Shown here: positions 1 through 64,000 of the stretch, piece after piece | How positions within the stretch are numbered: the stretch's first letter is position 1 | How the letters are laid out: each line of letters opens with the position of its first letter | NCBI RefSeq assembly: GCF_025452195.1 | Contig: NZ_CP104969.1 | Location: 1 to 64,000 of the forward strand | Reading direction: 5' to 3' | Length of the DNA: 64,000 bases | From: Phyllobacterium zundukense | Lineage (GTDB): Bacteria; Pseudomonadota; Alphaproteobacteria; Rhizobiales; Rhizobiaceae | Translations under genes and position numbers: made by a program | Notes under the pieces: generated by a model | Databases searched by the model: none | Seen by the model: the letters and a program-made list of their open reading frames with translations, nothing else | Told to the model about the DNA's origin: nothing

Positions 1-336
1 CTCCGGATCCTTCTCCGCCTTTTCATGGTCGTCGGCACGCGAATCGATCGAACCATCGAGATCGCTGAACAACTCTGCGATCGGCTCGATCGCTTCGTAG
101 CTCATGCGCGTCGAACCGAAGAGCGACTTGGCCTTGTCCACATCGCCCGCCTTGACCGCATCCGTGAATACTTTTGTATCCGCGACGAGTTTTTCAGCGT
201 GCTCGGAAACATAGATCTTGTAGTCGGCGATTGGTTGCACGAGATCGAGCGGTGCAACCTCGGCATTTGCCATCCGCGGCAAAGCTGCGGTTGAAAGTGC
301 CAACAGGCTGGCAGAGAGTACGAGTTTGAGTTTCAT
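1..336 (-). CDS. M75/imelysin-like periplasmic iron protein (EfeM-like), 3' end outside window
   Basis: Only the first 112 codons are present; the gene runs off the left edge. Residues 1-25 look like a Sec signal peptide ending in ANA. The following helical segment closely resembles the M75 part of EfeO encoded upstream (the KAGD-x-x-KA and E-P-x-A-[DE]-L-F patterns occur in both). Unlike EfeO it has no cupredoxin domain before the M75 part, so it is the short EfeM type. M75 proteins are thought to bind ferrous iron in the periplasm and pass it to the EfeU permease. It starts 11 bases after the efeB stop and is probably the last gene of the efeUOB operon. Family assignment is good; the exact role is inferred. 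Confidence 0.8.
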
Positions 337-347
337 CCTTAGTCCCC

Positions 348-1655
348 TTAAGATTTGCGGATCACGTCGTGGCCCGCTGCTTCCAATAGTGTCCGGCCGA
401 CAAAATCGCTTTCGTCCTGCGGGCCGGGTGGCGTGAAGAAAAAGCCGCCGCCAATCGGCTTGATATATTCCTCGAGCGGCTCGCCATCGAGCTGGCGCTG
501 CACCGTGATGAAGCCCTTCTCCAGATCCGCCTGATAGCAGATGAACAAGAGCCCCTGTTCGAGCTGACCGGATTTGCTCACTCCGTTCGAATAGTTGAAC
601 GGGCGGCGAAGAATGAGGTTTGCCTCGGAAGCCTTGGTGCGAAAATTGGCAAGCCTTATGTGCGCGTCGAGCGGCGTTACCGTCCCTTCCGGATCCTTGG
701 AATAGTCAGGCACATCATGCTCGGTATTTCCGCCGCCGTGCGGCGCCCCCGTCGCCTTCTTGCGGCCGATGATGCGTTCCTGCTCGCCGAGCGGCGTGCG
801 GTCCCAGCGTTCGACGAAATTACGGATGATGCGCACTGCCTGATAAGAGCCGCCGCGCGTCCAGTCAGGCTCGGTCCCGTTCTCCGGCACCCAGACGATC
901 TTGTCCATCAGCGCGGCATCCCTCGCGTCGGGATTGGCCGAACCGTCACGAAAGCCGAGGAAATTGCGCGCGCTTTCATGGGTTCCGTCCGATTTCGGCG
1001 GCAGGACAGGCACCGAGCCTTCCTGTTTCCAGCGAAGCACCATCAGATCCGGCAGGTTTTTCAGGACGTCGCGCAAGGCGTGAATGTTCGTATCGGGCGT
1101 GTTAGCGCTGATCTGCAACGCCAGGTCGCCGTGGCACAGATCGGCATCCAGCGCGTCATTGCGGAACGCCTTCATGCGCGAAAGACGCGCAGGTTTGTGC
1201 GGCGCCAGCCAGTCGCGGTCGTCGAAGAACGATGAACCGAGCGAAACAGTGATGGTCAGATTGTCCGGCGGAACCACCGGCCCCAGCAGTCCCGAATCCG
1301 CCGGCGGCAGCTTGTCGTCCAGTTCTGGCGGTGTGCCGCCCTGCATGAGGAAGGCGATACGGCTCGACAGCGTCCGGAACAGGCGCTCCACGTCTGCCGG
1401 CGTTTCCGCCAGTACATGAAACGATGCGATCATGCCTGCAGCCGGGCGCGGTGTGACGATACCCGCCTGGTGCAGACCATAGAATGACTGGCGTTCCTGC
1501 GTCTTGTCGCTCACCGGCGCATCGGTGACCTGTCCGCCCTGCTTTTCCGCCGCGCGTGCCGTGGTCAGTCCGGTGGCCAGGGCGCTGCCTGCGGCACCGA
1601 CGCCGAAAAGCACGTTGCGCCGTGTTGTCACCAGTTTGTTGTCGTTGGTTGCCAT
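348..1655 (-). CDS. efeB: EfeB, Tat-exported dye-decolorizing (DyP) heme peroxidase of the ferrous iron transporter
   Basis: A 435-residue protein. A twin-arginine signal (TRRNVLFG at residues 11-18, then a hydrophobic stretch to about 35) indicates export of the folded, heme-loaded enzyme to the periplasm. The DyP hallmark GFRDG lies at 234-238. Length and domain plan match EfeB/YcdB. In the family EfeB oxidises ferrous iron or acts on heme in support of EfeO and EfeU. It lies 5 bases after efeO and directly before the EfeM-like gene, so it is in the same transcript. The ATG is preceded by GGAG at a suitable distance. Confidence 0.93.
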
Positions 1656-1660
1656 CGCCG

Positions 1661-2851
1661 TTACTCCAGTCCTACGGCCGCATTGAGCTTGCCGATCGCC
1701 TCGGCCAGCCCTTGCATCTTCTGCGCCAGTGCCTTGCGGCTATCCGCGTCCACCTTGTCGTAGGCCGGGTACCCTCCCGGACCTTTGAGCGCAGTCAACG
1801 CGCTGCCGGTATCTGTCAGGCGGCTGTCGATATCGGCCACCACCTGTGGCGCCGCCTGCACCGCAACCGGCTTCAAGAGCGCCATCATTCGCGAAACCCC
1901 CGCAATATTGGCCTCGAAATCGGCAAGATCGGTCTGCGCGTAGTGATCGTCACCGGCGGCGATCTTCGTATCGGCAATCTGCCCGACAAGCCGACCCGCG
2001 CCCTTGGCGATCTGCTCGGGCGGAATGCGCAGGCCGCGTATCCGGTCCTTCAGCGCCGTCACGTCGGCCAGCAGCTTGCCTGAGACCGGTGCCAGCCCGT
2101 CAAGGCTGTTCTTGGCGTAGAGACCGTATTCGATACGATGGAAGCCGGTGAAACCCGCATCCTCCTCGCGCTTTTCGAGGTAGTCCGCCACCGGATCGAT
2201 GGCGTTGTGCAGATCGGCGAAGAGGTCGGCCATCGGTTCGATCTGCTTATAGGGAGCACGCGCTTTCTGGTAGAACTCGCGTGCCTTCTCCAGATCGCCA
2301 GCCTTGATCGCGTCATCGAGAGCCTGCGTCGCCTTCACCAGCGAATTCGCCTGCATCGCCATGAACACCTGGAATTCGGCCAGCGGACCGATAAACGATA
2401 CCAGCGCCGGCCGTGCAGCCTCCGCTTCGGACTCGGCCGATGGCGTGACGTGCAAGGTTCCGCGCGGATTGTTGAGCAGGCCGCAGGTGATCTCGTAAGT
2501 TCCGGCCTTCAGTTTTGCCTGCATCGTCTGGGTAAAGCCCGGCACGATATTCTCGCGCTCTTCCAGAACCATCACACCGTCGAGGATTTCCCACTCAAGC
2601 GCGCGATTGGATTTGTTGACGATGGTGAATGTCGAACGCCCGGCTGGAACCGTAATCTCGTTGGGATCGCATGCGCTGTCGTTGATCGTGACAGTGATTG
2701 CCTCGCCTGAACCCGCCGATTTCAAACCTTTCGACGCGTAGTAGAAGGCCACGCCGCCTGCAACGACGAGAAGAGCGGCCCCGGCAACCGCCAGCTTCAT
2801 CAGCTTTTGCGATGAAGGGCGGGGAGAACTGGAGCCGGCGGTTTGCGTCAT
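1661..2851 (-). CDS. efeO: EfeO, periplasmic cupredoxin-M75 iron-binding protein
   Basis: A 396-residue protein when started at the ATG at 2851, which follows GAAAG and does not overlap efeU; a longer reading back to 2965 would run into efeU. Residues about 18-40 form a single hydrophobic anchor or uncleaved signal. Residues about 50-136 form a cupredoxin-like domain. The rest is an M75 domain with the HxxE motif (HRIE at 238-241), the proposed metal site. The protein binds iron in the periplasm and works with EfeU and EfeB. It sits 16 bases downstream of efeU in the same operon. Confidence 0.93.
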   Translation of the reverse strand: MTQTAGSSSPRPSSQKLMKLAVAGAALLVVAGGVAFYYASKGLKSAGSGEAITVTINDSACDPNEITVPAGRSTFTIVNKSNRALEWEILDGVMVLEERENIVPGFTQTMQAKLKAGTYEITCGLLNNPRGTLHVTPSAESEAEAARPALVSFIGPLAEFQVFMAMQANSLVKATQALDDAIKAGDLEKAREFYQKARAPYKQIEPMADLFADLHNAIDPVADYLEKREEDAGFTGFHRIEYGLYAKNSLDGLAPVSGKLLADVTALKDRIRGLRIPPEQIAKGAGRLVGQIADTKIAAGDDHYAQTDLADFEANIAGVSRMMALLKPVAVQAAPQVVADIDSRLTDTGSALTALKGPGGYPAYDKVDADSRKALAQKMQGLAEAIGKLNAAVGLE

Positions 2852-2867
2852 AAAAAATTTCTTTCGG

Positions 2868-3701
2868 TCAATGAGACGGTTGGGCGGCAGTTGTTCGACT
2901 GCCCGCTGGACGCAGGAACATGAAGATGCTGATGGCAAGGAAGGTGACATAGACGATGACTTCACCCAGTGTCGGCATGTCCTGGTAACCGAACATTCCG
3001 GAGAGCAACGTACCCAATGGGCTGCTGACCGGCAGCGCGCCGCTCAGGTCGATGACAATCGTCTGGAGACTGTTCCAGACACCCGCCTCGTGGAAATGGC
3101 GCAATGTGCCCGCCAATATCCCGGCCGCGACCACCAGTATGAAAAGACCCGTCCAGAAGAAGAACCGGCGCAGGTTGAGGCGAATACCGCCCATATAGAT
3201 GCCGTAGCCAAGCACGATCGACACCAGAATGCCGAGAAGCGCGCCAAGCGGCGCATCGTTGTTGGTGCTCTGCTGGAAAATGGCGAGAAGGAAGAATACC
3301 GATTCGAGCCCTTCGCGGGCCACGGCGAAGAACACCATGGCAATCAGCGCAGGCGCCTGTCCTGTCGAATGCGAAAACGCCGAGTCGATCGAATGATGCA
3401 GGTCGGATTTGATCGAGCGGGCCGCCTTGCGCATCCAGAATACCATCGACGACAAAACGATGACGGCAATGAGCCCGACAATGGCCTCGAAGAATTCCTG
3501 TGCCTTCTGGGGGAACTCGGCGCTGACCATCTGCAGCCCGGCTCCGACGAAGAGCGACAGCGCAATGGCAAGCAGAATCCCGACCCAAACTGCCGGCATC
3601 CATTCACCTCGACCAGTCTGCTTCAGATAGCTCGCGACAATGCCCACGATCAGAGCCGCCTCGATGCCCTCACGCAGCATTATCAGGAATGGAACCAGCA
3701 T
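2868..3701 (-). CDS. efeU: EfeU, ferrous iron permease (FTR1/OFeT family)
   Basis: A 277-residue integral membrane protein with about seven hydrophobic helices. It has the two REGxE iron-binding motifs expected of FTR1/EfeU: REGIE at 10-14 in helix 1 and REGLE at 129-133. These glutamates are known in the family to be needed for iron passage. It is the first gene of efeU-efeO-efeB-efeM-like on the minus strand, with AGGG in front of its ATG. About 100 bases upstream is an inverted repeat matching the Irr iron-control element, so iron or heme status probably sets expression. Confidence 0.95.
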   Translation of the reverse strand: MLVPFLIMLREGIEAALIVGIVASYLKQTGRGEWMPAVWVGILLAIALSLFVGAGLQMVSAEFPQKAQEFFEAIVGLIAVIVLSSMVFWMRKAARSIKSDLHHSIDSAFSHSTGQAPALIAMVFFAVAREGLESVFFLLAIFQQSTNNDAPLGALLGILVSIVLGYGIYMGGIRLNLRRFFFWTGLFILVVAAGILAGTLRHFHEAGVWNSLQTIVIDLSGALPVSSPLGTLLSGMFGYQDMPTLGEVIVYVTFLAISIFMFLRPAGSRTTAAQPSH

Positions 3702-3798
3702 AGATCGGACCCTCGGCGAACCATTGACGTCTCTTTGAGACGCGCACTGGCGCCGCGGGAGTCATAGACTGTCGCGAAAAACGAAGCAATAACAATAT

Positions 3799-3815
3799 AT
3801 TAGAAGAATTCTAAG
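3799..3815 (-). promoter_or_regulatory. Candidate Irr box (iron control element) upstream of efeU
   Basis: The sequence attagaagaattctaag contains a perfect TTAGAA-N3-TTCTAA inverted repeat. As I recall it, the rhizobial/Brucella ICE motif bound by Irr is TTTAGAA-N3-TTCTAAA; only the two outermost bases differ. It lies about 100 bases upstream of the efeU ATG and is the only strong palindrome in this promoter region. Whether Irr activates or represses cannot be read from the sequence. Confidence 0.65.
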
Positions 3816-4046
3816 GAATAACCGGAGGAAATTTGTCAATTATTCCAATATGTTGATTGTTTCAATCCACAATCGGATGCAACTTGATGTGGAGGAGGCC
3901 CCCGCAGCCGCCACATTCTTTCCACAATCGCATTGCGCCGCCCGATACCTTCCCCGTTGTGGGGACCGAGGGCGGGCGAGATCCAGAACACGGAGCATAG
4001 CGACCGGGAGGGTCTTTTCCTATTTACAATGTCTCTGTTAGAATCG

Positions 4047-4167
4047 CCCCTCATCCGGCCCTTCGGGCCACCTTCTCCCCGCGGGGGGAGAAGAAAGCGG
4101 TGCCAGGCTCGGCTTTCCTCTCCCCTAGGGGAGAGGGTGGCCGAGCGAAGCGAGGTCGGGTGAGGGG
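4047..4167. repeat. RIME/REP-like mosaic intergenic repeat with inverted halves
   Basis: A GC-rich element of about 120 bases between the livF-like gene and efeU. It starts with CCCCTCATCCGGCCC and ends with the reverse complement of a similar block (GGTCGGGTGAGGGG), so it is two inverted half elements. It contains three hairpins: GGCCC-TTC-GGGCC (4058-4070), CTTCTCCCC/GGGGAGAAG (about 4072-4093) and CTCTCCCC/GGGGAGAG (about 4118-4135). This is the layout of the short palindromic elements common between genes in rhizobia. It may also end transcription of the transporter operon. The rest of the 477-base gap (3702-4178) holds the efeU promoter and nothing else I can identify. Confidence 0.7.
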
Positions 4168-4178
4168 GCCGTTTGCGT

Positions 4179-4895
4179 CTAACCTGCAACGCTCGCCACG
4201 CCGAGCAATTGATCGACCGTATCGCGATCGCCCGCCAGTTGCTCCGACGAACCATCCCATACGATGCGCCCGCGTTCGAGAATGATCACCCGTTCGGCAA
4301 AATCGAGAGCGCTCTGGATACGCTGCTCGACGAGCAGGATGGTCATCTCGCCGCTCGAGGCGAGTTGCGAAAACGCCGCCATCAGTTCCTCGCATATGAC
4401 CGGCGCCAGCCCTTCAAGCGGTTCATCGAGCAAGAGCACAGTCGGCTTGCCGAGAATGGTGCGGGCGGTCGAGAGCATCTGCTGTTCGCCCCCGGAAAGT
4501 TTTGCCCCGGAATTCGCCCGCCGCTCATAGAGTCGCGGGAACATGTCGTAGGCCTCCTGCAACGCGCTCCGCGGCCTTCCCTTCAACCCGACGAAGAGGT
4601 TCTCTTCGACGGTCAGCGATGGAAAGATACTGCGTGATTGCGGTACGAAGCCAAGCCCGCTCCGGGCCCTGGCGGAGCTTTCCATGTGGGTGAGGTCCGC
4701 GTCGCCCAGTTTGATCGTGCCGTCATAGCGCCGTGTCTGCCCCGCAAGCGTTGCAAACAATGTCGTCTTGCCGACGCCGTTTCGCCCAAGCACCGCGATG
4801 CGCGAACCAGCCTCGGCGGTGAAGGAAATATCTTCGAGGACCCGGGTTGGGCCGTAACCGGCGCTCAGACCTTTGACTTCAAGCCGCCCTGCCAT
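4179..4895 (-). CDS. livF: HAAT-type ABC transporter ATP-binding protein, LivF family
   Basis: An ABC ATPase of about 238 residues with Walker A (GRNGVGKTT), signature LSGGEQQ and Walker B VLLLDEP. The short length and sequence pattern are those of LivF. The ATG at 4895 has GGAGGG 7 bases upstream; the ATG at 4901 would sit too close to that ribosome site. The start overlaps the end of the livG-like gene by 17 bases. It is the last gene of a five-gene transporter operon. Next to pca genes, the substrate is more likely protocatechuate or another aromatic acid than leucine (compare PcaMNVWX of Sinorhizobium); that is inference from context. Confidence 0.9.
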   Translation of the reverse strand: MAGRLEVKGLSAGYGPTRVLEDISFTAEAGSRIAVLGRNGVGKTTLFATLAGQTRRYDGTIKLGDADLTHMESSARARSGLGFVPQSRSIFPSLTVEENLFVGLKGRPRSALQEAYDMFPRLYERRANSGAKLSGGEQQMLSTARTILGKPTVLLLDEPLEGLAPVICEELMAAFSQLASSGEMTILLVEQRIQSALDFAERVIILERGRIVWDGSSEQLAGDRDTVDQLLGVASVAG

Positions 4896-5640
4896 TGGCA
4901 TACCCTCCGAGATAGGCCTCGCGCACCCGCAAATCATTCGTTGCATCGGCGGGCAGGCCGTCGAAGATGATTTCGCCAGCCGCCAGCACGATCACCCTCT
5001 TGGCAAAACGAAAAACCAGATCCATGTCATGCTCGATCATCAGCACCGCGAGATCGGCGGGCAGTTGCGCCAATGCATTCTCGATCAGAAACGTATCGCT
5101 GTGCGGCACGCCCGCGGCGGGTTCGTCGAGCAACAGCACCTTCGGTCGAAGCGCCAGCGCCAGCGCAATTTCCAGAAGGCGCTGTTGCCCATAGGCGATC
5201 TCGCTGACGGGAACCCGTGCCAGCGCCGCCAGGTTGAGCGTCTCGAGAATTTCATAGGTTTCGCGCATCACGTCCGGCATGGCCTGAAAGGAACCAGCCA
5301 TCCGCCCGGACTTGCCTTGCCGCTGCAGGATCGCCAGCGCCACATGTTCTTCCGGGGTCATCTCGGCAAAAAGCCGTGTCACCTGAAACGAGCGAACCAG
5401 CCCGGCTCGCACACGCCTCATCGGATTGAACCTCGAAATGTCTTCGCCGCCCATCAGGACCTGTCCGGAGTCCGGACGCAAATGGCCGGTTACCAGATTG
5501 ACGAAGGTGGTTTTCCCGGCGCCGTTCGGGCCTATCAGCGCCACGCGGTCACCCTTGCCCAGCGCCAGCGAGACATCGCGCGTGACGTTCAGCCCGCCAA
5601 AGGCCTTCTGCAGATGATCGACCTCGAAGAGCGCACTCAT
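4879..5640 (-). CDS. livG: HAAT-type ABC transporter ATP-binding protein, LivG family
   Basis: A 253-residue ABC ATPase beginning MSALFEVDHLQKAFGG, with Walker A GPNGAGKTTF, the Q-loop and switch regions, and Walker B VLLLDEP. The signature segment reads IAYGQQR, the degenerate form usual for LivG. Its ATG overlaps the stop of the livM-like gene in an ATGA arrangement. It pairs with the LivF-like subunit to energise the two permeases. An apparent open frame continues upstream to about 6444 but is only the antisense shadow of the permease gene. Confidence 0.9.
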   Translation of the reverse strand: MSALFEVDHLQKAFGGLNVTRDVSLALGKGDRVALIGPNGAGKTTFVNLVTGHLRPDSGQVLMGGEDISRFNPMRRVRAGLVRSFQVTRLFAEMTPEEHVALAILQRQGKSGRMAGSFQAMPDVMRETYEILETLNLAALARVPVSEIAYGQQRLLEIALALALRPKVLLLDEPAAGVPHSDTFLIENALAQLPADLAVLMIEHDMDLVFRFAKRVIVLAAGEIIFDGLPADATNDLRVREAYLGGYANGRAA

Positions 5641-6635
5641 TTGCCACCTCGCCTGTGTCGCTCGACGAGGGTCGCGGCCGTGCCATAAAGGCCCTTGGGC
5701 GCAAACAGCACGACGGCAATCAGCAGTGCGCCAACGATCGTCAGCCAATGGAACGGATTGGCGGCAGAGACAAGATCCTCGATCCAGACAAAGGCTATCG
5801 TGCCGATCAGCGCCCCGTAAAGCGAGCCGACGCCGCCCAGAACCAGCATGACCAGCGCTTCGGCGGAATTGGTGAAACTCAGGCTGTCGAGGCCGACGAC
5901 CTGTGTCGATACCGCGTTGAAGGCGCCGCCGACACCCGCGACCAATCCCGAGATCACGTACATCTTGATCAGGGTAAGCTTGACCGACGCGCCCATTGCG
6001 CTGACGCGGACAGGATCCTGCCGGATACCCCGGCAAAGCATGCCGAAGGGTGAGCGAACCAGAATGCGCAAGAGTATGAATACAAGGACGAGCAGGACGA
6101 CGCCAAAAACGTAGGCGGTACGGCCCCAGAGATCGAACTCGAAGACGCCGAGGATGGGATCGGGCGAGATGCCGGAAAGCCCATCGCTGCCTCCGGTATA
6201 TTCCGATGCCTTGTTGGCCGCCTCCTGGAAGAGGTGGATGATGGCGATAGACAAAACAAGCTGGGCGAGGCCATGTCCGCGCAGGATGACGACGCCCGAA
6301 ATCAGCCCCGCCAGAGCACCGCCAACCGCACCGATAGCGATCATCGTGAGCGGTTCGGTGATCCCGAAATGCGCCGCGGCGATTCCGGCCGCATAGGCGC
6401 CACTGCCGAAGAGTGCGGCGTGGCCGAGCGTCGCAACGCCGCAATATCCGGTCACCAGATCGAGCGACAGGACGAGAAGCATGATCGCGATCATGCGCGT
6501 CAGTAGCGCCAGATTGTTGGGAAACAAGAAGTATCCGGCCATGGCCGCAACCAATATGACGGCGATGCCAAGGAGGTCGCGCTGCCAGCCCCTGTTTTGG
6601 GCAGGAATCGCCGTGACAGATGCCCCGGCGCTCAT
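5637..6635 (-). CDS. livM: HAAT-type ABC transporter permease, LivM family
   Basis: A permease of about 332 residues beginning MSAGASVTAIPAQ. It has some ten hydrophobic segments and the LivM-typical stretch GYCGVATLGHAALFGSGAY near the N-terminus, plus GGVGSLYGALIGT near the C-terminus. The start overlaps the livH-like stop (ATGA). With the LivH-like protein it forms the membrane channel of the importer. The substrate is not readable from sequence; the pca neighbours suggest an aromatic acid. Confidence 0.9.
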   Translation of the reverse strand: MSAGASVTAIPAQNRGWQRDLLGIAVILVAAMAGYFLFPNNLALLTRMIAIMLLVLSLDLVTGYCGVATLGHAALFGSGAYAAGIAAAHFGITEPLTMIAIGAVGGALAGLISGVVILRGHGLAQLVLSIAIIHLFQEAANKASEYTGGSDGLSGISPDPILGVFEFDLWGRTAYVFGVVLLVLVFILLRILVRSPFGMLCRGIRQDPVRVSAMGASVKLTLIKMYVISGLVAGVGGAFNAVSTQVVGLDSLSFTNSAEALVMLVLGGVGSLYGALIGTIAFVWIEDLVSAANPFHWLTIVGALLIAVVLFAPKGLYGTAATLVERHRRGGK

Positions 6636-7495
6636 TTGGCTCTTCCCATCAGACCCCGTGGAAACACCCAGACGATGGCGATTACCGCGAGATAGAAGAA
6701 GAACTCGCCATATTCCGGCACGAGGTAGCGCCCCGTTGTATCGATGGCGCCGAGCAGCAGGCAGGCGATCAGCGCGCCAGGGATGGAGCCCGCGCCGCCG
6801 ACCGAAACGACGACAAGAAACGTCACCATGTAACGCAGGGCGTAATAGGGTTCGACCGGCAACAGTTCCGCACCGATCACTCCGCCAAAAGCGGCAAGGC
6901 CAACAGCAAGCGCGAAACTTGCTGCATAGACGATCTTGGTGCGAACGCCGAGCGCCGCCGCCATCGCCGTATTGTCCACCGAGGCACGCAGTTTGACACC
7001 AAAGGATGTGCGCTCGATCAGATACCAAAGCCCCAACGCGACAACCACGCCGCAGCCGATGGCAAAGAGCTTGTGCGCCGCGATGGTACGAAAACCGATA
7101 TCGACGGGACCTTGCAGTCCAGCGGGGAGGGGGATTGTCTTCAGCGTGGGACCAAACACATAATTGGCGAGGCCGATGACGCAAAAGGTGATGCCGATGG
7201 TCATCAGCACCTGCGTCAATTCCGGCGCGCCGTAAATCCGTCGGTAGAGAAAACGTTCCAGCGGAACAGCAATGATGATCGTGCCGAGCACCGCAATCAC
7301 GATAGCCAGGCCATAGCCAAGCCCGAGATCGCGCGCCGCATAGGAAGCGATATAGCCGCCGATCATGGCGAATGCGCCGTGGGCTAGGTTGATCACCCGC
7401 ATCAGGCCCATCGTCACCGACAGGCCAATCGAGATGATGAACAGGATCATCCCGTAGGCCAGGGCGTCGACGCCAATGCTGAAGAACGTCTGCAT
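6632..7495 (-). CDS. livH: HAAT-type ABC transporter permease, LivH family
   Basis: A 287-residue integral membrane protein with about eight hydrophobic segments. It carries LivH features such as NLAHGAFAMIGGY in the N-terminal third and GGAGSIPGALIAC near the C-terminus. It is the first permease downstream of the solute-binding gene, 33 bases away, and its stop overlaps the livM-like start. It belongs to the same importer as the four neighbouring genes. Confidence 0.9.
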   Translation of the reverse strand: MQTFFSIGVDALAYGMILFIISIGLSVTMGLMRVINLAHGAFAMIGGYIASYAARDLGLGYGLAIVIAVLGTIIIAVPLERFLYRRIYGAPELTQVLMTIGITFCVIGLANYVFGPTLKTIPLPAGLQGPVDIGFRTIAAHKLFAIGCGVVVALGLWYLIERTSFGVKLRASVDNTAMAAALGVRTKIVYAASFALAVGLAAFGGVIGAELLPVEPYYALRYMVTFLVVVSVGGAGSIPGALIACLLLGAIDTTGRYLVPEYGEFFFYLAVIAIVWVFPRGLMGRAK

Positions 7496-7528
7496 CAGAT
7501 CATCCCGGTCGGCGCTTCGGGCACGGGG

Positions 7529-8702
7529 CTACTTTGCAGCCGCCAATCCTGGATCCGGCTGCTTCTCAAACGTCTTGATTTCCTTGTTGAAGTAGACGCC
7601 GTCAGCTCCCTTCGATACTTCACGCAGATAGATGTTCTGGGTTATGTGGCGCGTTTCCGGATCGATCGAGACCGGACCACGCGGACTTTCCCACGTGAGG
7701 CCTTTGACCGCATCAACTGCCTTCTGCGCATCCTGCTTGCCGCCGGTCGCTTCGATCATCTTGCTGATGACATACATGCCATCATAGGCGCCGACCGAAG
7801 GGAACGAGAGTTCAGCCGGGTTGCCGATAGCCTTCTGGGCGGCGGCGACAAATGCCTTGTTCTCCGGTGAATTGTGCGCCAGCGAATAATGGAACGTCGT
7901 CAGGATGCCGAGGCCCGCATCGCCAATCGCCGGCAGATCGGATTCCTGTGTCAGGTCGCCCGGCGCGAGAAACTGGATGCCCGCCTGCTTCAGACCGTTC
8001 TCGTTGTAGGCCTTGACGAAACCGAGCGTGGTTGGGCCCGACGGCAGGAAGGCAAAGACCGCCTGTGCCCCGGAATTGCGCACCCGCTGCATCACCGGGC
8101 TGAAATCATTGGTCGACAGCGGCATGCGGATGGATCTCGACAACCTTGCCGCCTTCTTTCTCGAACGTCGTCTTGAACGCGTTTTCCGCATCGACGCCCG
8201 GGCCGTAATCGCTGACGACTGTAATTGCTTTCTCCACACCCCGTTCACGCGCGATCTTCGCCATCGGTGCGGAGGTCTGCCATGTGGTGAAGGAAGTGCG
8301 GACAACCAGCGGGCTCTTGGTGACGATGGCCGACGTCGCCGCGTTCATGATGACCATCGGCACATTCGCCTGCTTGAGCAGCGGCGTGACCGCCATGGCG
8401 TCCGGGGTGAAATAGAAGCCGGCGAGATATTGCACGCCTTCCTTGACCACCAGTTCCTGCGCCAATGCCTTCGACTGGGCCGGGTCGGCCTGCGGCACAT
8501 CCCGGTAGAGGATTTCAATCGTGTTCTCGCCGACCTTGTCACCATGGGTTGCAATATAGGCATCGATGCCCGCCTTGAAGTTTTTACCCTGTATCGCGAA
8601 TGGTCCCGAGAAGGGTCCGACAACGCCAATCTTGATGACTTCGGCATAGGCGCTTGCACTCATCAGAATTGATGCAGCGACGGCCAGAATGAGCTTTTTC
8701 AT
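7529..8702 (-). pseudogene. ABC transporter solute-binding protein (Peripla_BP_6, LivK/PcaM-like), broken by a 1-base frameshift
   Basis: Read as one gene it starts at the ATG at 8702 with a signal peptide (MKKLILAVAASILMSASAYA, then EVIKIGVVGP), the usual start of branched-chain or aromatic acid binding proteins. After about 190 codons the frame breaks. The N-terminal frame stops near 8106, while the C-terminal half (IRMPLSTNDFSPVMQRV onward to the stop at 7529) continues in another frame. The total length is 3n+1, consistent with one extra base, which I place within 8132-8140 (GGATCTCGA). With it removed the protein is about 390 residues, normal for the family. The lesion is either a real inactivation or a sequencing error; see findings. 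First gene of the transporter operon, next to pcaB. Confidence 0.85.
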
Positions 8703-8849
8703 GGTTCCTCCCTCAATCGAAAATGGCTTTTTCAGAACATTGCACACGACCTGCAGTTTCCGAAGCAGGAATGAAACGAAAAGATGCAATTCTTACGCAA
8801 GACCGAACGACTCCCCTGCAAGAAATGTCGATTCTGGCGCAAGTTTTTC

Positions 8850-8878
8850 CACTCGCAATTGCATTTTAGTTGCGTGTG
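8850..8878. repeat. Inverted repeat in the pcaB to solute-binding gene gap
   Basis: Arms CACTCGCAA (8850-8858) and TTGCGTGTG (8870-8878) pair at 8 of 9 positions around an 11-base spacer. It lies 8 bases past the pcaB stop and about 150 bases upstream of the solute-binding gene. The same CGCAAG word recurs nearby (about 8800-8812 and 8837-8843). It could be a weak terminator for pcaB (no U-tract follows) or an operator for the transporter. No clear PcaQ-type box was seen in this 183-base gap. Confidence 0.35.
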
Positions 8879-8885
8879 GTTGACG

Positions 8886-9942
8886 TCACGCCTTGCCAAA
8901 GCTCTCAATCGAACCAAGCAGGCTACCAGCCGAACGCAATGTGGTCGTCGTCGTTGCAACCATGGATGGCAATATCATCCACTCCAAAGTCCATGCCGCG
9001 CCCGAACGTTCCTGCTCATGGACCAAGGCGTGATGCATCCCGGAAACCTGCGTGGCATTGTAACGCGCGAGCGCAACCAGAAGTTCAGCAAGGACCGGAT
9101 TTTGCTTGTGCGGCATCGCCGATGATTTGCCGCCACCACTTATTTTGATCTCAGTCGAGCCTTGTGCGAGAAGCGCAATGTCCTGGCCGATCTTGCCGAG
9201 GGAGCCGGAAATAAGCGATAAAAAGTCAGCAAATTCAACGATGATGTCGCGCTGGCTGTGCCATTGCGGCGTATCGTGGAGGCCGAGCAATGCCGCCATT
9301 CGCTTGCGAACCGCCGGTCCTTTATCCCCCAGTTTCTCCAGCGTTCCTGCCGCTCCGCCGAACTGGATCACCGGGAAATCGAGCTTCAATATATCGAGGC
9401 GCTTGCGGTGACGCAGCAGCGGCGTGCGCCAGGATCTCGATACGGTCCCTGACCGTTATCGGGATGGCCGCCTGCATGCGGGTATGCCCCATCAAGCCAT
9501 TGTTCCCAAACGTCTTTTCAAGTTGATCCAGCTCGGCGATGATATCGGACAATCCGGTTTCGAGGCGTGTCATTACCGGCTTCAGCCGGATCATCAGGCT
9601 CGTATCGATGACGTCCTGGCTGGTCGCTCCGAGATGCAGTGACGCGCGGTGCTCCTGCCGAACAATCTCGCGCAATTGCCGGATAAGTTCCGGGACAACG
9701 ACACCATCCAATGCAACCGCCAACTTTAGCGCGTCCATGTCGGGTGAAAAAGCCTGGCACGCCTTCTCGATCGCCTCCGCTGCCGCAATTTCTATAATAT
9801 TTTCAGTGGCTTGCGCCTTGGCCAAAGCGCTTTCGAACTGAAGCATTGCCGCAATATCGCTCTCCGCCGAGAACCATTGCGCTGCTTCTTCACCGCCAAT
9901 CAAACCGGACAGAAACGAATGATCGAAGGGAGAAATACTCAT
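8886..9942 (-). pseudogene. pcaB: pcaB, 3-carboxy-cis,cis-muconate cycloisomerase, broken by a 1-base frameshift
   Basis: The enzyme cyclises 3-carboxy-cis,cis-muconate to 4-carboxymuconolactone, the second ring-cleavage pathway step. The N-terminal frame (from the ATG at 9942) carries GATSQDVIDTS and runs to about DRIEI. The C-terminal frame carries FPVIQFGGAAGTLEKLG and the fumarase/aspartase superfamily signature around SSAMPHKQNP. Between them, removing one base at 9432-9440 (GGATCTCGA) restores a continuous I-E-S-W-R-T-P-L-L-R-H. The total length is 3n+1. The repaired protein is about 351 residues, typical of PcaB. It lies 3 bases after pcaG in the pcaDCHGB operon. Whether the break is biological is uncertain. 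Confidence 0.87.
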
Positions 9943-9945
9943 CGC

Positions 9946-10560
9946 TTACACATCAAAGAAGATCGTTTCCTTGTCGCCTTGCAGATAGATATCAAAGACA
10001 TAGCTCGATCCATCGCGTTTCGCGATCAGCGTCGGGACGCGATTGCGATGCTCGATGCGTTGCAGGATCGGGTCCTTGTCATTCGCCTCTTTCTCGTCGT
10101 CGAAATAGATCCGTGTTTGCAACCCTATGTTGATCCCCCGCGCTACGATCCAGACCGTGACATGCGGCGCCATCATCCGCCCGTCCTTGAAGGGAACCTG
10201 ACCCGGCTTAACGGTTTCAAAGCGATATTCGGCCGTCTCCATGTCCGTCGGGCAGCGTCCCCACCCGGTAAAATTGGGATCGACGGTGCCGCGCAACTCG
10301 GATGGACTGTTGTAGAGCCCCTTGCTGTCGGCCTGCCATATCTCAAGCAAGGCGTCACGCAATGGCGTCCCGGTGCCGTCGAAAACCCGCCCACGGAGGG
10401 TAATTCGCTCGCCCAGCGTTTTGTCATTGACCATTGAGATACCAAGATCGCTCTCGTAAACACCTGTAATCTCACAGAAATTCGGCGTGCAGCCGATATG
10501 GACGTAAGGTCCCGCTGTCTGCGACGGCGTTTCTTTGAGGTAACCCAATTGTTGCACCAT
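9946..10560 (-). CDS. pcaG: Protocatechuate 3,4-dioxygenase alpha subunit
   Basis: A 204-residue intradiol dioxygenase subunit. It contains TPSQTAGPYVHIG near the N-terminus, the GRVFDGTGTPLRDALLEIWQAD beta-barrel segment, and GRCPTD, which mark the PcaG alpha chain. The alpha chain lacks the iron ligands and forms the active site pocket together with PcaH. The enzyme opens protocatechuate between the two hydroxyls to 3-carboxy-cis,cis-muconate. The start overlaps the pcaH stop by one base (TGATG), indicating translational coupling. Confidence 0.95.
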   Translation of the reverse strand: MVQQLGYLKETPSQTAGPYVHIGCTPNFCEITGVYESDLGISMVNDKTLGERITLRGRVFDGTGTPLRDALLEIWQADSKGLYNSPSELRGTVDPNFTGWGRCPTDMETAEYRFETVKPGQVPFKDGRMMAPHVTVWIVARGINIGLQTRIYFDDEKEANDKDPILQRIEHRNRVPTLIAKRDGSSYVFDIYLQGDKETIFFDV

Positions 10561-11300
10561 CAGTTGCCCTCCATGCGGTTTTCGAACAGAGTCGAGCGGC
10601 GGCCGCGCAACACGATATCGAATTTATAGGCACGCGCATCCATCGGAATGGTGTTGTTCATATCGAGCGCCGCGATGAGCTGTTCTATTGCTGCCTTGTC
10701 CGGAATGGATTTGACGATCGGGCAATTCCAGATCATCGGATCGCCCTCGAAGTACATCTGGGTAATCAACCTCTGCGCGAAACCGTGGCCGAATACCGAG
10801 AAGTGGATATGCGCCGGGCGCCAGTCATTCACGCCGTTCGGCCAAGGATATGCCCCCGGCTTGACCGTGCGAAAACGGTAGTAGCCGTCCTCGTCGGTGA
10901 TGGTACGGCCACATCCGCCAAAATTGGGATCGAGCGCCGCAAGATATCCCTCGCGCTTGTGCCGATAGCGTCCGCCGGCATTGGCCTGCCAGAATTCCAG
11001 GAGTGCGCCGGCAACCCCCTTGCCGCGCTCGTCTACAACTCTGCCGTGAACAATAATGCGCTGCCCGATCGCGCTCTCGCCGGGCTGCGCATAATTGTAG
11101 ATGAGATCGGCATCGAGCTCGCCCAGCATCGAATGGCCGAACACCGGCCCGGTGATCTCCGAGAGTGTATTATCGAATGAAATCAACGCTCTCTGCGGCG
11201 AACGCACGACGCTCGTCTTGTACTCTGGCGTATAGGCTGGCGGGTGCCACTGCCTGTCCCGCTGAAAGAATGCGCCGGTTTCCGGCTTCCTGTTGGACAT
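10560..11300 (-). CDS. pcaH: Protocatechuate 3,4-dioxygenase beta subunit
   Basis: A 246-residue protein starting [12 protein letters not shown]. It holds the catalytic non-heme Fe(III) site: the [17 protein letters not shown] segment with tyrosine ligands, and [11 protein letters not shown] with the histidine ligands, as known for PcaH. The RAKI-like N-terminal and [20 protein letters not shown] segments are also typical. A longer frame extends upstream, but this ATG matches family starts and leaves the short 13-base gap to pcaC. It acts with PcaG in the cytoplasm as an (alpha-beta)n oligomer. Confidence 0.95.
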
Positions 11301-11313
11301 TGCGGGCCTCCCG

Positions 11314-11721
11314 TCAGGCTGTCTTTTCGGCCGCAGCGAGGTCTTTATAGATCTGCTTCGCCAATTTAATCGCATGGTTGGCCGCCGGAACACCCGCATA
11401 GATTGCAACGTGCAGCAGTGCCTCGCAAATATCATCCTGAGTCGCGCCAGAGTTCGCGGTCGCCTTGATATGCATGACCAATTCCTCGTCCTGGCCCAAT
11501 GCCGCCAACAGCGCGATGGTCACAATCGAGCGCTGCCGCTTCGTCCAGCCTGGCCGCGACCAGACATGCCCCCAGGCAGCTTCAGTGATAAGCTCTTGAA
11601 ATGGCTTGTCAAAGTCCGTCTTGTTCGCCTCGGCGCGATCAACATGCCCATCGCCGAGGACGATCCGGCGTGTTGCCATGCCTTCGGCATAGCGACGGGA
11701 AGGAACGTCTGCAGACGTCAT
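11314..11721 (-). CDS. pcaC: 4-carboxymuconolactone decarboxylase
   Basis: A 135-residue protein of the AhpD-like carboxymuconolactone decarboxylase family, with the segment TWSRPGW-like ([23 protein letters not shown]) and [15 protein letters not shown]. It removes CO2 from 4-carboxymuconolactone to give beta-ketoadipate enol-lactone. The start ATG at 11721 overlaps the pcaD stop (ATGA), which fixes the start even though the frame stays open upstream. Here PcaC and PcaD are separate proteins, not the PcaL fusion. Confidence 0.94.
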
Positions 11722-12524
11722 GCTTTCTCTCCAAGTTGGAACTCGTCGATGAACGCTCGTATCACCGCCGTCACCGCCTCCGGCTGCTCCACGCAGGGAA
11801 TATGTCCGGCATCCTTGATCACCTCGTAACGTGAACGAGGAATGAGCTTCGCCAGCGAAAGCACAACTTCCGGTGGCGTCGACCCATCCTGATCCCCGAC
11901 GATGCAAATGGTCGGGACCGCGATGCGCGAGGCTTCGGTTGTAAAATCGGCATCGCGCAACGCAGCACACGTTCCGATATACCCTCCGATGGCCTGGCGG
12001 GTCAGCATATTGCGATACCCGGCAAGTTCGTCGCGGCGCTGCTTGTGGAAGGGTGGAGTGAACCATTTTTCGAGCACGCCATCCGCAATGGCTTCAATGC
12101 CGCCTTGCTCAAGCGCCGCGATGCGGGCAGCCCACATCTCCGCCGTGCCGATCTTATGGGCGGTATCGCAAAGGATCAGCGCACGCACCAGATCCGGCCG
12201 CACCGCATAGAGCCCTTGTGCCACCAGCCCGCCAACCGACAGGCCACAGATAATCGCGTTCCTGACCTCAAGATAATCAAGGAGGCCTGCAAGGTCAGCG
12301 GTGTGACCATCGATCGAGTAGGGCGTCGTACCAATATCCGAAAGACCATGTCCGCGCATATCATACGTCACGATGGCGAAATCACCGACGAGCCGAAGGA
12401 TTACGTCGCGCCAGATACGGAAGTCGGTCCCGAGCGAATTGGCAAAGACCAGTACAGGCTTGCCCTCCGGTGCGCCGATCAATTGATAGTGCAGTGTTAC
12501 GCCATTGATAGAAACGAATTGCAC
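11718..12524 (-). CDS. pcaD: 3-oxoadipate enol-lactonase
   Basis: An alpha/beta hydrolase of about 268 residues. The nucleophile elbow is GLSVGG, the acid lies in GDQDG and the histidine in DAGHIP. It hydrolyses beta-ketoadipate enol-lactone to beta-ketoadipate. I chose the GTG at 12524: GGGAGG lies 5 bases upstream and the protein then begins VQFVSINGVTLHY, like other PcaD starts; no ATG fits. It is the first gene of pcaDCHGB, divergent from pcaQ, with a PcaQ-type box in between. Confidence 0.94.
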   Translation of the reverse strand: MQFVSINGVTLHYQLIGAPEGKPVLVFANSLGTDFRIWRDVILRLVGDFAIVTYDMRGHGLSDIGTTPYSIDGHTADLAGLLDYLEVRNAIICGLSVGGLVAQGLYAVRPDLVRALILCDTAHKIGTAEMWAARIAALEQGGIEAIADGVLEKWFTPPFHKQRRDELAGYRNMLTRQAIGGYIGTCAALRDADFTTEASRIAVPTICIVGDQDGSTPPEVVLSLAKLIPRSRYEVIKDAGHIPCVEQPEAVTAVIRAFIDEFQLGEKA

Positions 12525-12554
12525 AGAAGCCTCCCATTCAATAGACCACCTTGG

Positions 12555-12572
12555 ATTATCCAACTGGTTAGG
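12555..12572. promoter_or_regulatory. Candidate PcaQ-binding box between pcaQ and pcaD
   Basis: The sequence attatccaactggttagg contains TTATCC-N4-GGTTAG. From memory, the PcaQ site in Sinorhizobium and Agrobacterium is ATAACC-N4-GGTTAA, so spacing and most arm bases agree. It lies about 30 bases upstream of the pcaD start and 50 upstream of pcaQ, where a LysR activator would sit. Confidence 0.6.
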
Positions 12573-12621
12573 TAAAATGATATTCTATCGCATTCTCTTA
12601 ACTGATGGGTTATGAAATGCC

Positions 12622-13545
12622 ATGATCGACAGTCGTATCAAATTTCGCCACCTGCAAACTTTTTTGGAAGTCGCACGTCAGAAGAGCGTGATGAAGGCGG
12701 CAGCTATTCTTCATATCAGTCAACCGGCTGTCACCAAAACAATCCGTGAAATGGAAAACGAGCTTGGCGTCGCCGTATTCGAGCGTGACGGCCGCGGCAT
12801 CAGGATCACGCGCTATGGCGAGGTGTTCCTGCGCCATGCCGGCGCTGCCATCACGGCATTGCGCCAAGGCATTGATTCCGTTTCCAATGAACGATCGGGC
12901 GAGGGCATCCCCATCCGCATTGGCGCTTTACCGACGGTGTGCACCCGCGTGATGCCGCAGGCCATCAGTTTGTTTTTGCAAGAGAAAACGCAAAGTCGCA
13001 TCAAGATTGTTACGGGCGAAAACGCGGTCCTTTTGGAGCAGCTTCGTCTCGGCGATCTCGATCTTGTCGTTGGCCGCCTTGCAGCCCCTGAGAAAATGAC
13101 GGGGTTCTCCTTCGAACATCTCTATTCCGAGCAGGTGGTTTTCGCCGTCAGCGCCAGCCATCCGCTCTTGAACTCACAAGAGGATATCTTTTCGCGTCTC
13201 GCCGAATTTCCCATTCTCATGCCAACCAGGGCATCGATTATCCGGCCGTTCGTCGACCGCTTTCTCATTGCCAACGGGGTAGCCGCTTTGCCTACCCAAA
13301 TCGAGACGGTATCGGACGCATTCGGCCGTGCTTTTGTTCGCTCCAGTAGTGCGGTCTGGATCATCTCATCGGGCGTTGTCGCCGATGATGTCGACGATGG
13401 GAGTTTGGCGCTTTTACCCATAGACACAAGCGAAACGCGTGGACCGGTAGGTCTTACGATGCGTGCTGACATAACGCCGTCACTACCGCTGATGATCCTG
13501 ATGCAGACTATCCGCGAAGCAGCAACTGAAGGGTCACCAAACTAG
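12622..13545 (+). CDS. pcaQ: PcaQ, LysR-family activator of the protocatechuate branch
   Basis: A 307-residue LysR-type regulator. An N-terminal winged helix-turn-helix (residues about 5-65, with HISQPAVTKTIREMENELGVAVFERDGRG) is followed by a substrate-binding co-inducer domain. In rhizobia PcaQ activates pcaDCHGB with beta-carboxymuconate as co-inducer. The divergent position to pcaD and the box between them support the same role here. The 3' end overlaps the convergent pcaR stop by 3 bases. Confidence 0.93.
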   Translation: MIDSRIKFRHLQTFLEVARQKSVMKAAAILHISQPAVTKTIREMENELGVAVFERDGRGIRITRYGEVFLRHAGAAITALRQGIDSVSNERSGEGIPIRIGALPTVCTRVMPQAISLFLQEKTQSRIKIVTGENAVLLEQLRLGDLDLVVGRLAAPEKMTGFSFEHLYSEQVVFAVSASHPLLNSQEDIFSRLAEFPILMPTRASIIRPFVDRFLIANGVAALPTQIETVSDAFGRAFVRSSSAVWIISSGVVADDVDDGSLALLPIDTSETRGPVGLTMRADITPSLPLMILMQTIREAATEGSPN

Positions 13546-14297
13546 AGCAGCAGGCCCGCAAGCATATCGCGAGTTGATTGCATCACCGGCAGGTAGGTTG
13601 CAACCATTTCATCAACAGTAACCCTCGGCGCCTGCGCACCGACGTTAAGTGCGGCAATGGTGGTTCCACGCATATTGCGTACCGGGATGGCAATCGAACA
13701 GAGACCAATCTCCAGTTCCTGATCGATGACGGCATATCCCTGCTCGCGTATCAGTTGCAACTCAGCCATCAAGTCGGGAATCGTCGTTTTTGTATTCGGC
13801 GTGTTCGCCTTGCGGTTGCTATTCTCCAGGACGCCCCTCGCATCGCCTTCATTCATTGCGGCGAGCAAGACTCGCCCCATGGACGAGCAATAGGCAGGCA
13901 ACCGGCTTCCGGGATTGAGATTGATCGACATGACCCGCTTATGCGATGCCCGGGCGATATAGACGATCTCGTTACCATCGAGGACGGAAGCCGATGCGCT
14001 TTCGCCGGTCTTTTCCGACAGTTGATCGAGAAAAGGTTGGAGAAGGCGGGGCAGGGGAGTCGCTGTAAGATAGGAATGACCAAGACGGAGTATTCGCGGC
14101 GATAGCGAGAAGAATTTTCCGTCGTAATCGGCATAGCCGAGTTGTGCCAAGGTCAAGAGACAACGTCGGGCGGTTGCACGTTCGAGGCCGGTAATCCTCG
14201 AGATATCCGTGATTGAAAGACGCGGATTTGCCGCGTCGAATGCCTCGATTACCGATAGGCCCCTGGCAAAACCACCGATGAAGTCTGTTTCTCGCAT
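13542..14297 (-). CDS. pcaR: PcaR, IclR-family regulator of pcaIJF
   Basis: A 251-residue IclR-family protein starting MRETDFIGGFARGLSVIEAF. It has an N-terminal winged helix (ITDISRITGLERATARRCLLTL) and a C-terminal effector domain with the family segment YAVIDQELEIGLCSIAIPV. IclR regulators of this type (PcaR, PobR, PcaU) respond to beta-ketoadipate or related acids. It is divergent from pcaIJF with a matching palindrome in the gap. I picked the ATG at 14297; the frame extends to 14381 but would cover the operator. Confidence 0.93.
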   Translation of the reverse strand: MRETDFIGGFARGLSVIEAFDAANPRLSITDISRITGLERATARRCLLTLAQLGYADYDGKFFSLSPRILRLGHSYLTATPLPRLLQPFLDQLSEKTGESASASVLDGNEIVYIARASHKRVMSINLNPGSRLPAYCSSMGRVLLAAMNEGDARGVLENSNRKANTPNTKTTIPDLMAELQLIREQGYAVIDQELEIGLCSIAIPVRNMRGTTIAALNVGAQAPRVTVDEMVATYLPVMQSTRDMLAGLLL

Positions 14298-14315
14298 GCT
14301 CAACCTTAGCACGCT

Positions 14316-14334
14316 TTGTGCGATATACGAACAA
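14316..14334. promoter_or_regulatory. Candidate PcaR operator in the pcaR-pcaI gap
   Basis: The inverted repeat ttgtgcgatatacgaacaa lies 18 bases upstream of the pcaR start and about 85 upstream of pcaI. Its reverse strand core GTTCGTATATCGCAC differs only in the central bases from GTTCGATAATCGCAC, which I recall as the PcaR site of Pseudomonas putida. A second related half site (aacgcacaaa) follows at about 14344. It probably serves both divergent promoters. Confidence 0.65.
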
Positions 14335-14419
14335 AAATCAAATAACGCACAAAAGATTTGACCTTCGAACCAATGAAGCACTAATCAAAAGATGGAGAAT
14401 TCGAGACAGGGAGAGAAAT

Positions 14420-15280
14420 GTGGCCCGGATTTGCACGCTTTCCGAAGCGATTGAAGAGAATGTCAGGGACGGCGATTCCATTGCGATGGAGGGCTTCACC
14501 CACCTGATCCCCTATGCGGCCGGGCACGAAATCATCCGGCAGGATCGCAGGGAGCTTTTTCTCATCCGGATGACGCCAGACCTTATCTACGATCAGTTGA
14601 TCGGCGTCGGCGTGGCACGCGGTATGAAATTCTCCTGGGGTGGCAATCCAGGAGTTGGCTCGTTGCACCGTTTTCGCGATGCAGTCGAGAACCAATGGCC
14701 ACGCCCGCTCGAAATCGAGGAGCATTCGCACGCCGCCATGGCAAACGCCTATGAGGCTGGGGCGGCAAACCTGCCATTCGCCATGCTCCGCGGGTATATC
14801 GGCGCGGACCTTGCGAAGGTTAATCCGAACATCAAATCGATTACCTGCCCGTTCACCGGCGAAGTCCTTGCGGCGGTGCCGTCGATTTGACCTGACGTGT
14901 CGATTATCCACGCCCAGCGCGCAGACCGCAAAGGCAACGTGCTGATCGAAGGCATCACCGGCGTCCAAAAAGAAGCTGTCCTTGCAGCCAAGCGCTCGAT
15001 CGTCACGGTCGAAGAAATCGTCGATGAACTCGATCCGCCATCGCCCAATGCAGTGGTTCTGCCAACATGGGCCGTCAGCTCCGTTGTTCATGTACCCGGC
15101 GGTGCGTTTCCGTCCTATGCGCACGGTTATTATCCGCGCTCCAACGCCTTTTACGTTGCCTGGGACAAGATCGCCCGTGACCGCGAAAGTTTCACAGCTT
15201 GGATCAAGGAACATGTTCGTGGCGGAAAGCCCGAAGATTTCGCCCGCCATGTCGGCAAGCGTTCTGCAAAAGCAGCGTAA
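14420..15280 (+). pseudogene. pcaI: pcaI, 3-oxoadipate CoA-transferase alpha subunit, with an in-frame TGA
   Basis: PcaI with PcaJ moves CoA from succinyl-CoA to beta-ketoadipate. The frame starts at a GTG (14420) behind GGGAG, giving VARICTLSEAIEENVRDGD. It is open to 15280 except for TGA at 14888-14890 between VPSI and PDVSIIHAQRADRKGN. PcaI proteins have arginine there (RPDV), so CGA has become TGA by one C-to-T change. The frame is otherwise unbroken and conserved on both sides: 286 codons, normal length. Either a fresh nonsense mutation or a base-calling error; the undamaged codon would complete a GATTC (GANTC) site. Confidence 0.85.
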
Positions 15281-15291
15281 GGAGTATCGTC

Positions 15292-16065
15292 ATGTCGATT
15301 GAATTTACACCAACAGAGATGATGACGATCGCTGCAGCCCGCGCTTTGACCAATGATGACGTGTGTTTCGTCGGCATCGGCGCGCCATCGGCAGCATGTA
15401 ACGTTGCGCGGCTTACCCACGCGCCGGATATCACACTAATCTACGAAAGCGGCACGATCGGTACCAAACCTGACGTCCTGCCGCTTTCGATCGGCGATGG
15501 TGAACTGTGCGATACCGCCTTGTGCACTGTTTCAGTCCCTGAGATGTTCCGCTACTGGTTGCAGGGTGGACGCATTACCACAGGCTTCCTAGGCGGCGCG
15601 CAGATCGACCGATTCGCCAATCTGAACACGACCGTCGTCGGTGACTATGACAGGCCGAAAGTACGCCTGCCGGGTGGTGGTGGCGCCCCCGAGATCGCCA
15701 GCAATTGCAGCCAGATCTATATAACCATGGCGCTCAACAAGCGGGGTTTCGTCGACCACCTCGACTTCATTACGTCTATGGGGCATGGCGAGGGCGGCGA
15801 TCATCGGGCGCGGCTTGGGATGAAAACCAAGGGTCCGACACGCGTTATCACTGACCTGTGCATATTCGAGCCCGACCCCGCAACCAAGGAATTGACGGTC
15901 GTTTCGAGCCATCCAGGTGTGAGCCGTGCGACGATCGAAGAGAATTGTGGTTGGCCGGTTCGCTTTGCCGAGACAGTCGCGGAAACTCCGGCGCCGACGA
16001 CAACCGAAATCTCCGTGCTCCGCGACATCAACGCCCGCACCAAGAAAGCACATGAGGCCGCCTGA
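15292..16065 (+). CDS. pcaJ: 3-oxoadipate CoA-transferase beta subunit
   Basis: A 257-residue family I CoA-transferase beta chain starting MSIEFTPTEMM, with AAGGAG 7 bases before the ATG. The catalytic glutamate motif is in IYESGTIG, and GGGGAPEIA forms the oxyanion/CoA loop region. It pairs with PcaI, whose gene ends 11 bases upstream. The stop overlaps the pcaF start (TGATG), so the three genes are translated as a unit. Confidence 0.95.
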   Translation: MSIEFTPTEMMTIAAARALTNDDVCFVGIGAPSAACNVARLTHAPDITLIYESGTIGTKPDVLPLSIGDGELCDTALCTVSVPEMFRYWLQGGRITTGFLGGAQIDRFANLNTTVVGDYDRPKVRLPGGGGAPEIASNCSQIYITMALNKRGFVDHLDFITSMGHGEGGDHRARLGMKTKGPTRVITDLCIFEPDPATKELTVVSSHPGVSRATIEENCGWPVRFAETVAETPAPTTTEISVLRDINARTKKAHEAA

Positions 16066-17270
16066 TGACCGAAGTTTACATCTGCGATTATATACGCACG
16101 CCCATCGGCCGCTTTGGCGGAGCCCTGGCTTCCGTTCGCGCCGATGATCTTGGCGCGATTCCGTTGAAGACGCTGATCGAACGCAACAAGCGTGTCGATT
16201 GGGAAGCCATCGACGAAGTGATTTACGGTTGCGCCAACCAGGCTGGCGAAGACAATCGCAATGTGGCGCGCATGGCACTGCTGCTCGCCGGGCTTCCAGT
16301 GAGCGTACCCGGAACGACCATGAACCGCCTGTGCGGTTCGGGCATGGATGCCGTCATTACCGCCGCCCGCGCGATCAAGGCTGGCGAAATCGAACTTGCG
16401 ATCGCCGGCGGCGTCGAATCCATGTCTCGTGCTCCTTTTGTAATGCCGAAAGCAGAAGGTGCATTCTCGCGCCATGCGGAAATCCATGACACGACGATCG
16501 GCTGGCGTTTCGTCAATCCGGTTATGCAGGCGCAATATGGCGCCGATTCAATGCCGGAAACCGGTGAGAACGTTGCCGAGGACTTCAATGTATCGCGTGC
16601 AGATCAGGATGCGTTTGCCGTGCGATCCCAGCACAAAGCCGGCGCGGCAATAGCGAACGGTCGCCTTGCCCGTGAAATCACGCCGGTTACGATCCAGCAG
16701 CGAACAGGCGATGCAATCCTTGTTGATCGGGATGAACATCCGCGCCCCCACACCACAATCGAGCAACTGGCGAAACTCCCGACGCCGTTCCGTAAAGGCG
16801 GGTCGGTTACGGCAGGCAATGCGTCTGGCGTCAATGACGGTGCGGCTGCGCTGATTGTCGCTTCCGAAGCCGCCTTGAAGAAATATGGCCTGACGCCCAT
16901 GGCCCGCATCGCCAGTGGTGCAACTGCTGGCGTACCTCCCCGGATCATGGGTGTCGGGCCCATCGCGGCTACGCAAAAACTCTGCGCGCGCCTTGGCGTT
17001 TCGCCGCAAGATTTCGATATCATCGAACTCAACGAGGCGTTTGCCTCGCAGGGACTCGCGACACTTCGCGCGCTCGGCATTGCCGACGATGCCGAGTTCG
17101 TCAATCCGAATGGTGGCGCTATAGCCTTGGGTCATCCACTTGGCATGAGCGGTGCCCGCATAACAGGCACCGCCGCGCTCGAACTCAATCTGCGTGGCGC
17201 GAAACGCGCACTTGCCACCATGTGTATTGGTGTCGGGCAAGGGATTGCCGTGGCACTCGAGAGGGTTTGA
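16065..17270 (+). CDS. pcaF: 3-oxoadipyl-CoA thiolase
   Basis: A 401-residue thiolase, the last step of the beta-ketoadipate pathway: beta-ketoadipyl-CoA plus CoA gives succinyl-CoA and acetyl-CoA. It shows the thiolase signatures: NRLCGSGMDAV with the acyl-accepting cysteine (about residue 90), the NPNGGAIALGHPLGMSGAR histidine segment, and the C-terminal CIGVGQG cysteine. The start VYICDYIRTPIGRFGGAL is typical of PcaF. It closes the pcaIJF operon and converges with the next minus-strand gene. Confidence 0.95.
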   Translation: MTEVYICDYIRTPIGRFGGALASVRADDLGAIPLKTLIERNKRVDWEAIDEVIYGCANQAGEDNRNVARMALLLAGLPVSVPGTTMNRLCGSGMDAVITAARAIKAGEIELAIAGGVESMSRAPFVMPKAEGAFSRHAEIHDTTIGWRFVNPVMQAQYGADSMPETGENVAEDFNVSRADQDAFAVRSQHKAGAAIANGRLAREITPVTIQQRTGDAILVDRDEHPRPHTTIEQLAKLPTPFRKGGSVTAGNASGVNDGAAALIVASEAALKKYGLTPMARIASGATAGVPPRIMGVGPIAATQKLCARLGVSPQDFDIIELNEAFASQGLATLRALGIADDAEFVNPNGGAIALGHPLGMSGARITGTAALELNLRGAKRALATMCIGVGQGIAVALERV

Positions 17271-17293
17271 TCGGACGATTCGGCGCGGGTTTG

Positions 17294-19063
17294 CTACTTG
17301 GATTTGGCTGTACCAGCTTGGCGCGTTTTTTGTGCACGTAGCCGTGCCAGGGTGTTCTCTGCCCATTGCCAATCCGGCGCAAGTTCGGTGCTTCGGACTG
17401 CAGCGTCGATAGCTTTGTCGCGTTGGCCGTTCACCTCGTAGAGTTGCGATCTTAGCATGTAGACTTCCGCGCGTTCACGTGCCTGGAAGAGTGTTTCGAG
17501 CAGGCGATCTGTGGCAATCAGACCCTGTTCCGGATTGGTCTTGCTGCGAACGCGAAGGTTGGCAAGCTTCAGCAGCGGCCAGGTCCATTCGGGCCTCGCA
17601 TCGGACGCACGCACAAACGCTTCAGCAGCATCTTCGATATTGTTCAAAGCTTCATGGCAGCGCCCGAGCAACTGCCAAGCATCGGACGAATCCGGTCGGC
17701 GGGCAATGTATTCGCGCAAGGCATCAATGCAGGGCTCATATTTCTGTTGCCGGAACAGGACCTGCGCGAGCTGATAGTTCCACCAATCGACGCTGCGATC
17801 GAGTTCGATGGCTTTGTGCAGTTGCGCTTCAGCCTCCTCAGGGTGTTCCAGCCGCATCAGGGTCAAGGCCAGTTGATGCCGCGAGCGCGCATTCCATGGC
17901 TCGGAGCTGACCGCACGTTCCGCGTAAATGCGCGCTTCATCGAGCTTCTCACCAAGCCGGGACAATTCGACCGAGACCGTGTGCTGTGCCTCAGGATTGT
18001 CCGGATGTCGGTTTTTCAGCTCTGCAACAAGATCGGGAGGGACGGCTTTGCCGCTATGTGCGGACAACAGTGCCTGGTAGACAGCGCGAACCGGGAAGAT
18101 TGCCGGATCGATGCTGGCAGCTTGTTGTGTTGCGAACGCCAAATCTTCCTTCGACAGAAGCTTCAGCTTGGTGCGAACCACCGAAGCATAGGTGAAGCGC
18201 GGCGTATCGATGGGTGGCTCGATCAAGAAGCGTTCGACGAATTGCGACAGAACAACATCCGGCTGGTAGGCTTCGATCAACTCGCGATCAAATGATTTGC
18301 CGTAGACATAGACGAGCGTGCTGAAACTCTCCTTGAGGAACGGCAACAGGTTGCCGCCAAAGGAATCGCCAAACATTACGCAGCGCGGCAGTGTCGTGTC
18401 CTTGTTGACAAAAACCCTGATCCTTCCGCGGTTCGGAATGCGGTTGTCGAAGGCGAGGCGGCCAGCGGCGCCTTCGATGCGGGCAGACAAAGTGGGCGCC
18501 GAGACAGGTGGTTCGAACTTGATACCCAGATCACCGATATAGGAGACCTCTTCAAATGCCACGCGCGAGCCTTCGACCCGCAGCGGTTCGATGCCACTAT
18601 TTGAAAGGCCTGCGCAAAAGGCCTGATAGCCGATATAAGCCCCAAATCCGCTCCAGTGCGTATCACTTTTCGGATAGGTCAATCCTTGCATTTTCCCCGC
18701 ACGGATCGCCTCAAGAGGATAAATAATTTTCCGTGCGCGCTGCGGACCAAGGGCAGCCATGATCTGGTGGATGGGGCGTTGTTCGGCAATTTCCACCCAG
18801 TCCGGAAGTTGTTCCGAATAAACAAGCTCCTTGTTCGGAGCGACGAACATCAGATGTTGAGCACCGACAGAAGCTACATATTGATCGCGTTCAAGGATCA
18901 GTTTTCGCCAAGCGTCAACACCCTGCTGACCCAGCAAATGACGGCCAGTGATCTGGTCGATAACGCGATTTGAATCATGGTCGAGAAAGATCCAGCCATC
19001 CTTGCCCAGGAGATATTTCTTGCTTTTGTCAGCGCGTGACGTGGAAACGAAATCATCACTCAT
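17294..19063 (-). CDS. AlgX/AlgJ-like SGNH-fold protein with C-terminal TPR repeats (predicted polysaccharide O-acetylation)
   Basis: A 589-residue protein. Residues about 1-330 resemble the SGNH-hydrolase-like domain of alginate acetylation proteins AlgX/AlgJ: SDTHW at 133-137 (the D-x-H pair) and GDSFGGN at 232-238 (the catalytic serine loop). Residues about 370-585 are TPR-like helices. No signal peptide is evident, which is unusual for AlgX/J. The start at 19063 has GGAGG and overlaps the GH16 stop (ATGA). It may add or transfer acetyl groups onto the polysaccharide made by this cluster; no MBOAT partner (AlgI type) is in view. Function is inferred. Confidence 0.72.
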   Translation of the reverse strand: MSDDFVSTSRADKSKKYLLGKDGWIFLDHDSNRVIDQITGRHLLGQQGVDAWRKLILERDQYVASVGAQHLMFVAPNKELVYSEQLPDWVEIAEQRPIHQIMAALGPQRARKIIYPLEAIRAGKMQGLTYPKSDTHWSGFGAYIGYQAFCAGLSNSGIEPLRVEGSRVAFEEVSYIGDLGIKFEPPVSAPTLSARIEGAAGRLAFDNRIPNRGRIRVFVNKDTTLPRCVMFGDSFGGNLLPFLKESFSTLVYVYGKSFDRELIEAYQPDVVLSQFVERFLIEPPIDTPRFTYASVVRTKLKLLSKEDLAFATQQAASIDPAIFPVRAVYQALLSAHSGKAVPPDLVAELKNRHPDNPEAQHTVSVELSRLGEKLDEARIYAERAVSSEPWNARSRHQLALTLMRLEHPEEAEAQLHKAIELDRSVDWWNYQLAQVLFRQQKYEPCIDALREYIARRPDSSDAWQLLGRCHEALNNIEDAAEAFVRASDARPEWTWPLLKLANLRVRSKTNPEQGLIATDRLLETLFQARERAEVYMLRSQLYEVNGQRDKAIDAAVRSTELAPDWQWAENTLARLRAQKTRQAGTAKSK

Positions 19064-19899
19064 GAACACCTCCAGAGCGGCACGTCCTGCCACTCGCTGT
19101 TTTGGAATACGCGAATGTTCTTGACCGAGGTCGCCGCGCCATCCACATCGCCGTCATCCTTACCGGCGAAGGACGCGACCGCATTGCTGAACAGAAGCTG
19201 CGCAGGCGTGTGTGCGAAGGTGTTGCCGACCTCGTAAATTTTCCGGTCGTCAAAGAAGAACTGGAACCGATCCTTGCTCCACAGCATGCCATAGCGATGG
19301 AAAGCATCGGCCAGTTTCAAGCGCGGGCGGTAGGTCTTGGACAAAACCTGCCTGTCAGGTAGCCAGCGACGCGCCGTCACTTGAACCGAATTTGGGTACT
19401 TGGCTTCTGCCACGTCGAGCTCAAAGCGGGTATCGCCCTCACTCTCGCGCACGGAGGTAAGCCAGAACGCGTTGTTGACGCCGGGCTCATTGGCGATCTT
19501 CATTTCACACTCGAAATAACCGTAGCATTGGCGAAAATCGCGCGTTCGCACATACCCGCCGCTGAAAGGCCGCTTGTCATTCAGCTTGCCTGTATTGCGG
19601 CCAAGTTTCAATGAAAGCCCGGCACCCGAAATCGCAACATTCCCGGGTATCCGGACGCTCCTTGTCTCTCCGCCGCTGTCACTAACCTTGATCCAGCGTT
19701 GATCGAAGCCGGCATTGTCGGTGAAATCGTCATTGAACGAGAGTTGCCATTTGCCCTGCGCGCGTTGGAGCGGAGCGGGAATATCCGAGCAAAGCGCGCG
19801 AGCAAGTGCAGGCCGCGCCAGCAATCCAGCCGAAGCAATCCCCAAGCCAGCAAGGCTCAGGAAGGAACGTCGGCTGAATTGCGCGCGGCTCCGCGTCAT
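19060..19899 (-). CDS. Tat-exported glycoside hydrolase family 16 protein
   Basis: A 279-residue protein with a twin-arginine signal (SRRSFLSLAGLG, residues 9-20; likely cleavage near ALA). The GH16 catalytic motif ExDxxE is present as ELDVAE (E160, D162, E165), with FSGGYVRTR and YGYFECEMKIA upstream as in glucanases and EPS glycanases of this family. It probably cuts or trims a beta-linked polysaccharide in the periplasm or outside the cell. Overlaps of 4 bases with both neighbours place it in the polysaccharide operon. Confidence 0.85.
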   Translation of the reverse strand: MTRSRAQFSRRSFLSLAGLGIASAGLLARPALARALCSDIPAPLQRAQGKWQLSFNDDFTDNAGFDQRWIKVSDSGGETRSVRIPGNVAISGAGLSLKLGRNTGKLNDKRPFSGGYVRTRDFRQCYGYFECEMKIANEPGVNNAFWLTSVRESEGDTRFELDVAEAKYPNSVQVTARRWLPDRQVLSKTYRPRLKLADAFHRYGMLWSKDRFQFFFDDRKIYEVGNTFAHTPAQLLFSNAVASFAGKDDGDVDGAATSVKNIRVFQNSEWQDVPLWRCS

Positions 19900-21236
19900 A
19901 CGGCCGCCTTGGCTGGAGCTTCCTTGAGGCTGCGCAGACTGGTTTCGAGATTCCAGGCGCGGTTGCGCAGGGTCTCCACCTCTCCAGTCATGAAATCGAT
20001 CTCGCTACGGAACCATGCCACAGCTTCATGGATGTTGTGCGGAACCTGAACCAGATTGGGTACCGAGAGCGGCTTGTCTGCAGGTGCAGCCACAGGCTTT
20101 GGCAGCACGTGGTTCAGCTTGTTCTCGGTCAGGAAGCGATGGTACTCGGCATAGTTCAGGCGATAGATATGCTGGACTTTGGAGAAGTCCGCCTTTTCAA
20201 GCATTTTCTCGAGATTGATCGGAAGATAGTCCTCGATCTCGATCGATGGAATTGCAAACAGCGAGGACAATTCCCGAATACGCGAATCATAGGTGAAGAA
20301 TACCGCCGGAATTCCCTGATGCAGGGCTATGACATTGCCGTGCAGCCGGAAACCAACCATTACATCCACATTTGCAGCTGCGTCGGCCGCCCATTCTTCG
20401 ATATCGAAAAAGGCGCTCATGCGATTGTTGAGCATCTCTTCCGCCTCGGCGTGGCCAAGCAGATTGAACTTGGTGAGGATGGCCTTGATGTTGTCCTGCT
20501 TCTCCTTGCCGGAGGAGAAAATAGCAAGCGTCTCTTCGCGTTCCCCCTGTGAGTATAGTTTACTCGAAGGGCGCTTGGCGACTGCATCGATCAGCGCGCG
20601 CTGCATCCGGTTAGTCTTGGTCGCGTTGCTGGCGTAGTCGGCAGAAAGATATTTATTTAGTGTCAGGCCGACGCGGGCAGTTGCCGGATCGATGGATTTG
20701 ATTGTGATCGAGGGGCGCAAGGAACGGTAGAAGCTCGGGCAGCCGATCACCCGCACATTCTTGATGCCGAGATCGTTGAATATCTCCGCGCTGTAGAAGC
20801 CACGAACGCCAATCGTCTCGCATTTGTCGGCGATGACCTTCCACGCCTCGACGGTACCTTTCGGCACGTTGAGCTTCTTGTATTTTCCGGCCTGTGCGCC
20901 GACGCCGATGGCGACGACCGGGCCTTTCAGCTTCTTGAGCAGTGGTACGACATGGGCGAGATCGACGGTTTCCGTCAGATAGTTCGAACCGCGCACGACC
21001 GTAGCATCATAAGTTCCGTCTTGCGGCCAGAGCTTTTCGTTGCCGGCGTGCGAGAACTGCACGTTCTTGATGTCGTCGTAGGCGAGGGCCTTGAGCGTGG
21101 CGTCATAGACGAGAACGTCGCCTGTGTTGATGCCACCCTTGTTGAAGGCCGCGAGCGGGTCCTCAAACTTCAAATAGGCGGATTTGTTGCCAGGCTTGAC
21201 CGCGGCGCCACCATTCAGAACAAAAAGTTTCTTCAT
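19896..21236 (-). CDS. Polysaccharide pyruvyl transferase family protein
   Basis: A 446-residue protein with the pyruvyl transferase fold of the WcaK/CsaB/ExoV group. It has an N-terminal NxGDxLVYDA-like segment (INTGDVLVYDA), central GVRGFYSAEIFNDLGIKNVRVIGCPS, and MVGFRLHGNVIALHQGIPAVFF. It would add a ketal-linked pyruvate to a sugar from phosphoenolpyruvate. The last 60 residues form a likely coiled-coil tail. GAGGAA precedes the ATG. A second member of the family lies at 27045-28232, about 30 percent alike by eye. Confidence 0.85.
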   Translation of the reverse strand: MKKLFVLNGGAAVKPGNKSAYLKFEDPLAAFNKGGINTGDVLVYDATLKALAYDDIKNVQFSHAGNEKLWPQDGTYDATVVRGSNYLTETVDLAHVVPLLKKLKGPVVAIGVGAQAGKYKKLNVPKGTVEAWKVIADKCETIGVRGFYSAEIFNDLGIKNVRVIGCPSFYRSLRPSITIKSIDPATARVGLTLNKYLSADYASNATKTNRMQRALIDAVAKRPSSKLYSQGEREETLAIFSSGKEKQDNIKAILTKFNLLGHAEAEEMLNNRMSAFFDIEEWAADAAANVDVMVGFRLHGNVIALHQGIPAVFFTYDSRIRELSSLFAIPSIEIEDYLPINLEKMLEKADFSKVQHIYRLNYAEYHRFLTENKLNHVLPKPVAAPADKPLSVPNLVQVPHNIHEAVAWFRSEIDFMTGEVETLRNRAWNLETSLRSLKEAPAKAAV

Positions 21237-21238
21237 CG

Positions 21239-24107
21239 TTAGTTCCTCAAATTATGCATGTGGGCTGATCCGGCAGCAGCGATCTGCAGCGGCCTGATTT
21301 CGGAAATTTCGTCACGCTGTTTTGGCGCTGCCTCGCGCGGAAACCGCTCGAAAGATGGTATCCGCTCGGGCGTGGTTGGCGCTGTCTGTTCGACAAGCTT
21401 CAGGGTTGTCTCCACCGGGAGGGTGGGAAGCCGGTCAGGGAACCATGACTTCAACTGGTTTACCAGCGGTTCGACACTGTATTCCCACATGAGGGAACCG
21501 CCGCGCTCTGCAGCAGCTTCAGACAGGCGGCGCAACGCAGCGGGATCCTCTGACAATGCCATGATGATTTCAGTCAGTTCCCGGCTGATAACGTTGTCGT
21601 CCGTCGACTCGATCAACAGGCCATCGACACCGTGGTCGATGAGTTCGCCGACCGCGCCGACTGACGTTGCGATCGGTACACAACCCAGCCGCTGAGCCTC
21701 GATAATGGTCAAGGGTGCACCTTCCCAGCGCGACGGCAACACCACCACGTCGGCCCAGGCGAAGGCTTTGTTCAGGTGCCTGCTCGAAAAGACTGGCGGT
21801 TCAACGTGAACGCCTATTTCGGCAAAACGTTCTTTCCACGAACCTCCGGCGCCAGCGTCCATGACATCGCTGCCAATGATTTTCCAATCGATCGGTGCTG
21901 AGCGATGGCGCAGGTCGCGAACAGAGGCGAACAATCGCTCGATACCCTTTTGAGCGTCGAGTCGACCCAGGAAAAGCACGTTCAGTCTGTCGCGTTGCGG
22001 CCTGTTGCGGCGCGCTGCGAGGATAGCTTCCTGGTCCTTGGAGGAAAGTGCATAACTTGCGGCATTTTGAATGTGCATGAGTTTGGCATCCGGGACGCCC
22101 ATGCCATGCAACCACTCCGCCATATCCCTGGAGCAGGTCAGGATCGTGTCATAGACGTGTTCGAAGGCGAGCGTGAGGTAAGGATGGCCCGCATCACGGC
22201 CCATTTTCGATTTATCGAGCACGTGAACATAGTTCAGCACCTTCATGCCGCGGCGGCGAAGTTCACCGAGCATGGAATTGACCGGGGCTGCCTGGTTGTT
22301 GATCACCACATCCAGCCCCGCGAGAAAGCCCATGATCAGCTCGGCCTTCGCGGCCTCGTCATGGCCCATCAACAAATCATGCCCGGCAAACTGATTGGGT
22401 CCGCCCCAGAGCGGGTAATCATCTGCGAGGAAGTTAACCGTCTTGAACACGCCATCGTTTTCGGGAATGCGATTATAAACCGGCTTGCCAAGCAGGAAGA
22501 GGTGGACTTCGCAGCCTGCGTTCTTCAATGCCTGCGCCACAGCATAGGCGACTTTTTCGACACCGCCGAAGCTGCCAATGGGTAAAAGAAATCCGACGCG
22601 CAGCGGATTGGACGCATGGGCGAGCCTTGGCATTACTGGCCTTGCGCCCACAGCATGCCGCAACAATTCGAAATAGCGGCTGCGATTGGGGAAATAGACG
22701 GAACGCCAGAGCCAGCGGTTTCTGGACTGCAATCGATAGCCGGAATCGCGCAGTGCCCCCAATGTAGCCAGAAGAGCATTGGTGGGGGACAAGGCAGTAC
22801 TTTGCATTTCTCTCGACGTGAATGGCCCGCTGATGACGATTTCGATCACATTGGGACTTGGAACCGGCTTGTGCAGTGAGCGCGTCCAATCGTCGGATGC
22901 GTCATCTGCGCAGGTTGAGAAAATATCGAATGTACACATCCAGCCGAAAGGCTTGTCGGCAAGTGGCTCCGCGTCGCTGATCTTGCGTATGTCAATGCCG
23001 ACCTTGGCGTTGTTCCGCTCGAAGCGAATGGCGACGAAATGGTGTTTTTGAGCAATCCGCTCGCCCAGCCACAGCAGATTGTGGATCAAGCCGAGTCGGG
23101 TCAGCGCCTCTCTGTGTGCCGCCGTCATCCACAATAGAAATGGTGGAACACCGAAGGTTTCCGGTTCAGCCTTCGCTGCCCAGAAACGCGTGACAAAATC
23201 CTCCAGGCTGCACTTGGCATGCTCGACTGTCGGATCGGTGAACAGATCCACCGCATAAGTGCCCATGCCGATCGCAGCATAGCGCGGCGTTTCCTCGTGT
23301 TCCCAGGCAAGCAGGGTTTCGGCGGCAAAGAGCTTCTTATGCTTCTGCCGGATGTAGGTCAGAATGCCTTCTCGCGTGCGATTTGAATCGCGCAGCATGC
23401 TCTCGGCGCGCTGACGGTATTCGAAACCGAAGAAAGGATAGTTCGCGCCAAGGAAGCCGCGCCCGATCGCCTGTAGCCAGAAGTCCCAGTCCTCAAAACC
23501 AGCTTTCATGCTCTCATCGAAACGCACGCCGGCATCGAGCATACGCCGCGAAACCAGACTGCCGGCTTCGCATATATTGTCGAAGGTCAGGTGCAGCAGG
23601 CGCGAGTACTGCGTTGTGTAATTTCCATTCCACTCGATGCCGAACTTGTCGATATTCGGATAGATCCAGTCGACCTTGTCGTCCGACTTCATGAATTCGA
23701 GAATGTCGCGGATCGCAGTGCGTGTAATGCGGTTGTCGGCGTCAAGAAAATAGACGGCTTCGAGATCCGGGAAATTGCGGAGCGCAAACTCGATGCCATA
23801 GTTACGGGCTGAACTCAGCCCTCCATTGGCCTTGCGCAGGTAAAAGACGTTTTCATGTGCCAGCGCATAAGTCCGCCCGATTTCGCCGGTTTCCGGATAG
23901 GGACAACCATCGTCGATGATCACTGCCGCGATACCGAAAGGCGCTTCCTGCGCCAAAACGGATCTCGACAGCTTCCGCGAGAAGCACAGAGTGCTTGTAG
24001 GCCGGTATGAGCACTGCCACCCTAGTCGGCGGTGGACTATCCGGGTCGATATCGGACGGCAATTGCGTGGCGATCTGTTCTCGGAGACGGCTGATCTGGT
24101 CCAGCAT
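21239..24107 (-). pseudogene. Large GT2-GT4 bifunctional glycosyltransferase, broken by a 1-base frameshift near its start
   Basis: Read as one gene from the ATG at 24107 it encodes about 955 residues: an N-terminal GT2 domain (RVAVLIPAYKHSVLLAEAV, then IIDDGCPYPETGE, ARNYGIEFAL, and AVYFLDADNR with the DxD-like metal motif) and a C-terminal GT4 domain (VGFLLPIGSFGGVEKVA, LNVLFLGRLDAQKGIERL, PSRWEGAPLTIIEAQRLGC). The frame breaks after about 45 codons. Removing one base in 23960-23968 (GGATCTCGA) gives the continuous E-A-V-E-S-V-L-A-Q-E. The total length is 3n+1. Alternatively translation could begin inside and lose the first GT2 strand. It should add two sugars during glycan assembly. Confidence 0.82.
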
Positions 24108-24112
24108 GAAAA

Positions 24113-25642
24113 TTATCCGTTGACCATGAGGCTGATGTTGCGGAATTTCGCCCAGGCGAAAGCGTTGTCTCCCGGATTGTCCTTCATTCGGGTAGCGATG
24201 TAGATGTTTTGCCACACGCCAACCTGCTCGGTAATGAAGGCGTTGAGCCGCGGCTCTTCACCCGGCGCAACACTAACCCAACCTGAAAATCCTTCTCCGG
24301 CGCCGGGTGTCCGTTGCTCATCTAATAGCTGACGCGCAGTACGAATGTCGCTCGCAATTACCAGGGCGAAATCAACATCCTTCGATTCTTCATTATCGAT
24401 GACTGCACTGGACGAGATGCGCAGGATATTGGGTGGGCAGGCAGCCGGTATATGGCCGATCGTTATACCGGTTGATGGCGGATGACAGCCAATGGCTCTT
24501 TCTTCGGGCAGAGGAAGGATGGCCGCGAAATCGAACGAGATCTCGTCCGTGTTGGACAGGTCCGCCAGTTCGAGAATGCCGGTTGCCATCGGCATTTCCC
24601 GAAAGCCGCCGTCTCTTGTGTCCTGGGATTGAGCCGGCAAATAGTTCGCCCAGCTCGGAAGCAGAACTCCTGGCATGCCGCACCATATCTGCATGGCAAG
24701 GCTGTTCTTCAGCAGCGGTGTGTCGTTTGCCGCGTCTCGAACCTGAAACATGTCGAGCGGCTGAAGTCCGCCAAGTGACAACAGTGGCATTTCATCGTCC
24801 ATGCTCTCGATACGAAGGCGCAGGCTCAGCGTTCGCCGCAAGCCGGCAAGCGTGCGCGAGAGGCCGAGATAGTTCCAGCCCTGACCAAGTCTTGAAAGCG
24901 GCACTACCCAACTCTCGACAACACACATGTCTTCCAGCGTGACCAACTGGGCATGCAGAGTGGCGTCGCCGCGTTGCATCAGACGTTCGAAATGGATGGC
25001 AACGGCGCTGACGCCTGCACTGGCGACTGGAAGGATTTGCGATACCCCTTCGAATGACGCATCGGCCAGAACGTTGGAACGCGACGAACTGCGGACCGGC
25101 TCGTTTGAGAAGGCGAGGTCGAAGGGTTGCAACCCCTGCCTGTCGACAAAACTCTCGACAGCAGCAAACCTATTCTGCAGATTGTCATTCAAAGTGCGCA
25201 AGGCAAGCAATTCGCGATTTGACTGCGTGATTTTCCTCGCTTCGAACACCACTAAGCTCGCGAGCTTCTGAATAATCAAACCTGCCGTCTCAATCTCCCG
25301 CCCGGCATGCCATTCAAAAACAGTTGGTTCGTCGACTACACCACGGCTTTTCAACCAGTCTAGTAGTCGCTTTTCCCGGCCCCGATGAACGGGATTGATG
25401 AGAACAGCCAGCGTGCACAGGGGCGCCTCATGCATCTCGAATTTCCTGCCGGATGCATCCGACAACATTGCCGCGTCATCCTTGACACCTTCGAAACCCA
25501 GAATTTTTATAGCTTTCGATAGGCCCTCGGGCAGCTCGTCATAGTCAATGCCCATGCGAAGCAGGATCGGTTCCTTCAGCAAGTCAATTTCTCTCAAAGA
25601 TTTCGCAACCGGCGAAAGCTTGTACGAAGTCTGAACCGTCAT
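24113..25642 (-). CDS. Polysaccharide-cluster protein of unknown function
   Basis: A 509-residue protein with no catalytic motif that I recognise and no signal or membrane segment. Residues about 100-180 are helical and may form a short coiled coil. The rest looks beta-rich, similar in texture to the N-terminal parts of the big GT2 proteins at 29594-31834 and 34734-37010, and it contains GFSGWVS near the C-terminus. It is the first gene of the minus-strand operon 25642-17294 (followed after 5 bases by the GT2-GT4 gene), behind a 259-base AT-rich promoter region. A carbohydrate-binding or scaffold role is possible but not shown. Confidence 0.6.
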   Translation of the reverse strand: MTVQTSYKLSPVAKSLREIDLLKEPILLRMGIDYDELPEGLSKAIKILGFEGVKDDAAMLSDASGRKFEMHEAPLCTLAVLINPVHRGREKRLLDWLKSRGVVDEPTVFEWHAGREIETAGLIIQKLASLVVFEARKITQSNRELLALRTLNDNLQNRFAAVESFVDRQGLQPFDLAFSNEPVRSSSRSNVLADASFEGVSQILPVASAGVSAVAIHFERLMQRGDATLHAQLVTLEDMCVVESWVVPLSRLGQGWNYLGLSRTLAGLRRTLSLRLRIESMDDEMPLLSLGGLQPLDMFQVRDAANDTPLLKNSLAMQIWCGMPGVLLPSWANYLPAQSQDTRDGGFREMPMATGILELADLSNTDEISFDFAAILPLPEERAIGCHPPSTGITIGHIPAACPPNILRISSSAVIDNEESKDVDFALVIASDIRTARQLLDEQRTPGAGEGFSGWVSVAPGEEPRLNAFITEQVGVWQNIYIATRMKDNPGDNAFAWAKFRNISLMVNG

Positions 25643-25806
25643 TTCCCTAATCCTTGACCAACCACAGGCGCTGAACCGTGTCTCTATACAAATAGAATGG
25701 CAGATTGATGAAGCTTGTCACATAAATATATTGCAGCGCAACACTAAAATATTTGATCGCGTGCGTTTTTATTCTTCACGTAACTTACAATCATTGTGAA
25801 AGTAAT

Positions 25807-25827
25807 TTATTTCAAAATTCAAAGTAT
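25807..25827. promoter_or_regulatory. Imperfect copy of the MarR-gene palindrome upstream of the glycosyltransferase operon
   Basis: This 21-base stretch, with TTTCAAAATT in its centre-left and AAAGTA on the right, matches the perfect palindrome at 41372-41392 at 17 of 21 positions by my alignment. It lies about 165 bases upstream of the first gene of the operon at 25642, in an AT-rich gap where chance matches are easier. A weak candidate operator. The rest of the 25643-25901 gap holds no gene. Confidence 0.35.
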
Positions 25828-25852
25828 TTACCGGCGTGTTGCCTGTTACTAT

Positions 25853-25885
25853 AGCAGCGCCGGCGTTTCGAACGTCGTCGCTGCT
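25853..25885 (-). terminator. Stem-loop downstream of galE
   Basis: AGCAGCG (25853-25859 region) pairs with CGCTGCT, and an inner CGGCGTT/AACGTCG pairs with one wobble around a TCG loop. It begins 17 bases past the galE stop. No U-tract follows on the minus strand, so it may slow or protect the 3' end rather than be a classical intrinsic terminator. Confidence 0.45.
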
Positions 25886-25901
25886 GTACCCATGGAAATG
25901 G

Positions 25902-26921
25902 CTAGACGGCAATGAGCTTTCCCGGCGCGTCATCCGCTCTCAACGATTGCAGTTTTCGTTCCCAAGCAAGAGCATCCCCAACGATCAGGTCAAGATCGGC
26001 ACGCTTGGGTGAGAAACCAAATTCCTTGCAGACCCGATCATTACCAGCCACCAGAATAGCCGGATCACCGGCACGTCGGGGCGCCATGCGCACAGAAAAA
26101 TCAACACCCGACACGCGCTTGACCGCGTCGATGATCTTAAGCACGGAGTAGCCATAACCATATCCGCAATTGGCGGAAGTGCTTTTGCCGCCAGCTTCCA
26201 GGTAATTGAGCGCACAGAGATGCGCCTGAGCCAGATCGCTGACGTGAATATAATCGCGGATACAGGTTCCGTCGGCTGTCGGGTAGTCCGTGCCGTAAAC
26301 CTCGATATGAGAGCGTTCGCCCGTCGCAGCCTGGCTGGCGATCTTGATCAGGTGGGTTGCGCGCGGAAACGACTGTCCGGAACGCAGTTGTGGATCGGCG
26401 CCGGCCACGTTGAAATAGCGCAGCGCAACATAGTTGAAATCCGGATGAGCGGCTGCCGCGTCGCGCAACATCCACTCCGTCATCAGTTTTGACGTGCCAT
26501 AGGGCGAAATCGGTTGATGGGGCATTTCTTCGGTCATTGGCGTCTTCTCGGGCTCGCCATAGACGGCGGCTGTGGACGAAAAAATGAAATGCTCGATACC
26601 TTCGGCGATAGCCGCCTCGATCAACGCGCGCGACTGCACCGTGTTGTTACGGTAATAGAAAAGCGGCTCGCGCACGGAATCCGGCACAACGATAGAGCCG
26701 GCAAAATGCAGGATCGCGGTCACTCCGTGCGTGCGGATCACATCGCGCACGAGCGCCTGATCGCCGACATCGCCCTCGATGAACGGGACGTCTTCGGGCA
26801 CCAACCAGGAAAAACCGCAGCTCAGATCATCGAGCACGACAACGGATCGTCCCGCGTCTTTCAATGCGAGCACCATATGGCTGCCTATATAGCCTGCACC
26901 ACCTGTAACAAGAACGGTCAT
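25902..26921 (-). CDS. galE: UDP-glucose 4-epimerase
   Basis: A 339-residue short-chain epimerase starting MTVLVTGGAGYIGSHM, with the Rossmann GxxGxxG for NAD, the catalytic YGTSK (Y-x-x-x-K), and the NVAGADP and RDYIHVSDLA segments of GalE. It interconverts UDP-glucose and UDP-galactose, supplying UDP-galactose for the surrounding glycosyltransferases. AGGAG precedes this ATG; the frame stays open to 27008 but without support. It has its own 123-base upstream gap and probably its own promoter. Confidence 0.95.
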   Translation of the reverse strand: MTVLVTGGAGYIGSHMVLALKDAGRSVVVLDDLSCGFSWLVPEDVPFIEGDVGDQALVRDVIRTHGVTAILHFAGSIVVPDSVREPLFYYRNNTVQSRALIEAAIAEGIEHFIFSSTAAVYGEPEKTPMTEEMPHQPISPYGTSKLMTEWMLRDAAAAHPDFNYVALRYFNVAGADPQLRSGQSFPRATHLIKIASQAATGERSHIEVYGTDYPTADGTCIRDYIHVSDLAQAHLCALNYLEAGGKSTSANCGYGYGYSVLKIIDAVKRVSGVDFSVRMAPRRAGDPAILVAGNDRVCKEFGFSPKRADLDLIVGDALAWERKLQSLRADDAPGKLIAV

Positions 26922-27044
26922 TGGGGAAACTCCTGAAATTCTGTTTGAGGGATTGTTTGTAAGGATCTGGCTTTTGCCAATTAGCGAATTCTGGTTAGAC
27001 CTCCCCAACCCTGCTGCGTTCCCCCCATGAAAGTCGCGCTGGTA

Positions 27045-28232
27045 TCATGCAACCCGGCGAACCGAATCTGGCACCTGCTTATCCGTCTCCACCATTTTGT
27101 GATCCACACCGTTTTCCGTCAGAAACCGGTACATTTCGCCATAGGTCCGGTACCAGGCCCGATTGTATTTGTCGAAGAGCGACTGGTCCCAATAATCCTC
27201 CAGCCTGAACTTCCCGCCGCTGAATACATCGAAACTCGGAATTTGATAGGTCTCTGCAAACTCGACGGTGCGGCTGTCATAGGTGAAATAGATGGAAGGC
27301 ACACCATTGGCCAAGGCCATGAGATTGCCGTGCAGCCGATAACCGAGAACGAGTTCTTTTGTCCGGACGAGGCTCTCATAATCGGCGACGACATCGGAGT
27401 AGAAAATGCGCTCGCGGTAGAGCTTTTCAACCGTCTCATCCAGATACCAGTCGGAAGCCCATTTGTTTGCTTTCAGAGCTGCAATCGCTTCTTCCTTCTG
27501 GTCATCTGTCCCGAAAACCAGTTTTTTTTCTTCAACTTCACCCTGGGCCATCAGGGTCGCATCGAAGCGACCTGCCATTTCCTTGACGAGATCGCGATGA
27601 AACGTCAGGTAACGCTCTATATCCTGAGCGTAGGTCGGTGAGACCTCACGCCGGATGGTGATCCCGATATTTTGCACCTCATCAAGCCGTGGCAGGTTTA
27701 TCCGCATCTCGGGATCGTTGCGGCGAAATGCGGTCGGACAGCCAATGATGCGAACGTTCTTAATGCCGATATCGTTCATGACCTGTGCAGAATAAGCTCC
27801 ACGCACACCGACCGAAATCGTTGAGTCCGCTATCACCTTCAGAACTGTCTTCGTTTGCTCGGAGAGTTCCAATTGGCCTTCGACTGGAGCTTGAGCCCCT
27901 ATGCCAAAGGCAATCACCGGTAAACCGAGCCGCTTCAGCACCGGGATGGCATCGGTCCAGTCCATGTGCTGGTGAACATAGTTCGAGCCGCGAAGAATGA
28001 CGTAGTCATATTCCTCCCGCAGGCGATCGATGTGATCCATGTTCGCATTCATGATCGGCAATTCAGCCTGCTTTTCGTAGTTCATCAATTTCAACGACGA
28101 ATCGAAGACAAAAGCGTCGCCGATATTATGGTAGTGATTGATACTACGCTGCACATTGCTGTGCTGATACCAGCGAACACTGTCGTGATCGTAGACCTCG
28201 CCCGATGGGATCATTACCAGTACACGTGCCAT
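27045..28232 (-). CDS. Polysaccharide pyruvyl transferase family protein (second copy)
   Basis: A 395-residue protein with the same fold as the gene at 19896-21236. It shows HNIGDAFVFDSS near the N-terminus, GVRGAYSAQVMNDIGIKNVRIIGCPT in the middle, and VLGYRLHGNLMALANGVPSIYFTYDS near the C-terminus. The shared GIKNVR(I/V)IGCP segment indicates paralogy. It lacks the C-terminal coiled-coil tail of the first copy. It would transfer pyruvate from PEP to a glycan. Last gene of the operon that begins at 37010; GGAAA precedes the ATG. Confidence 0.85.
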   Translation of the reverse strand: MARVLVMIPSGEVYDHDSVRWYQHSNVQRSINHYHNIGDAFVFDSSLKLMNYEKQAELPIMNANMDHIDRLREEYDYVILRGSNYVHQHMDWTDAIPVLKRLGLPVIAFGIGAQAPVEGQLELSEQTKTVLKVIADSTISVGVRGAYSAQVMNDIGIKNVRIIGCPTAFRRNDPEMRINLPRLDEVQNIGITIRREVSPTYAQDIERYLTFHRDLVKEMAGRFDATLMAQGEVEEKKLVFGTDDQKEEAIAALKANKWASDWYLDETVEKLYRERIFYSDVVADYESLVRTKELVLGYRLHGNLMALANGVPSIYFTYDSRTVEFAETYQIPSFDVFSGGKFRLEDYWDQSLFDKYNRAWYRTYGEMYRFLTENGVDHKMVETDKQVPDSVRRVA

Positions 28233-28268
28233 GGGGTTTCCTTCTCGTGGCGTTGAAAGCTGGCGAAA

Positions 28269-29597
28269 TCAGCTTGCTTGCGAAAGAACGACATCGGTCC
28301 TTGCGGCTATGTTGATTGGCTCTTGCTGGCCAGATTTGAGCAGGTCGCCATAGAGAGCTACGTGCTCTTCGGCACAGTCGATGTAATTCGTCGGCCGGCG
28401 GGCACTATGATGAAGACGGTCCCAAATCAATGGATCACACAATACCTCTGTAAAACGGTCGGCAAGATCTTCGGCGCTACGAACACGGAAATGCAGGCCA
28501 TCTTCGCCATCGCGTACTTTTTCGGCCATCCCGCCAATATTGGAGCAGATGATCGGGCGGCGATGATGCAATGCTTCCTGAATGACAATCGGCGAATTCT
28601 CCCACCAGATTGAAGGCATCACGACCCAGTCGACCGATTGCATCAGGCGTGGCATTTCAGCGTTCTGATAGGCACCGTAGAAGCGCACCCGCGAGCCGGC
28701 CTCTCCGATTAGCTTTTCCATACGTTCCTGAAATTCGCGCGGCTGTTTTTCGAGATTGCCGCCGAAAATCATCAAGCGGGAATCCGCACCCCACGTCTCT
28801 TCCGGTACACGGGACACCGCGTCAACGAGGACATCTATGCCCTTATAAGGTGTCATCTGTCCGAAATAGGCAAAACGGTTGCGGCGCGGTTTTGGGCCCG
28901 TCAGCTCTCTTGGCGGCGTCACGCTTTCAATCGAGATGCCGTTCTCGATCACGTGCAACTTGTCCGGATCGAGACCCCATTCCGCGTATTTCCGGGCAAG
29001 AAACACACTCGGAGCAACGAAGGCGTCAGCAAGTTCAAGCATTCCGCGGACAAAACGTTCGCGTTTCAGAAAGCGCGCGGGAGGAACGTCGGGAAAACAG
29101 GCGTGACAGTCGATCGGCGATGCCTCATTGCAGAGCTTCGACGAACCGGCTTTTACCATCTGACCGTCATTGTTGCAGATCGACAGATATTCATGGAACG
29201 TCACGAGGATCGCCGTATCGGGCAGGGCCTCGCGGATGGCGTAAAGCGTTTCGAGGCCTAGTCCCATCACGTGATGAAAATGCACGACATGCGGGTTGAG
29301 ATCGCCGACAAAGCGCAAAAGATCGCGGCGAATTTCATCGGTGTTGTTGTTCGACAGATAGAAGTGGTCGTATTCGTCCGCGTGAAAAAGAATCTCATCG
29401 CTGCTGCGGCGCATACTCATCAGCGCCGTCGTTCCATGGCGCGGTATTGGATGACTTGCCCGCGCCAGATACACGGATTGCACGCCGGGCAACGTATTCA
29501 GCCCTTTGTGCAGATTGTAAGATGCGATCTCTCCACCGCCGAGGGAGATGCTCGGATGCGCATGCGAAATCACCAATACCCGGAGTTGTTCGGTCAT
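28269..29597 (-). CDS. GT4 glycosyltransferase with a cysteine cluster
   Basis: A 442-residue GT-B enzyme. The N-terminal acceptor half begins VLVISHAHPSISLGGGEIA with HFHHVMGLG. The C-terminal nucleotide-sugar half contains FAYFGQMTPYKGIDVL and the GT4 E-x7-E region in MPSIWWENSPIVIQEAL. Between the halves is a cysteine set, C-NEASPID-C-HA-C, that could bind a metal; the paralogue at 32636-33895 has the same spacing. It overlaps the preceding gene by 4 bases. It adds one sugar, donor unknown. Confidence 0.87.
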   Translation of the reverse strand: MTEQLRVLVISHAHPSISLGGGEIASYNLHKGLNTLPGVQSVYLARASHPIPRHGTTALMSMRRSSDEILFHADEYDHFYLSNNNTDEIRRDLLRFVGDLNPHVVHFHHVMGLGLETLYAIREALPDTAILVTFHEYLSICNNDGQMVKAGSSKLCNEASPIDCHACFPDVPPARFLKRERFVRGMLELADAFVAPSVFLARKYAEWGLDPDKLHVIENGISIESVTPPRELTGPKPRRNRFAYFGQMTPYKGIDVLVDAVSRVPEETWGADSRLMIFGGNLEKQPREFQERMEKLIGEAGSRVRFYGAYQNAEMPRLMQSVDWVVMPSIWWENSPIVIQEALHHRRPIICSNIGGMAEKVRDGEDGLHFRVRSAEDLADRFTEVLCDPLIWDRLHHSARRPTNYIDCAEEHVALYGDLLKSGQQEPINIAARTDVVLSQAS

Positions 29598-31834
29598 ACC
29601 GCTGCCTCCGTCGTTGTCACGCGATCTTTTGTAAGAATGTTTGCCCAGCGCGCATCGAAGACCTGGCGGTCGATACGCTCGATGAGCGCGATAGTTGACG
29701 CCTTGTCTGCAACGGAAATGTCGTCGGAGCCCAGCATCTGGGCTGATGGCAGCCAGTAGGATTTCAGTCCGGATTGCTTGAGCTTCAGACCGAGGTCGAG
29801 GCCTTTTTCATGCGTACCAAGATATCCGCGCGTAAACCCGTCGACAGAAAACAACGCCTCTCGCGGCATCACGCAACATTCGAATGTCGCGGTCGCTACC
29901 TCCGTCGTTACCATTCCAGTTACGGCATCAATGGGATAACCGGCATAACGGCTGATCAGGGCACGGTCGGATTGTGCGCCCGCAACCCATGTTCCAGCCC
30001 AACGGATCGAATCATCTTCGTAGGCAAGAGTGGGGGAGAGGACGCATTCCTTGCGCGCTTCATAGGCTGCCAGCAACTTGCTGAACCAGCCAGGATTGCG
30101 CGGAAGCAGCGAGGCGGCGAGAAAAACGACCGTCTCGGTGGAAACAGCCCGGGCGCCCACCTCCAGAGCATCATAAAGATCTTCCGATCCACTAGCCGAA
30201 ACGAGGCGCAGATGCAGACCGTAGAAATCGGCAAGCCGCCGCACCTGCACCCCGATGCGATCGACAATCTCTGTCGCCGCTGCAATAACGATGGGTGCCC
30301 GACGCGTTTCGGGGTCGAGGGCGAGCAAGGCAATGAGCGGCGCGATCTCTTCTACGCGCTCATCAACACCAATAATCAGCGCCGGTCCAAGGACGTCCTC
30401 GAACGAGCCGAGATCGACCACACCAAAAATTTCAGGGGCAGGGCGGTTCACGCCACGCAATAGCGGCACGAGTTGTTGATCGACGATATGCCGTAGCGCC
30501 CAAGCGTTCGGGTCGATAGCGCGAATCTGACGGACCACCGCATCACGCGACGTGATACGCGTCGGCGTCAAAGGCATGAATGCGCGCCGCCCATCGCTCA
30601 GACCAAGCTCCACATAGAACGGTGCAGAGCTGTCCCCATCGAGTTCGGGTGCGAAGGCAACGAACCCGTGCGCGTGGCGATTGGGATCAAGCCCAGCGTT
30701 GAAAGGCGGCTTATTGTCAAATTCCCGGGTAACATCAGGCCTGTCGATACGTGTCCAGTTTGCGTCAAGTTGCGTCTCGCCGCGATGCCGGCGCAATTTA
30801 ACATCGCCTACATGATTGTCGGGATCGAGCAACCAACCGGAGACAAGCAGACCGCTACCCTCGACACGAAACACGTGGTCGATGCCCATGCGCACCGGGA
30901 AGGGCAGGCTGGAGATCGTCTCGGTTCCATCGAAGCGATTGGCAGCCGAGCGCATACGAAGGAGAATCTCGGTCGAGCTGCGAACGCGAGGCAAAATCGC
31001 TCGCACGTGGTTGGGCGTCTCGCGCGCGCCCGCAATCATACGGCGGTCGTAAACCTCGGTGAAGCGCCAGCCGCGACGCCCCCGAAACAAAAGACGTTCG
31101 ATGTCGTTCGGCTCGACGATTTCATTAGCGAGCAACAGTCCAGCAAAACCTGATGATTGTTCGTTTAGATCCGGCCGTGCGAAAACACTGATCGCACATT
31201 CGGCAAGTGAAGGCGACCGACCGCTGATCAGAAGCCGTGTGACGGAAGGCGTCAGGTCCTGCGCCCAGCCTTGCACAAAAATCTCGCCCTCGTCGCTGCC
31301 GCCGATCAGTTCGATGCAACCGTCGGAACGTGCGCCCGCTTGCAAAAGGACGGTAATCGCGGAGAGCTTCTTGCGGCCGATCGGTCCAGAAATCAGGCCT
31401 TCAACGAGTCCGTCAATGACTGAAGGCAAGCTGGAACCGGCAAGGTCTGTGATCATGGCGATCAGCTCGCCAGTCGAGGCGGCGCGGCTGGCAAAAGCAT
31501 AACGCGTCACGTTTGCCTTGTGCTGGAACATAATCGTCTTCAACGCGCCACGGCGCAGAATATTGGTCGGAACAATCGCCACAAACCCGTGGGTACCGGC
31601 AGGAGACGCATCCTTCAGCGGCCAGCTTACAAGTGTCACCTTGACGCTCATGGCGGGATCGCCATTGAGAAACACCGTGGCCTGTTCGAAAGTCAGGCTG
31701 CCGATGCCGAGTACAAGAACAAGCGTGTCGTCAATGGGACAACCAACCACGGTCTCGCCTTGCATCACCACGGGGAGGCGCTCCGCGGCTTTTCCGGTCT
31801 TTATCGGCAAAACGTTTTTGTCGTCTCGAAGCAT
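29594..31834 (-). CDS. Large GT2-like protein with degenerate catalytic motifs and GW(x)xDP modules
   Basis: A 746-residue protein. The N-terminal 450 residues are beta-rich and contain two GW modules (VQGWAQD at about 187-193 and VSGWLLDPD at about 331-339), like the GWAFDP of the next gene. The last 270 residues align in pattern with the GT2 domain of the protein at 34734-37010. However, where that one has LNSDVVP this one has LAASLLP, and where that one has YEDSDLCLKIRQIG this one has HEKGLDLGLKLKQSG. The metal-binding aspartates are therefore missing. It may be an inactive partner or scaffold. GGAG stands 9 bases before the ATG. Confidence 0.7.
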   Translation of the reverse strand: MLRDDKNVLPIKTGKAAERLPVVMQGETVVGCPIDDTLVLVLGIGSLTFEQATVFLNGDPAMSVKVTLVSWPLKDASPAGTHGFVAIVPTNILRRGALKTIMFQHKANVTRYAFASRAASTGELIAMITDLAGSSLPSVIDGLVEGLISGPIGRKKLSAITVLLQAGARSDGCIELIGGSDEGEIFVQGWAQDLTPSVTRLLISGRSPSLAECAISVFARPDLNEQSSGFAGLLLANEIVEPNDIERLLFRGRRGWRFTEVYDRRMIAGARETPNHVRAILPRVRSSTEILLRMRSAANRFDGTETISSLPFPVRMGIDHVFRVEGSGLLVSGWLLDPDNHVGDVKLRRHRGETQLDANWTRIDRPDVTREFDNKPPFNAGLDPNRHAHGFVAFAPELDGDSSAPFYVELGLSDGRRAFMPLTPTRITSRDAVVRQIRAIDPNAWALRHIVDQQLVPLLRGVNRPAPEIFGVVDLGSFEDVLGPALIIGVDERVEEIAPLIALLALDPETRRAPIVIAAATEIVDRIGVQVRRLADFYGLHLRLVSASGSEDLYDALEVGARAVSTETVVFLAASLLPRNPGWFSKLLAAYEARKECVLSPTLAYEDDSIRWAGTWVAGAQSDRALISRYAGYPIDAVTGMVTTEVATATFECCVMPREALFSVDGFTRGYLGTHEKGLDLGLKLKQSGLKSYWLPSAQMLGSDDISVADKASTIALIERIDRQVFDARWANILTKDRVTTTEAAV

Positions 31835-31851
31835 TCAAACCTGCTCCATGA

Positions 31852-32625
31852 TCAAGGCATGACTGACATTGACAGAATAGCCCCGGCGGCAAAGCCTACG
31901 AGAACGAACAAAAGCAGAATCAACGGCTTAACGTCGCCACCGGAGCGTTTTTGCAGTGACTCCATGCGCTTTTCCAGACCTGCTACGACGCCGTCCATTC
32001 GCATCAGATGAACATCAAGTTCCGTCAGGCGCTGGTTGACGTCACCGCGGAGATTTTCAATCGAATTGCTCACATCGGCGGCGTCGACTGCAGTGCTGCC
32101 GCCGGATCCATCAATGACCGGCGCAATGCGCTGCAACGAGCGCTGGTTGACCTGCAATTGGCGCTGTGCCGCCATCAACATATCGAGCTTGTCGAGAATA
32201 CGCGTCATCGGCGCAGCGATCAGGGCTTCGGCGGCCTGTTCATCAGGCTTTGGTACGCGTAACGCTTGTTCGACACCTGCGCCGTTTATGGCAACGACCA
32301 CCAGTTCACCAGCGCGCATCGCAGCGAATTGCGGCAACATCACATCGAATGCATGCCCGCCATCGCCGATACCGGAACGCTTCAAATCCGGGCGGTCCTT
32401 GTCGGCCACAGCTTCTGCGATAGGCTTGCCATCCAGAAGCACGCGAATAGTCAGTCTCTTGGTCGGCGCGGCAGGATCGAAAGCCCAACCGAACAAACGG
32501 CCGTCATCGATAGCGTCGACCCGTCCTTTTGTCGGTTCCATTTTTTTGGCCTGCGTATTGTCCTGTTGGGGAACGGCACCCGGCTGAATTGGCGCCTGTG
32601 CCGACACATTTGTGATTATTGACAT
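31852..32625 (-). CDS. Tail-anchored protein with a GWAFDP module
   Basis: A 257-residue protein starting MSIITNVSAQA at the ATG behind GAGAGG. It has an N-terminal flexible region, then a beta module with LFGWAFDP (residues about 44-51) and VLLDGKPIAEAVAD, a central helical region with predicted coiled coil (about 130-225), and one membrane helix at the very C-terminus. The topology suggests a cytoplasmic body held at the inner membrane. The GW module is shared with the two large GT2 proteins on either side, so it may tether or organise them. No enzyme motif seen. Confidence 0.65.
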   Translation of the reverse strand: MSIITNVSAQAPIQPGAVPQQDNTQAKKMEPTKGRVDAIDDGRLFGWAFDPAAPTKRLTIRVLLDGKPIAEAVADKDRPDLKRSGIGDGGHAFDVMLPQFAAMRAGELVVVAINGAGVEQALRVPKPDEQAAEALIAAPMTRILDKLDMLMAAQRQLQVNQRSLQRIAPVIDGSGGSTAVDAADVSNSIENLRGDVNQRLTELDVHLMRMDGVVAGLEKRMESLQKRSGGDVKPLILLLFVLVGFAAGAILSMSVMP

Positions 32626-32635
32626 AATGGTCCTC

Positions 32636-33895
32636 TCAGGCTGCTTCGACATGTGCCGGACGCAGCGTCCCGATCAAATCGAGATAACGCACAGCCGTCA
32701 TGTCGATTGTGTCGGGGTGGCGAGCCCCAAGGACAAGACTCTGGTGTAAGTCAGGATCTTCAGCGATACGTCGGATGGCGACCGCCAGCGCCATGGGGTC
32801 ATTAGGCGGGACGGTCAGCCCGTTGACGCCGTCTTCAATCATCTCGGCCATCCCACCGATATTGCTCGTGATCACCGGGCAATCCTGGCCCTGCGCTTCC
32901 TGGATCACCAGCGGTGCATTTTCCCACCAGATCGAAGGCATGATCGCGCAATCGACTGTGGCGATCAGACCAGCGATATCTTCGCGCCGGTAAGCGCCGC
33001 GGCGCTGTACGGTGGGTGACGTTTCAGCGAAGAGGCGATCTATATCGGCAACGAAACTTTCGCTCTGAAACGGCGCCGCTCCATGGACCCGCAGCTCGAA
33101 TTCGAAACCCTCGGAAATCAGCTGCTTTGCTGCTTCGAGCAGGACAGTCGCACCTTTCCACGGATTGAGATTGCCGAAATAGCCAAAAATCGGCTTGGTA
33201 CGCTGTGTGACCTCTCGCCTCTTGACTTCAGCCCGTTCGGGCTGACCATTGGGGATCACGCTGATCAGGTGTTCGGAAATGCCCCAATCGACATAGCGCT
33301 GCTTGAGGAATTCGCTCGGCGACACAAAGCCATCGACAGCACTCAATAAAGATTTCAGATGGCGTTCACGCAGCACGAACTTGTCGAGGGCAATTTCCTT
33401 GAAACAGCCGTGGCACCGGTCCGGACTAGCACCGTGGCATAGTTCCTTGTTTGTTGTGCGTACCATCAAACCATCGTGGTGACAGATCGGATAATAATCA
33501 TGCAGCGTCATGACGATCCGGCATTCGGGCAAGGTGCGGCGGACAATATGGGGAAACTCCGCGCCCAACAGCAGGAGATGATGCAAATGCACGACATCCG
33601 GCCGGAAATCTCGCAGGAGTTCCACGATGTCCGGAACGATGCCATAGAGATCGACCTGGCTCATGAAAAACCGGTCGAAGTGCCCCGACCACAGCAAAAT
33701 TTCATCGCCCTTGGTGCCGATGCTCTGGAAGCTCGTTCCCGGTCGTGCCTCACGGTGAATATGATTGGTCGCGCCGAGAAAGAGCGCTTCACATCCGGCC
33801 CGCTGATAGGCACGGAAAAGGTCGTGGGCGAATATTTCCGTGCCGCCTGGGTGCAAAGCCGGATGATTGTGTGCAGCGACGAGTACACGGGTCAT
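32636..33895 (-). CDS. GT4 glycosyltransferase with a cysteine cluster
   Basis: A 419-residue GT-B enzyme, paralogue of the one at 28269-29597. It shows VLVAAHNHPALHPGGTEIF, VHLHHLLLLG, the cysteine set C-HGASPDR-C-HG-C, FGYFGNLNPWKGATVL, and MPSIWWENAPLVIQEAQ with the conserved glutamates. The start overlaps the methyltransferase stop (ATGA). It presumably acts at the cytoplasmic face on a lipid-linked glycan, with an unknown sugar donor. Confidence 0.87.
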   Translation of the reverse strand: MTRVLVAAHNHPALHPGGTEIFAHDLFRAYQRAGCEALFLGATNHIHREARPGTSFQSIGTKGDEILLWSGHFDRFFMSQVDLYGIVPDIVELLRDFRPDVVHLHHLLLLGAEFPHIVRRTLPECRIVMTLHDYYPICHHDGLMVRTTNKELCHGASPDRCHGCFKEIALDKFVLRERHLKSLLSAVDGFVSPSEFLKQRYVDWGISEHLISVIPNGQPERAEVKRREVTQRTKPIFGYFGNLNPWKGATVLLEAAKQLISEGFEFELRVHGAAPFQSESFVADIDRLFAETSPTVQRRGAYRREDIAGLIATVDCAIMPSIWWENAPLVIQEAQGQDCPVITSNIGGMAEMIEDGVNGLTVPPNDPMALAVAIRRIAEDPDLHQSLVLGARHPDTIDMTAVRYLDLIGTLRPAHVEAA

Positions 33896-34737
33896 CGACC
33901 GCCCCTATCGAGTTCGGCCACAAACAGATCCTGATAATGATCCGAAGGGACACCGCGCCAGTGACCGAATGACTTGGTTGTAATCGACAAACCGGCACGC
34001 GTTAGCGCACCATCCAGAAATCCATCGTCGAAACCCACGGCAGCCAGCGGCGGCAACTCTGGAACGAACCAGCACGGACCTTCATCGTAACGCTGAAATC
34101 CGAGCCGCACATCACGCTTTTTCAATGGATTCTCAGAAGCGACCTTATCAACGACGAAGCATGTCATGAACAGGCGGCCACCCGGCGCAAGAACCCGTTC
34201 TACCTCGCGCAGATAGGCGCTCACCTCTTCATCAGGCAGATGGGTGACGACAGACGTCATGATGATGAAATCGAACTGCCGGTCTTCATATGGCAAAACG
34301 AGTTCAAGCCCGTCGATCGCACCCTTCGGATTATACAGCGAGTGGGCAATATCCAGATGGCGGAATTCGAAGTTGGAATAGACCGGGCTGATCATCTGCC
34401 GGCACCAGTTGATGCCGCCGGCAACCGGATCGATGCCGCAATAGCTGCCTTTTACAAAGTCGAGATACTGGGTCAGCGGGACAGCCATGCGCCCGATACC
34501 ACAACCGATATCGAGCACCCGGCTATCCGGCCGCAAACCGCCCTTGCGGATGAAATGACCGAGGAACTCTGCGCCAACGGCCTGGAAATTGCCGTCTCCG
34601 ACGAAAATGCTATCCGGGTCAGGACAGGGTAGAAACCGGTTGCGCAGGACGGCTTCTATCAGCCATTCAACGTGATCGTTATTGAAAGCGGGGGCAGGTT
34701 CGGTAAAAGCTGTCTTGAGTGCAATAACCTCAGTCAA
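33892..34737 (-). CDS. SAM-dependent methyltransferase
   Basis: A 281-residue class I methyltransferase. Motif I is VLDIGCGIGRMAVPL, an acidic strand follows (YCGIDP), and the later FDFIIMTSVVTHLP and VLAPGGRLFMTCF segments complete the fold. I place the start at a TTG (34737) that overlaps the GT2 stop (TTGA) with AAGGAG upstream; no better ATG exists. In this setting it probably methylates a sugar or caps a glycan. The substrate is unknown. Confidence 0.82.
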   Translation of the reverse strand: MTEVIALKTAFTEPAPAFNNDHVEWLIEAVLRNRFLPCPDPDSIFVGDGNFQAVGAEFLGHFIRKGGLRPDSRVLDIGCGIGRMAVPLTQYLDFVKGSYCGIDPVAGGINWCRQMISPVYSNFEFRHLDIAHSLYNPKGAIDGLELVLPYEDRQFDFIIMTSVVTHLPDEEVSAYLREVERVLAPGGRLFMTCFVVDKVASENPLKKRDVRLGFQRYDEGPCWFVPELPPLAAVGFDDGFLDGALTRAGLSITTKSFGHWRGVPSDHYQDLFVAELDRGGR

Positions 34738-37010
34738 GCGGCGCTCCTTTCAGACTTTTCCTTGACGAAAGAAGTGACAGTGTCCCCGTTCAGTTGATCG
34801 GGTACCGCTTCATCGAGATAGGTCGTCATTAATTCAGCAATGTCGTCATCCCAGCGCTGTGTATGCAGCCAGGAATTATATTGGCTCGCGAGACCGCGCA
34901 TGTAGTCGCTGCTTCGACGGATAGATCGGCGTTCGAAGTGGTAGAGAGCAACATTCGGCTCGTAAGCCACCTGGAAACCGATCTGCCGGATTTTCAGGCA
35001 TAGGTCGCTATCCTCGTAGTCTCCGATGACGTAGTCCTCGGTGAACCCGCCGACCAGATCATAAATGTCCTTGCGGGTAACGAGGCAAGCGCCGGTCACG
35101 CCCGGCACTGTCCGCGCAACCTGAGCCGGCGAATAGTAGCCAGGCATGCCTTTGTAAAAATGGTGATTGAGCCAGACGCCGCGCTGGTCGCGGGCAAAGT
35201 ACAGCCCCGCATGCTGCAGGGAGCCGTCCTCGAAAAGCAGTTTCGGCCCGATCGCACCCAGCTTCTTCTCTTCGAACAAGGGCCGGGTGAGTGTGTCCAG
35301 CCAGCCCGAACCGCAGGGGACAACGTCGGAATTCAACATTACCAGCATGGTGCCTGTCGCAAGACTCGCACCGGCGTTGCAGGCACGGGCGTAGCCGCTG
35401 TTGCGATTCATGGTGGCAAGCTTCATCGGCAAATCATGCAGGATATGCAGTCCGCCGAGCATGTGCTCTGTGTCGTCCTGGATTTCAGGAGAATCGAGCA
35501 CAAAGATTACCTCTGCATTCTCTACAAGCCAAGGATCGGTCGCCATGGCCGAAAGCTGGAAGCGCAAAAAGTCGAGGTTGCGATAGAGGGGGATTACGAT
35601 CGAGATCAGGGGGGTTGCCGGTCCCACGCCGTATTCCTTGATATCCGCAATTTTCACTGTTTGGCCGAGCTTTTGTTCGACCTCTTTCAGGGCCGGCGCA
35701 AGGATGTTTTCGAATACCTGGCTACGGGCGTGCTGCGGCGGTACCGCCCGCAAAATGCGGTTACGCTGTGCCGATGGTTCAAACGGCTGCATTGGCGGCA
35801 CCAGCATCGCGGTTGCACCGGAGACGAGCCGCATCTGAAAGCGCGGCTGCAGCAATGGTCCAAGATTTTTGGTTTGTGGCAGCCAGGCGACAAAACCCGT
35901 GACGTCGGCGCCAAGTCCATCTCCGCGTTCGCCCGTCTTGCCGGGAAACTTGTAGAAATTGGGCTGGAGGGGCAGAGCGCTTCCATCTTCCGAAAGATAT
36001 TCGATACGGGCTAACATCGCTGCGGGATCGTGAGTCCAACCGCCAACGAGCAGGCCACCATCTAGTGCGATCGCGAGATCGATTTCAGCCGCAGGCTGCG
36101 TTCCTGACTTTGCGATCTGGCGAACGGGCAACGGCGCGCGCATCTGCATATCGATAGCAATAGCAACGCCAGGACCTGGGGTCAGTGCCAGTTGACGCAC
36201 GAGGAATTCGCGCAATTCCATATCGTTCTGCCGCTTTGGCCACCACTTGGCAAAATCAGGCTGGCCATCGCTGTCGGATAATTTGCGGACGGCGATACCG
36301 TTTTTCCCCGAAAACACAAAGTGCAACGATTGCGGTAATGCGCGGGCGGATTCCACAAGGAGATGGCACGACTGCCAGCCATTTTTGGTTTGGCGCCCCA
36401 GACCCAGTTTCGTCGGCAGCGTAGTTATGGAATTGGCGCTGATTGCATAGATGGCAGTAACATCGCCAAGGTCCGGATCCAGTGCGCTTTCCAACAGGTG
36501 CTGGCCATCAATCGGCTGACCACAGCCGCGCACTTGCCGCGGCTCTGGCGTCAACGCCAAGGTGATTTCGCGAACAACGCTGGCAAAAATGGGATTCTGC
36601 GACAGGCGAAAGGCACTGCGCCATGTGCTCAGCATATTATTGAGCAGCTTGATATGTCCGGCAGCCGAGAGATTATCGACGGCGCGGTCCACATCGAAAG
36701 AGCCAAGCTCAACTGCCGGATAAAGAACAGCCTGCTCGGTCGGCCCGAGTGCACCAGCCGATAGGGTGAGACGAATCGGCTCGTCCTTGGTGCGCACGGC
36801 CCAGAGAATACGCTGGCCGCCGGTTCCAAGGGGAATGTTCAAGCTGATGAGCGGAACGAGCGGTTCCGGTGTCTCCAGCGTACATTTCGTTGACGCCCGT
36901 ATGGAAGCCGGAAGGTCCCAGATCACGACGGCCACATCTGCACAGAGACGCGAGATTGAAATGCTCTCGGTATCGCCTGCAATATCCGTCGAATGGTCGA
37001 GGTTCAACAC
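34734..37010 (-). CDS. Large multidomain GT2 glycosyltransferase
   Basis: A 758-residue protein. Residues 1-450 form a beta-rich region of unknown role that contains one GW module (VGGWTHDP, about 322-329). Residues about 467-740 are a GT2 domain: PLISIVIPLYRNLDFL, metal motif NSD at 560-562, FEDGSLQHAG, PGVTGACLVTRKDIY, and the catalytic acid region GDYEDSDLCLK, as in rhamnosyl- and other EPS transferases. The best start is a GTG at 37010 behind AAGGG. It is the first gene of the operon 37010-27045 and lies 66 bases after the RTX gene. Confidence 0.8.
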   Translation of the reverse strand: MLNLDHSTDIAGDTESISISRLCADVAVVIWDLPASIRASTKCTLETPEPLVPLISLNIPLGTGGQRILWAVRTKDEPIRLTLSAGALGPTEQAVLYPAVELGSFDVDRAVDNLSAAGHIKLLNNMLSTWRSAFRLSQNPIFASVVREITLALTPEPRQVRGCGQPIDGQHLLESALDPDLGDVTAIYAISANSITTLPTKLGLGRQTKNGWQSCHLLVESARALPQSLHFVFSGKNGIAVRKLSDSDGQPDFAKWWPKRQNDMELREFLVRQLALTPGPGVAIAIDMQMRAPLPVRQIAKSGTQPAAEIDLAIALDGGLLVGGWTHDPAAMLARIEYLSEDGSALPLQPNFYKFPGKTGERGDGLGADVTGFVAWLPQTKNLGPLLQPRFQMRLVSGATAMLVPPMQPFEPSAQRNRILRAVPPQHARSQVFENILAPALKEVEQKLGQTVKIADIKEYGVGPATPLISIVIPLYRNLDFLRFQLSAMATDPWLVENAEVIFVLDSPEIQDDTEHMLGGLHILHDLPMKLATMNRNSGYARACNAGASLATGTMLVMLNSDVVPCGSGWLDTLTRPLFEEKKLGAIGPKLLFEDGSLQHAGLYFARDQRGVWLNHHFYKGMPGYYSPAQVARTVPGVTGACLVTRKDIYDLVGGFTEDYVIGDYEDSDLCLKIRQIGFQVAYEPNVALYHFERRSIRRSSDYMRGLASQYNSWLHTQRWDDDIAELMTTYLDEAVPDQLNGDTVTSFVKEKSERSAA

Positions 37011-37037
37011 GCTGCCCTTTCATTCACATCGGAAGAA

Positions 37038-37065
37038 GCGTGCCCGGCCGAAGGGCAGGGCACGC
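37038..37065 (-). terminator. Stem-loop between the RTX gene and the GT2 operon
   Basis: GCGTGCCC (37038-37045) and GGGCACGC (37058-37065) form a perfect 8-base-pair stem with a 12-base loop. It begins 11 bases past the RTX stop. No U-tract follows, so it may give partial termination or mRNA processing and lower expression of the downstream genes relative to the RTX gene. Confidence 0.5.
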
Positions 37066-37076
37066 CATAATCGCTA

Positions 37077-37736
37077 TCAATGAACGACGAAGTAGTCGCC
37101 TGGATGTTCCGTGACATCGTCGGCATTGACGCCAACGAGTGTGACGGAATCACCATGACCGAGATCGACGACAACATTGCCACCGACCTGCGTGACACGA
37201 TCGGCAAGATCGTCAGCCGAATGAATATCCTGCCCGTTGATACCGCTGGAGATCTGGAGGACGTCTTCACCAGGGGTAAAATCGAGCACGACGTCGTTAC
37301 CACCGCCGCCAGTGAACAGGAATACATCACTGCCTGCGCCGCCAATGAGCGTATCATTGCCTGCGCCGCCAAAGAGAGTGTCGTCGCCGGCACCACCGGA
37401 AAGAACATCGTTTCCAGCATCGCCGAACAAGAGGTCCGAACCGGCACCGCCGGTAAGAACGTCATCTCCGTGACCACCGAAGAGAACGTCATTTCCCTCG
37501 TTACCGCTCAGTATGTCGTTTCCATTATCGCCGAAGAGGACGTCAGTTCCCTCGCCGCCGAAAATCGAGTCGTTGCCGTTGCCGCCAAACAACAAATCGT
37601 CGCCAGCGTCACCAAATATCGAGTCATTTCCGTTCGAGCCAAAAACAACATCATCACCGCCATTGGCGTGGATGAAGTCGTCAAAACGCGAGCCAAACAA
37701 AACGTCGTCGTAGGCGCCGCCTTCTAAAGTGGCCAT
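37077..37736 (-). CDS. RTX (GGxGxDxxx) calcium-binding protein, probable PrsDE substrate
   Basis: A 219-residue protein made almost wholly of RTX nonapeptides such as GGAGNDTLI and GNGNDSIFG from about residue 5 to 150. A C-terminal 65-residue segment without repeats (ending HPGDYFVVH) fits a type I secretion signal. There is no N-terminal signal and no catalytic domain. RTX repeats fold into a calcium-loaded beta roll outside the cell. AAGGAG stands 6 bases before the ATG. The HlyD/ABC exporter genes lie directly upstream on the same strand. It could be a matrix or adhesion protein that binds the exported polysaccharide. Confidence 0.85.
37320..37715 (-). repeat. Tandem RTX nonapeptide-coding repeats
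   Basis: About 13 tandem copies of a 27-base unit encoding G-G-x-G-x-D-x-[LIV]-x within the RTX gene. The units are diverged at DNA level. The regular codon pattern also opens a long spurious reading frame on the opposite strand. Confidence 0.85.
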
Positions 37737-38029
37737 CTGCTTCTCCTTCTGTCCTGCTTTGAGTCTACAAATTGCCGGAAAGATTCCGACGATCGATGCT
37801 TAAACGATTGTGCGCTGCACCAAATCGAATTGCAATCTAGACTAAGAATATAAATGTGGCAATCCATAGTAACAAATTATTGCGTCGATGTATTATGACA
37901 CTTTTATATTAGAATCTATAATTCCTGTTTAAAGCAAAACTACTTGTTATATCGTGTTGTATTAAGCGTAATTTAATTTGAAATTTGAAATATCGCAAAA
38001 TATGGTGCGCTGCAGTGCGAACTTTCTAA
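37737..38029. other. AT-rich intergenic region upstream of the RTX gene
   Basis: A 293-base gap, much richer in A and T than its flanks, between the prsE stop and the RTX start. No gene fits. It should hold the RTX promoter and possibly the end of the prsDE transcript. I see no strong hairpin and only a half copy (AATTTGAAAT, about 37980) of the palindrome found in front of the MarR gene. Confidence 0.55.
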
Positions 38030-39448
38030 TTAATCCTCTCTGAAGGCACGGTTAAAGCTGTCGGAGATCGGAGAAATGAGGTACTCAATCGCTTTGCGCG
38101 GCTTGTGCACGATCAGCACCTCGGCCGGCATACCAGGGTAAAGTTTGATCGTCGGGTTGGACGCCAGTGATTGAGTGGCGATTTCCGCACGTGCCACGAA
38201 GTACGCCGTATCGGTCTTTTCATCGATAACCTGATCCGCGGCCACATAAGTGACTTTTCCATCGAGTGGCGACAGCGAACGCTGGTTATAGGCCGTAAGG
38301 CGAACCTGCACCGGCGAACTGACAATCACGCTGTCGATGTCGCGCGGGCTGATCTTCATTTCGACAACCAGCGGTTCATTCTCCGGCACGATATCGAGTA
38401 TGGCTTCGCCAGCGGCCACCACACCGCCAGGTGTACGCAAGCGAATATTGGCAACGATGCCCGCCTGCGGCGAACGTATTTCGACACGGCGCATGACGTC
38501 TTTGGCCGCTACGATACGCTCCTCGGTATCGGCCAACTCAACCTGGCTCGTCGTGATTTCTCCGGCGATCTCCGACTGCAGATCGCTTTCAATGCCGATG
38601 AGGGAAAATTCCGCGCCCGCCTTGGCCTGCTCCGCCTTGGCTTTGTCACCCGCATACTCACCGCGGGTTCCCGCGAGTTCGCTCAGTCTGGTATCGATTT
38701 CGGTCAACTTCGATTTCTGGGCAAAGCCTTTTTTCACAAGCCCGGCGATCGCGTCCCGTTGCTCAGTGATAAGTTCGATCTGCCGGTCAGTCGCTGCTAT
38801 CTGCGCATCTGACGATTTCGCTTGCTCCGTATATTGTTCAATAGTTTTCTTCTGGATGTCGACGCGGCTCATTTTCTGCGCGTAGCGTTTCTCAAAGAAT
38901 ATCCTCTCAGCTCTTATGGCGCTCTCGGCGGAAATATCGCCCATTTCGCCGAAGTTCTGCGGGAATGCGATTTCGGTTTCTGCTGCCTGCTCGGCACGCA
39001 GTCGCGCCAACTTTGCGATCAGCCCCACTCGCCGGCTCTGCAGGGATTGCAATTCGGACCGTGCCTTGGTGTCGTCAAGCCGGATGAGTGGCTGACCTAC
39101 TTTCACCTCATCGCCTTCCTGCACCAGCAGACGATCGAGGATACCACCCTCGAGGTGGCTGACTGTCTTTCGCTTCGAATCGACGATCACAGTCCCGAGC
39201 GAAACGGCAGCACTACCAAGTTCTGCAGAATAGGCCCATCCAAAAAACCCGCCAAACGCGATCAAGATTGTCGATGTGCCGGCGATAATCAACTTGCGCA
39301 GGGGGGACTTTCTATCTTCCTGCTCCAGATCAGTGACCCATTCCGGACGGACGGACCCAAACTTCGTGGGAACGGTTTCGCCGCCCGACACGGTACGCGG
39401 TGCCAACAGTTGAGGGGCGCGTTTCTGCAGATTTGTGTTGCCCGTCAT
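38030..39448 (-). CDS. prsE: Type I secretion membrane fusion protein, HlyD/PrsE family
   Basis: A 472-residue protein. One N-terminal membrane helix (about 53-75) is followed by lipoyl-like halves, VSHLEGGILDRLLVQEGDEVKVGQPLIRLDD being the first, and a long alpha-helical hairpin (about 125-320). The second half barrel (RSPQAGIVANIRLRTPGGVV) and a beta domain follow. It links the inner-membrane ABC protein to an outer-membrane TolC-type channel, which is not in the window. ATGA overlap with prsD. In Rhizobium PrsDE exports RTX proteins and EPS glycanases. Confidence 0.9.
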   Translation of the reverse strand: MTGNTNLQKRAPQLLAPRTVSGGETVPTKFGSVRPEWVTDLEQEDRKSPLRKLIIAGTSTILIAFGGFFGWAYSAELGSAAVSLGTVIVDSKRKTVSHLEGGILDRLLVQEGDEVKVGQPLIRLDDTKARSELQSLQSRRVGLIAKLARLRAEQAAETEIAFPQNFGEMGDISAESAIRAERIFFEKRYAQKMSRVDIQKKTIEQYTEQAKSSDAQIAATDRQIELITEQRDAIAGLVKKGFAQKSKLTEIDTRLSELAGTRGEYAGDKAKAEQAKAGAEFSLIGIESDLQSEIAGEITTSQVELADTEERIVAAKDVMRRVEIRSPQAGIVANIRLRTPGGVVAAGEAILDIVPENEPLVVEMKISPRDIDSVIVSSPVQVRLTAYNQRSLSPLDGKVTYVAADQVIDEKTDTAYFVARAEIATQSLASNPTIKLYPGMPAEVLIVHKPRKAIEYLISPISDSFNRAFRED

Positions 39449-41214
39449 GATGCGGTGGCTCCCATTTTAGGACCGGTCGGGGTGATGGACGACACTACGT
39501 CCGTGCGGGGGCCGAACTGTGTGATACGCCCGTTCTCCAATACAAGCAGCTTGTCAGCCACCTGCATGATGGTTGGGCGGTGGGCAATCATCACCACGAT
39601 TGCTCCATCATCGCGGGCTTGTTCGATCGCACGCATCAGCGCTCTTTCGCCGACTGCATCGAGATTGGCGTTCGGCTCATCGAGCACGATCAGGCGAGGA
39701 CGATTGTAGAGGCACCGGGCAAGGCCGATGCGTTGACGCTGGCCGCCGGAAAGTGTCAACTTCCCATCTCCCACCGGTGTATCGTAACCAAGCGGCAGCC
39801 GTCCGATCATTTCATGGACATCAGCGAGCCGAGCCGCTTCGAGCACCCGATGCGGATCGCCGTCGCCCATCCGCGCGATATTATCCTGGATAGTGCCTTC
39901 AAGCAGTGCCACCGATTGCGGCAGATAGCCGGCAATTTCTCCGAAGGAGCCGCGCTCCCAGAGATAGACATTGTTCCCATCGAGGAACACACCGCCCGAC
40001 GTCGGCTTGACGATCCCGATCATGAGTCGTGCAAGTGTCGATTTGCCGGCGGCGGAAGGGCCGACAATGCCAAGAACTTCGCCCGGCGACAGGCTGAAGG
40101 AAATACCCTTGATGATCGGCATCTCGACACCCGGAGCCGCATAAACCAGCTTGTCGATGATCAGGTCGCCATGCGGCCGGGGGGTTGGCATCGTCTGCCG
40201 CACGGCAAGATTCTGTGCAAGCAGGGCCTGGATGCGCTTCCAGTTGCCAACGGCATTTACCCATTGACGCCAGGTCTCGACGACATGGTCGAACGGCATC
40301 AGCAAACGGCCAACGATAATGCTGGTCGCGATCATTGCCCCCGGTGAGATCGCCTGTTCCATCGCCAGCAGGGTTCCTGCACCCAGCGTCGCGACCTGGA
40401 TGATGAAACGCAATGTGCGGGCAATGGATGCCATCGCACGATTGCGGGTGCCTCCAAGATCGAGCAGATCCAGCGCATTCATCTGCAGACCCCGCCAGCG
40501 CCTTGCCAGAGCGGGCAACATTCCCATTGCCTCGATGGCCTCGGCGTGCCGCAGCGTTGCACCGATTTTTGAGATGGCTTCGATGTTGGCCTGATTTGCA
40601 TCCTTGAGCAGGCTGCGGGTTAAGAGATCAGTAACTACGCCGCAACAAACAAGGATGATCACGCCCACGACACCGATAATCCCGAAAACCGGGTGCAGCA
40701 GGAAGAGCACGGCGAGAAAGATGGGCGACCAGGCAGCATCCAGTGGCGCGCTTACCGCCGACGAAGTCAAAAAAGTACGCAGTTCGGTGAGATCGCGCAA
40801 GGATTGCGTGGCCTTGGGAAGGCCCTGATCCACCGATGCCTGCACGGCAGCTGTCAGAATCGGCAGATTTAGCCGGCGCACAAGTGCGCTGCCCATGGCC
40901 TGAAAAGACAAAGCCCGGATAAATTCGAGAATGCCGTATACCAGCAGAGCGCCCACTGCCAGGACCGTCAGCATAAGCAGAGTGTCGGTGCTGCGACTGT
41001 TCAGCACCCTGTCATGCACCTGCAACATGTAAAGGGGTACCGTAAGTTGCAAAAGGCTGATACAGAAACTAAGTAATACGGCGTAGAGGAGACCTGCCAG
41101 AAAAACCCGGCGGGCCTTGAAAATCAGCGTTTGCGGCGTCGGAACTTCCGGCGTCTTCGCTTTTTTTCCTACATGGCTCTTGCCATTTGCATCGATTTGA
41201 CGAGTATCATTCAT
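39445..41214 (-). CDS. prsD: Type I secretion ABC transporter, HlyB/PrsD family
   Basis: A 589-residue ABC exporter half-molecule: six membrane helices (residues about 25-310) and an ATPase domain with Walker A GPSAAGKSTL, signature LSGGQRQRIG and Walker B LIVLDEPNANLD. It lacks the C39 peptidase domain, as expected for RTX protein exporters. I start it at the ATG at 41214 (MNDTRQIDANGK). It is divergent from the MarR gene, with a perfect palindrome in the 197-base gap, and likely exports the RTX protein encoded downstream. Confidence 0.9.
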   Translation of the reverse strand: MNDTRQIDANGKSHVGKKAKTPEVPTPQTLIFKARRVFLAGLLYAVLLSFCISLLQLTVPLYMLQVHDRVLNSRSTDTLLMLTVLAVGALLVYGILEFIRALSFQAMGSALVRRLNLPILTAAVQASVDQGLPKATQSLRDLTELRTFLTSSAVSAPLDAAWSPIFLAVLFLLHPVFGIIGVVGVIILVCCGVVTDLLTRSLLKDANQANIEAISKIGATLRHAEAIEAMGMLPALARRWRGLQMNALDLLDLGGTRNRAMASIARTLRFIIQVATLGAGTLLAMEQAISPGAMIATSIIVGRLLMPFDHVVETWRQWVNAVGNWKRIQALLAQNLAVRQTMPTPRPHGDLIIDKLVYAAPGVEMPIIKGISFSLSPGEVLGIVGPSAAGKSTLARLMIGIVKPTSGGVFLDGNNVYLWERGSFGEIAGYLPQSVALLEGTIQDNIARMGDGDPHRVLEAARLADVHEMIGRLPLGYDTPVGDGKLTLSGGQRQRIGLARCLYNRPRLIVLDEPNANLDAVGERALMRAIEQARDDGAIVVMIAHRPTIMQVADKLLVLENGRITQFGPRTDVVSSITPTGPKMGATAS

Positions 41215-41371
41215 GTGTAATTCTGCCTTGGAAATGACACAGCTGCCAGTTAGCCCCAACGACCTTGGTCTAAGACCAGAGACTAGTAAAGTAATACCGT
41301 GCAGAATGTGACAGAAAAAAGATTATATGACGGGGGAAAAAGCAAAGGAGAACGGAAAATACACTCGCAAC

Positions 41372-41392
41372 TTACTTCAAAATTTGAAGTAA
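41372..41392. promoter_or_regulatory. Perfect 21-base palindrome in front of the MarR gene (candidate operator)
   Basis: Arms TTACTTCAAA (41372-41381) and TTTGAAGTAA (41383-41392) around a single central A. It ends 19 bases before the MarR start codon chosen here and lies about 160 bases upstream of prsD on the other side. MarR proteins bind palindromes of this size in their own promoters, so it most likely mediates autoregulation and perhaps control of prsDE. Confidence 0.7.
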
Positions 41393-41411
41393 AATGACCA
41401 TGGAGACAAAG

Positions 41412-41985
41412 ATGATACAAAAACTTCTGCACGAAGGAGTGGAAGTCGAAACATCTATTGATGGATATTACGCCGCCGATTTCCCCGAAATTACAGCGGA
41501 AAAACAGGGACATAGACACCCAGTTCATACGGTCGTAGTTACACACTTCGAGCTAGCTCGAATGATCGAGAGAGTGAATCGCCGTTTCGCCAGTCTGCTC
41601 AGAACAGAAATGACGAAACTGGGGATTGAAGACGTCGGTCCGGCACAGGCGATGGTCCTGATGGCTATCGGCGACGTCGAACTTTCTGTTGGGGAATTGT
41701 TGGATCGGGGGCACTATGTCGGCTCAAATATTTCCTACTACCTGAAACAACTTGCTGATGGGGGTTACATCGACAGGGTCGCGTCCCAGCGGGACAAGCG
41801 GTCTGCAAGGATTCTGATTGACGGAAAAGGGAGAGCAGCTTTGCGCCAATCTGCGTGATGCTGGCGGGGCATACAATCGTGTTCTCGCCAGGGATGCCGA
41901 TGATCTCCGCAATCTCGAAATCGCGTTCCAGACGTTGCACAGGCTCGAACTGGTTTGGGGCAATGCCGCGCGTTATGGCATCTGA
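41412..41985 (+). pseudogene. MarR-family regulator, LdtR-like, frameshifted in the last third
   Basis: The winged-helix core (IGDVELSVGELLDRGHYVGSNISYYLKQLADGGYIDR) strongly recalls LdtR, a rhizobial MarR regulator of cell-envelope and stress genes. The start at 41412 has GGAG 6 bases upstream. The frame ends early at 41858 after DGKG. Removing one G from the GGG run near 41830 lets it continue as GEQLCANLRDAGGAYNRV to RLELVWGNAARYGI and stop at 41985, which restores the C-terminal dimer helix of the family (190 residues). The total length is 3n+1. It could be a homopolymer sequencing error or a true truncation. Confidence 0.72.
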
Positions 41986-42029
41986 CTCAACTTCGATCAG
42001 TGTTCTGAGTCCCGGAAGGGGCTGATCTC

Positions 42030-43250
42030 ATGCATGTGGCTTTTGTTCACAGGCGTGGTTTTGGCCAATTCGCAGCATTGGCTGAGCATCTGGCAACGAG
42101 CGGCCATGATGTCAGCCTTATTTGTGAGACCGTGGACCGGCGCCTCCCGTCGGTTCGCGTGATCTTGCACCGCGCAGAACCTGGCCCCCGGGCTCATTCC
42201 CGAATGGCCAGGCATTTGGGTATTCCGGACCACCATGTCCGCATCGGTCACCGTGTTGCGGAGACATTCGACGCCATGGTGCGCCATGGCGAACAGCCGG
42301 ATATCGTCATCGGTCATATAGGCTGGGGCAGCATGATGTTCGTCAAGGATATCCTGCCCAAAGTGCCGGCTATCGGTTATTGCGAATTTTTCTACAAGGC
42401 GGAAGGCGCAGACGTCGGTTTTGCTCCCGACGATAATCCGGATGCTGAAACGCGCAAACGCTTGAGATTGCGCAATGTCGCGCAACTTCTTTCGCTGGAA
42501 GCCATCGACGGCGGGATCAGCCCCACCCGTTGGCAAAAAAGCCTTTATCCGGTCTCCGCGCGGAATCGGATAGCCGTCTGCCATGAAGGTGTCGATACGG
42601 AAATTTTCCGCCCCGACCGCAACGCGTCGCTAAGGCTGCCTGATGGGCGCTTGCTGAAGGCAGGTGATCCGCCGATCATCACTTTCGTCGCTCGGGACCT
42701 CGAACCCTATCGCGGCTTTCCGCAAGCGCTCGAGGCGGCGGCAAAAGTCATACGCCAAAATCCAGACGCGCTCTTCGTATTTGTCGGCGGCAATGGCGTC
42801 AGTTATGGAACACCGCCGCCCGGTGGGGGATCATGGAAGGATGCGCTGCTCGCCAGCCATGACATTCCGCCGGACAGGATTTTGTTTCCCGGAGCCATTT
42901 CGCACGATCTCCTGCGCAAGCTCTACCAGATATCAACCGCACATATTTACCTGACATATCCTTTTGTATTGTCGTGGTCGGTGATCGAGGCTATGTCATG
43001 CGGCGCCTTGATAATTGGCTCCGATACGCCGCCGGTTCAGGAAATTATCCGATCCGGGACGAATGGCCTCCTCGTGCCATTCTTTGATACCGATGCTTTA
43101 GCCGATACAATCCTTCGAGTCCTCCAAAAGCCTGAGGATTTTCTGCCGCTACGCATTGCCGCCCGCAAGACAATCGAGAATCGCTTTCGACTGGTGGATT
43201 GTCTTTCGCGGCAGAAATCTCTGATCAATTCGGTCGTCAAAGCTGCCTGA
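42030..43250 (+). CDS. GT4 glycosyltransferase
   Basis: A 406-residue GT-B protein starting MHVAFVHRRGFGQFAALAEHLA. It contains HIGWGSMMFVKDILP, ISPTRWQKSLYP, FVARDLEPYRGFPQALEA, and the GT4 C-terminal region TYPFVLSWSVIEAMSCGALIIGSDTPPVQEII. It differs from the other GT4 proteins in the window (no cysteine cluster) and is on the plus strand behind the MarR gene, 44 bases away, so the two may be cotranscribed. Converges with virB6 with only 4 bases between stops. Acceptor and donor are unknown. Confidence 0.87.
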   Translation: MHVAFVHRRGFGQFAALAEHLATSGHDVSLICETVDRRLPSVRVILHRAEPGPRAHSRMARHLGIPDHHVRIGHRVAETFDAMVRHGEQPDIVIGHIGWGSMMFVKDILPKVPAIGYCEFFYKAEGADVGFAPDDNPDAETRKRLRLRNVAQLLSLEAIDGGISPTRWQKSLYPVSARNRIAVCHEGVDTEIFRPDRNASLRLPDGRLLKAGDPPIITFVARDLEPYRGFPQALEAAAKVIRQNPDALFVFVGGNGVSYGTPPPGGGSWKDALLASHDIPPDRILFPGAISHDLLRKLYQISTAHIYLTYPFVLSWSVIEAMSCGALIIGSDTPPVQEIIRSGTNGLLVPFFDTDALADTILRVLQKPEDFLPLRIAARKTIENRFRLVDCLSRQKSLINSVVKAA

Positions 43251-43254
43251 CTCG

Positions 43255-44415
43255 CTATCGGTTTCTGCTTTGCCGATTGACCGCCGCATTTCTGTCTTGC
43301 ACCTCGCGCAGGTTCGTTTCGCCCGTGTGCGCGTGCGAAAGTTGTGCGGGCGCAGGTGCGATTGAAGTGTTTCCAGAGGAATTTCCCCCGCCACTCCTTC
43401 CCACCATCGCGTTGACGATATTCCTGCTGGCATTGCCCGCGTGAGACGCGAGATTGGTGAACCATTCCTGGCTGCTTGTCGCAATTCGGCCGCTGAGAGG
43501 CACGATCTGAGTAAGCAGGAAGAATCCCGTCAGGCATACGAGCACAAAAGGACCGGCATCTTTCATCGCAGGTATGCTGCCCTTTGCAATGCTCAACACC
43601 AGCGCCTTCACGACATCCTGTATACCGACGTTGTAAAAACCAAGGAAGGTTGTCAGAAAGATCGGTATCAGGATTATCTGGATCGTGCCCGTGAGCCAGC
43701 CGGAAAAGTACCGCGACGGGATTTGGAACATTAGCAACACGATGAAAAATGGAGCGAGCGCAAGCATGATCCACAACGCGACTTTTGCAAACAAGAGGAG
43801 TGCAACGGCGTAGCCGACGAACAAAGCCGCGGCGATCCATACGATTGCTGCCTGCACCGACGAACTCAATGGAACTGTCAACGGATTTTGCGCTGGGCTT
43901 TTTGTTTGAGCAACCGGGTTTGATTTGGCCGGGTTTGGCGGGCTGCCTTCCTCCGGAACCGGTTGAGGCAGGGGGGCGGCAGCCGAAAGTGCTGACTGCT
44001 CGATTTTGGCCGACGCAGTTAGCGCGAAACCGTAGACAGCGTTGAGGTCGTTGGCGAGGGTGCTAAATCCCATGGATTTGCCACTGCGAGGATTGACAAT
44101 ATGATTGAGCATGACGGAACTCACCATGTACGGCGCATTGGTGAACAGTCCGTAGAGCGCGACCTGAAAGGGTCCCCATGCGGTCACGAGCGAGAAAATG
44201 ATGGCTATACGAACGAGCTTGAACACCATGCCGGCGATGCTGTCGCCCCGTCCTTGCCAAAACCGGAATCCCCAGAAGATCAGATAAAGGGTCAACAGCC
44301 CGGCCATGACGGGGGTGAGGTAATAGGCGAAGACGCCGTAGGTCGCCGCCGTAAAATTTGTACCCAGGCTGTCGATGTTACTCGATAGTGCGGCGATAGA
44401 ATTAGCTCCCTCCAC
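43255..44415 (-). CDS. virB6: VirB6-like polytopic inner-membrane T4SS protein
   Basis: A 386-residue TrbL/VirB6 protein with five to six hydrophobic helices (about 25-45, 65-85, 185-245, 250-275, 290-315), a proline-rich loop around 150-180, and a hydrophilic tail. VirB6 forms part of the inner-membrane platform and substrate path. The GTG start at 44415 has GGGGGAG upstream and overlaps the end of the lipoprotein gene by 14 bases. It is the last gene of the operon. Confidence 0.85.
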   Translation of the reverse strand: MEGANSIAALSSNIDSLGTNFTAATYGVFAYYLTPVMAGLLTLYLIFWGFRFWQGRGDSIAGMVFKLVRIAIIFSLVTAWGPFQVALYGLFTNAPYMVSSVMLNHIVNPRSGKSMGFSTLANDLNAVYGFALTASAKIEQSALSAAAPLPQPVPEEGSPPNPAKSNPVAQTKSPAQNPLTVPLSSSVQAAIVWIAAALFVGYAVALLLFAKVALWIMLALAPFFIVLLMFQIPSRYFSGWLTGTIQIILIPIFLTTFLGFYNVGIQDVVKALVLSIAKGSIPAMKDAGPFVLVCLTGFFLLTQIVPLSGRIATSSQEWFTNLASHAGNASRNIVNAMVGRSGGGNSSGNTSIAPAPAQLSHAHTGETNLREVQDRNAAVNRQSRNR

Positions 44416-44614
44416 TGGCTACTCCCCCTTGCGACGGTGGCTGGATAACAATATCGAACGCCTCGTTGACCGGTCGCAGCGGGCCGCAATCGTCAAGCGC
44501 ATAAGACAAGGCCGAGGGGGGCAGGTCGCAAGGCATCTTCAGTTTATGACCGCCCCCGCAAGCCGCGCACAATGCAGCGGCGAAAAGCACGACGCTAACC
44601 GGTATGATTCTCAC
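44402..44614 (-). CDS. Small lipoprotein of the T4SS (VirB7-like or entry-exclusion type)
   Basis: A protein of about 70 residues starting at a GTG (44614) that overlaps the virB4 stop (GTGA) and has GGAG 7 bases upstream. A short charged start, hydrophobic stretch and cysteine (ALCAACGGG) form a lipobox. Two more cysteines follow (MPCDLPPSALSYALDDCG). Position between virB4 and virB6 is where virB5 normally sits. Small lipoproteins here may be VirB7, which ties VirB9 to the outer membrane, or an Eex/TrbK entry-exclusion protein; I cannot decide. Confidence 0.7.
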   Translation of the reverse strand: MRIIPVSVVLFAAALCAACGGGHKLKMPCDLPPSALSYALDDCGPLRPVNEAFDIVIQPPSQGGVASGGS

Positions 44615-47043
44615 GGCCTGTCTCCTTGCCCGCAAAACACCGGCAGCCATTGTTTTGGATCATCCCCGAGCTGCTCACGCAGAACGGTCAGTTCGTGGAT
44701 TGTTTCGGCCCGACCGGACAGCACCTTCAGGAGATCGTCCATGCCATTGAGGCGAAGTCTGGCTATCACAGATTCCTGACCGTGTTTGATCAGAAAGGAG
44801 CGGCTGGCCGGATCCGTTGTCTTGATCCATTCGACTTCCCGCGAGGAGAGCCCGAGCCCGCTGCCGTGACTCTCCAGATCCGCGCGTGGATTGGGAAAGA
44901 AAATATGCGTCGCACTCTGTTCGATCAGCGTGTTGGCGATTTGGGAATTGACGATGTCCGAGGCGCTTTGCGTACCGAAACCGATAATCCCGTTGAATTT
45001 GCGGATCGTCTTCATCTTGTCGCGGATGAAGGTCGCGAACACCGGATCCTCGAGTAGCCGCCAGCCTTCATCGAGAAAGATCAGGACAGGATTGCCGTCG
45101 AGCAATTCGTCCAGCCGATGAAAGATATACATCAGCTCGGCGCTGCGGGTGAGGGGATCGTCCAGGATTTTCGTCATGTCGAAGCCTGAAATCTCCGACC
45201 AAGTGAAACGATCTTGCGGATTGTTGAACAACCAGCCCAGTTGATCAGGGCGGAGCCATTTTTCGAACCGCGCCAAAAGATCGTCATCGCTAGCGCGAAT
45301 CCGGCCACGCAGCAAGGTCGCAAAGGCCGGCAGAGACCGGCTATCCAACCCGGTCGACATGATCTGGCCAATAGCGGCGCGAATGACGCTTTCCTCGCTG
45401 GCAGGCAGCGACAGACCATCTGGACGGCGCAGCATCGACGAAAACAACTGAAACAGAAACTCGCGATTTCCCGCTGTGTCGGGCAGAGCGAGGGGATTGA
45501 AACCAGTCGGCGCACCCGGTTGCAGCACTTCGTAGTTGCCTCCCAGTGCCCGAATGAAAATTTCGCCGCCGCGATCCTTGTCAAAAAAAATGCAGCGCGG
45601 CGTTGGTTTGATACGCTGCGACTGCGCCATCAGAAAGGACAAGGCCACCGTCTTGCCTGAGCCGGATGGTCCGACCATGGTGAAATTACCGAGATCACGG
45701 ACGTGGAAATTAAAGAAATAAGCGCTCTGGCTGGTCGTCTCCAGAAGGGAGATGGCGCTGCCCCAATGATTGCCTTCCTTCTGGCCGCTGGGAAAATTGT
45801 GCAGCGACAGAAACCCGGCAAAATTCTTTGACGAAATCATTGCCGACCGGGCGATATATGAAAAATTGCCAGGCAGCTGCGCCCAGAATGCCGCTTCGCA
45901 ATTCAGATCCTCGCGCAGCCAGATGATGGATTGATCAGTGAGAGTAGCGCCAACGGAGCGAATGCAGCGATCGAGCTCAGCCTTGTCGTCGCCGAGACAC
46001 ATCACCGACAGGTGATGTTCTCCGTAGATGGAGCGCGAGCTCAGAAGCTCATCGCGTGCCCCGGCGAGCTGGTTCCCGACAATCGAACCAGCCTCATCTG
46101 CCATGGAAATCTGGCGATAGACACGCTCCATCTGGTTCTGCGCCACAGGCTTGTCGACAATGGAAAAACTCTGGCTGACGATAAATTCATGCGGAACCTT
46201 CAGCAACCCGTCGAGCAGGAGAGGTCCCGTATAGGATGGGTATTCGCGCACCGACAGCATGGCGCCGAGCCGTGAGTCTCTTGGCGGCGTCGCGCCGACG
46301 AACTCTACCGCATTGCGTCCGAAGTGCAGCCGCTTCATCGCAAGTGCACCATCGAGCGGCATACGCGGCAAACGCATAGAGACCGGATCGAGCCCGTTGA
46401 GTATTTGAACGAGAAATTCCAGCGGCTCGGAGAAATAATTTCCCGGCTCAGGCTCACGGATACCGAGAATACGCGCCTGATAATCCAGCAGGACTTCGCG
46501 CACGCCCAAGACAGCGTCGTGAAGTTCGCGAAGCTCCTCGTCCTCTCCCTGGCGTGCACCCTTTGCCTGATCTTTGACGCCACGGCCAGCAAACAGGCTG
46601 CGCGTAAAGCTGTCGATCAGTCCGACCTGACCGCGCAGAGGCCGGCGTACGACCGTGATATACATGTCATTGACGAACATGCGCCGCTCTTCGAGCTGCG
46701 CCATGTAGCGGCGGTTCAATTCGGCGGCAAATTCACTATCGAATTCGCCCTCGAGCTTCGGCTCGAGCCGGCGCCGGATCATGTGACCATAGACCGCGTA
46801 GCGGCTGCTGCCGAGTGAGCGCAGGATTGTATTACGGCCCTCAAGTTTGCCATTGATCTGCGCCATGTCCGCAGTCTCGAAACAAAAGCCATCGAGCTTG
46901 AGTGTACTTAAGAGCAGCCCATCCTTGGTGCGCAATACCGTGTCATCGACATGGCGTGCGTAGGGCACATGCGTGGCAACCGAACGCTCCCGCTTGGCTT
47001 GCGCTCCAAAACGCATCTCCTTGCGTACCAGACGGGACGTCAT
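44611..47043 (-). CDS. virB4: VirB4 T4SS ATPase
   Basis: An 810-residue VirB4/CagE ATPase starting MTSRLVRKEMRFGAQAKRE. The N-terminal half is the membrane-proximal domain; the C-terminal half holds Walker A GPSGSGKTVAL, Walker B PVLIFLDEGWRLL, and downstream GFGTQSASDIV. It powers pilus assembly and substrate transfer at the inner membrane. The start overlaps the virB3 stop (ATGA). Full length, no truncation. Confidence 0.95.
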   Translation of the reverse strand: MTSRLVRKEMRFGAQAKRERSVATHVPYARHVDDTVLRTKDGLLLSTLKLDGFCFETADMAQINGKLEGRNTILRSLGSSRYAVYGHMIRRRLEPKLEGEFDSEFAAELNRRYMAQLEERRMFVNDMYITVVRRPLRGQVGLIDSFTRSLFAGRGVKDQAKGARQGEDEELRELHDAVLGVREVLLDYQARILGIREPEPGNYFSEPLEFLVQILNGLDPVSMRLPRMPLDGALAMKRLHFGRNAVEFVGATPPRDSRLGAMLSVREYPSYTGPLLLDGLLKVPHEFIVSQSFSIVDKPVAQNQMERVYRQISMADEAGSIVGNQLAGARDELLSSRSIYGEHHLSVMCLGDDKAELDRCIRSVGATLTDQSIIWLREDLNCEAAFWAQLPGNFSYIARSAMISSKNFAGFLSLHNFPSGQKEGNHWGSAISLLETTSQSAYFFNFHVRDLGNFTMVGPSGSGKTVALSFLMAQSQRIKPTPRCIFFDKDRGGEIFIRALGGNYEVLQPGAPTGFNPLALPDTAGNREFLFQLFSSMLRRPDGLSLPASEESVIRAAIGQIMSTGLDSRSLPAFATLLRGRIRASDDDLLARFEKWLRPDQLGWLFNNPQDRFTWSEISGFDMTKILDDPLTRSAELMYIFHRLDELLDGNPVLIFLDEGWRLLEDPVFATFIRDKMKTIRKFNGIIGFGTQSASDIVNSQIANTLIEQSATHIFFPNPRADLESHGSGLGLSSREVEWIKTTDPASRSFLIKHGQESVIARLRLNGMDDLLKVLSGRAETIHELTVLREQLGDDPKQWLPVFCGQGDRP

Positions 47044-47339
47044 GCCTGGTCGCCCGGTGCATAGCTTTTGACGCCCCACAGGACTTTCGATTGTGGCGGG
47101 GTCCGCGCACCTTTGACCCGGAGAATATTGAAAATCTGCTCATCGCGCAGCGTCAGGAAATAGCCGAAACTATGGATCGGCAACACCAGGAATAGCGTGA
47201 AGAGGCTCTTGGTTGCGAGGAAGACCACCGCGGTAACCACCATGTTGAACATGGCATACATGTAGGGCACGCCAAAAAGCGTCGGTGCTCTCGTCAGGGC
47301 TTTGACCAGGGGGGTCATGTCCGGCGCATCCTCGGTCAT
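47040..47339 (-). CDS. virB3: VirB3 T4SS inner-membrane protein
   Basis: A 99-residue protein with two adjacent hydrophobic segments (about 28-62) and the family pattern L-x-x-A-L-T-R-A-P-T-L-F-G-V-P near the N-terminus. VirB3 works with VirB4 at the base of the channel. It begins 5 bases after the virB2 stop and overlaps virB4 by 4 bases. Confidence 0.9.
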   Translation of the reverse strand: MTEDAPDMTPLVKALTRAPTLFGVPYMYAMFNMVVTAVVFLATKSLFTLFLVLPIHSFGYFLTLRDEQIFNILRVKGARTPPQSKVLWGVKSYAPGDQA

Positions 47340-47344
47340 CTATT

Positions 47345-47641
47345 TCAATGACCCAAAGCGCTCTGAAAGAACGCCACGATCTGCGTCGAACCGAACACCA
47401 GCACAATCCCCATAATCACGGAACCGGCGATGCTCCAGGTGAAACGCCCCGACCAGGCGAGGAAGCCGCAGCTGATGACGGCCAGGATTGCGAGCATCGA
47501 GGCAATTGGACCTGTGAGAATCGAAATAAGGGTTTGCAGCACACCTGTCACCGGTTGCAGGCTCTGTGCAAAAGCATCCCCGGCAAAAATCGTGAATGAT
47601 GACGATACGAAAGCTTTGAAAATTGTTGAACGTAAAAACAT
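47345..47641 (-). CDS. virB2: VirB2 T4SS major pilin
   Basis: A 98-residue protein with an N-terminal signal (MFLRSTIFKAFVSSSFTIFAGDAFA, cleavage near AFA), followed by two hydrophobic helices (LISILTGPIASMLAILAVISCGFLAW and SVIMGIVLVFGSTQIVAFF) separated by a short polar loop, the standard pilin plan. The start at 47641 has GGAG 8 bases upstream and lies 4 bases after the virB1 stop. Confidence 0.9.
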   Translation of the reverse strand: MFLRSTIFKAFVSSSFTIFAGDAFAQSLQPVTGVLQTLISILTGPIASMLAILAVISCGFLAWSGRFTWSIAGSVIMGIVLVFGSTQIVAFFQSALGH

Positions 47642-47645
47642 TGAA

Positions 47646-48332
47646 TTACTCCACATGAAGGACAAATCCTTGGGACCACGCTTCTGGACTGCCGTCCTCG
47701 GGCTTTTCTTGTTTGTTTATCGTGCCATTCCCTCGCGCCTTGGCTGCCGGCCTTTCAAGCGGTTTCCAACCATAGAGATCGGTGAGAATGGCAGAGACGT
47801 ACCGAACGGTTTCCGGATAAAGTGGAACTCCGCGGCTTTGCTCGACAGCCCCTTCACCGGCATTGTAGGCTGCAAGCACATAGAGCGCGTTTTGGTATTT
47901 TTTCTGCAGCAGACGCAGATAACGGATCGCGCCGCGCACATTGTCTTCAGGATCGCAGATATCGACATCGAAACGCTTCGCCGTTCCCGGCATCAATTGC
48001 ATCAAGCCGACCGCGCCTGCACTTGAGATGCTGTTCATGCGAAAGCCACTCTCTTGGCGGGCGATGGCCAGCACGAGATCAGGGTCGAAGCGTTCCTCTC
48101 CGGCAATCTTGCGAACAATGGCCTCGCCCTGAAATGCATCGATTGGAGAAGCATGTTTGCAGACCGCTGCCGCAGGGGGCTGCGGTGGCAACGCGGCGTC
48201 CTGGTTCGAAGCCCCGTCGTCCTGAATCACTGTAACCTTCAGAGGCTGTTCGCCGGACGCGGCATGTCCGGCGCTGCCAAAGGCTGACCCGAAAGCAATG
48301 GTGATAGCCGAAAGCAGAATATTCCTGTTCAT
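47646..48332 (-). CDS. virB1: VirB1 lytic transglycosylase
   Basis: A 228-residue periplasmic protein: signal peptide (about 1-24, ending HAA), a linker, and an SLT domain (about 65-190) with the catalytic glutamate in ARQESGF, then GLMQLMPGTA and AAYNAGEG. It opens the peptidoglycan for the secretion channel. It lies after virB11 rather than at the head of the operon; the ATGA overlap with virB11 indicates coupling. Confidence 0.92.
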   Translation of the reverse strand: MNRNILLSAITIAFGSAFGSAGHAASGEQPLKVTVIQDDGASNQDAALPPQPPAAAVCKHASPIDAFQGEAIVRKIAGEERFDPDLVLAIARQESGFRMNSISSAGAVGLMQLMPGTAKRFDVDICDPEDNVRGAIRYLRLLQKKYQNALYVLAAYNAGEGAVEQSRGVPLYPETVRYVSAILTDLYGWKPLERPAAKARGNGTINKQEKPEDGSPEAWSQGFVLHVE

Positions 48333-49444
48333 TGGCTGCGCCCTATCGAAACAATACCGGCGTTCTCGAATCTGGTTAGATCGTTGCTCGCAAGTGCGAC
48401 CGGTCGCTGCAAATTGGCTCGCACGAAGGGATCGTAGAAAATCTCTGTGACAACGCCGGGTCGGCCATTTCGACGGCCAAGCTGGATGACCAGTGGCAAT
48501 GTCGTGCGCAACGTATCGACGATCTCGGTCTTGCTTAGACCGAGCCCGCCGCCGGCGCCGCTTTGCATAATGAGGAGCGCCAACCGCGTGTAGGCGGCAG
48601 ACGGAGAGTTCGCATGAACCGTCGAGAGCGAGCCGGGGTGGCCGGTATTGATTGCCTGGAGAAAGTCCAGCGCTTCGCCACCGCGTACTTCGCCAAGCAG
48701 CAATCGATCCGGCCGCATGCGTAGGGACGCCTCGACCAGGTGACGCGGCTCGATGCGGGCGATATTTTGATTGCCGCGCGTTGCGATAAGACGGACATGG
48801 TTCTCCTGCGGAGGCGTCAGTTCCGGAGTATCCTCGATGGTAATCAGTCGCTCGTGCGCCGGGATCTCCTGCATCAGCGCATTCAGAAAGGTTGTCTTAC
48901 CAGACCCCGTACCGCCAGAAACCATAATGGACACGCGCCGTTGCACAGCTTCACGCAAAAACGTCCAGATATCCCCCGCAGCGAGCAATTTGCACAGAAT
49001 GCCTTCGTCGTCCGTAAACTGATGCGCACTGTCCGTCACCAGAGCAGAGTCGAGCGCCCCTGAAGCTGCGTAGTCGGAAAGGAAGAGCCTGCGCGCGACC
49101 TGCCGGCGGAGAACAATAGCGCCCCCTTGCGGCGCGGCGGGCGGTAGTACAACCTGAATACGCGCGCCATCCGGTAGCGCGGCCGACAATAGCGGCTCTT
49201 CGTCGTTGACGAATTGGTGACTTGCCGCGGCGACGCGTTCCGCCATGAAGCGGATCCTTTCGGCCGTCAGTTCCGGCATCGCATGGCGCACCATCGCCGC
49301 ACCCGAGCTTCCCCCTGCATGTTCGATGAACACGGCGCCCGGCTGATTGATGCATATCTCGACGACATCCGGTGTCTGAAGAAAGTGCCGCAACGGGGCA
49401 AACGCCAAATCGATCAATTCGGAGAGGGGCGCTGCAAGGCTCAC
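48329..49444 (-). CDS. virB11: VirB11 T4SS traffic ATPase
   Basis: A 371-residue hexameric ATPase. Walker A is GGTGSGKTTFL, the Asp box is TIEDTPEL, Walker B lies in DRLLLGEVRGGEAL, and the His box includes GHPGSLSTVHANSP. The GTG start overlaps the virB10 stop (GTGA). It switches the machine between pilus building and substrate transfer in the family model. Confidence 0.94.
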   Translation of the reverse strand: MSLAAPLSELIDLAFAPLRHFLQTPDVVEICINQPGAVFIEHAGGSSGAAMVRHAMPELTAERIRFMAERVAAASHQFVNDEEPLLSAALPDGARIQVVLPPAAPQGGAIVLRRQVARRLFLSDYAASGALDSALVTDSAHQFTDDEGILCKLLAAGDIWTFLREAVQRRVSIMVSGGTGSGKTTFLNALMQEIPAHERLITIEDTPELTPPQENHVRLIATRGNQNIARIEPRHLVEASLRMRPDRLLLGEVRGGEALDFLQAINTGHPGSLSTVHANSPSAAYTRLALLIMQSGAGGGLGLSKTEIVDTLRTTLPLVIQLGRRNGRPGVVTEIFYDPFVRANLQRPVALASNDLTRFENAGIVSIGRSQ

Positions 49445-50802
49445 GGCGTGTCCCCTTTGTAAACTGGCTGTATACCTTCTCCTGTATCCCAGCCGCGTCC
49501 CTTCTTTAGCTCCTTGAGCTTCTGCATGACCGGATCCGGGTAAAGATCGGAGAAATCGAGATCGCGCCGCACGAAAATTGACACCGGTGTTCCCTGATCA
49601 ATGGTAATGGTCGGTGGAATATTGATCTGCGCCTTCAGGGCCTCTTGGGCGAGCTGCGTGAAATTCTGGACCGCGAGCGCCGCCCCTTGCATCGCGAGAT
49701 CGTTGCCTGCATTGTTGTCATCAGGATAGATGGTATTAACCGTTATCTTACCGGTGGCTGGGTCGGTCGTCGTCGTCTGGATGGGCCCGCCATAAGTTCG
49801 GTTCCGCGTCCCGCCACCACCCGCAGCAATTAACTGTGTGCCAGCACTGATAATGCTCAACACGCCAGCGGCGCCAAACCGCTTCAGATAGTGGTTGTTG
49901 ACATCACCGGCAGATCCCGACCGACCGAGTTCATCGGTGCCGATCGAACCGAGATTCATTGAAACGCCGTCAGCACGCAGGAGCCGCGTCCAGACGATGA
50001 AGGCGCGGGTCTGACCCTGTGCAACGCCGGCATTGTATTCGCCGATCATGCGCGATGCAGCAGGGATTAGAATCCGTCTTCCATCGAACGACCATATATC
50101 CTCGGTGGTCACCGCCCGCACCATGCCAGGCAGATCCGTCTGCACGGCAGTTTCGAGAACGCCGCGGATCATCGTTCCCTGCGGCACAAGTGCATCGATG
50201 CGCTTTGTCCGTTCGGCCTTTGCAACTTCAACCGGCTTGGTGGCCATGGCAGACAAAAACTGCCCGTTGGGATTGGCGTCCTGGAATGTAGCGGCTGCTT
50301 TCTCCGCATCCATCGGTGGTTTTGGCTGCTCGCCAGCGAGTTCTCCGCTCTGACCGGTTTCGGTCACGACCATCGGCGAGCGATAGCGCTCCCACCTTTT
50401 CTCATCAGTTTCGGATTCCCGCGCCAGCCGCTCCGCCTCCGCCATTCGCCGGGCTTCCTCCTCCGCTTGCAGTCGTGCCCGTTCAGCAGAGGCATCTGCA
50501 TCGGTCGGCGATGGCTGCTGCACCTCTGGTGTAGGCTCCGGCGCGGGAGGTGGTTCTTTGACTGCGGGAGGAACGGCCAATTGGACTTTGCCGACCGGCG
50601 ACAGCAAGTTCTCATCACCGGTATCGACATTATCAGGAGTTGACGGCCGCTGGAGCCAGAAGGGCATAGCCAGCAACGGCAGACAGACCAACGTGAACAG
50701 CGCGATCAAGGCTGCCTTGCTCAAACCGCGCTTCGGCTCGGCAAGCTTCGATCGTGCGGCTTCTTCGAGTTCTACGTTGAGATGGTAATCGGGATCAGGC
50801 AT
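49441..50802 (-). CDS. virB10: VirB10 T4SS core complex protein
   Basis: A 453-residue protein: cytoplasmic N-terminus, one membrane helix at about 28-48, a proline-rich periplasmic stretch (about 75-110) and a charged helical segment. The conserved C-terminal domain (about 205-440) has VPQGTMIRGVLETAVQTDLPG, RAFIVWTRLLRADG and DQGTPVSIFVRRDLDF. It spans both membranes and forms the outer-membrane channel with VirB9 and VirB7. Confidence 0.95.
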   Translation of the reverse strand: MPDPDYHLNVELEEAARSKLAEPKRGLSKAALIALFTLVCLPLLAMPFWLQRPSTPDNVDTGDENLLSPVGKVQLAVPPAVKEPPPAPEPTPEVQQPSPTDADASAERARLQAEEEARRMAEAERLARESETDEKRWERYRSPMVVTETGQSGELAGEQPKPPMDAEKAAATFQDANPNGQFLSAMATKPVEVAKAERTKRIDALVPQGTMIRGVLETAVQTDLPGMVRAVTTEDIWSFDGRRILIPAASRMIGEYNAGVAQGQTRAFIVWTRLLRADGVSMNLGSIGTDELGRSGSAGDVNNHYLKRFGAAGVLSIISAGTQLIAAGGGGTRNRTYGGPIQTTTTDPATGKITVNTIYPDDNNAGNDLAMQGAALAVQNFTQLAQEALKAQINIPPTITIDQGTPVSIFVRRDLDFSDLYPDPVMQKLKELKKGRGWDTGEGIQPVYKGDTP

Positions 50803-50803
50803 C

Positions 50804-51613
50804 TCACCTCATCCTTGTGTCGGAGGAGTTGCTGGTAGCGGCGGCAACCGGGACGCTTTTTTTCAAGTTGAAAAGGCAGAGCGCATAATCGCTGCGCCGC
50901 AACATCCATTGCCTGGCGATCTTGTCGACGACTATATAATCTCCCTCACGGCGGAAGTTGGCGAGTATCTCGCGCTTTCCACCTTCGACGATGAAGATGG
51001 CAGGGATATCACCTTCAAAGCGAAACCAGGTCTTCACACCATCGTCAAAAGCGTTCGTCGGTTTGAGTTCGCTGTCGCCGCGGAAACTATAGTTGGTATT
51101 GGTATCTTGAAACTGGAAATTGTCGCGGTTCGGCTCCGAAACAAGCCGTTGTGCTTCGGCCAGAAGCTTGGAATCGGCTTCTTCATCAGGGTAACGAAAT
51201 TTGACCATGTAGGTCTGATCGCCTTCCGATTCCGGATGGGCGCGCAGGATGAAGGTGTAAACGTGTTTGTCACTCACAACATTCATGTTCGTCGTTGTCT
51301 TCGCTTCGACAGGTTTCAGAAAGATGATGTTGCCACGCTTGTTGGGTTCGATTTTCCACGAAAGGCTATCACCGACCGCCACAGTCTCGATCTTCTCGGC
51401 ATCCCCTAATACGATCATCGTGGAGACGCCGTGGCTTGCGTCGACAGAAACCACATTGGCTGGACTATATATGACCGTCCGGACGCGCGCGTCTGCCGCG
51501 CCACGGCGCGGGGCTATCTCGGCCAGCGCTTGCGTCATCGATCCCGCAAGACTCAGGCCAATCAGTACCAGCCGCATACAGGGCTCGATCGGTGGCAAAA
51601 GCCGTGTGATCAT
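50804..51613 (-). CDS. virB9: VirB9 T4SS core complex protein
   Basis: A 269-residue periplasmic protein. Starting at 51613 it overlaps the virB8 stop (ATGA) and has a signal peptide ending near ALA, followed by EIAPRRGAADARVRTVIYSPANVV. The N-terminal and C-terminal beta domains of VirB9 are both present (VSDKHVYTFILRA; TWFRFEGDIPAIF; YIVVDKIARQWMLRRSD). It binds VirB10, and normally the lipoprotein VirB7. Confidence 0.93.
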   Translation of the reverse strand: MITRLLPPIEPCMRLVLIGLSLAGSMTQALAEIAPRRGAADARVRTVIYSPANVVSVDASHGVSTMIVLGDAEKIETVAVGDSLSWKIEPNKRGNIIFLKPVEAKTTTNMNVVSDKHVYTFILRAHPESEGDQTYMVKFRYPDEEADSKLLAEAQRLVSEPNRDNFQFQDTNTNYSFRGDSELKPTNAFDDGVKTWFRFEGDIPAIFIVEGGKREILANFRREGDYIVVDKIARQWMLRRSDYALCLFNLKKSVPVAAATSNSSDTRMR

Positions 51614-52323
51614 TGCTGGCCACCGCTTGCGGGGACGCTTTCCTGATCGCGGCGGTAATCGATAATCTGGAAACCGAGCGGATTGTCGAAACGCCATTCA
51701 TTGGTCATCGGCTCGCGCGAATAGCGGAAATGCATCAGCGCAACCCAGTGTTCCTCCGGTCCAGTATCCTGGCCTATGCGCTGCGTTGAAAACCGCACGA
51801 TTGCCGTGCGGTTGTTGGGGACCTGCACCGACTTGATGGTCGGCAGCACACGCGTGGCGCTGCCAAAACGGTTTACGGGATTAGCCGGGCTGGACGGCCC
51901 ATAGAGACTAAGAAGGTCGCGCGCGGCGTCGCCGGTAGACAGCATCTGCGCCATGTCGAAATTGTCCTGCACAGCAGAAGGATCGTAGGTCTCCCGTGCT
52001 CTGATGTATCGCACGACATTCATCCTTTTGACGGCCTCGGATTGCGTCAGATCGCCCTCCGCGAGCGGCCGCTTGATCTCCATGAAACCGGTGGTCTTGT
52101 CGACTTCGATGACATAAGGCTCAAAACTCTTCAGCGGCAAAAGCAACGCCAGGCAAGCCATCGCTGTAACCGCGAGCAGTGCGCTGATGCCGGCGACGAT
52201 CCAGGCCACGTGGCGGGAACGTTTGACCGAACGGATGACATCGTTTTCCCAGCGGACCGCTTCGCTAAAATAGCGGGTGTCGAGGCCTGTTTTCTCTTCA
52301 TGATTTGACGCGTGGTCGCTCAT
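51610..52323 (-). CDS. virB8: VirB8 T4SS inner-membrane assembly protein
   Basis: A 237-residue protein with a cytoplasmic N-terminus (about 1-40), one membrane helix (about 42-64) and a periplasmic NTF2-like domain with RYIRARETYDPSAVQDNF and RIGQDTGPEEHWVALMHFRY. VirB8 nucleates assembly of the complex. It is the first gene of this operon, so the order is B8-B9-B10-B11-B1-B2-B3-B4-lipoprotein-B6. Confidence 0.93.
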   Translation of the reverse strand: MSDHASNHEEKTGLDTRYFSEAVRWENDVIRSVKRSRHVAWIVAGISALLAVTAMACLALLLPLKSFEPYVIEVDKTTGFMEIKRPLAEGDLTQSEAVKRMNVVRYIRARETYDPSAVQDNFDMAQMLSTGDAARDLLSLYGPSSPANPVNRFGSATRVLPTIKSVQVPNNRTAIVRFSTQRIGQDTGPEEHWVALMHFRYSREPMTNEWRFDNPLGFQIIDYRRDQESVPASGGQQ

Positions 52324-52697
52324 AGAAAAAAGCTAGAAAATAACGCGAGGCACGCATGCGACACTTGAAATACTGGATTCAAAATCATTCCGCCTAAATC
52401 GGTTGAATTGTACGTCTTACGTTAAAAAATGCGGTTCAAACAAATTCAAAGTCAGTTGAAAATCGACCCTCGTGAAAAGCCTACAACACAATGCGAGTAT
52501 TTAGTTGACCTATTTCTGTCAATGAGACTTAAGTATTATGAAATCGTCGTCCTATGCTACCGAATCTGGAGATTTTAAACGATTTACAGTGAGTTAGGTT
52601 GTATTCTTACCAAGATACCTATCGTTGAAAATATTGAAAAATTCCGGCACGATGCGGCGCCATTATCTTTTGTCAATCAACCGCAACGTGATAACCC
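52324..52697. other. AT-rich divergent promoter region between virB8 and the cyclase gene
   Basis: A 374-base gap without a credible gene, clearly richer in A and T than its flanks. It must carry the promoters of the virB operon (minus) and the cyclase (plus). Several TTCAAA/TTTGAA-type words occur (for example around 52370 and 52436-52456), but no palindrome is good enough to name an operator. Confidence 0.5.
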
Positions 52698-53993
52698 GTG
52701 ACTATCAGCAATGCGAGTGCCGACACCATGAACGAAGCCGAAATCGTCGAAATTGAAACCTGGCTTGATCTGCAAGGATTGTCGGGCATGTCAGAAATGG
52801 ATCTGTTCAACGGCTTCTGCGCGCGATGCCTCGCTGCAGATATTCGGCTCGAACGTGCGAGCGCTTTTGTCGATACGCTTCATCCGATATATGAGGGCAG
52901 GGCATTCCCGTGGCGGCGGGATGGGGAAGTTGAGAAGGCTATCATCGAATACGGCTCTTCACAACAAGGCGAAAGCGCTGACAACTGGCAGAATTCGACT
53001 TTCTACCATCTTCTGCAAATCGGTGAGGACGAGATGCGCCATCGGCTAACGGGCGTCGACGATGTTGGCTTCCGTCATCTCACGACGCTCAAAAGCGAGG
53101 GTTGCACCGATTACCTCGCTTTCATGAACCGGTTTTCGAGCGAAGGCAGCATCGGCGAGATGGACTGCTTCTATTCCTCCTGGTCGACGGCGGATCCGGA
53201 AGGTTTCTCCGAGAGCGATGTGCATGTTCTGCGGCGATTGGTCAGAGGCCTCGCTCTTGCCATCAAATGCGCTTCGCTCACCCGTATCGTCAGAACACTG
53301 GCCGATGTCTATCTCGGCCGTGATGCAGCGAAACGCGTGCTTGCCGGGAGGATCAACCGCGGTTCTGCTGAGCGCATCGAGGCGGTCCTATGGTATTCCG
53401 ACTTGCGGGATTACACTCGCATCTCCGATGCGGCTGCACCTGATGCGATCATCCCCATGTTGAATGACTACGCTGAAGCTGTCATTTCGTCGGTGCAGGA
53501 GGCGGGCGGCGATGTATTGAAGCTGATCGGTGATGGCATACTAGCGATTTTCGCCGAAGGGGATTCAGCAAGCGCGGCTACCGCCGCGTTGAAAGCGCAG
53601 ATGCACCTGCGCAAGCGCTTGGTAGTACTCAACAAGACGCGCAAAGCCAGCGGTGCGCCCGCGACAGATGTCTATCTCGGCGTTCACATCGGCGAGGTCT
53701 TCTACGGCAACATCGGCAGCGATACGCGGCTGGACTTCACTGTTGTCGGACCTGCGGTCAACGAAGTCAGCCGCATCGCCTCCATGTGCCGGTCGGTCGA
53801 TCAGGACGTTCTCCTTTCCGACCGCTTCGCCGCAGCTCTGCCTGAAGAACTGCGCGCGAAACTGGTATCCGTTGGCCGTTTCGCGCTGCGCGGTGTCGGC
53901 AGAGCTCAGGAATTGTTTACGCTTGATCCGATAATTCTCGAAAAATATAGGGCGGCCGGTCGAGCGCAACACGCCGCCACCCAGTCTCAATAG
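52698..53993 (+). CDS. Class III adenylate/guanylate cyclase, soluble
   Basis: A 431-residue protein (GTG start at 52698; an ATG at 52728 is an alternative, neither with a clear ribosome site). The N-terminal 200 residues are a conserved rhizobial-type sensor region without membrane segments. The C-terminal cyclase domain (about 225-400) has metal aspartates in WYSDLRDYT and LIGDGILAIF, and GVHIGEVFYGNIGSDTRLDFTVVG. It makes cAMP (or cGMP) from the nucleotide triphosphate. It is divergent from the virB operon. Rhizobia carry many such cyclases, so the signal it senses cannot be guessed. Confidence 0.9.
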   Translation: MTISNASADTMNEAEIVEIETWLDLQGLSGMSEMDLFNGFCARCLAADIRLERASAFVDTLHPIYEGRAFPWRRDGEVEKAIIEYGSSQQGESADNWQNSTFYHLLQIGEDEMRHRLTGVDDVGFRHLTTLKSEGCTDYLAFMNRFSSEGSIGEMDCFYSSWSTADPEGFSESDVHVLRRLVRGLALAIKCASLTRIVRTLADVYLGRDAAKRVLAGRINRGSAERIEAVLWYSDLRDYTRISDAAAPDAIIPMLNDYAEAVISSVQEAGGDVLKLIGDGILAIFAEGDSASAATAALKAQMHLRKRLVVLNKTRKASGAPATDVYLGVHIGEVFYGNIGSDTRLDFTVVGPAVNEVSRIASMCRSVDQDVLLSDRFAAALPEELRAKLVSVGRFALRGVGRAQELFTLDPIILEKYRAAGRAQHAATQSQ

Positions 53994-54034
53994 GAATTTG
54001 CATGACATGGCGCACTCGGCCAGTCTGTAACAGG

Positions 54035-55608
54035 TGTGGCAGCCAATTAGAAATGTCGCCGATTCTGCAAAGTAGAAATGTCATCCCGACAGACGCCGAG
54101 GCGCGTCGCCGGGCAGGGCGGAGACCTCAATATCGCAGCCCGGACCGGTGACATCCAGCGGGGCCCCAGCGGCCTTGTCCAGTAGTCTGCGTGTCCTTCG
54201 TTCCTCGACCCAGTCGTTCTTCCGTGAGGGTTTGCGCTCACGTTTTTGATAGGCGATGACCTCGCTGTTGGTCTTCACCTTCGGCGCAGGCAACGGATCC
54301 TGCTGCGCCTTGATCATCGACAGCACATCGCCCAGTCTTTTGTTCTCGGTCACAGCTGCGTGGGTCACACGTTGGTCCATATCGAACATTTTGTAGGGAA
54401 GGGCGATCCCTTTCCAGCGCATCTCCAGGCGCCCGTCCGCAAAGGCATAGGTGTCGATATATTTGCCAACCAGACCACGGGTAATCTCATTCTCCTCCAG
54501 CATGATGCGCTTGCGCTCATAGGAAAACGTCAGTTGCTCACCAACGTAGCGTTGTTCCCGCTTGCACAGAATCTCCCGCAAACGGTCCGGGACGACATTG
54601 AGCGGCCGGTGCAAATTCTCCGGGCGGATCGCAGTAACAGCGAATTGTTCGTTGAACCGCTCCATAAAGCTGGGCAGGAAGGCGTTGCCAGCCGCCATAT
54701 CGTCGATCCCGGCCAGCCGCAGTTCCTTGACCAAACGGTCCTGCAAGGTGCGGTTGACCCGCTCGACACGACCTTTCGCCTGGCTCGAATTTGCGCACAG
54801 AATCTCGATGCTCAGCTCCGCCAGCGCCCGGCCGAACTGCGTCATGCCCTGGCCGTTCATGGCATCCTTCTTCGCCACACGGAACACCGAATGCTTGTCG
54901 GAGTAGAACGCAACTGGACGGCCATGGACCTTAAGGTAGAGCTCCAAAGCGTCGAAATAGGTGAAGGCGCTTTCCGAGCGCACAAACAAAAGCTGCATCA
55001 GCTTGCCGGTCGCATCATCGATGAACACCAGCAGCGTGCACCGATCGCCACGATCTTCAAACCAGTGATGATCGCTGCCGTCGATCTGGATCAGCTCGCC
55101 ATAACACTCACGCCTCAACCGCGGCTGACGAAACGTCCGGCGCTGTTTGCGCGACAGCCAGATGCCGGCATCAGCCATCCATTTGCGCAACGTCTCGCGC
55201 GAAACCGAAAAGCCGTGCTCGGCCAGCTTCTCGGCCGCCAGCGTCGGACCAAAGTCAGCGTAGCGCTCGCGGATCAGCTGCAGCGCCAGATCCCGCACAC
55301 CATCGTTGATCCGGTTGTTCGACCGGCGGCCGCGGCTCTGATGACGCAGTGCCGGCGCGCCTTCGAGACAGAATGTCCGCACGATCCTTTGCACTTGGCG
55401 AACACTCAGCGACAGCACAATTGCGGCCGACGCGAGCGCGCGGCGCCCTTCAACAACCTCCGATAAAACCTCGATACGATGCAGTTCGCGTTCGCTCATT
55501 AAAATCCATCCCAAAATCTGAATCCCATATCTCGTTGCGATGAACGAGAAGGTGACACACGGACATTTCTACTTTGCAGAAACAGGACATTTTAACTTTG
55601 CGGCTACA
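54035..55608 (-). mobile_element. Complete IS1202/ISNCY-like insertion sequence with 5-base target duplication
   Basis: A 1574-base element. Its ends are imperfect inverted repeats beginning TGT: left 54035-54082, right 55561-55608. Both contain the identical 20-base block ttctgcaaagtagaaatgtc (left 54063-54082; right, inverted, 55562-55581), and each end has a second diverged copy of the AGAAATGTC or AAAATGTC word further out. The element is flanked by ACAGG on both sides (54030-54034 and 55609-55613), the target duplication. It carries one intact transposase. It landed between the cyclase gene and the nucleotidyltransferase-like gene and broke neither. Confidence 0.85.
54081..55499 (-). CDS. 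Transposase of the IS1202/ISNCY-like element
   Basis: A 472-residue DDE transposase. An N-terminal helix-turn-helix region (MSERELHRIEVLSEVVEGRR; LSLSVRQVQRIVRTF) is followed by an integrase-type catalytic core with aspartates in LIQIDGSDHHWF and VAFYSDKHSVF and the glutamate in SQAKGRVERVNRTLQDRLVKEL. The intact frame suggests the element may be active. The ATG at 55499 is preferred over a TTG 15 bases upstream. The stop codon overlaps the left terminal repeat. Confidence 0.92.
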   Translation of the reverse strand: MSERELHRIEVLSEVVEGRRALASAAIVLSLSVRQVQRIVRTFCLEGAPALRHQSRGRRSNNRINDGVRDLALQLIRERYADFGPTLAAEKLAEHGFSVSRETLRKWMADAGIWLSRKQRRTFRQPRLRRECYGELIQIDGSDHHWFEDRGDRCTLLVFIDDATGKLMQLLFVRSESAFTYFDALELYLKVHGRPVAFYSDKHSVFRVAKKDAMNGQGMTQFGRALAELSIEILCANSSQAKGRVERVNRTLQDRLVKELRLAGIDDMAAGNAFLPSFMERFNEQFAVTAIRPENLHRPLNVVPDRLREILCKREQRYVGEQLTFSYERKRIMLEENEITRGLVGKYIDTYAFADGRLEMRWKGIALPYKMFDMDQRVTHAAVTENKRLGDVLSMIKAQQDPLPAPKVKTNSEVIAYQKRERKPSRKNDWVEERRTRRLLDKAAGAPLDVTGPGCDIEVSALPGDAPRRLSG

Positions 55609-55769
55609 ACAGGAAATTGCATAAGCTTAGTTATGGAACTTGTTACATTATCTCTTGTTGGTCCGGATTTTGACGGCTTAGGGATAATACGTTGTGAATC
55701 AGTATTTTAATCTCGAATATATGTGATATTATCCCTTTTGCGCTCAATGTGCTATCTAATAGGGATAAG

Positions 55770-56831
55770 ATGAGTAAATTCAATGAATTATCCTCTGAAC
55801 AAATCCGCCAGCACATCGACACTGCTCAGGCTTACGAGGTCTATCGAACCAGCTTGAAGGAATATGAGCAGCGATTTTTAGGGTCGATGTCATGGAAGAA
55901 AAGTACGAATGATAAGGAATATCTCTACAAAAAAACCGGTGGAATATGGAAATCCCTTGGCGCCAGATCGCCTGAAACAGAGATGATTTATAACCAGTTC
56001 CATGCTGGCCGCGACAATTCCAAGGAGCGCGTAGCGCGCTTGGCTCAACGCCTGGATGAATTGGCTCCGGTCAACCGGGCCATGGCTTTGGGTCGTGTAC
56101 CGCTTTTGACGGCACGTATTCTCCGTGCACTCGACAAGCTCGGTCTTATCGGCACGGCCATTGATGTTGTCGGCACCAATGCACTGTTTGTCTATGAACG
56201 CATGGCCGCCGTTCACATCACCAGCGGATTGCTTTCGACGCAGGATGTCGACTTGTTGATGGATTCGCGGTTTAACCTACGGCTGATAACCAAAGATTTT
56301 TCTCACAAGGGCTTGATCGGACTCTTACAGAAAATCGATCATTCCTTCGTACCGTTGGCCAAGAACGGCTATAGGGCAGCTAACCGCGACGGCTTTCTGG
56401 TGGATCTCATCAAACCCGTCCCTAAAGACGTCATGTCATCAAAAGAGAAGATGCGTTTCAGCGCTGATGCCGACGATCTGCAGGCGATAGAAATCGAGGG
56501 GCTGTCCTGGCTGGTCAACAGTCCAAAGACGCAAACAGTAGTGATCGATGAGCGGGGCTATCCCCTCACCTATTCCTGTCCGGACCCGAGGGCCTTCGCG
56601 CTGCATAAATTGTGGTTGTCACGGCGTGCCGATCGTGATGCGGCCAAGCGTATACGGGACGAACAACAGGCACGGATCGTTGCTCAGCTTATCGCCAAGC
56701 GACTGCCGCATCTTTCCTTTGAATCCAGCGACTTGCAGGCACTTCCGTTTGCATTGCGTCAGCTGGCACCAGAATTCGTTCCCGTCACGGGCAACAGCAA
56801 TGAAGAATTGCGCCTCACACCAAACTGGTAA
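55770..56831 (+). CDS. Nucleotidyltransferase-fold protein (NTP_transf_8-like)
   Basis: A protein of about 353 residues. The core resembles the nucleotidyltransferase family described as PF12281: GTNALFVYERMAAVHITSG, then QDVDLLMDSRFNL with the D-x-D type metal residues, and EGLSWLVNSPK further on. The N-terminal 100 residues are charged and helical. The ATG at 55770 has AGGGAT upstream; a GTG 21 bases earlier is possible. It stands alone between the insertion sequence and the converging gcvP, with an AT-rich promoter. Members often have unknown substrates; some relatives act in toxin-antitoxin or defence settings, but no partner gene is present here. Confidence 0.7.
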   Translation: MSKFNELSSEQIRQHIDTAQAYEVYRTSLKEYEQRFLGSMSWKKSTNDKEYLYKKTGGIWKSLGARSPETEMIYNQFHAGRDNSKERVARLAQRLDELAPVNRAMALGRVPLLTARILRALDKLGLIGTAIDVVGTNALFVYERMAAVHITSGLLSTQDVDLLMDSRFNLRLITKDFSHKGLIGLLQKIDHSFVPLAKNGYRAANRDGFLVDLIKPVPKDVMSSKEKMRFSADADDLQAIEIEGLSWLVNSPKTQTVVIDERGYPLTYSCPDPRAFALHKLWLSRRADRDAAKRIRDEQQARIVAQLIAKRLPHLSFESSDLQALPFALRQLAPEFVPVTGNSNEELRLTPNW

Positions 56832-56840
56832 GTGCTATGA

Positions 56841-56861
56841 GCGCTGGAATATATCCAGCGC
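56841..56861. terminator. Bidirectional stem-loop between convergent genes
   Basis: GCGCTGGA (56841-56848) and TCCAGCGC (56854-56861) form a perfect stem around ATATA. It lies 9 bases past the nucleotidyltransferase stop and 23 past the gcvP stop on the other strand, so it probably ends both transcripts. No U-tract on either side. Confidence 0.6.
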
Positions 56862-56884
56862 CCACCATTGAACGATTCCAGCCC

Positions 56885-59683
56885 TCAGCTATAGGCCTGC
56901 ATCGGCGGGCAAGAGCAAACCAGATTACGGTCGCCAGCAACATTGTCGATACGCGAAACCGGCGGCCAATATTTCGGGTTGTCCTCGCTTTCGCCAGCCG
57001 GGAGGCTGGCCGCGCTGCGGCTGTAAGGATGCGACCAGTCATCGGCCAGAACATCACCGGCGGGATGCGGTGCATTTACCAGCGGATTATCATCCTTTGG
57101 CCATTGACCGCTCGCCACTTTTGCCGCCTCGTTGGCAATGGCAATCATCGCGTCGCAGAACCGGTCGATCTCACGTTTCGATTCCGACTCGGTCGGCTCG
57201 ACCATCAGCGTTCCAGCAATCGGCCAGGACATGGTCGGCGCGTGAAAGCCATAGTCGATGAGCCGTTTGGCAATGTCTTCGACGCTGATCCCGGCACTGT
57301 CCTTCAACACCCGCGTATCGAGGATACACTCATGCGCCACACGGCCATTACGACCCTGGAATAGCACGGGATAGGTATCCTTCAGCCGCTCGGCAATATA
57401 GTTGGCATTGAGGATTGCCATTTCCGTTGCACGCTTCAATCCGGCGCCGCCCATCATGCGGATGTACATCCAGGTGATCGGCAGAATCGAGGCACTGCCA
57501 AACGGTGCAGCCGACACCGCATGTCCGGAACCGTTAGCGACATGCCCGGGCAGGAATGGTGCCAAGTGCTTTTTGACGCCGATTGGCCCTACACCCGGGC
57601 CGCCTCCGCCATGCGGAATGCAGAAGGTCTTGTGCAAATTCATGTGGCAAACATCTGCACCGATATCGCCGGGACGAGCCAGACCAACCAGCGCATTGAG
57701 GTTGGCGCCATCGAAATAAACCTGCCCGCCATGGTCGTGGATAATCGCGCAAATATCTTTCACGCCCTCCTCGAACACGCCATGCGTCGAAGGATAGGTG
57801 ATCATCAGCGCCGCTAGGTTTTCGCTATGCTTCTCGGCTTTGGCTTTCAGATCGTCAAGATCGATGTCCCCCGCTTCTTCACAAGCCACGACGACGACCC
57901 GCATGCCCGCCATATGGGCACTGGCCGGGTTGGTGCCATGGGCTGATTCCGGAATGAGACAGACGTCACGATTGTCGTCACCGCGGTCGAGATGGTAGCG
58001 GCGGATGGCAAGCAAGCCCGCATATTCGCCTTGACTGCCTGCATTCGGTTGCAGGGAAACCGCATCGAATCCGGTAATCTCGGACAGCCACGCTTCAAGA
58101 TCATCCGTCAGCGATTTATACCCGAGCGCGTGATCGGATGGCGCAAAGGGGTGCACATTGGCAACGCTTTGCCAGCTGACGGGCAGCATTTCTGCCGCGG
58201 CGTTGAGCTTCATCGTACAGGAGCCCAGCGGGATCATAGCTCGGTCAAGTGCCAGATCCTTGTCGGCAAGCCGGCGCAGGAAGCGCATCATCTCGGTTTC
58301 GGAACGCTGCTGATGAAACACGGCCTGGGTCATGAACCCTTCAGCTGGCCGGGTGCTTGGCAGCTTTACGCCGGGATCATTCGGCAAGCTTGCACCGAAC
58401 AGCGCTGCAAGTGCGCTGAGGTCCCCGTCCGTTGTCGTCTCGTCAACGGTAATGCCGAGTCGGTCCTGATCAATGACCCGGAGCAAGCGCCCGCCCTTTT
58501 CGGCAGCATCGGCAATGGAAGCCGCCTTGCCGGGGACGCTGACCGTTATCGTATCGAAGAAGCGTTCGCCGCCAAGCTGGAGGCCGGCAGCCTCAAGTCC
58601 CGCCGCAAGACGCGCAGCTCTTGCATGAACTTGGGCAGCGATAGCCTGAAGTCCGTGCGGACCGTGCCAGATGGCGAAGGACACGGCCATATTGGCAAGA
58701 AGTGCCTGCGCGGTACAGATATTCGATGTCGCCTTGTCGCGGCGGATATGCTGCTCGCGAGTTTGCAGGGCAAGGCGGTAGCCTGGTCGTCCCTTGCTGT
58801 CCACTGACTGGCCGACCAAACGTCCCGGGATAAGCCGTGTCAGATTATCGCTCACTGCGAGATATGCTGCATGTGGTCCGCCATAGCCGATCGGAACACC
58901 GAAACGCTGCATGGAACCAGCGGCGATATCCGCTCCAAGCAAAGCGGGGGAAGCTGTGATTGTCAGTGCGAGGGGATCAGCGACCGCAATAACCAGCGTT
59001 CCTGCCGCTTTTGCAGCCTTGATGATCGCCGAGTGATCGCCATAGACGCCATAGGTGTCAGGCCAGGGCACGATGATCGCCGCAACGCTGGCATCGATCT
59101 CGCCGCCGTTCACGCTCATGCCAAGCGGCTCGGCCCTGGTCCTGACCACATCGAGAATCTGCGGATGCACCTCTCCGGCAAGCACGACGCGGTCGCGCTT
59201 TTCACGATGATGACGCCAGGCGATGCCAACGGCTTCCGCCACTGCGGTCGCCTCATCCAGCAGCGATGCGGATGCAACTGGCAAGCCTGTCAGTTCTGTA
59301 ACCAATGTCTGGAAATGGAACAGCAGCTCCAGCCGTCCCTGACTTATCTCTGACTGGTAGGGCGTATAAGCCGTGTACCACGCAGGGTTTTCAAAGAGAT
59401 TACGCTGGATAACCGCAGGTACGTGCGTGCCATGATAGCCCTGCCCGATGAAGCTTTTATGGGTCTTGTTTTGACCCATCTTGAGGCTAAGTTCCGCCAA
59501 TGCTTCCGCCTCATTGGCGGCTTCGGGAATGTTCAGCGGCCGTTCCAGCCGAATGGATTTCGGTACAGCCTGTGAAATCAGCGTTTCCAGCGAAGGAATG
59601 CCTAGGGCCGCCAGCATTGCGCGCGAGCCCTGTATGCTCGGGCCGATATGGCGGTCGGAAAAAGGAAAAATGTTTTTATTCAT
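56885..59683 (-). CDS. gcvP: Glycine dehydrogenase (decarboxylating), P protein
   Basis: A 932-residue homodimeric-type P protein, both halves fused as in most proteobacteria. The PLP lysine is in [17 protein letters not shown] in the C-terminal half. The N-terminal half has [18 protein letters not shown] and [11 protein letters not shown]. It decarboxylates glycine and passes the aminomethyl group to the lipoyl arm of GcvH. Last gene of gcvTHP, 6 bases after gcvH. Confidence 0.97.
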
Positions 59684-59689
59684 GATCGA

Positions 59690-60058
59690 TCAACCAATAA
59701 TCGCTTTGTAACCGGCTTCGTCGAGCAAACCGGTCAACTGGTCCGTGTCGGACAATTTCATCTTCCATAGCCAGCCATCGCCGGTTGCCGAAGAATTCAC
59801 CAGCGCGGGATCGCTTGCCGTCGCTTCGTTGACTTCAGTCACTTCGCCGTCCAGCGGCGCATAGACGTCCGAAGCCGCCTTGACCGACTCCACCACAACG
59901 GCGGCATCACCTTTCGACAGGGATTGGCCGACATCCGGCAATTGAACGAAGACGAGATCGCCGAGCTGGTCCTGCGCATGATCGGTAATACCGACGGTGG
60001 CAATGCCATCCTCGACGCGGACCCATTCGTGATCTTCGGTAAAATAAGTGGCTGCCAT
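59690..60058 (-). CDS. gcvH: Glycine cleavage system H protein
   Basis: A 122-residue lipoyl carrier. The lipoylation lysine is in [20 protein letters not shown]. It shuttles the aminomethyl group between GcvP, GcvT and the dihydrolipoamide dehydrogenase (not in the window). AAGGA precedes the ATG; 5 bases separate it from gcvT. Confidence 0.97.
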
Positions 60059-60063
60059 CTGAA

Positions 60064-61167
60064 TTATCCTTTGTGGTAGCGATGTGACGTGAAGGGAAGT
60101 GAATGAACGTGGAGTGCAACGCGGTTACCGCGCACCTCAGCAAAGACCTGGGTACCGATAGGGGCGAAATCCTTGCCGACGTAGCCCATCGCGACCGGAA
60201 AGCCTGCCGAAGGCCCGAAACCGCCCGATGTGACCACACCGACCGCATTGCCATGGATATCGACCAGAATGGAATCAGAACGGACCGGCTGGCGGCTATC
60301 GGGTTTCAGACCCACACGTTTTCTTGCCGGGCCCTTTGCAATCTTGTCGAGTAGAGCTTTGGCCCCGATAAACCCGGCCTTTTCGCGCACTGGCTTGGCG
60401 ATCGCCCAGGTAAGACCCGCGTCGACGGGATCGATCTCCGGCGTGATATCATGGCCGTGCAGGCAGAGACCGGCCTCCAATCGCAGACTGTCACGCGCGG
60501 CGAGACCAACCCACGCCACACGTTCATCTGCAAGAAGCGCGGTCACGAGTTCGCGCGCATCATCTGCTGGCAGGCCGATCTCGAAGCCGTCCTCGCCCGT
60601 ATAGCCCGAGCGGCTCATGAACCAGCCAGGCTTCGGTTCGAAGCCATGCATGAATGCAAGCTCTGTTCCGGGAACTCCGGCCACACGCAGCACATCCACC
60701 ACTTGCGGTCCCTGAATTGCCAGGAATACGCGATCGAGCGCATTGATCCTGCAGTCAAAGTCTTTCGCAACGTCGCGCAAATGCGCTTCGTCAGCGGCTG
60801 CATTGCCGGCATTGGCGACGACCATGAAATGGTCTCCGCCCAATCTCGTGACGATCAGATCATCGAGAATGCCCGCCTGCTCGTTGAGGAAGAATGTATA
60901 TTTGGATTGCCCTATCGCGAGCCCATCTGCATCCAGCGGACAAATATGGGAAAGCAGCGCCACTGCTTCAGGACCCGCAATATCGAACAGCTGCATATGC
61001 GATATATCGAACAGCCCTGCCTTCTCGCGCGTATGCAGATGCTCCTTCATCACCCCCAAAGGATAGGTGATCGGCATGGACCAACCTGCAAACCCGCCAA
61101 AGCGCGCACCGGCGGCTTTATGCAGATCCTCAAGCGGCAATGATTTCAGATTTTCTTCGGCGCCCAT
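60064..61167 (-). CDS. gcvT: Aminomethyltransferase, glycine cleavage T protein
   Basis: A 367-residue T protein starting [21 protein letters not shown]. It has the folate-binding regions [26 protein letters not shown] and [20 protein letters not shown]. It transfers the methylene unit to tetrahydrofolate and releases ammonia. This ATG is preferred over one 36 bases upstream because GGAG stands in front of it and it clears the riboswitch. First gene of the glycine-induced operon. Confidence 0.96.
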
Positions 61168-61220
61168 ATTTACTCCAGAGTCGTGCAAAGATCCCCGCCA
61201 CAAGGACGGACCGTTTCTTT

Positions 61221-61415
61221 GCCCCTCTGTCGGAAGCCTGAGAGACTCGCACAGGGCAGGACTTGCATCCGGCTGTACTTACACCTTCGGCGCGAGGTTG
61301 CCCTCGACTTTCCAGAGTTGTCTTATCCTTTTGCGGTTCTTGCTACCTGAGAGATTTCGGGCGATTTCCCCTTCGGTGGACCTGCACATTGCAGTGCTAA
61401 GACACTCTCCCGCAA
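61221..61415 (-). promoter_or_regulatory. Tandem glycine riboswitch upstream of gcvT
   Basis: On the minus strand two aptamers follow each other. The first begins GCGGGAGAG (61413-61405) with CCGAAGGGG and ATCTCTCAGG. The second follows a short linker with CTCTGGAAAG, CCGAAGGTGTAA, GTCTCTCAGGCT and CGACAGAGGGG (to 61221). These are the conserved blocks of the gcvT RNA. A later stem, GCAAAGA (61185-61191 complement) with TCTTTGC (61216-61222), is the likely expression platform just before the gcvT ribosome site. Glycine binding should switch gcvTHP on. The remaining upstream bases to 61555 show no gene. Confidence 0.92.
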
Positions 61416-61555
61416 ATTGACAGGGCCCTTGATTCTACAATCGAAGACCCTCGACGAAGGAGACCATATCGCACCGCACAAGCGCTGTCACTGCCCAATC
61501 CGCTGATTTGACGCTTTGTGGACAGAAATTGTCGAGGGCAGAATATGGCAGCAAG

Positions 61556-62602
61556 TTAGGCACTCCGAGCCACCAGCTTTAAAGCAGGTTCCTTCGCCCG
61601 GATCAGCGCCATGACGCCGAGCGATTGGCCCCTGCCCTTTAGCGCATGCTGGCCGAGATATTCAGCTTTGATGTCGCCCGATAAATCCAGGCGTTTCGCC
61701 AGATCGCTCGAAATCAATACCGGCACGCCGAGCGTACGGCACAGGCTTTCTAGACGTGCTGTGGTATTCACGGTATCGCCAAAATAAGCGATCTTGTGGT
61801 GATCCACCCCGACTTCTGCAGTGACAATGGGCCCGCCATGCAGAGCTACACGCAAACGCGGCACCCGGCCGAATTTCTGCCGCCATTTATCGGCGTCGGC
61901 CTCGATCGCGTCCACAATCGCGAACACACACTTCACGCAATTGCCTTGTCTCAACCCGCGTGCCATCGGCCAGGTTATGATCGCCGCATCACCAATATAA
62001 TCGTCGATGGTGCCCCGATATTGTCGCACCGGTTTAGCAAAAGCCGTAAACAGCGCACTGAGAAACTGTTGCGCGCGCAGATCCCCGAATTCTTCGGCAA
62101 AAGACGTCGATCCGACAAGATCGATGAACAGGAATATCCGCTCTTCTTCAATGGGTTTGCGGTATCGGCCAAGAAGCAGACTGGCGAAGACGTCACGGCC
62201 AAGCAGTTCGCGGACGCGGGTGACAAAACTGAGGATCAGCGACACTCCCATCGTGTAGAGCAAGATATCCGCTGGTAAAATGACAGCCTCCTGCCAAGTG
62301 ACCTTGAGACGCCCCAGGAACCAAAGCAGACCGCCACAGGCCGCGAAAGCCACGCTGACCATTAAATAGAAAACGAGAAGCGAGAAAATGATATAGGCCG
62401 GGGTCGACAGAGATGTAACCCAGGCGTTCAGACGCGGCAGCAACAGGCCCCGCTCAAAAGCAATGACCGGAACACAGACGAACAAAGCAAAAATGGCGCC
62501 AATCAGCGACCAGTCATCATAGAATATCGCGCCGTAAACCACGCCGCTGACGGCGACGGCGCACAAAACGAAGATCCAGAATCCAAAGGAATATCTGTTC
62601 AT
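61556..62602 (-). CDS. Membrane-anchored class III adenylate cyclase
   Basis: A protein of about 348 residues starting MNRYSFGFWIFVLCAVAVSG (an ATG at 62653 would add 17 residues; neither has a clear ribosome site). Four or more hydrophobic helices fill residues 1-150. The cyclase domain (about 165-335) has metal aspartates in LFIDLVGSTSF and YIGDAAIITW, and VALHGGPIVTAEVG plus YFGDTVNTTARLE. It converts ATP to cAMP at the inner membrane. Second class III cyclase in the window, unrelated in its sensor half to the one at 52698-53993. Confidence 0.88.
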   Translation of the reverse strand: MNRYSFGFWIFVLCAVAVSGVVYGAIFYDDWSLIGAIFALFVCVPVIAFERGLLLPRLNAWVTSLSTPAYIIFSLLVFYLMVSVAFAACGGLLWFLGRLKVTWQEAVILPADILLYTMGVSLILSFVTRVRELLGRDVFASLLLGRYRKPIEEERIFLFIDLVGSTSFAEEFGDLRAQQFLSALFTAFAKPVRQYRGTIDDYIGDAAIITWPMARGLRQGNCVKCVFAIVDAIEADADKWRQKFGRVPRLRVALHGGPIVTAEVGVDHHKIAYFGDTVNTTARLESLCRTLGVPVLISSDLAKRLDLSGDIKAEYLGQHALKGRGQSLGVMALIRAKEPALKLVARSA

Positions 62603-62810
62603 GATATCAGCATCGTGAGCATTCAGGTTCTCCGAATCATAATGGCACGGCATTTCTAACTGTTACTCGTCCGGCGAGACGGCAGATTTCAGACGGCTCC
62701 CTGCGACACTTTGACAGAAAACGCCAGCATTGCTATCTATCCGCCCTCCGCCGCTGCCCATCTTGCCGCTGACTCATAACCGGCCAACTGCAAATTGAAG
62801 GACCGTGACG

Positions 62811-63797
62811 ATGCCCGATACCGCCCGACCGCAGAAAGGTGCCGCCGTCGAGGCGCGGGGCCTCAGCAAACATTTTGGGGATGTCCGTGCTGTCGATGGT
62901 ATTGATCTCGATGTGCCGCGCGGCATGATCTTCGGCATTCTTGGTCCGAACGGTGCCGGCAAGACCACGTTGCTGCGCATGCTGGCGACGCTGCTGCCTC
63001 CCGATGCAGGCTCTGCCAGGGTCCTTGGATACGACCTGGCGAAATCTCCTCACGATGTTCGCGCTTCGATCGCCATGACCGGACAATTCGCTTCACTCGA
63101 CGAGGATTTGACAGGGCGCGAAAACCTGATCTTGCTGGCTCGCCTCTGGGGCTTTCGTGGCCAGTCAGCGAAAAAGCGCGCCGATGACCTGTTGACTGCT
63201 TTCGATCTTGCTGACGCTTCTGCCAAACAGGTGAAGGATTATTCCGGCGGCATGCGGCGCAGGCTGGATATCGCGGCCTCGCTCGTGGTCACGCCGGGCG
63301 TCTTGTTCCTCGACGAGCCGACGACCGGGCTCGACCCGATGGCGCGCAAGAGCGTCTGGCGCATGATCCGCTCACTCTCCGAGGCAGGCGTAACCATTCT
63401 TCTCACGACGCAATACCTGGAGGAAGCCGACCAGCTTGCAGCGCGCATCGCCGTGATCGATCACGGCAAGAAAATCGCGGAGGGTACGAGCCGTGAGCTC
63501 AAGGCGGCAACGGGGTCGGGCTTCCTGCATCTGACATTGGTCGATGCAACACGTAACGAGGAAGCCGAACGTCTACTGGAGGAAATAACCGGCAGCAAGG
63601 TGCAACGCAGTTCTGAAGGCGCGGCGCTGTCACTGATGGTTGATACGCCGCAAAACGCCAATCGGGGTCTGGCCGCATTGATCGATGCGAATATCGAACT
63701 TGCCGATTTCGCGATGGGCGCGCCCAGTCTCGACGAGGTGTTCTTCGCGCTTACTGGCCATATCCACGAGAAAGAGCCCGAGCGAGGAGAAGGCTGA
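62811..63797 (+). CDS. ABC transporter ATP-binding protein, DrrA family
   Basis: A 328-residue ATPase starting MPDTARPQKGAAVEARGLSKHFG with AAGGA in front. Walker A is GPNGAGKTTLL, the signature YSGGMRRRLDIAASL, Walker B GVLFLDEPTTGLDP, and a C-terminal domain of the daunorubicin-resistance type follows (ending near LDEVFFALTGH). It pairs with the membrane protein encoded next (TGATG overlap). Such pairs export drugs or lipid-like compounds; the substrate is unknown. Confidence 0.92.
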   Translation: MPDTARPQKGAAVEARGLSKHFGDVRAVDGIDLDVPRGMIFGILGPNGAGKTTLLRMLATLLPPDAGSARVLGYDLAKSPHDVRASIAMTGQFASLDEDLTGRENLILLARLWGFRGQSAKKRADDLLTAFDLADASAKQVKDYSGGMRRRLDIAASLVVTPGVLFLDEPTTGLDPMARKSVWRMIRSLSEAGVTILLTTQYLEEADQLAARIAVIDHGKKIAEGTSRELKAATGSGFLHLTLVDATRNEEAERLLEEITGSKVQRSSEGAALSLMVDTPQNANRGLAALIDANIELADFAMGAPSLDEVFFALTGHIHEKEPERGEG

Positions 63798-64000
63798 TGA
63801 CTGAACAGAGCACGACCACTTCGCTCATCTATGCGGAGCGTCCGCCCCAGCCTTCAGCGCTGTCCAATGCGCTCGTCTTTGGTTGGCGCGCCGTGTTGAA
63901 ATTCAAGCACGTCCCCGAGCAGCTCTTCGATCTGGTCATGACGCCGATCATGTTCACCCTATTGTTCACCTTCGTGTTCGGCGGAGCGCTTTCGGGTTCT
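63797..64000 (+). CDS. ABC-2 type permease (DrrB-like), 3' end outside window
   Basis: The first 68 codons, starting MTEQSTTTSLIYAERPPQP with the ATG overlapping the stop of the ATPase gene. A soluble start, then WRAVLKFKHVPEQLFDLVMTPI and a first membrane helix FTLLFTFVFGGAL, typical of the DrrB/ABC-2 permease N-terminus. It forms the membrane part of the exporter with the preceding ATPase. Confidence 0.85.
   Translation, partial: MTEQSTTTSLIYAERPPQPSALSNALVFGWRAVLKFKHVPEQLFDLVMTPIMFTLLFTFVFGGALSGS

Follow-up and report, generated by a model that had tools for sequence, protein, structure and literature searches.

Three minus-strand genes near the start of replicon C1 switch reading frame part-way through, and the question raised by this locus is whether the genes were broken by mutation or whether their frameshifts arose in sequencing and assembly. 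The genome (6,413,776 bases) is in five contigs, and the window, meaning the whole 64-kb stretch analysed here, opens contig C1 (394,220 bases). Among named relatives, Candidatus Phyllobacterium onerii gave the best match to a window protein (97%), ahead of other Phyllobacterium; the window's own record may be missing from this comparison. A second strain of the species was not found in a search that covered protein cluster representatives; the nearest representatives were 90–98% identical to the window's pieces. The plasmid collection gave no near-identical record, the best being in the 90–95% class over part and the best full place reaching 78.8%. The window was compared with four sister genomes (G031, G010, G008 and G002), which were 93–95% identical to it around the glycosyltransferase gene and 91–94% identical in long blocks.

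Frame breaks in the window

As listed below, the points at which the three genes switch frame all lie in the word GGATCTCGA, as the original prediction had stated. It had overlooked a fourth break, in a MarR-family gene where the sisters' GGATTCGA has become GGATTCTGA, and had left out a native fourth copy of GGATCTCGA on the minus strand.

7529..8702, minus strand: ABC transporter solute-binding protein gene (Peripla_BP_6, from Pfam of the sister gene), in two frames
8132..8140, plus strand: GGATCTCGA, frame break of the solute-binding protein gene; one base fewer in 4/4 sisters, three with GGATTCGA and one with CGATTCGA
8886..9942, minus strand: pcaB, 3-carboxy-cis,cis-muconate cycloisomerase gene, in two frames; sister gene with Lyase_1, named pcaB by its source
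9432..9440, plus strand: GGATCTCGA, frame break of pcaB; GGATTCGA in 4/4 sisters
16414..16421, minus strand: intact GGATTCGA word
21239..24107, minus strand: glycosyltransferase gene (GT2 and GT4-type domains, from Pfam of the sister gene), broken about 46 codons after its start
23760..23768, minus strand: native GGATCTCGA in an open frame, without a break; common to 3/4 sisters
23960..23968, plus strand: GGATCTCGA, frame break of the two-domain glycosyltransferase gene; one base fewer in 4/4 sisters, three with GGATTCGA and one with GGATTCCA
41394..41858, plus strand: MarR-family regulator gene (Pfam MarR_2), frame lost close to the C-terminal end; C-terminus unlike that of G008
41809..41817, plus strand: GGATTCTGA, fourth frame break; GGATTCGA in 4/4 sisters
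58065..58072, minus strand: intact GGATTCGA word

Comparison with sister genomes, which had been proposed as a check, supported the prediction, since the insertions were absent from 4/4 sisters at each window site. Specifically, five one-base insertions in the window had no counterpart in any of the four sisters (8136, 9436, 23964, 41815 and 41221). The first four each break a gene, and at all four breaks the sisters, or most of them, have GGATTCGA. The fifth, a doubled T without GANTC, lies just 5′ of an ABC transporter gene's start codon.

The surplus base had been taken to be a T added to GGACTCGA. However, none of the 12 sister words at the three GGATCTCGA break sites was GGACTCGA; ten were GGATTCGA, one was CGATTCGA and one was GGATTCCA, and GATTC was present in 12/12, indicating that the surplus base is a C between two Ts and that no T was added to GGACTCGA. 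The claim of a single surplus base at a GANTC site holds, the site being present with either source word. Note that GGATTCGA and GGACTCGA are translated identically at these sites (V/I-E-S) and are therefore indistinguishable at the protein level. GGACTCGA was seen at the first site in one more distant genus mate (Phyllobacterium, L012). Because GGACTCGA is absent from the sisters at the three sites, the original prediction had pointed to the wrong comparison in the intact TCGAGTCC at 43115; the relevant intact words are the GGATTCGA copies at 16414 and 58065. Six GGATTCGA words of G008 fall in the part of the window that aligns, and of these the four on the plus strand are altered here and the two on the minus strand are intact.

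The number of GGATCTCGA words in the window was four, against a mean of 1.03 in 100 shuffles (one shuffle reached 4) and 1.07 expected from the 107 in the genome (Poisson P = 0.023). The count alone is thus mildly high, and it is the location of the words, not their number, that goes beyond chance.

The sister alignments also differed in larger blocks. G002, G008 and G010 lack about 1.6 kb at 54035–55607 in their syntenic stretch, their alignments halting and resuming at this point; the segment contains an ORF (54081–55514, minus strand) with weak helix-turn-helix matches, the best just under Pfam cut-offs, and is perhaps an insertion sequence. In addition, 44612–52548 was missing in G031, where 44611 and 52549 align next to each other on the contig.

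The word along C1 and across the genome

C1 was aligned with G008 over 338,052 bases, in which 17 GGATTCGA words of G008 had a counterpart in C1. Five of these read GGATCTCGA in C1 (8132, 9432, 23960, 128301 and 360296), one read GGATTCTGA, eight were identical and three carried substitutions. Coding breaks were identified by a codon-phase test, which asks for each side of an indel whether the mismatches occupy third codon positions, with thresholds of at least five mismatches per side and 60 bases of open frame. The test returned eight uncompensated one-base breaks private to C1, five of them at a GGATTCGA-derived word, and none in G008 over the same aligned bases; it missed 41815, and further C1/G008 indels were not judged coding by it. 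With 41815 added, six of the nine coding breaks of C1 fell in the 17 GGATTCGA words (P = 3e-19), which upholds the prediction of one shared cause rather than chance. The other three, at C1:238730, 241722 and 244513 outside the window, lie away from the word and are ordinary pseudogenes or other errors. By strand, five GGATTCGA-derived words on C1 were broken and five intact on the plus strand, and one was broken and ten intact on the minus strand (P = 0.06); no flanks separating broken from intact words were seen by eye. Elsewhere on C1, an identical 17-base insertion context occurs twice, 387 bases apart (C1:148671 and 149058), in blocks that match overlapping G008 positions, which is likely a local duplication.

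The genome-wide survey took in 100 of the 107 GGATCTCGA places, with codon usage scored on both sides. By frame, 45 of the 100 were untestable, including the proven insertion at C1:360300, whereas among the 55 testable places 45 were unshifted and ten were shifted by +1 (four on C1 and six elsewhere). At random points (2252 testable) there were 33 shifts of +1 and 49 of +2, and at 11 control words (114 testable places) two and three, respectively. The single testable GGATTCTGA place was shifted, as expected (1/1). In two relatives no frame break was found at testable GGATCTCGA places (0/19 in G008 and 0/16 in G007), the test having drawn on 30 of 97 and 30 of 126 places, respectively.

Sister DNA (2/2 sisters) confirmed four of the six shifts outside C1, at C5:2321812, 2418234, 2946756 and 3179102. 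At C5:2946756 the sisters are one base shorter and read TCCAATCC or TCCAATCT, from which the older word at that site was inferred. The two further +1 shifts (L158 and L169) rest on the frame test, the sister stretch across the site being missing. Among weaker frame calls, L198, L216 and L204 proved native when compared with sisters and were rejected as insertions, and L161 and L220 had no sister stretch across the site. The 100 examined places thus include nine confirmed GGATCTCGA insertions, five on C1 and four on C5, the largest contig. Set beside 275 intact GGATTCGA words, 15 of them on C1, this amounts to 9/284 affected words (~3%), with 5/20 on C1 and 4/264 elsewhere (P = 1e-4).

The genes hit, as identified from the sisters' intact genes, have no common function. 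On C1 they encode the binding protein, PcaB, the glycosyltransferase, the MarR protein, a GntR/FCD regulator and a glutamine synthetase. The C5 genes code for a TPP enzyme, an HflK-type protein, a transport permease and an arginine-deiminase-like protein.

Word counts across the assembly, another check proposed with the original prediction, were 107 for GGATCTCGA, 145 for GGACTCGA, 275 for GGATTCGA and 33 for GGATTCTGA, and did not clearly separate this genome from its genus mates (19; 17 for GGATCTCGA). They fail to show the insertions because too few sites are affected. Note that GGACTCGA (145) and GGATTCTGA (33) were the highest of their genus-mate lists. No clear general excess of change at GANTC was found either: 16 of 81 GANTC words were changed, three of them by these insertions, as compared with 10–20% for control patterns.

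Source of the surplus base

One PF01555 protein was found in the genome, encoded at C5:3825047. It matched PF01555 (N6_N4_Mtase) with 230.9 bits and, C-terminally, RAMA (PF18755) with 59.9 bits, both above the cut-offs, and it aligned with positions 3–349 of the 350 of the NCBIfam CcrM model NF050803, scoring 640 bits against an equivalog cut-off of 830. By its domains the product is predicted to be CcrM-like, with the equivalog label not earned. GANTC is depleted in the window, with 122 observed against 332 in shuffles; such depletion is usual under CcrM. A second methyltransferase, of type I class (PF02384), is encoded at C2:406514, and no PF00145 cytosine methyltransferase was found in the genome.

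Most likely, the frameshifts are not mutations but consensus errors that a long-read assembly, probably a nanopore one, made at a single CcrM context. The original word would be GGATTCGA, whose GATTC is a GANTC site at which CcrM would produce N6-methyladenine in either strand. Base calling would often add one base within these eight letters, giving GGATCTCGA five times and GGATTCTGA once on C1, and the error would enter the contig wherever erroneous reads outvote correct ones. A C between two Ts is no ordinary slippage product. The original prediction of a nanopore miscall at GANTC is thereby retained in its probable cause, given the CcrM gene, the one base fewer in 4/4 sisters and published precedents, and amended in its source word and surplus base. 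Methylation of the sites, the platform and the role of methylation in the misreading are what we infer here; the number of contigs (five) suggests long reads. Against a consensus error stand the 275 GGATTCGA words that are intact, the excess on C1 and the want of any clear excess of change at other GANTC words. For Rhizobium, PMC8709438 reports that GANTC methylation depends on chromosomal position and cell state and that replicons differ in depth; differences of either kind may possibly be a reason for the cluster on C1.

An assembly or polishing error at GGATTCGA could also arise from the sequence context by itself or from another modification, with no part played by CcrM methylation. That one of many GANTC contexts is hit, and that the insertion at 41809–41817 falls just outside the GATTC pentamer, would suit an effect of context, and the type I class methyltransferase could supply another modification; yet GANTC is present in every word and a PF00145 enzyme was not found, and we regard this origin as unlikely. 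It appears quite improbable that the insertions are real, i.e., that a lineage-specific, sequence-directed addition of bases at CcrM sites in the GGATTCGA context disrupted some ten unrelated genes in the recent past, with the highest density on one replicon. Such a hotspot would account for the recurrence of one word at loci that are unrelated and spread over two contigs and both strands, and for a cluster on one replicon that a uniform misread does not predict. However, the sisters share the words and not the insertions, the two relatives gave no break in 35 testable places, and no mechanism is known to us by which a C would be placed between two Ts in a single 8-mer.

Were the genes ordinary pseudogenes, broken independently and alike in the word only through coincidence, the three C1 breaks without the word would be a parallel, but the concentration of six of nine coding breaks in 17 eight-base words effectively refutes this reading, to which we give very little credence. 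It is scarcely credible that a shared signal directs frameshifting which is programmed or tolerated: the identical word at each break is what this would require, but the sisters' frames are open with one base fewer, 45 of the 55 testable copies of GGATCTCGA in the genome leave the frame unshifted, and the word has no slippery run.

If the frameshifts are consensus errors, about ten genes, including pcaB and a glutamine synthetase, would be wrongly listed as pseudogenes, and the GGATTCGA/GGATCTCGA pair would offer a cheap check for long-read assemblies of CcrM bacteria before gene loss is accepted. Should the insertions prove real, they would mark something new, a hotspot that adds bases where the DNA is methylated.

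Comparison with known methylation-linked errors

The words GGATTCGA and GGATCTCGA were not found in the nanopore-error literature among the matches listed. Methylation-linked nanopore errors, including errors at GANTC in two alphaproteobacterial species, are described in PMC12392509. In the passages of that paper considered here, most methylated sites and motifs produce no error, failures are limited to specific motif occurrences, and an error is assembled where wrong reads outweigh right ones. Failure at a few percent of one hard word fits this account, although the rarity of errors at methylated motifs also counts against a consensus error here. These systems resemble the present one in having GANTC with a CcrM gene and in being affected at specific motif occurrences only; they differ in that just two GANTC-linked errors are given in those passages, as compared with nine confirmed insertions at one word here.

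In nanopore assemblies of agrobacteria, most substitution errors lie near methylated motifs such as GANTC (PMC12710330). As here, the host belongs to the Rhizobiales, the motif is GANTC and the errors persist in a finished assembly. However, the motif analysis in the portion of that paper considered mostly concerns substitutions, whereas here one base is inserted in one 8-base context and the platform is only presumed; that the published GANTC errors are mostly substitutions counts against a consensus error here. The modification-mediated errors in Listeria (PMC10687267), as far as the excerpted account goes, are also unlike those found here in being mismatches, in numbering thousands per genome and in involving other motifs, but they share with them that one motif per lineage accounts for the errors and that the errors were recognised through relatives.
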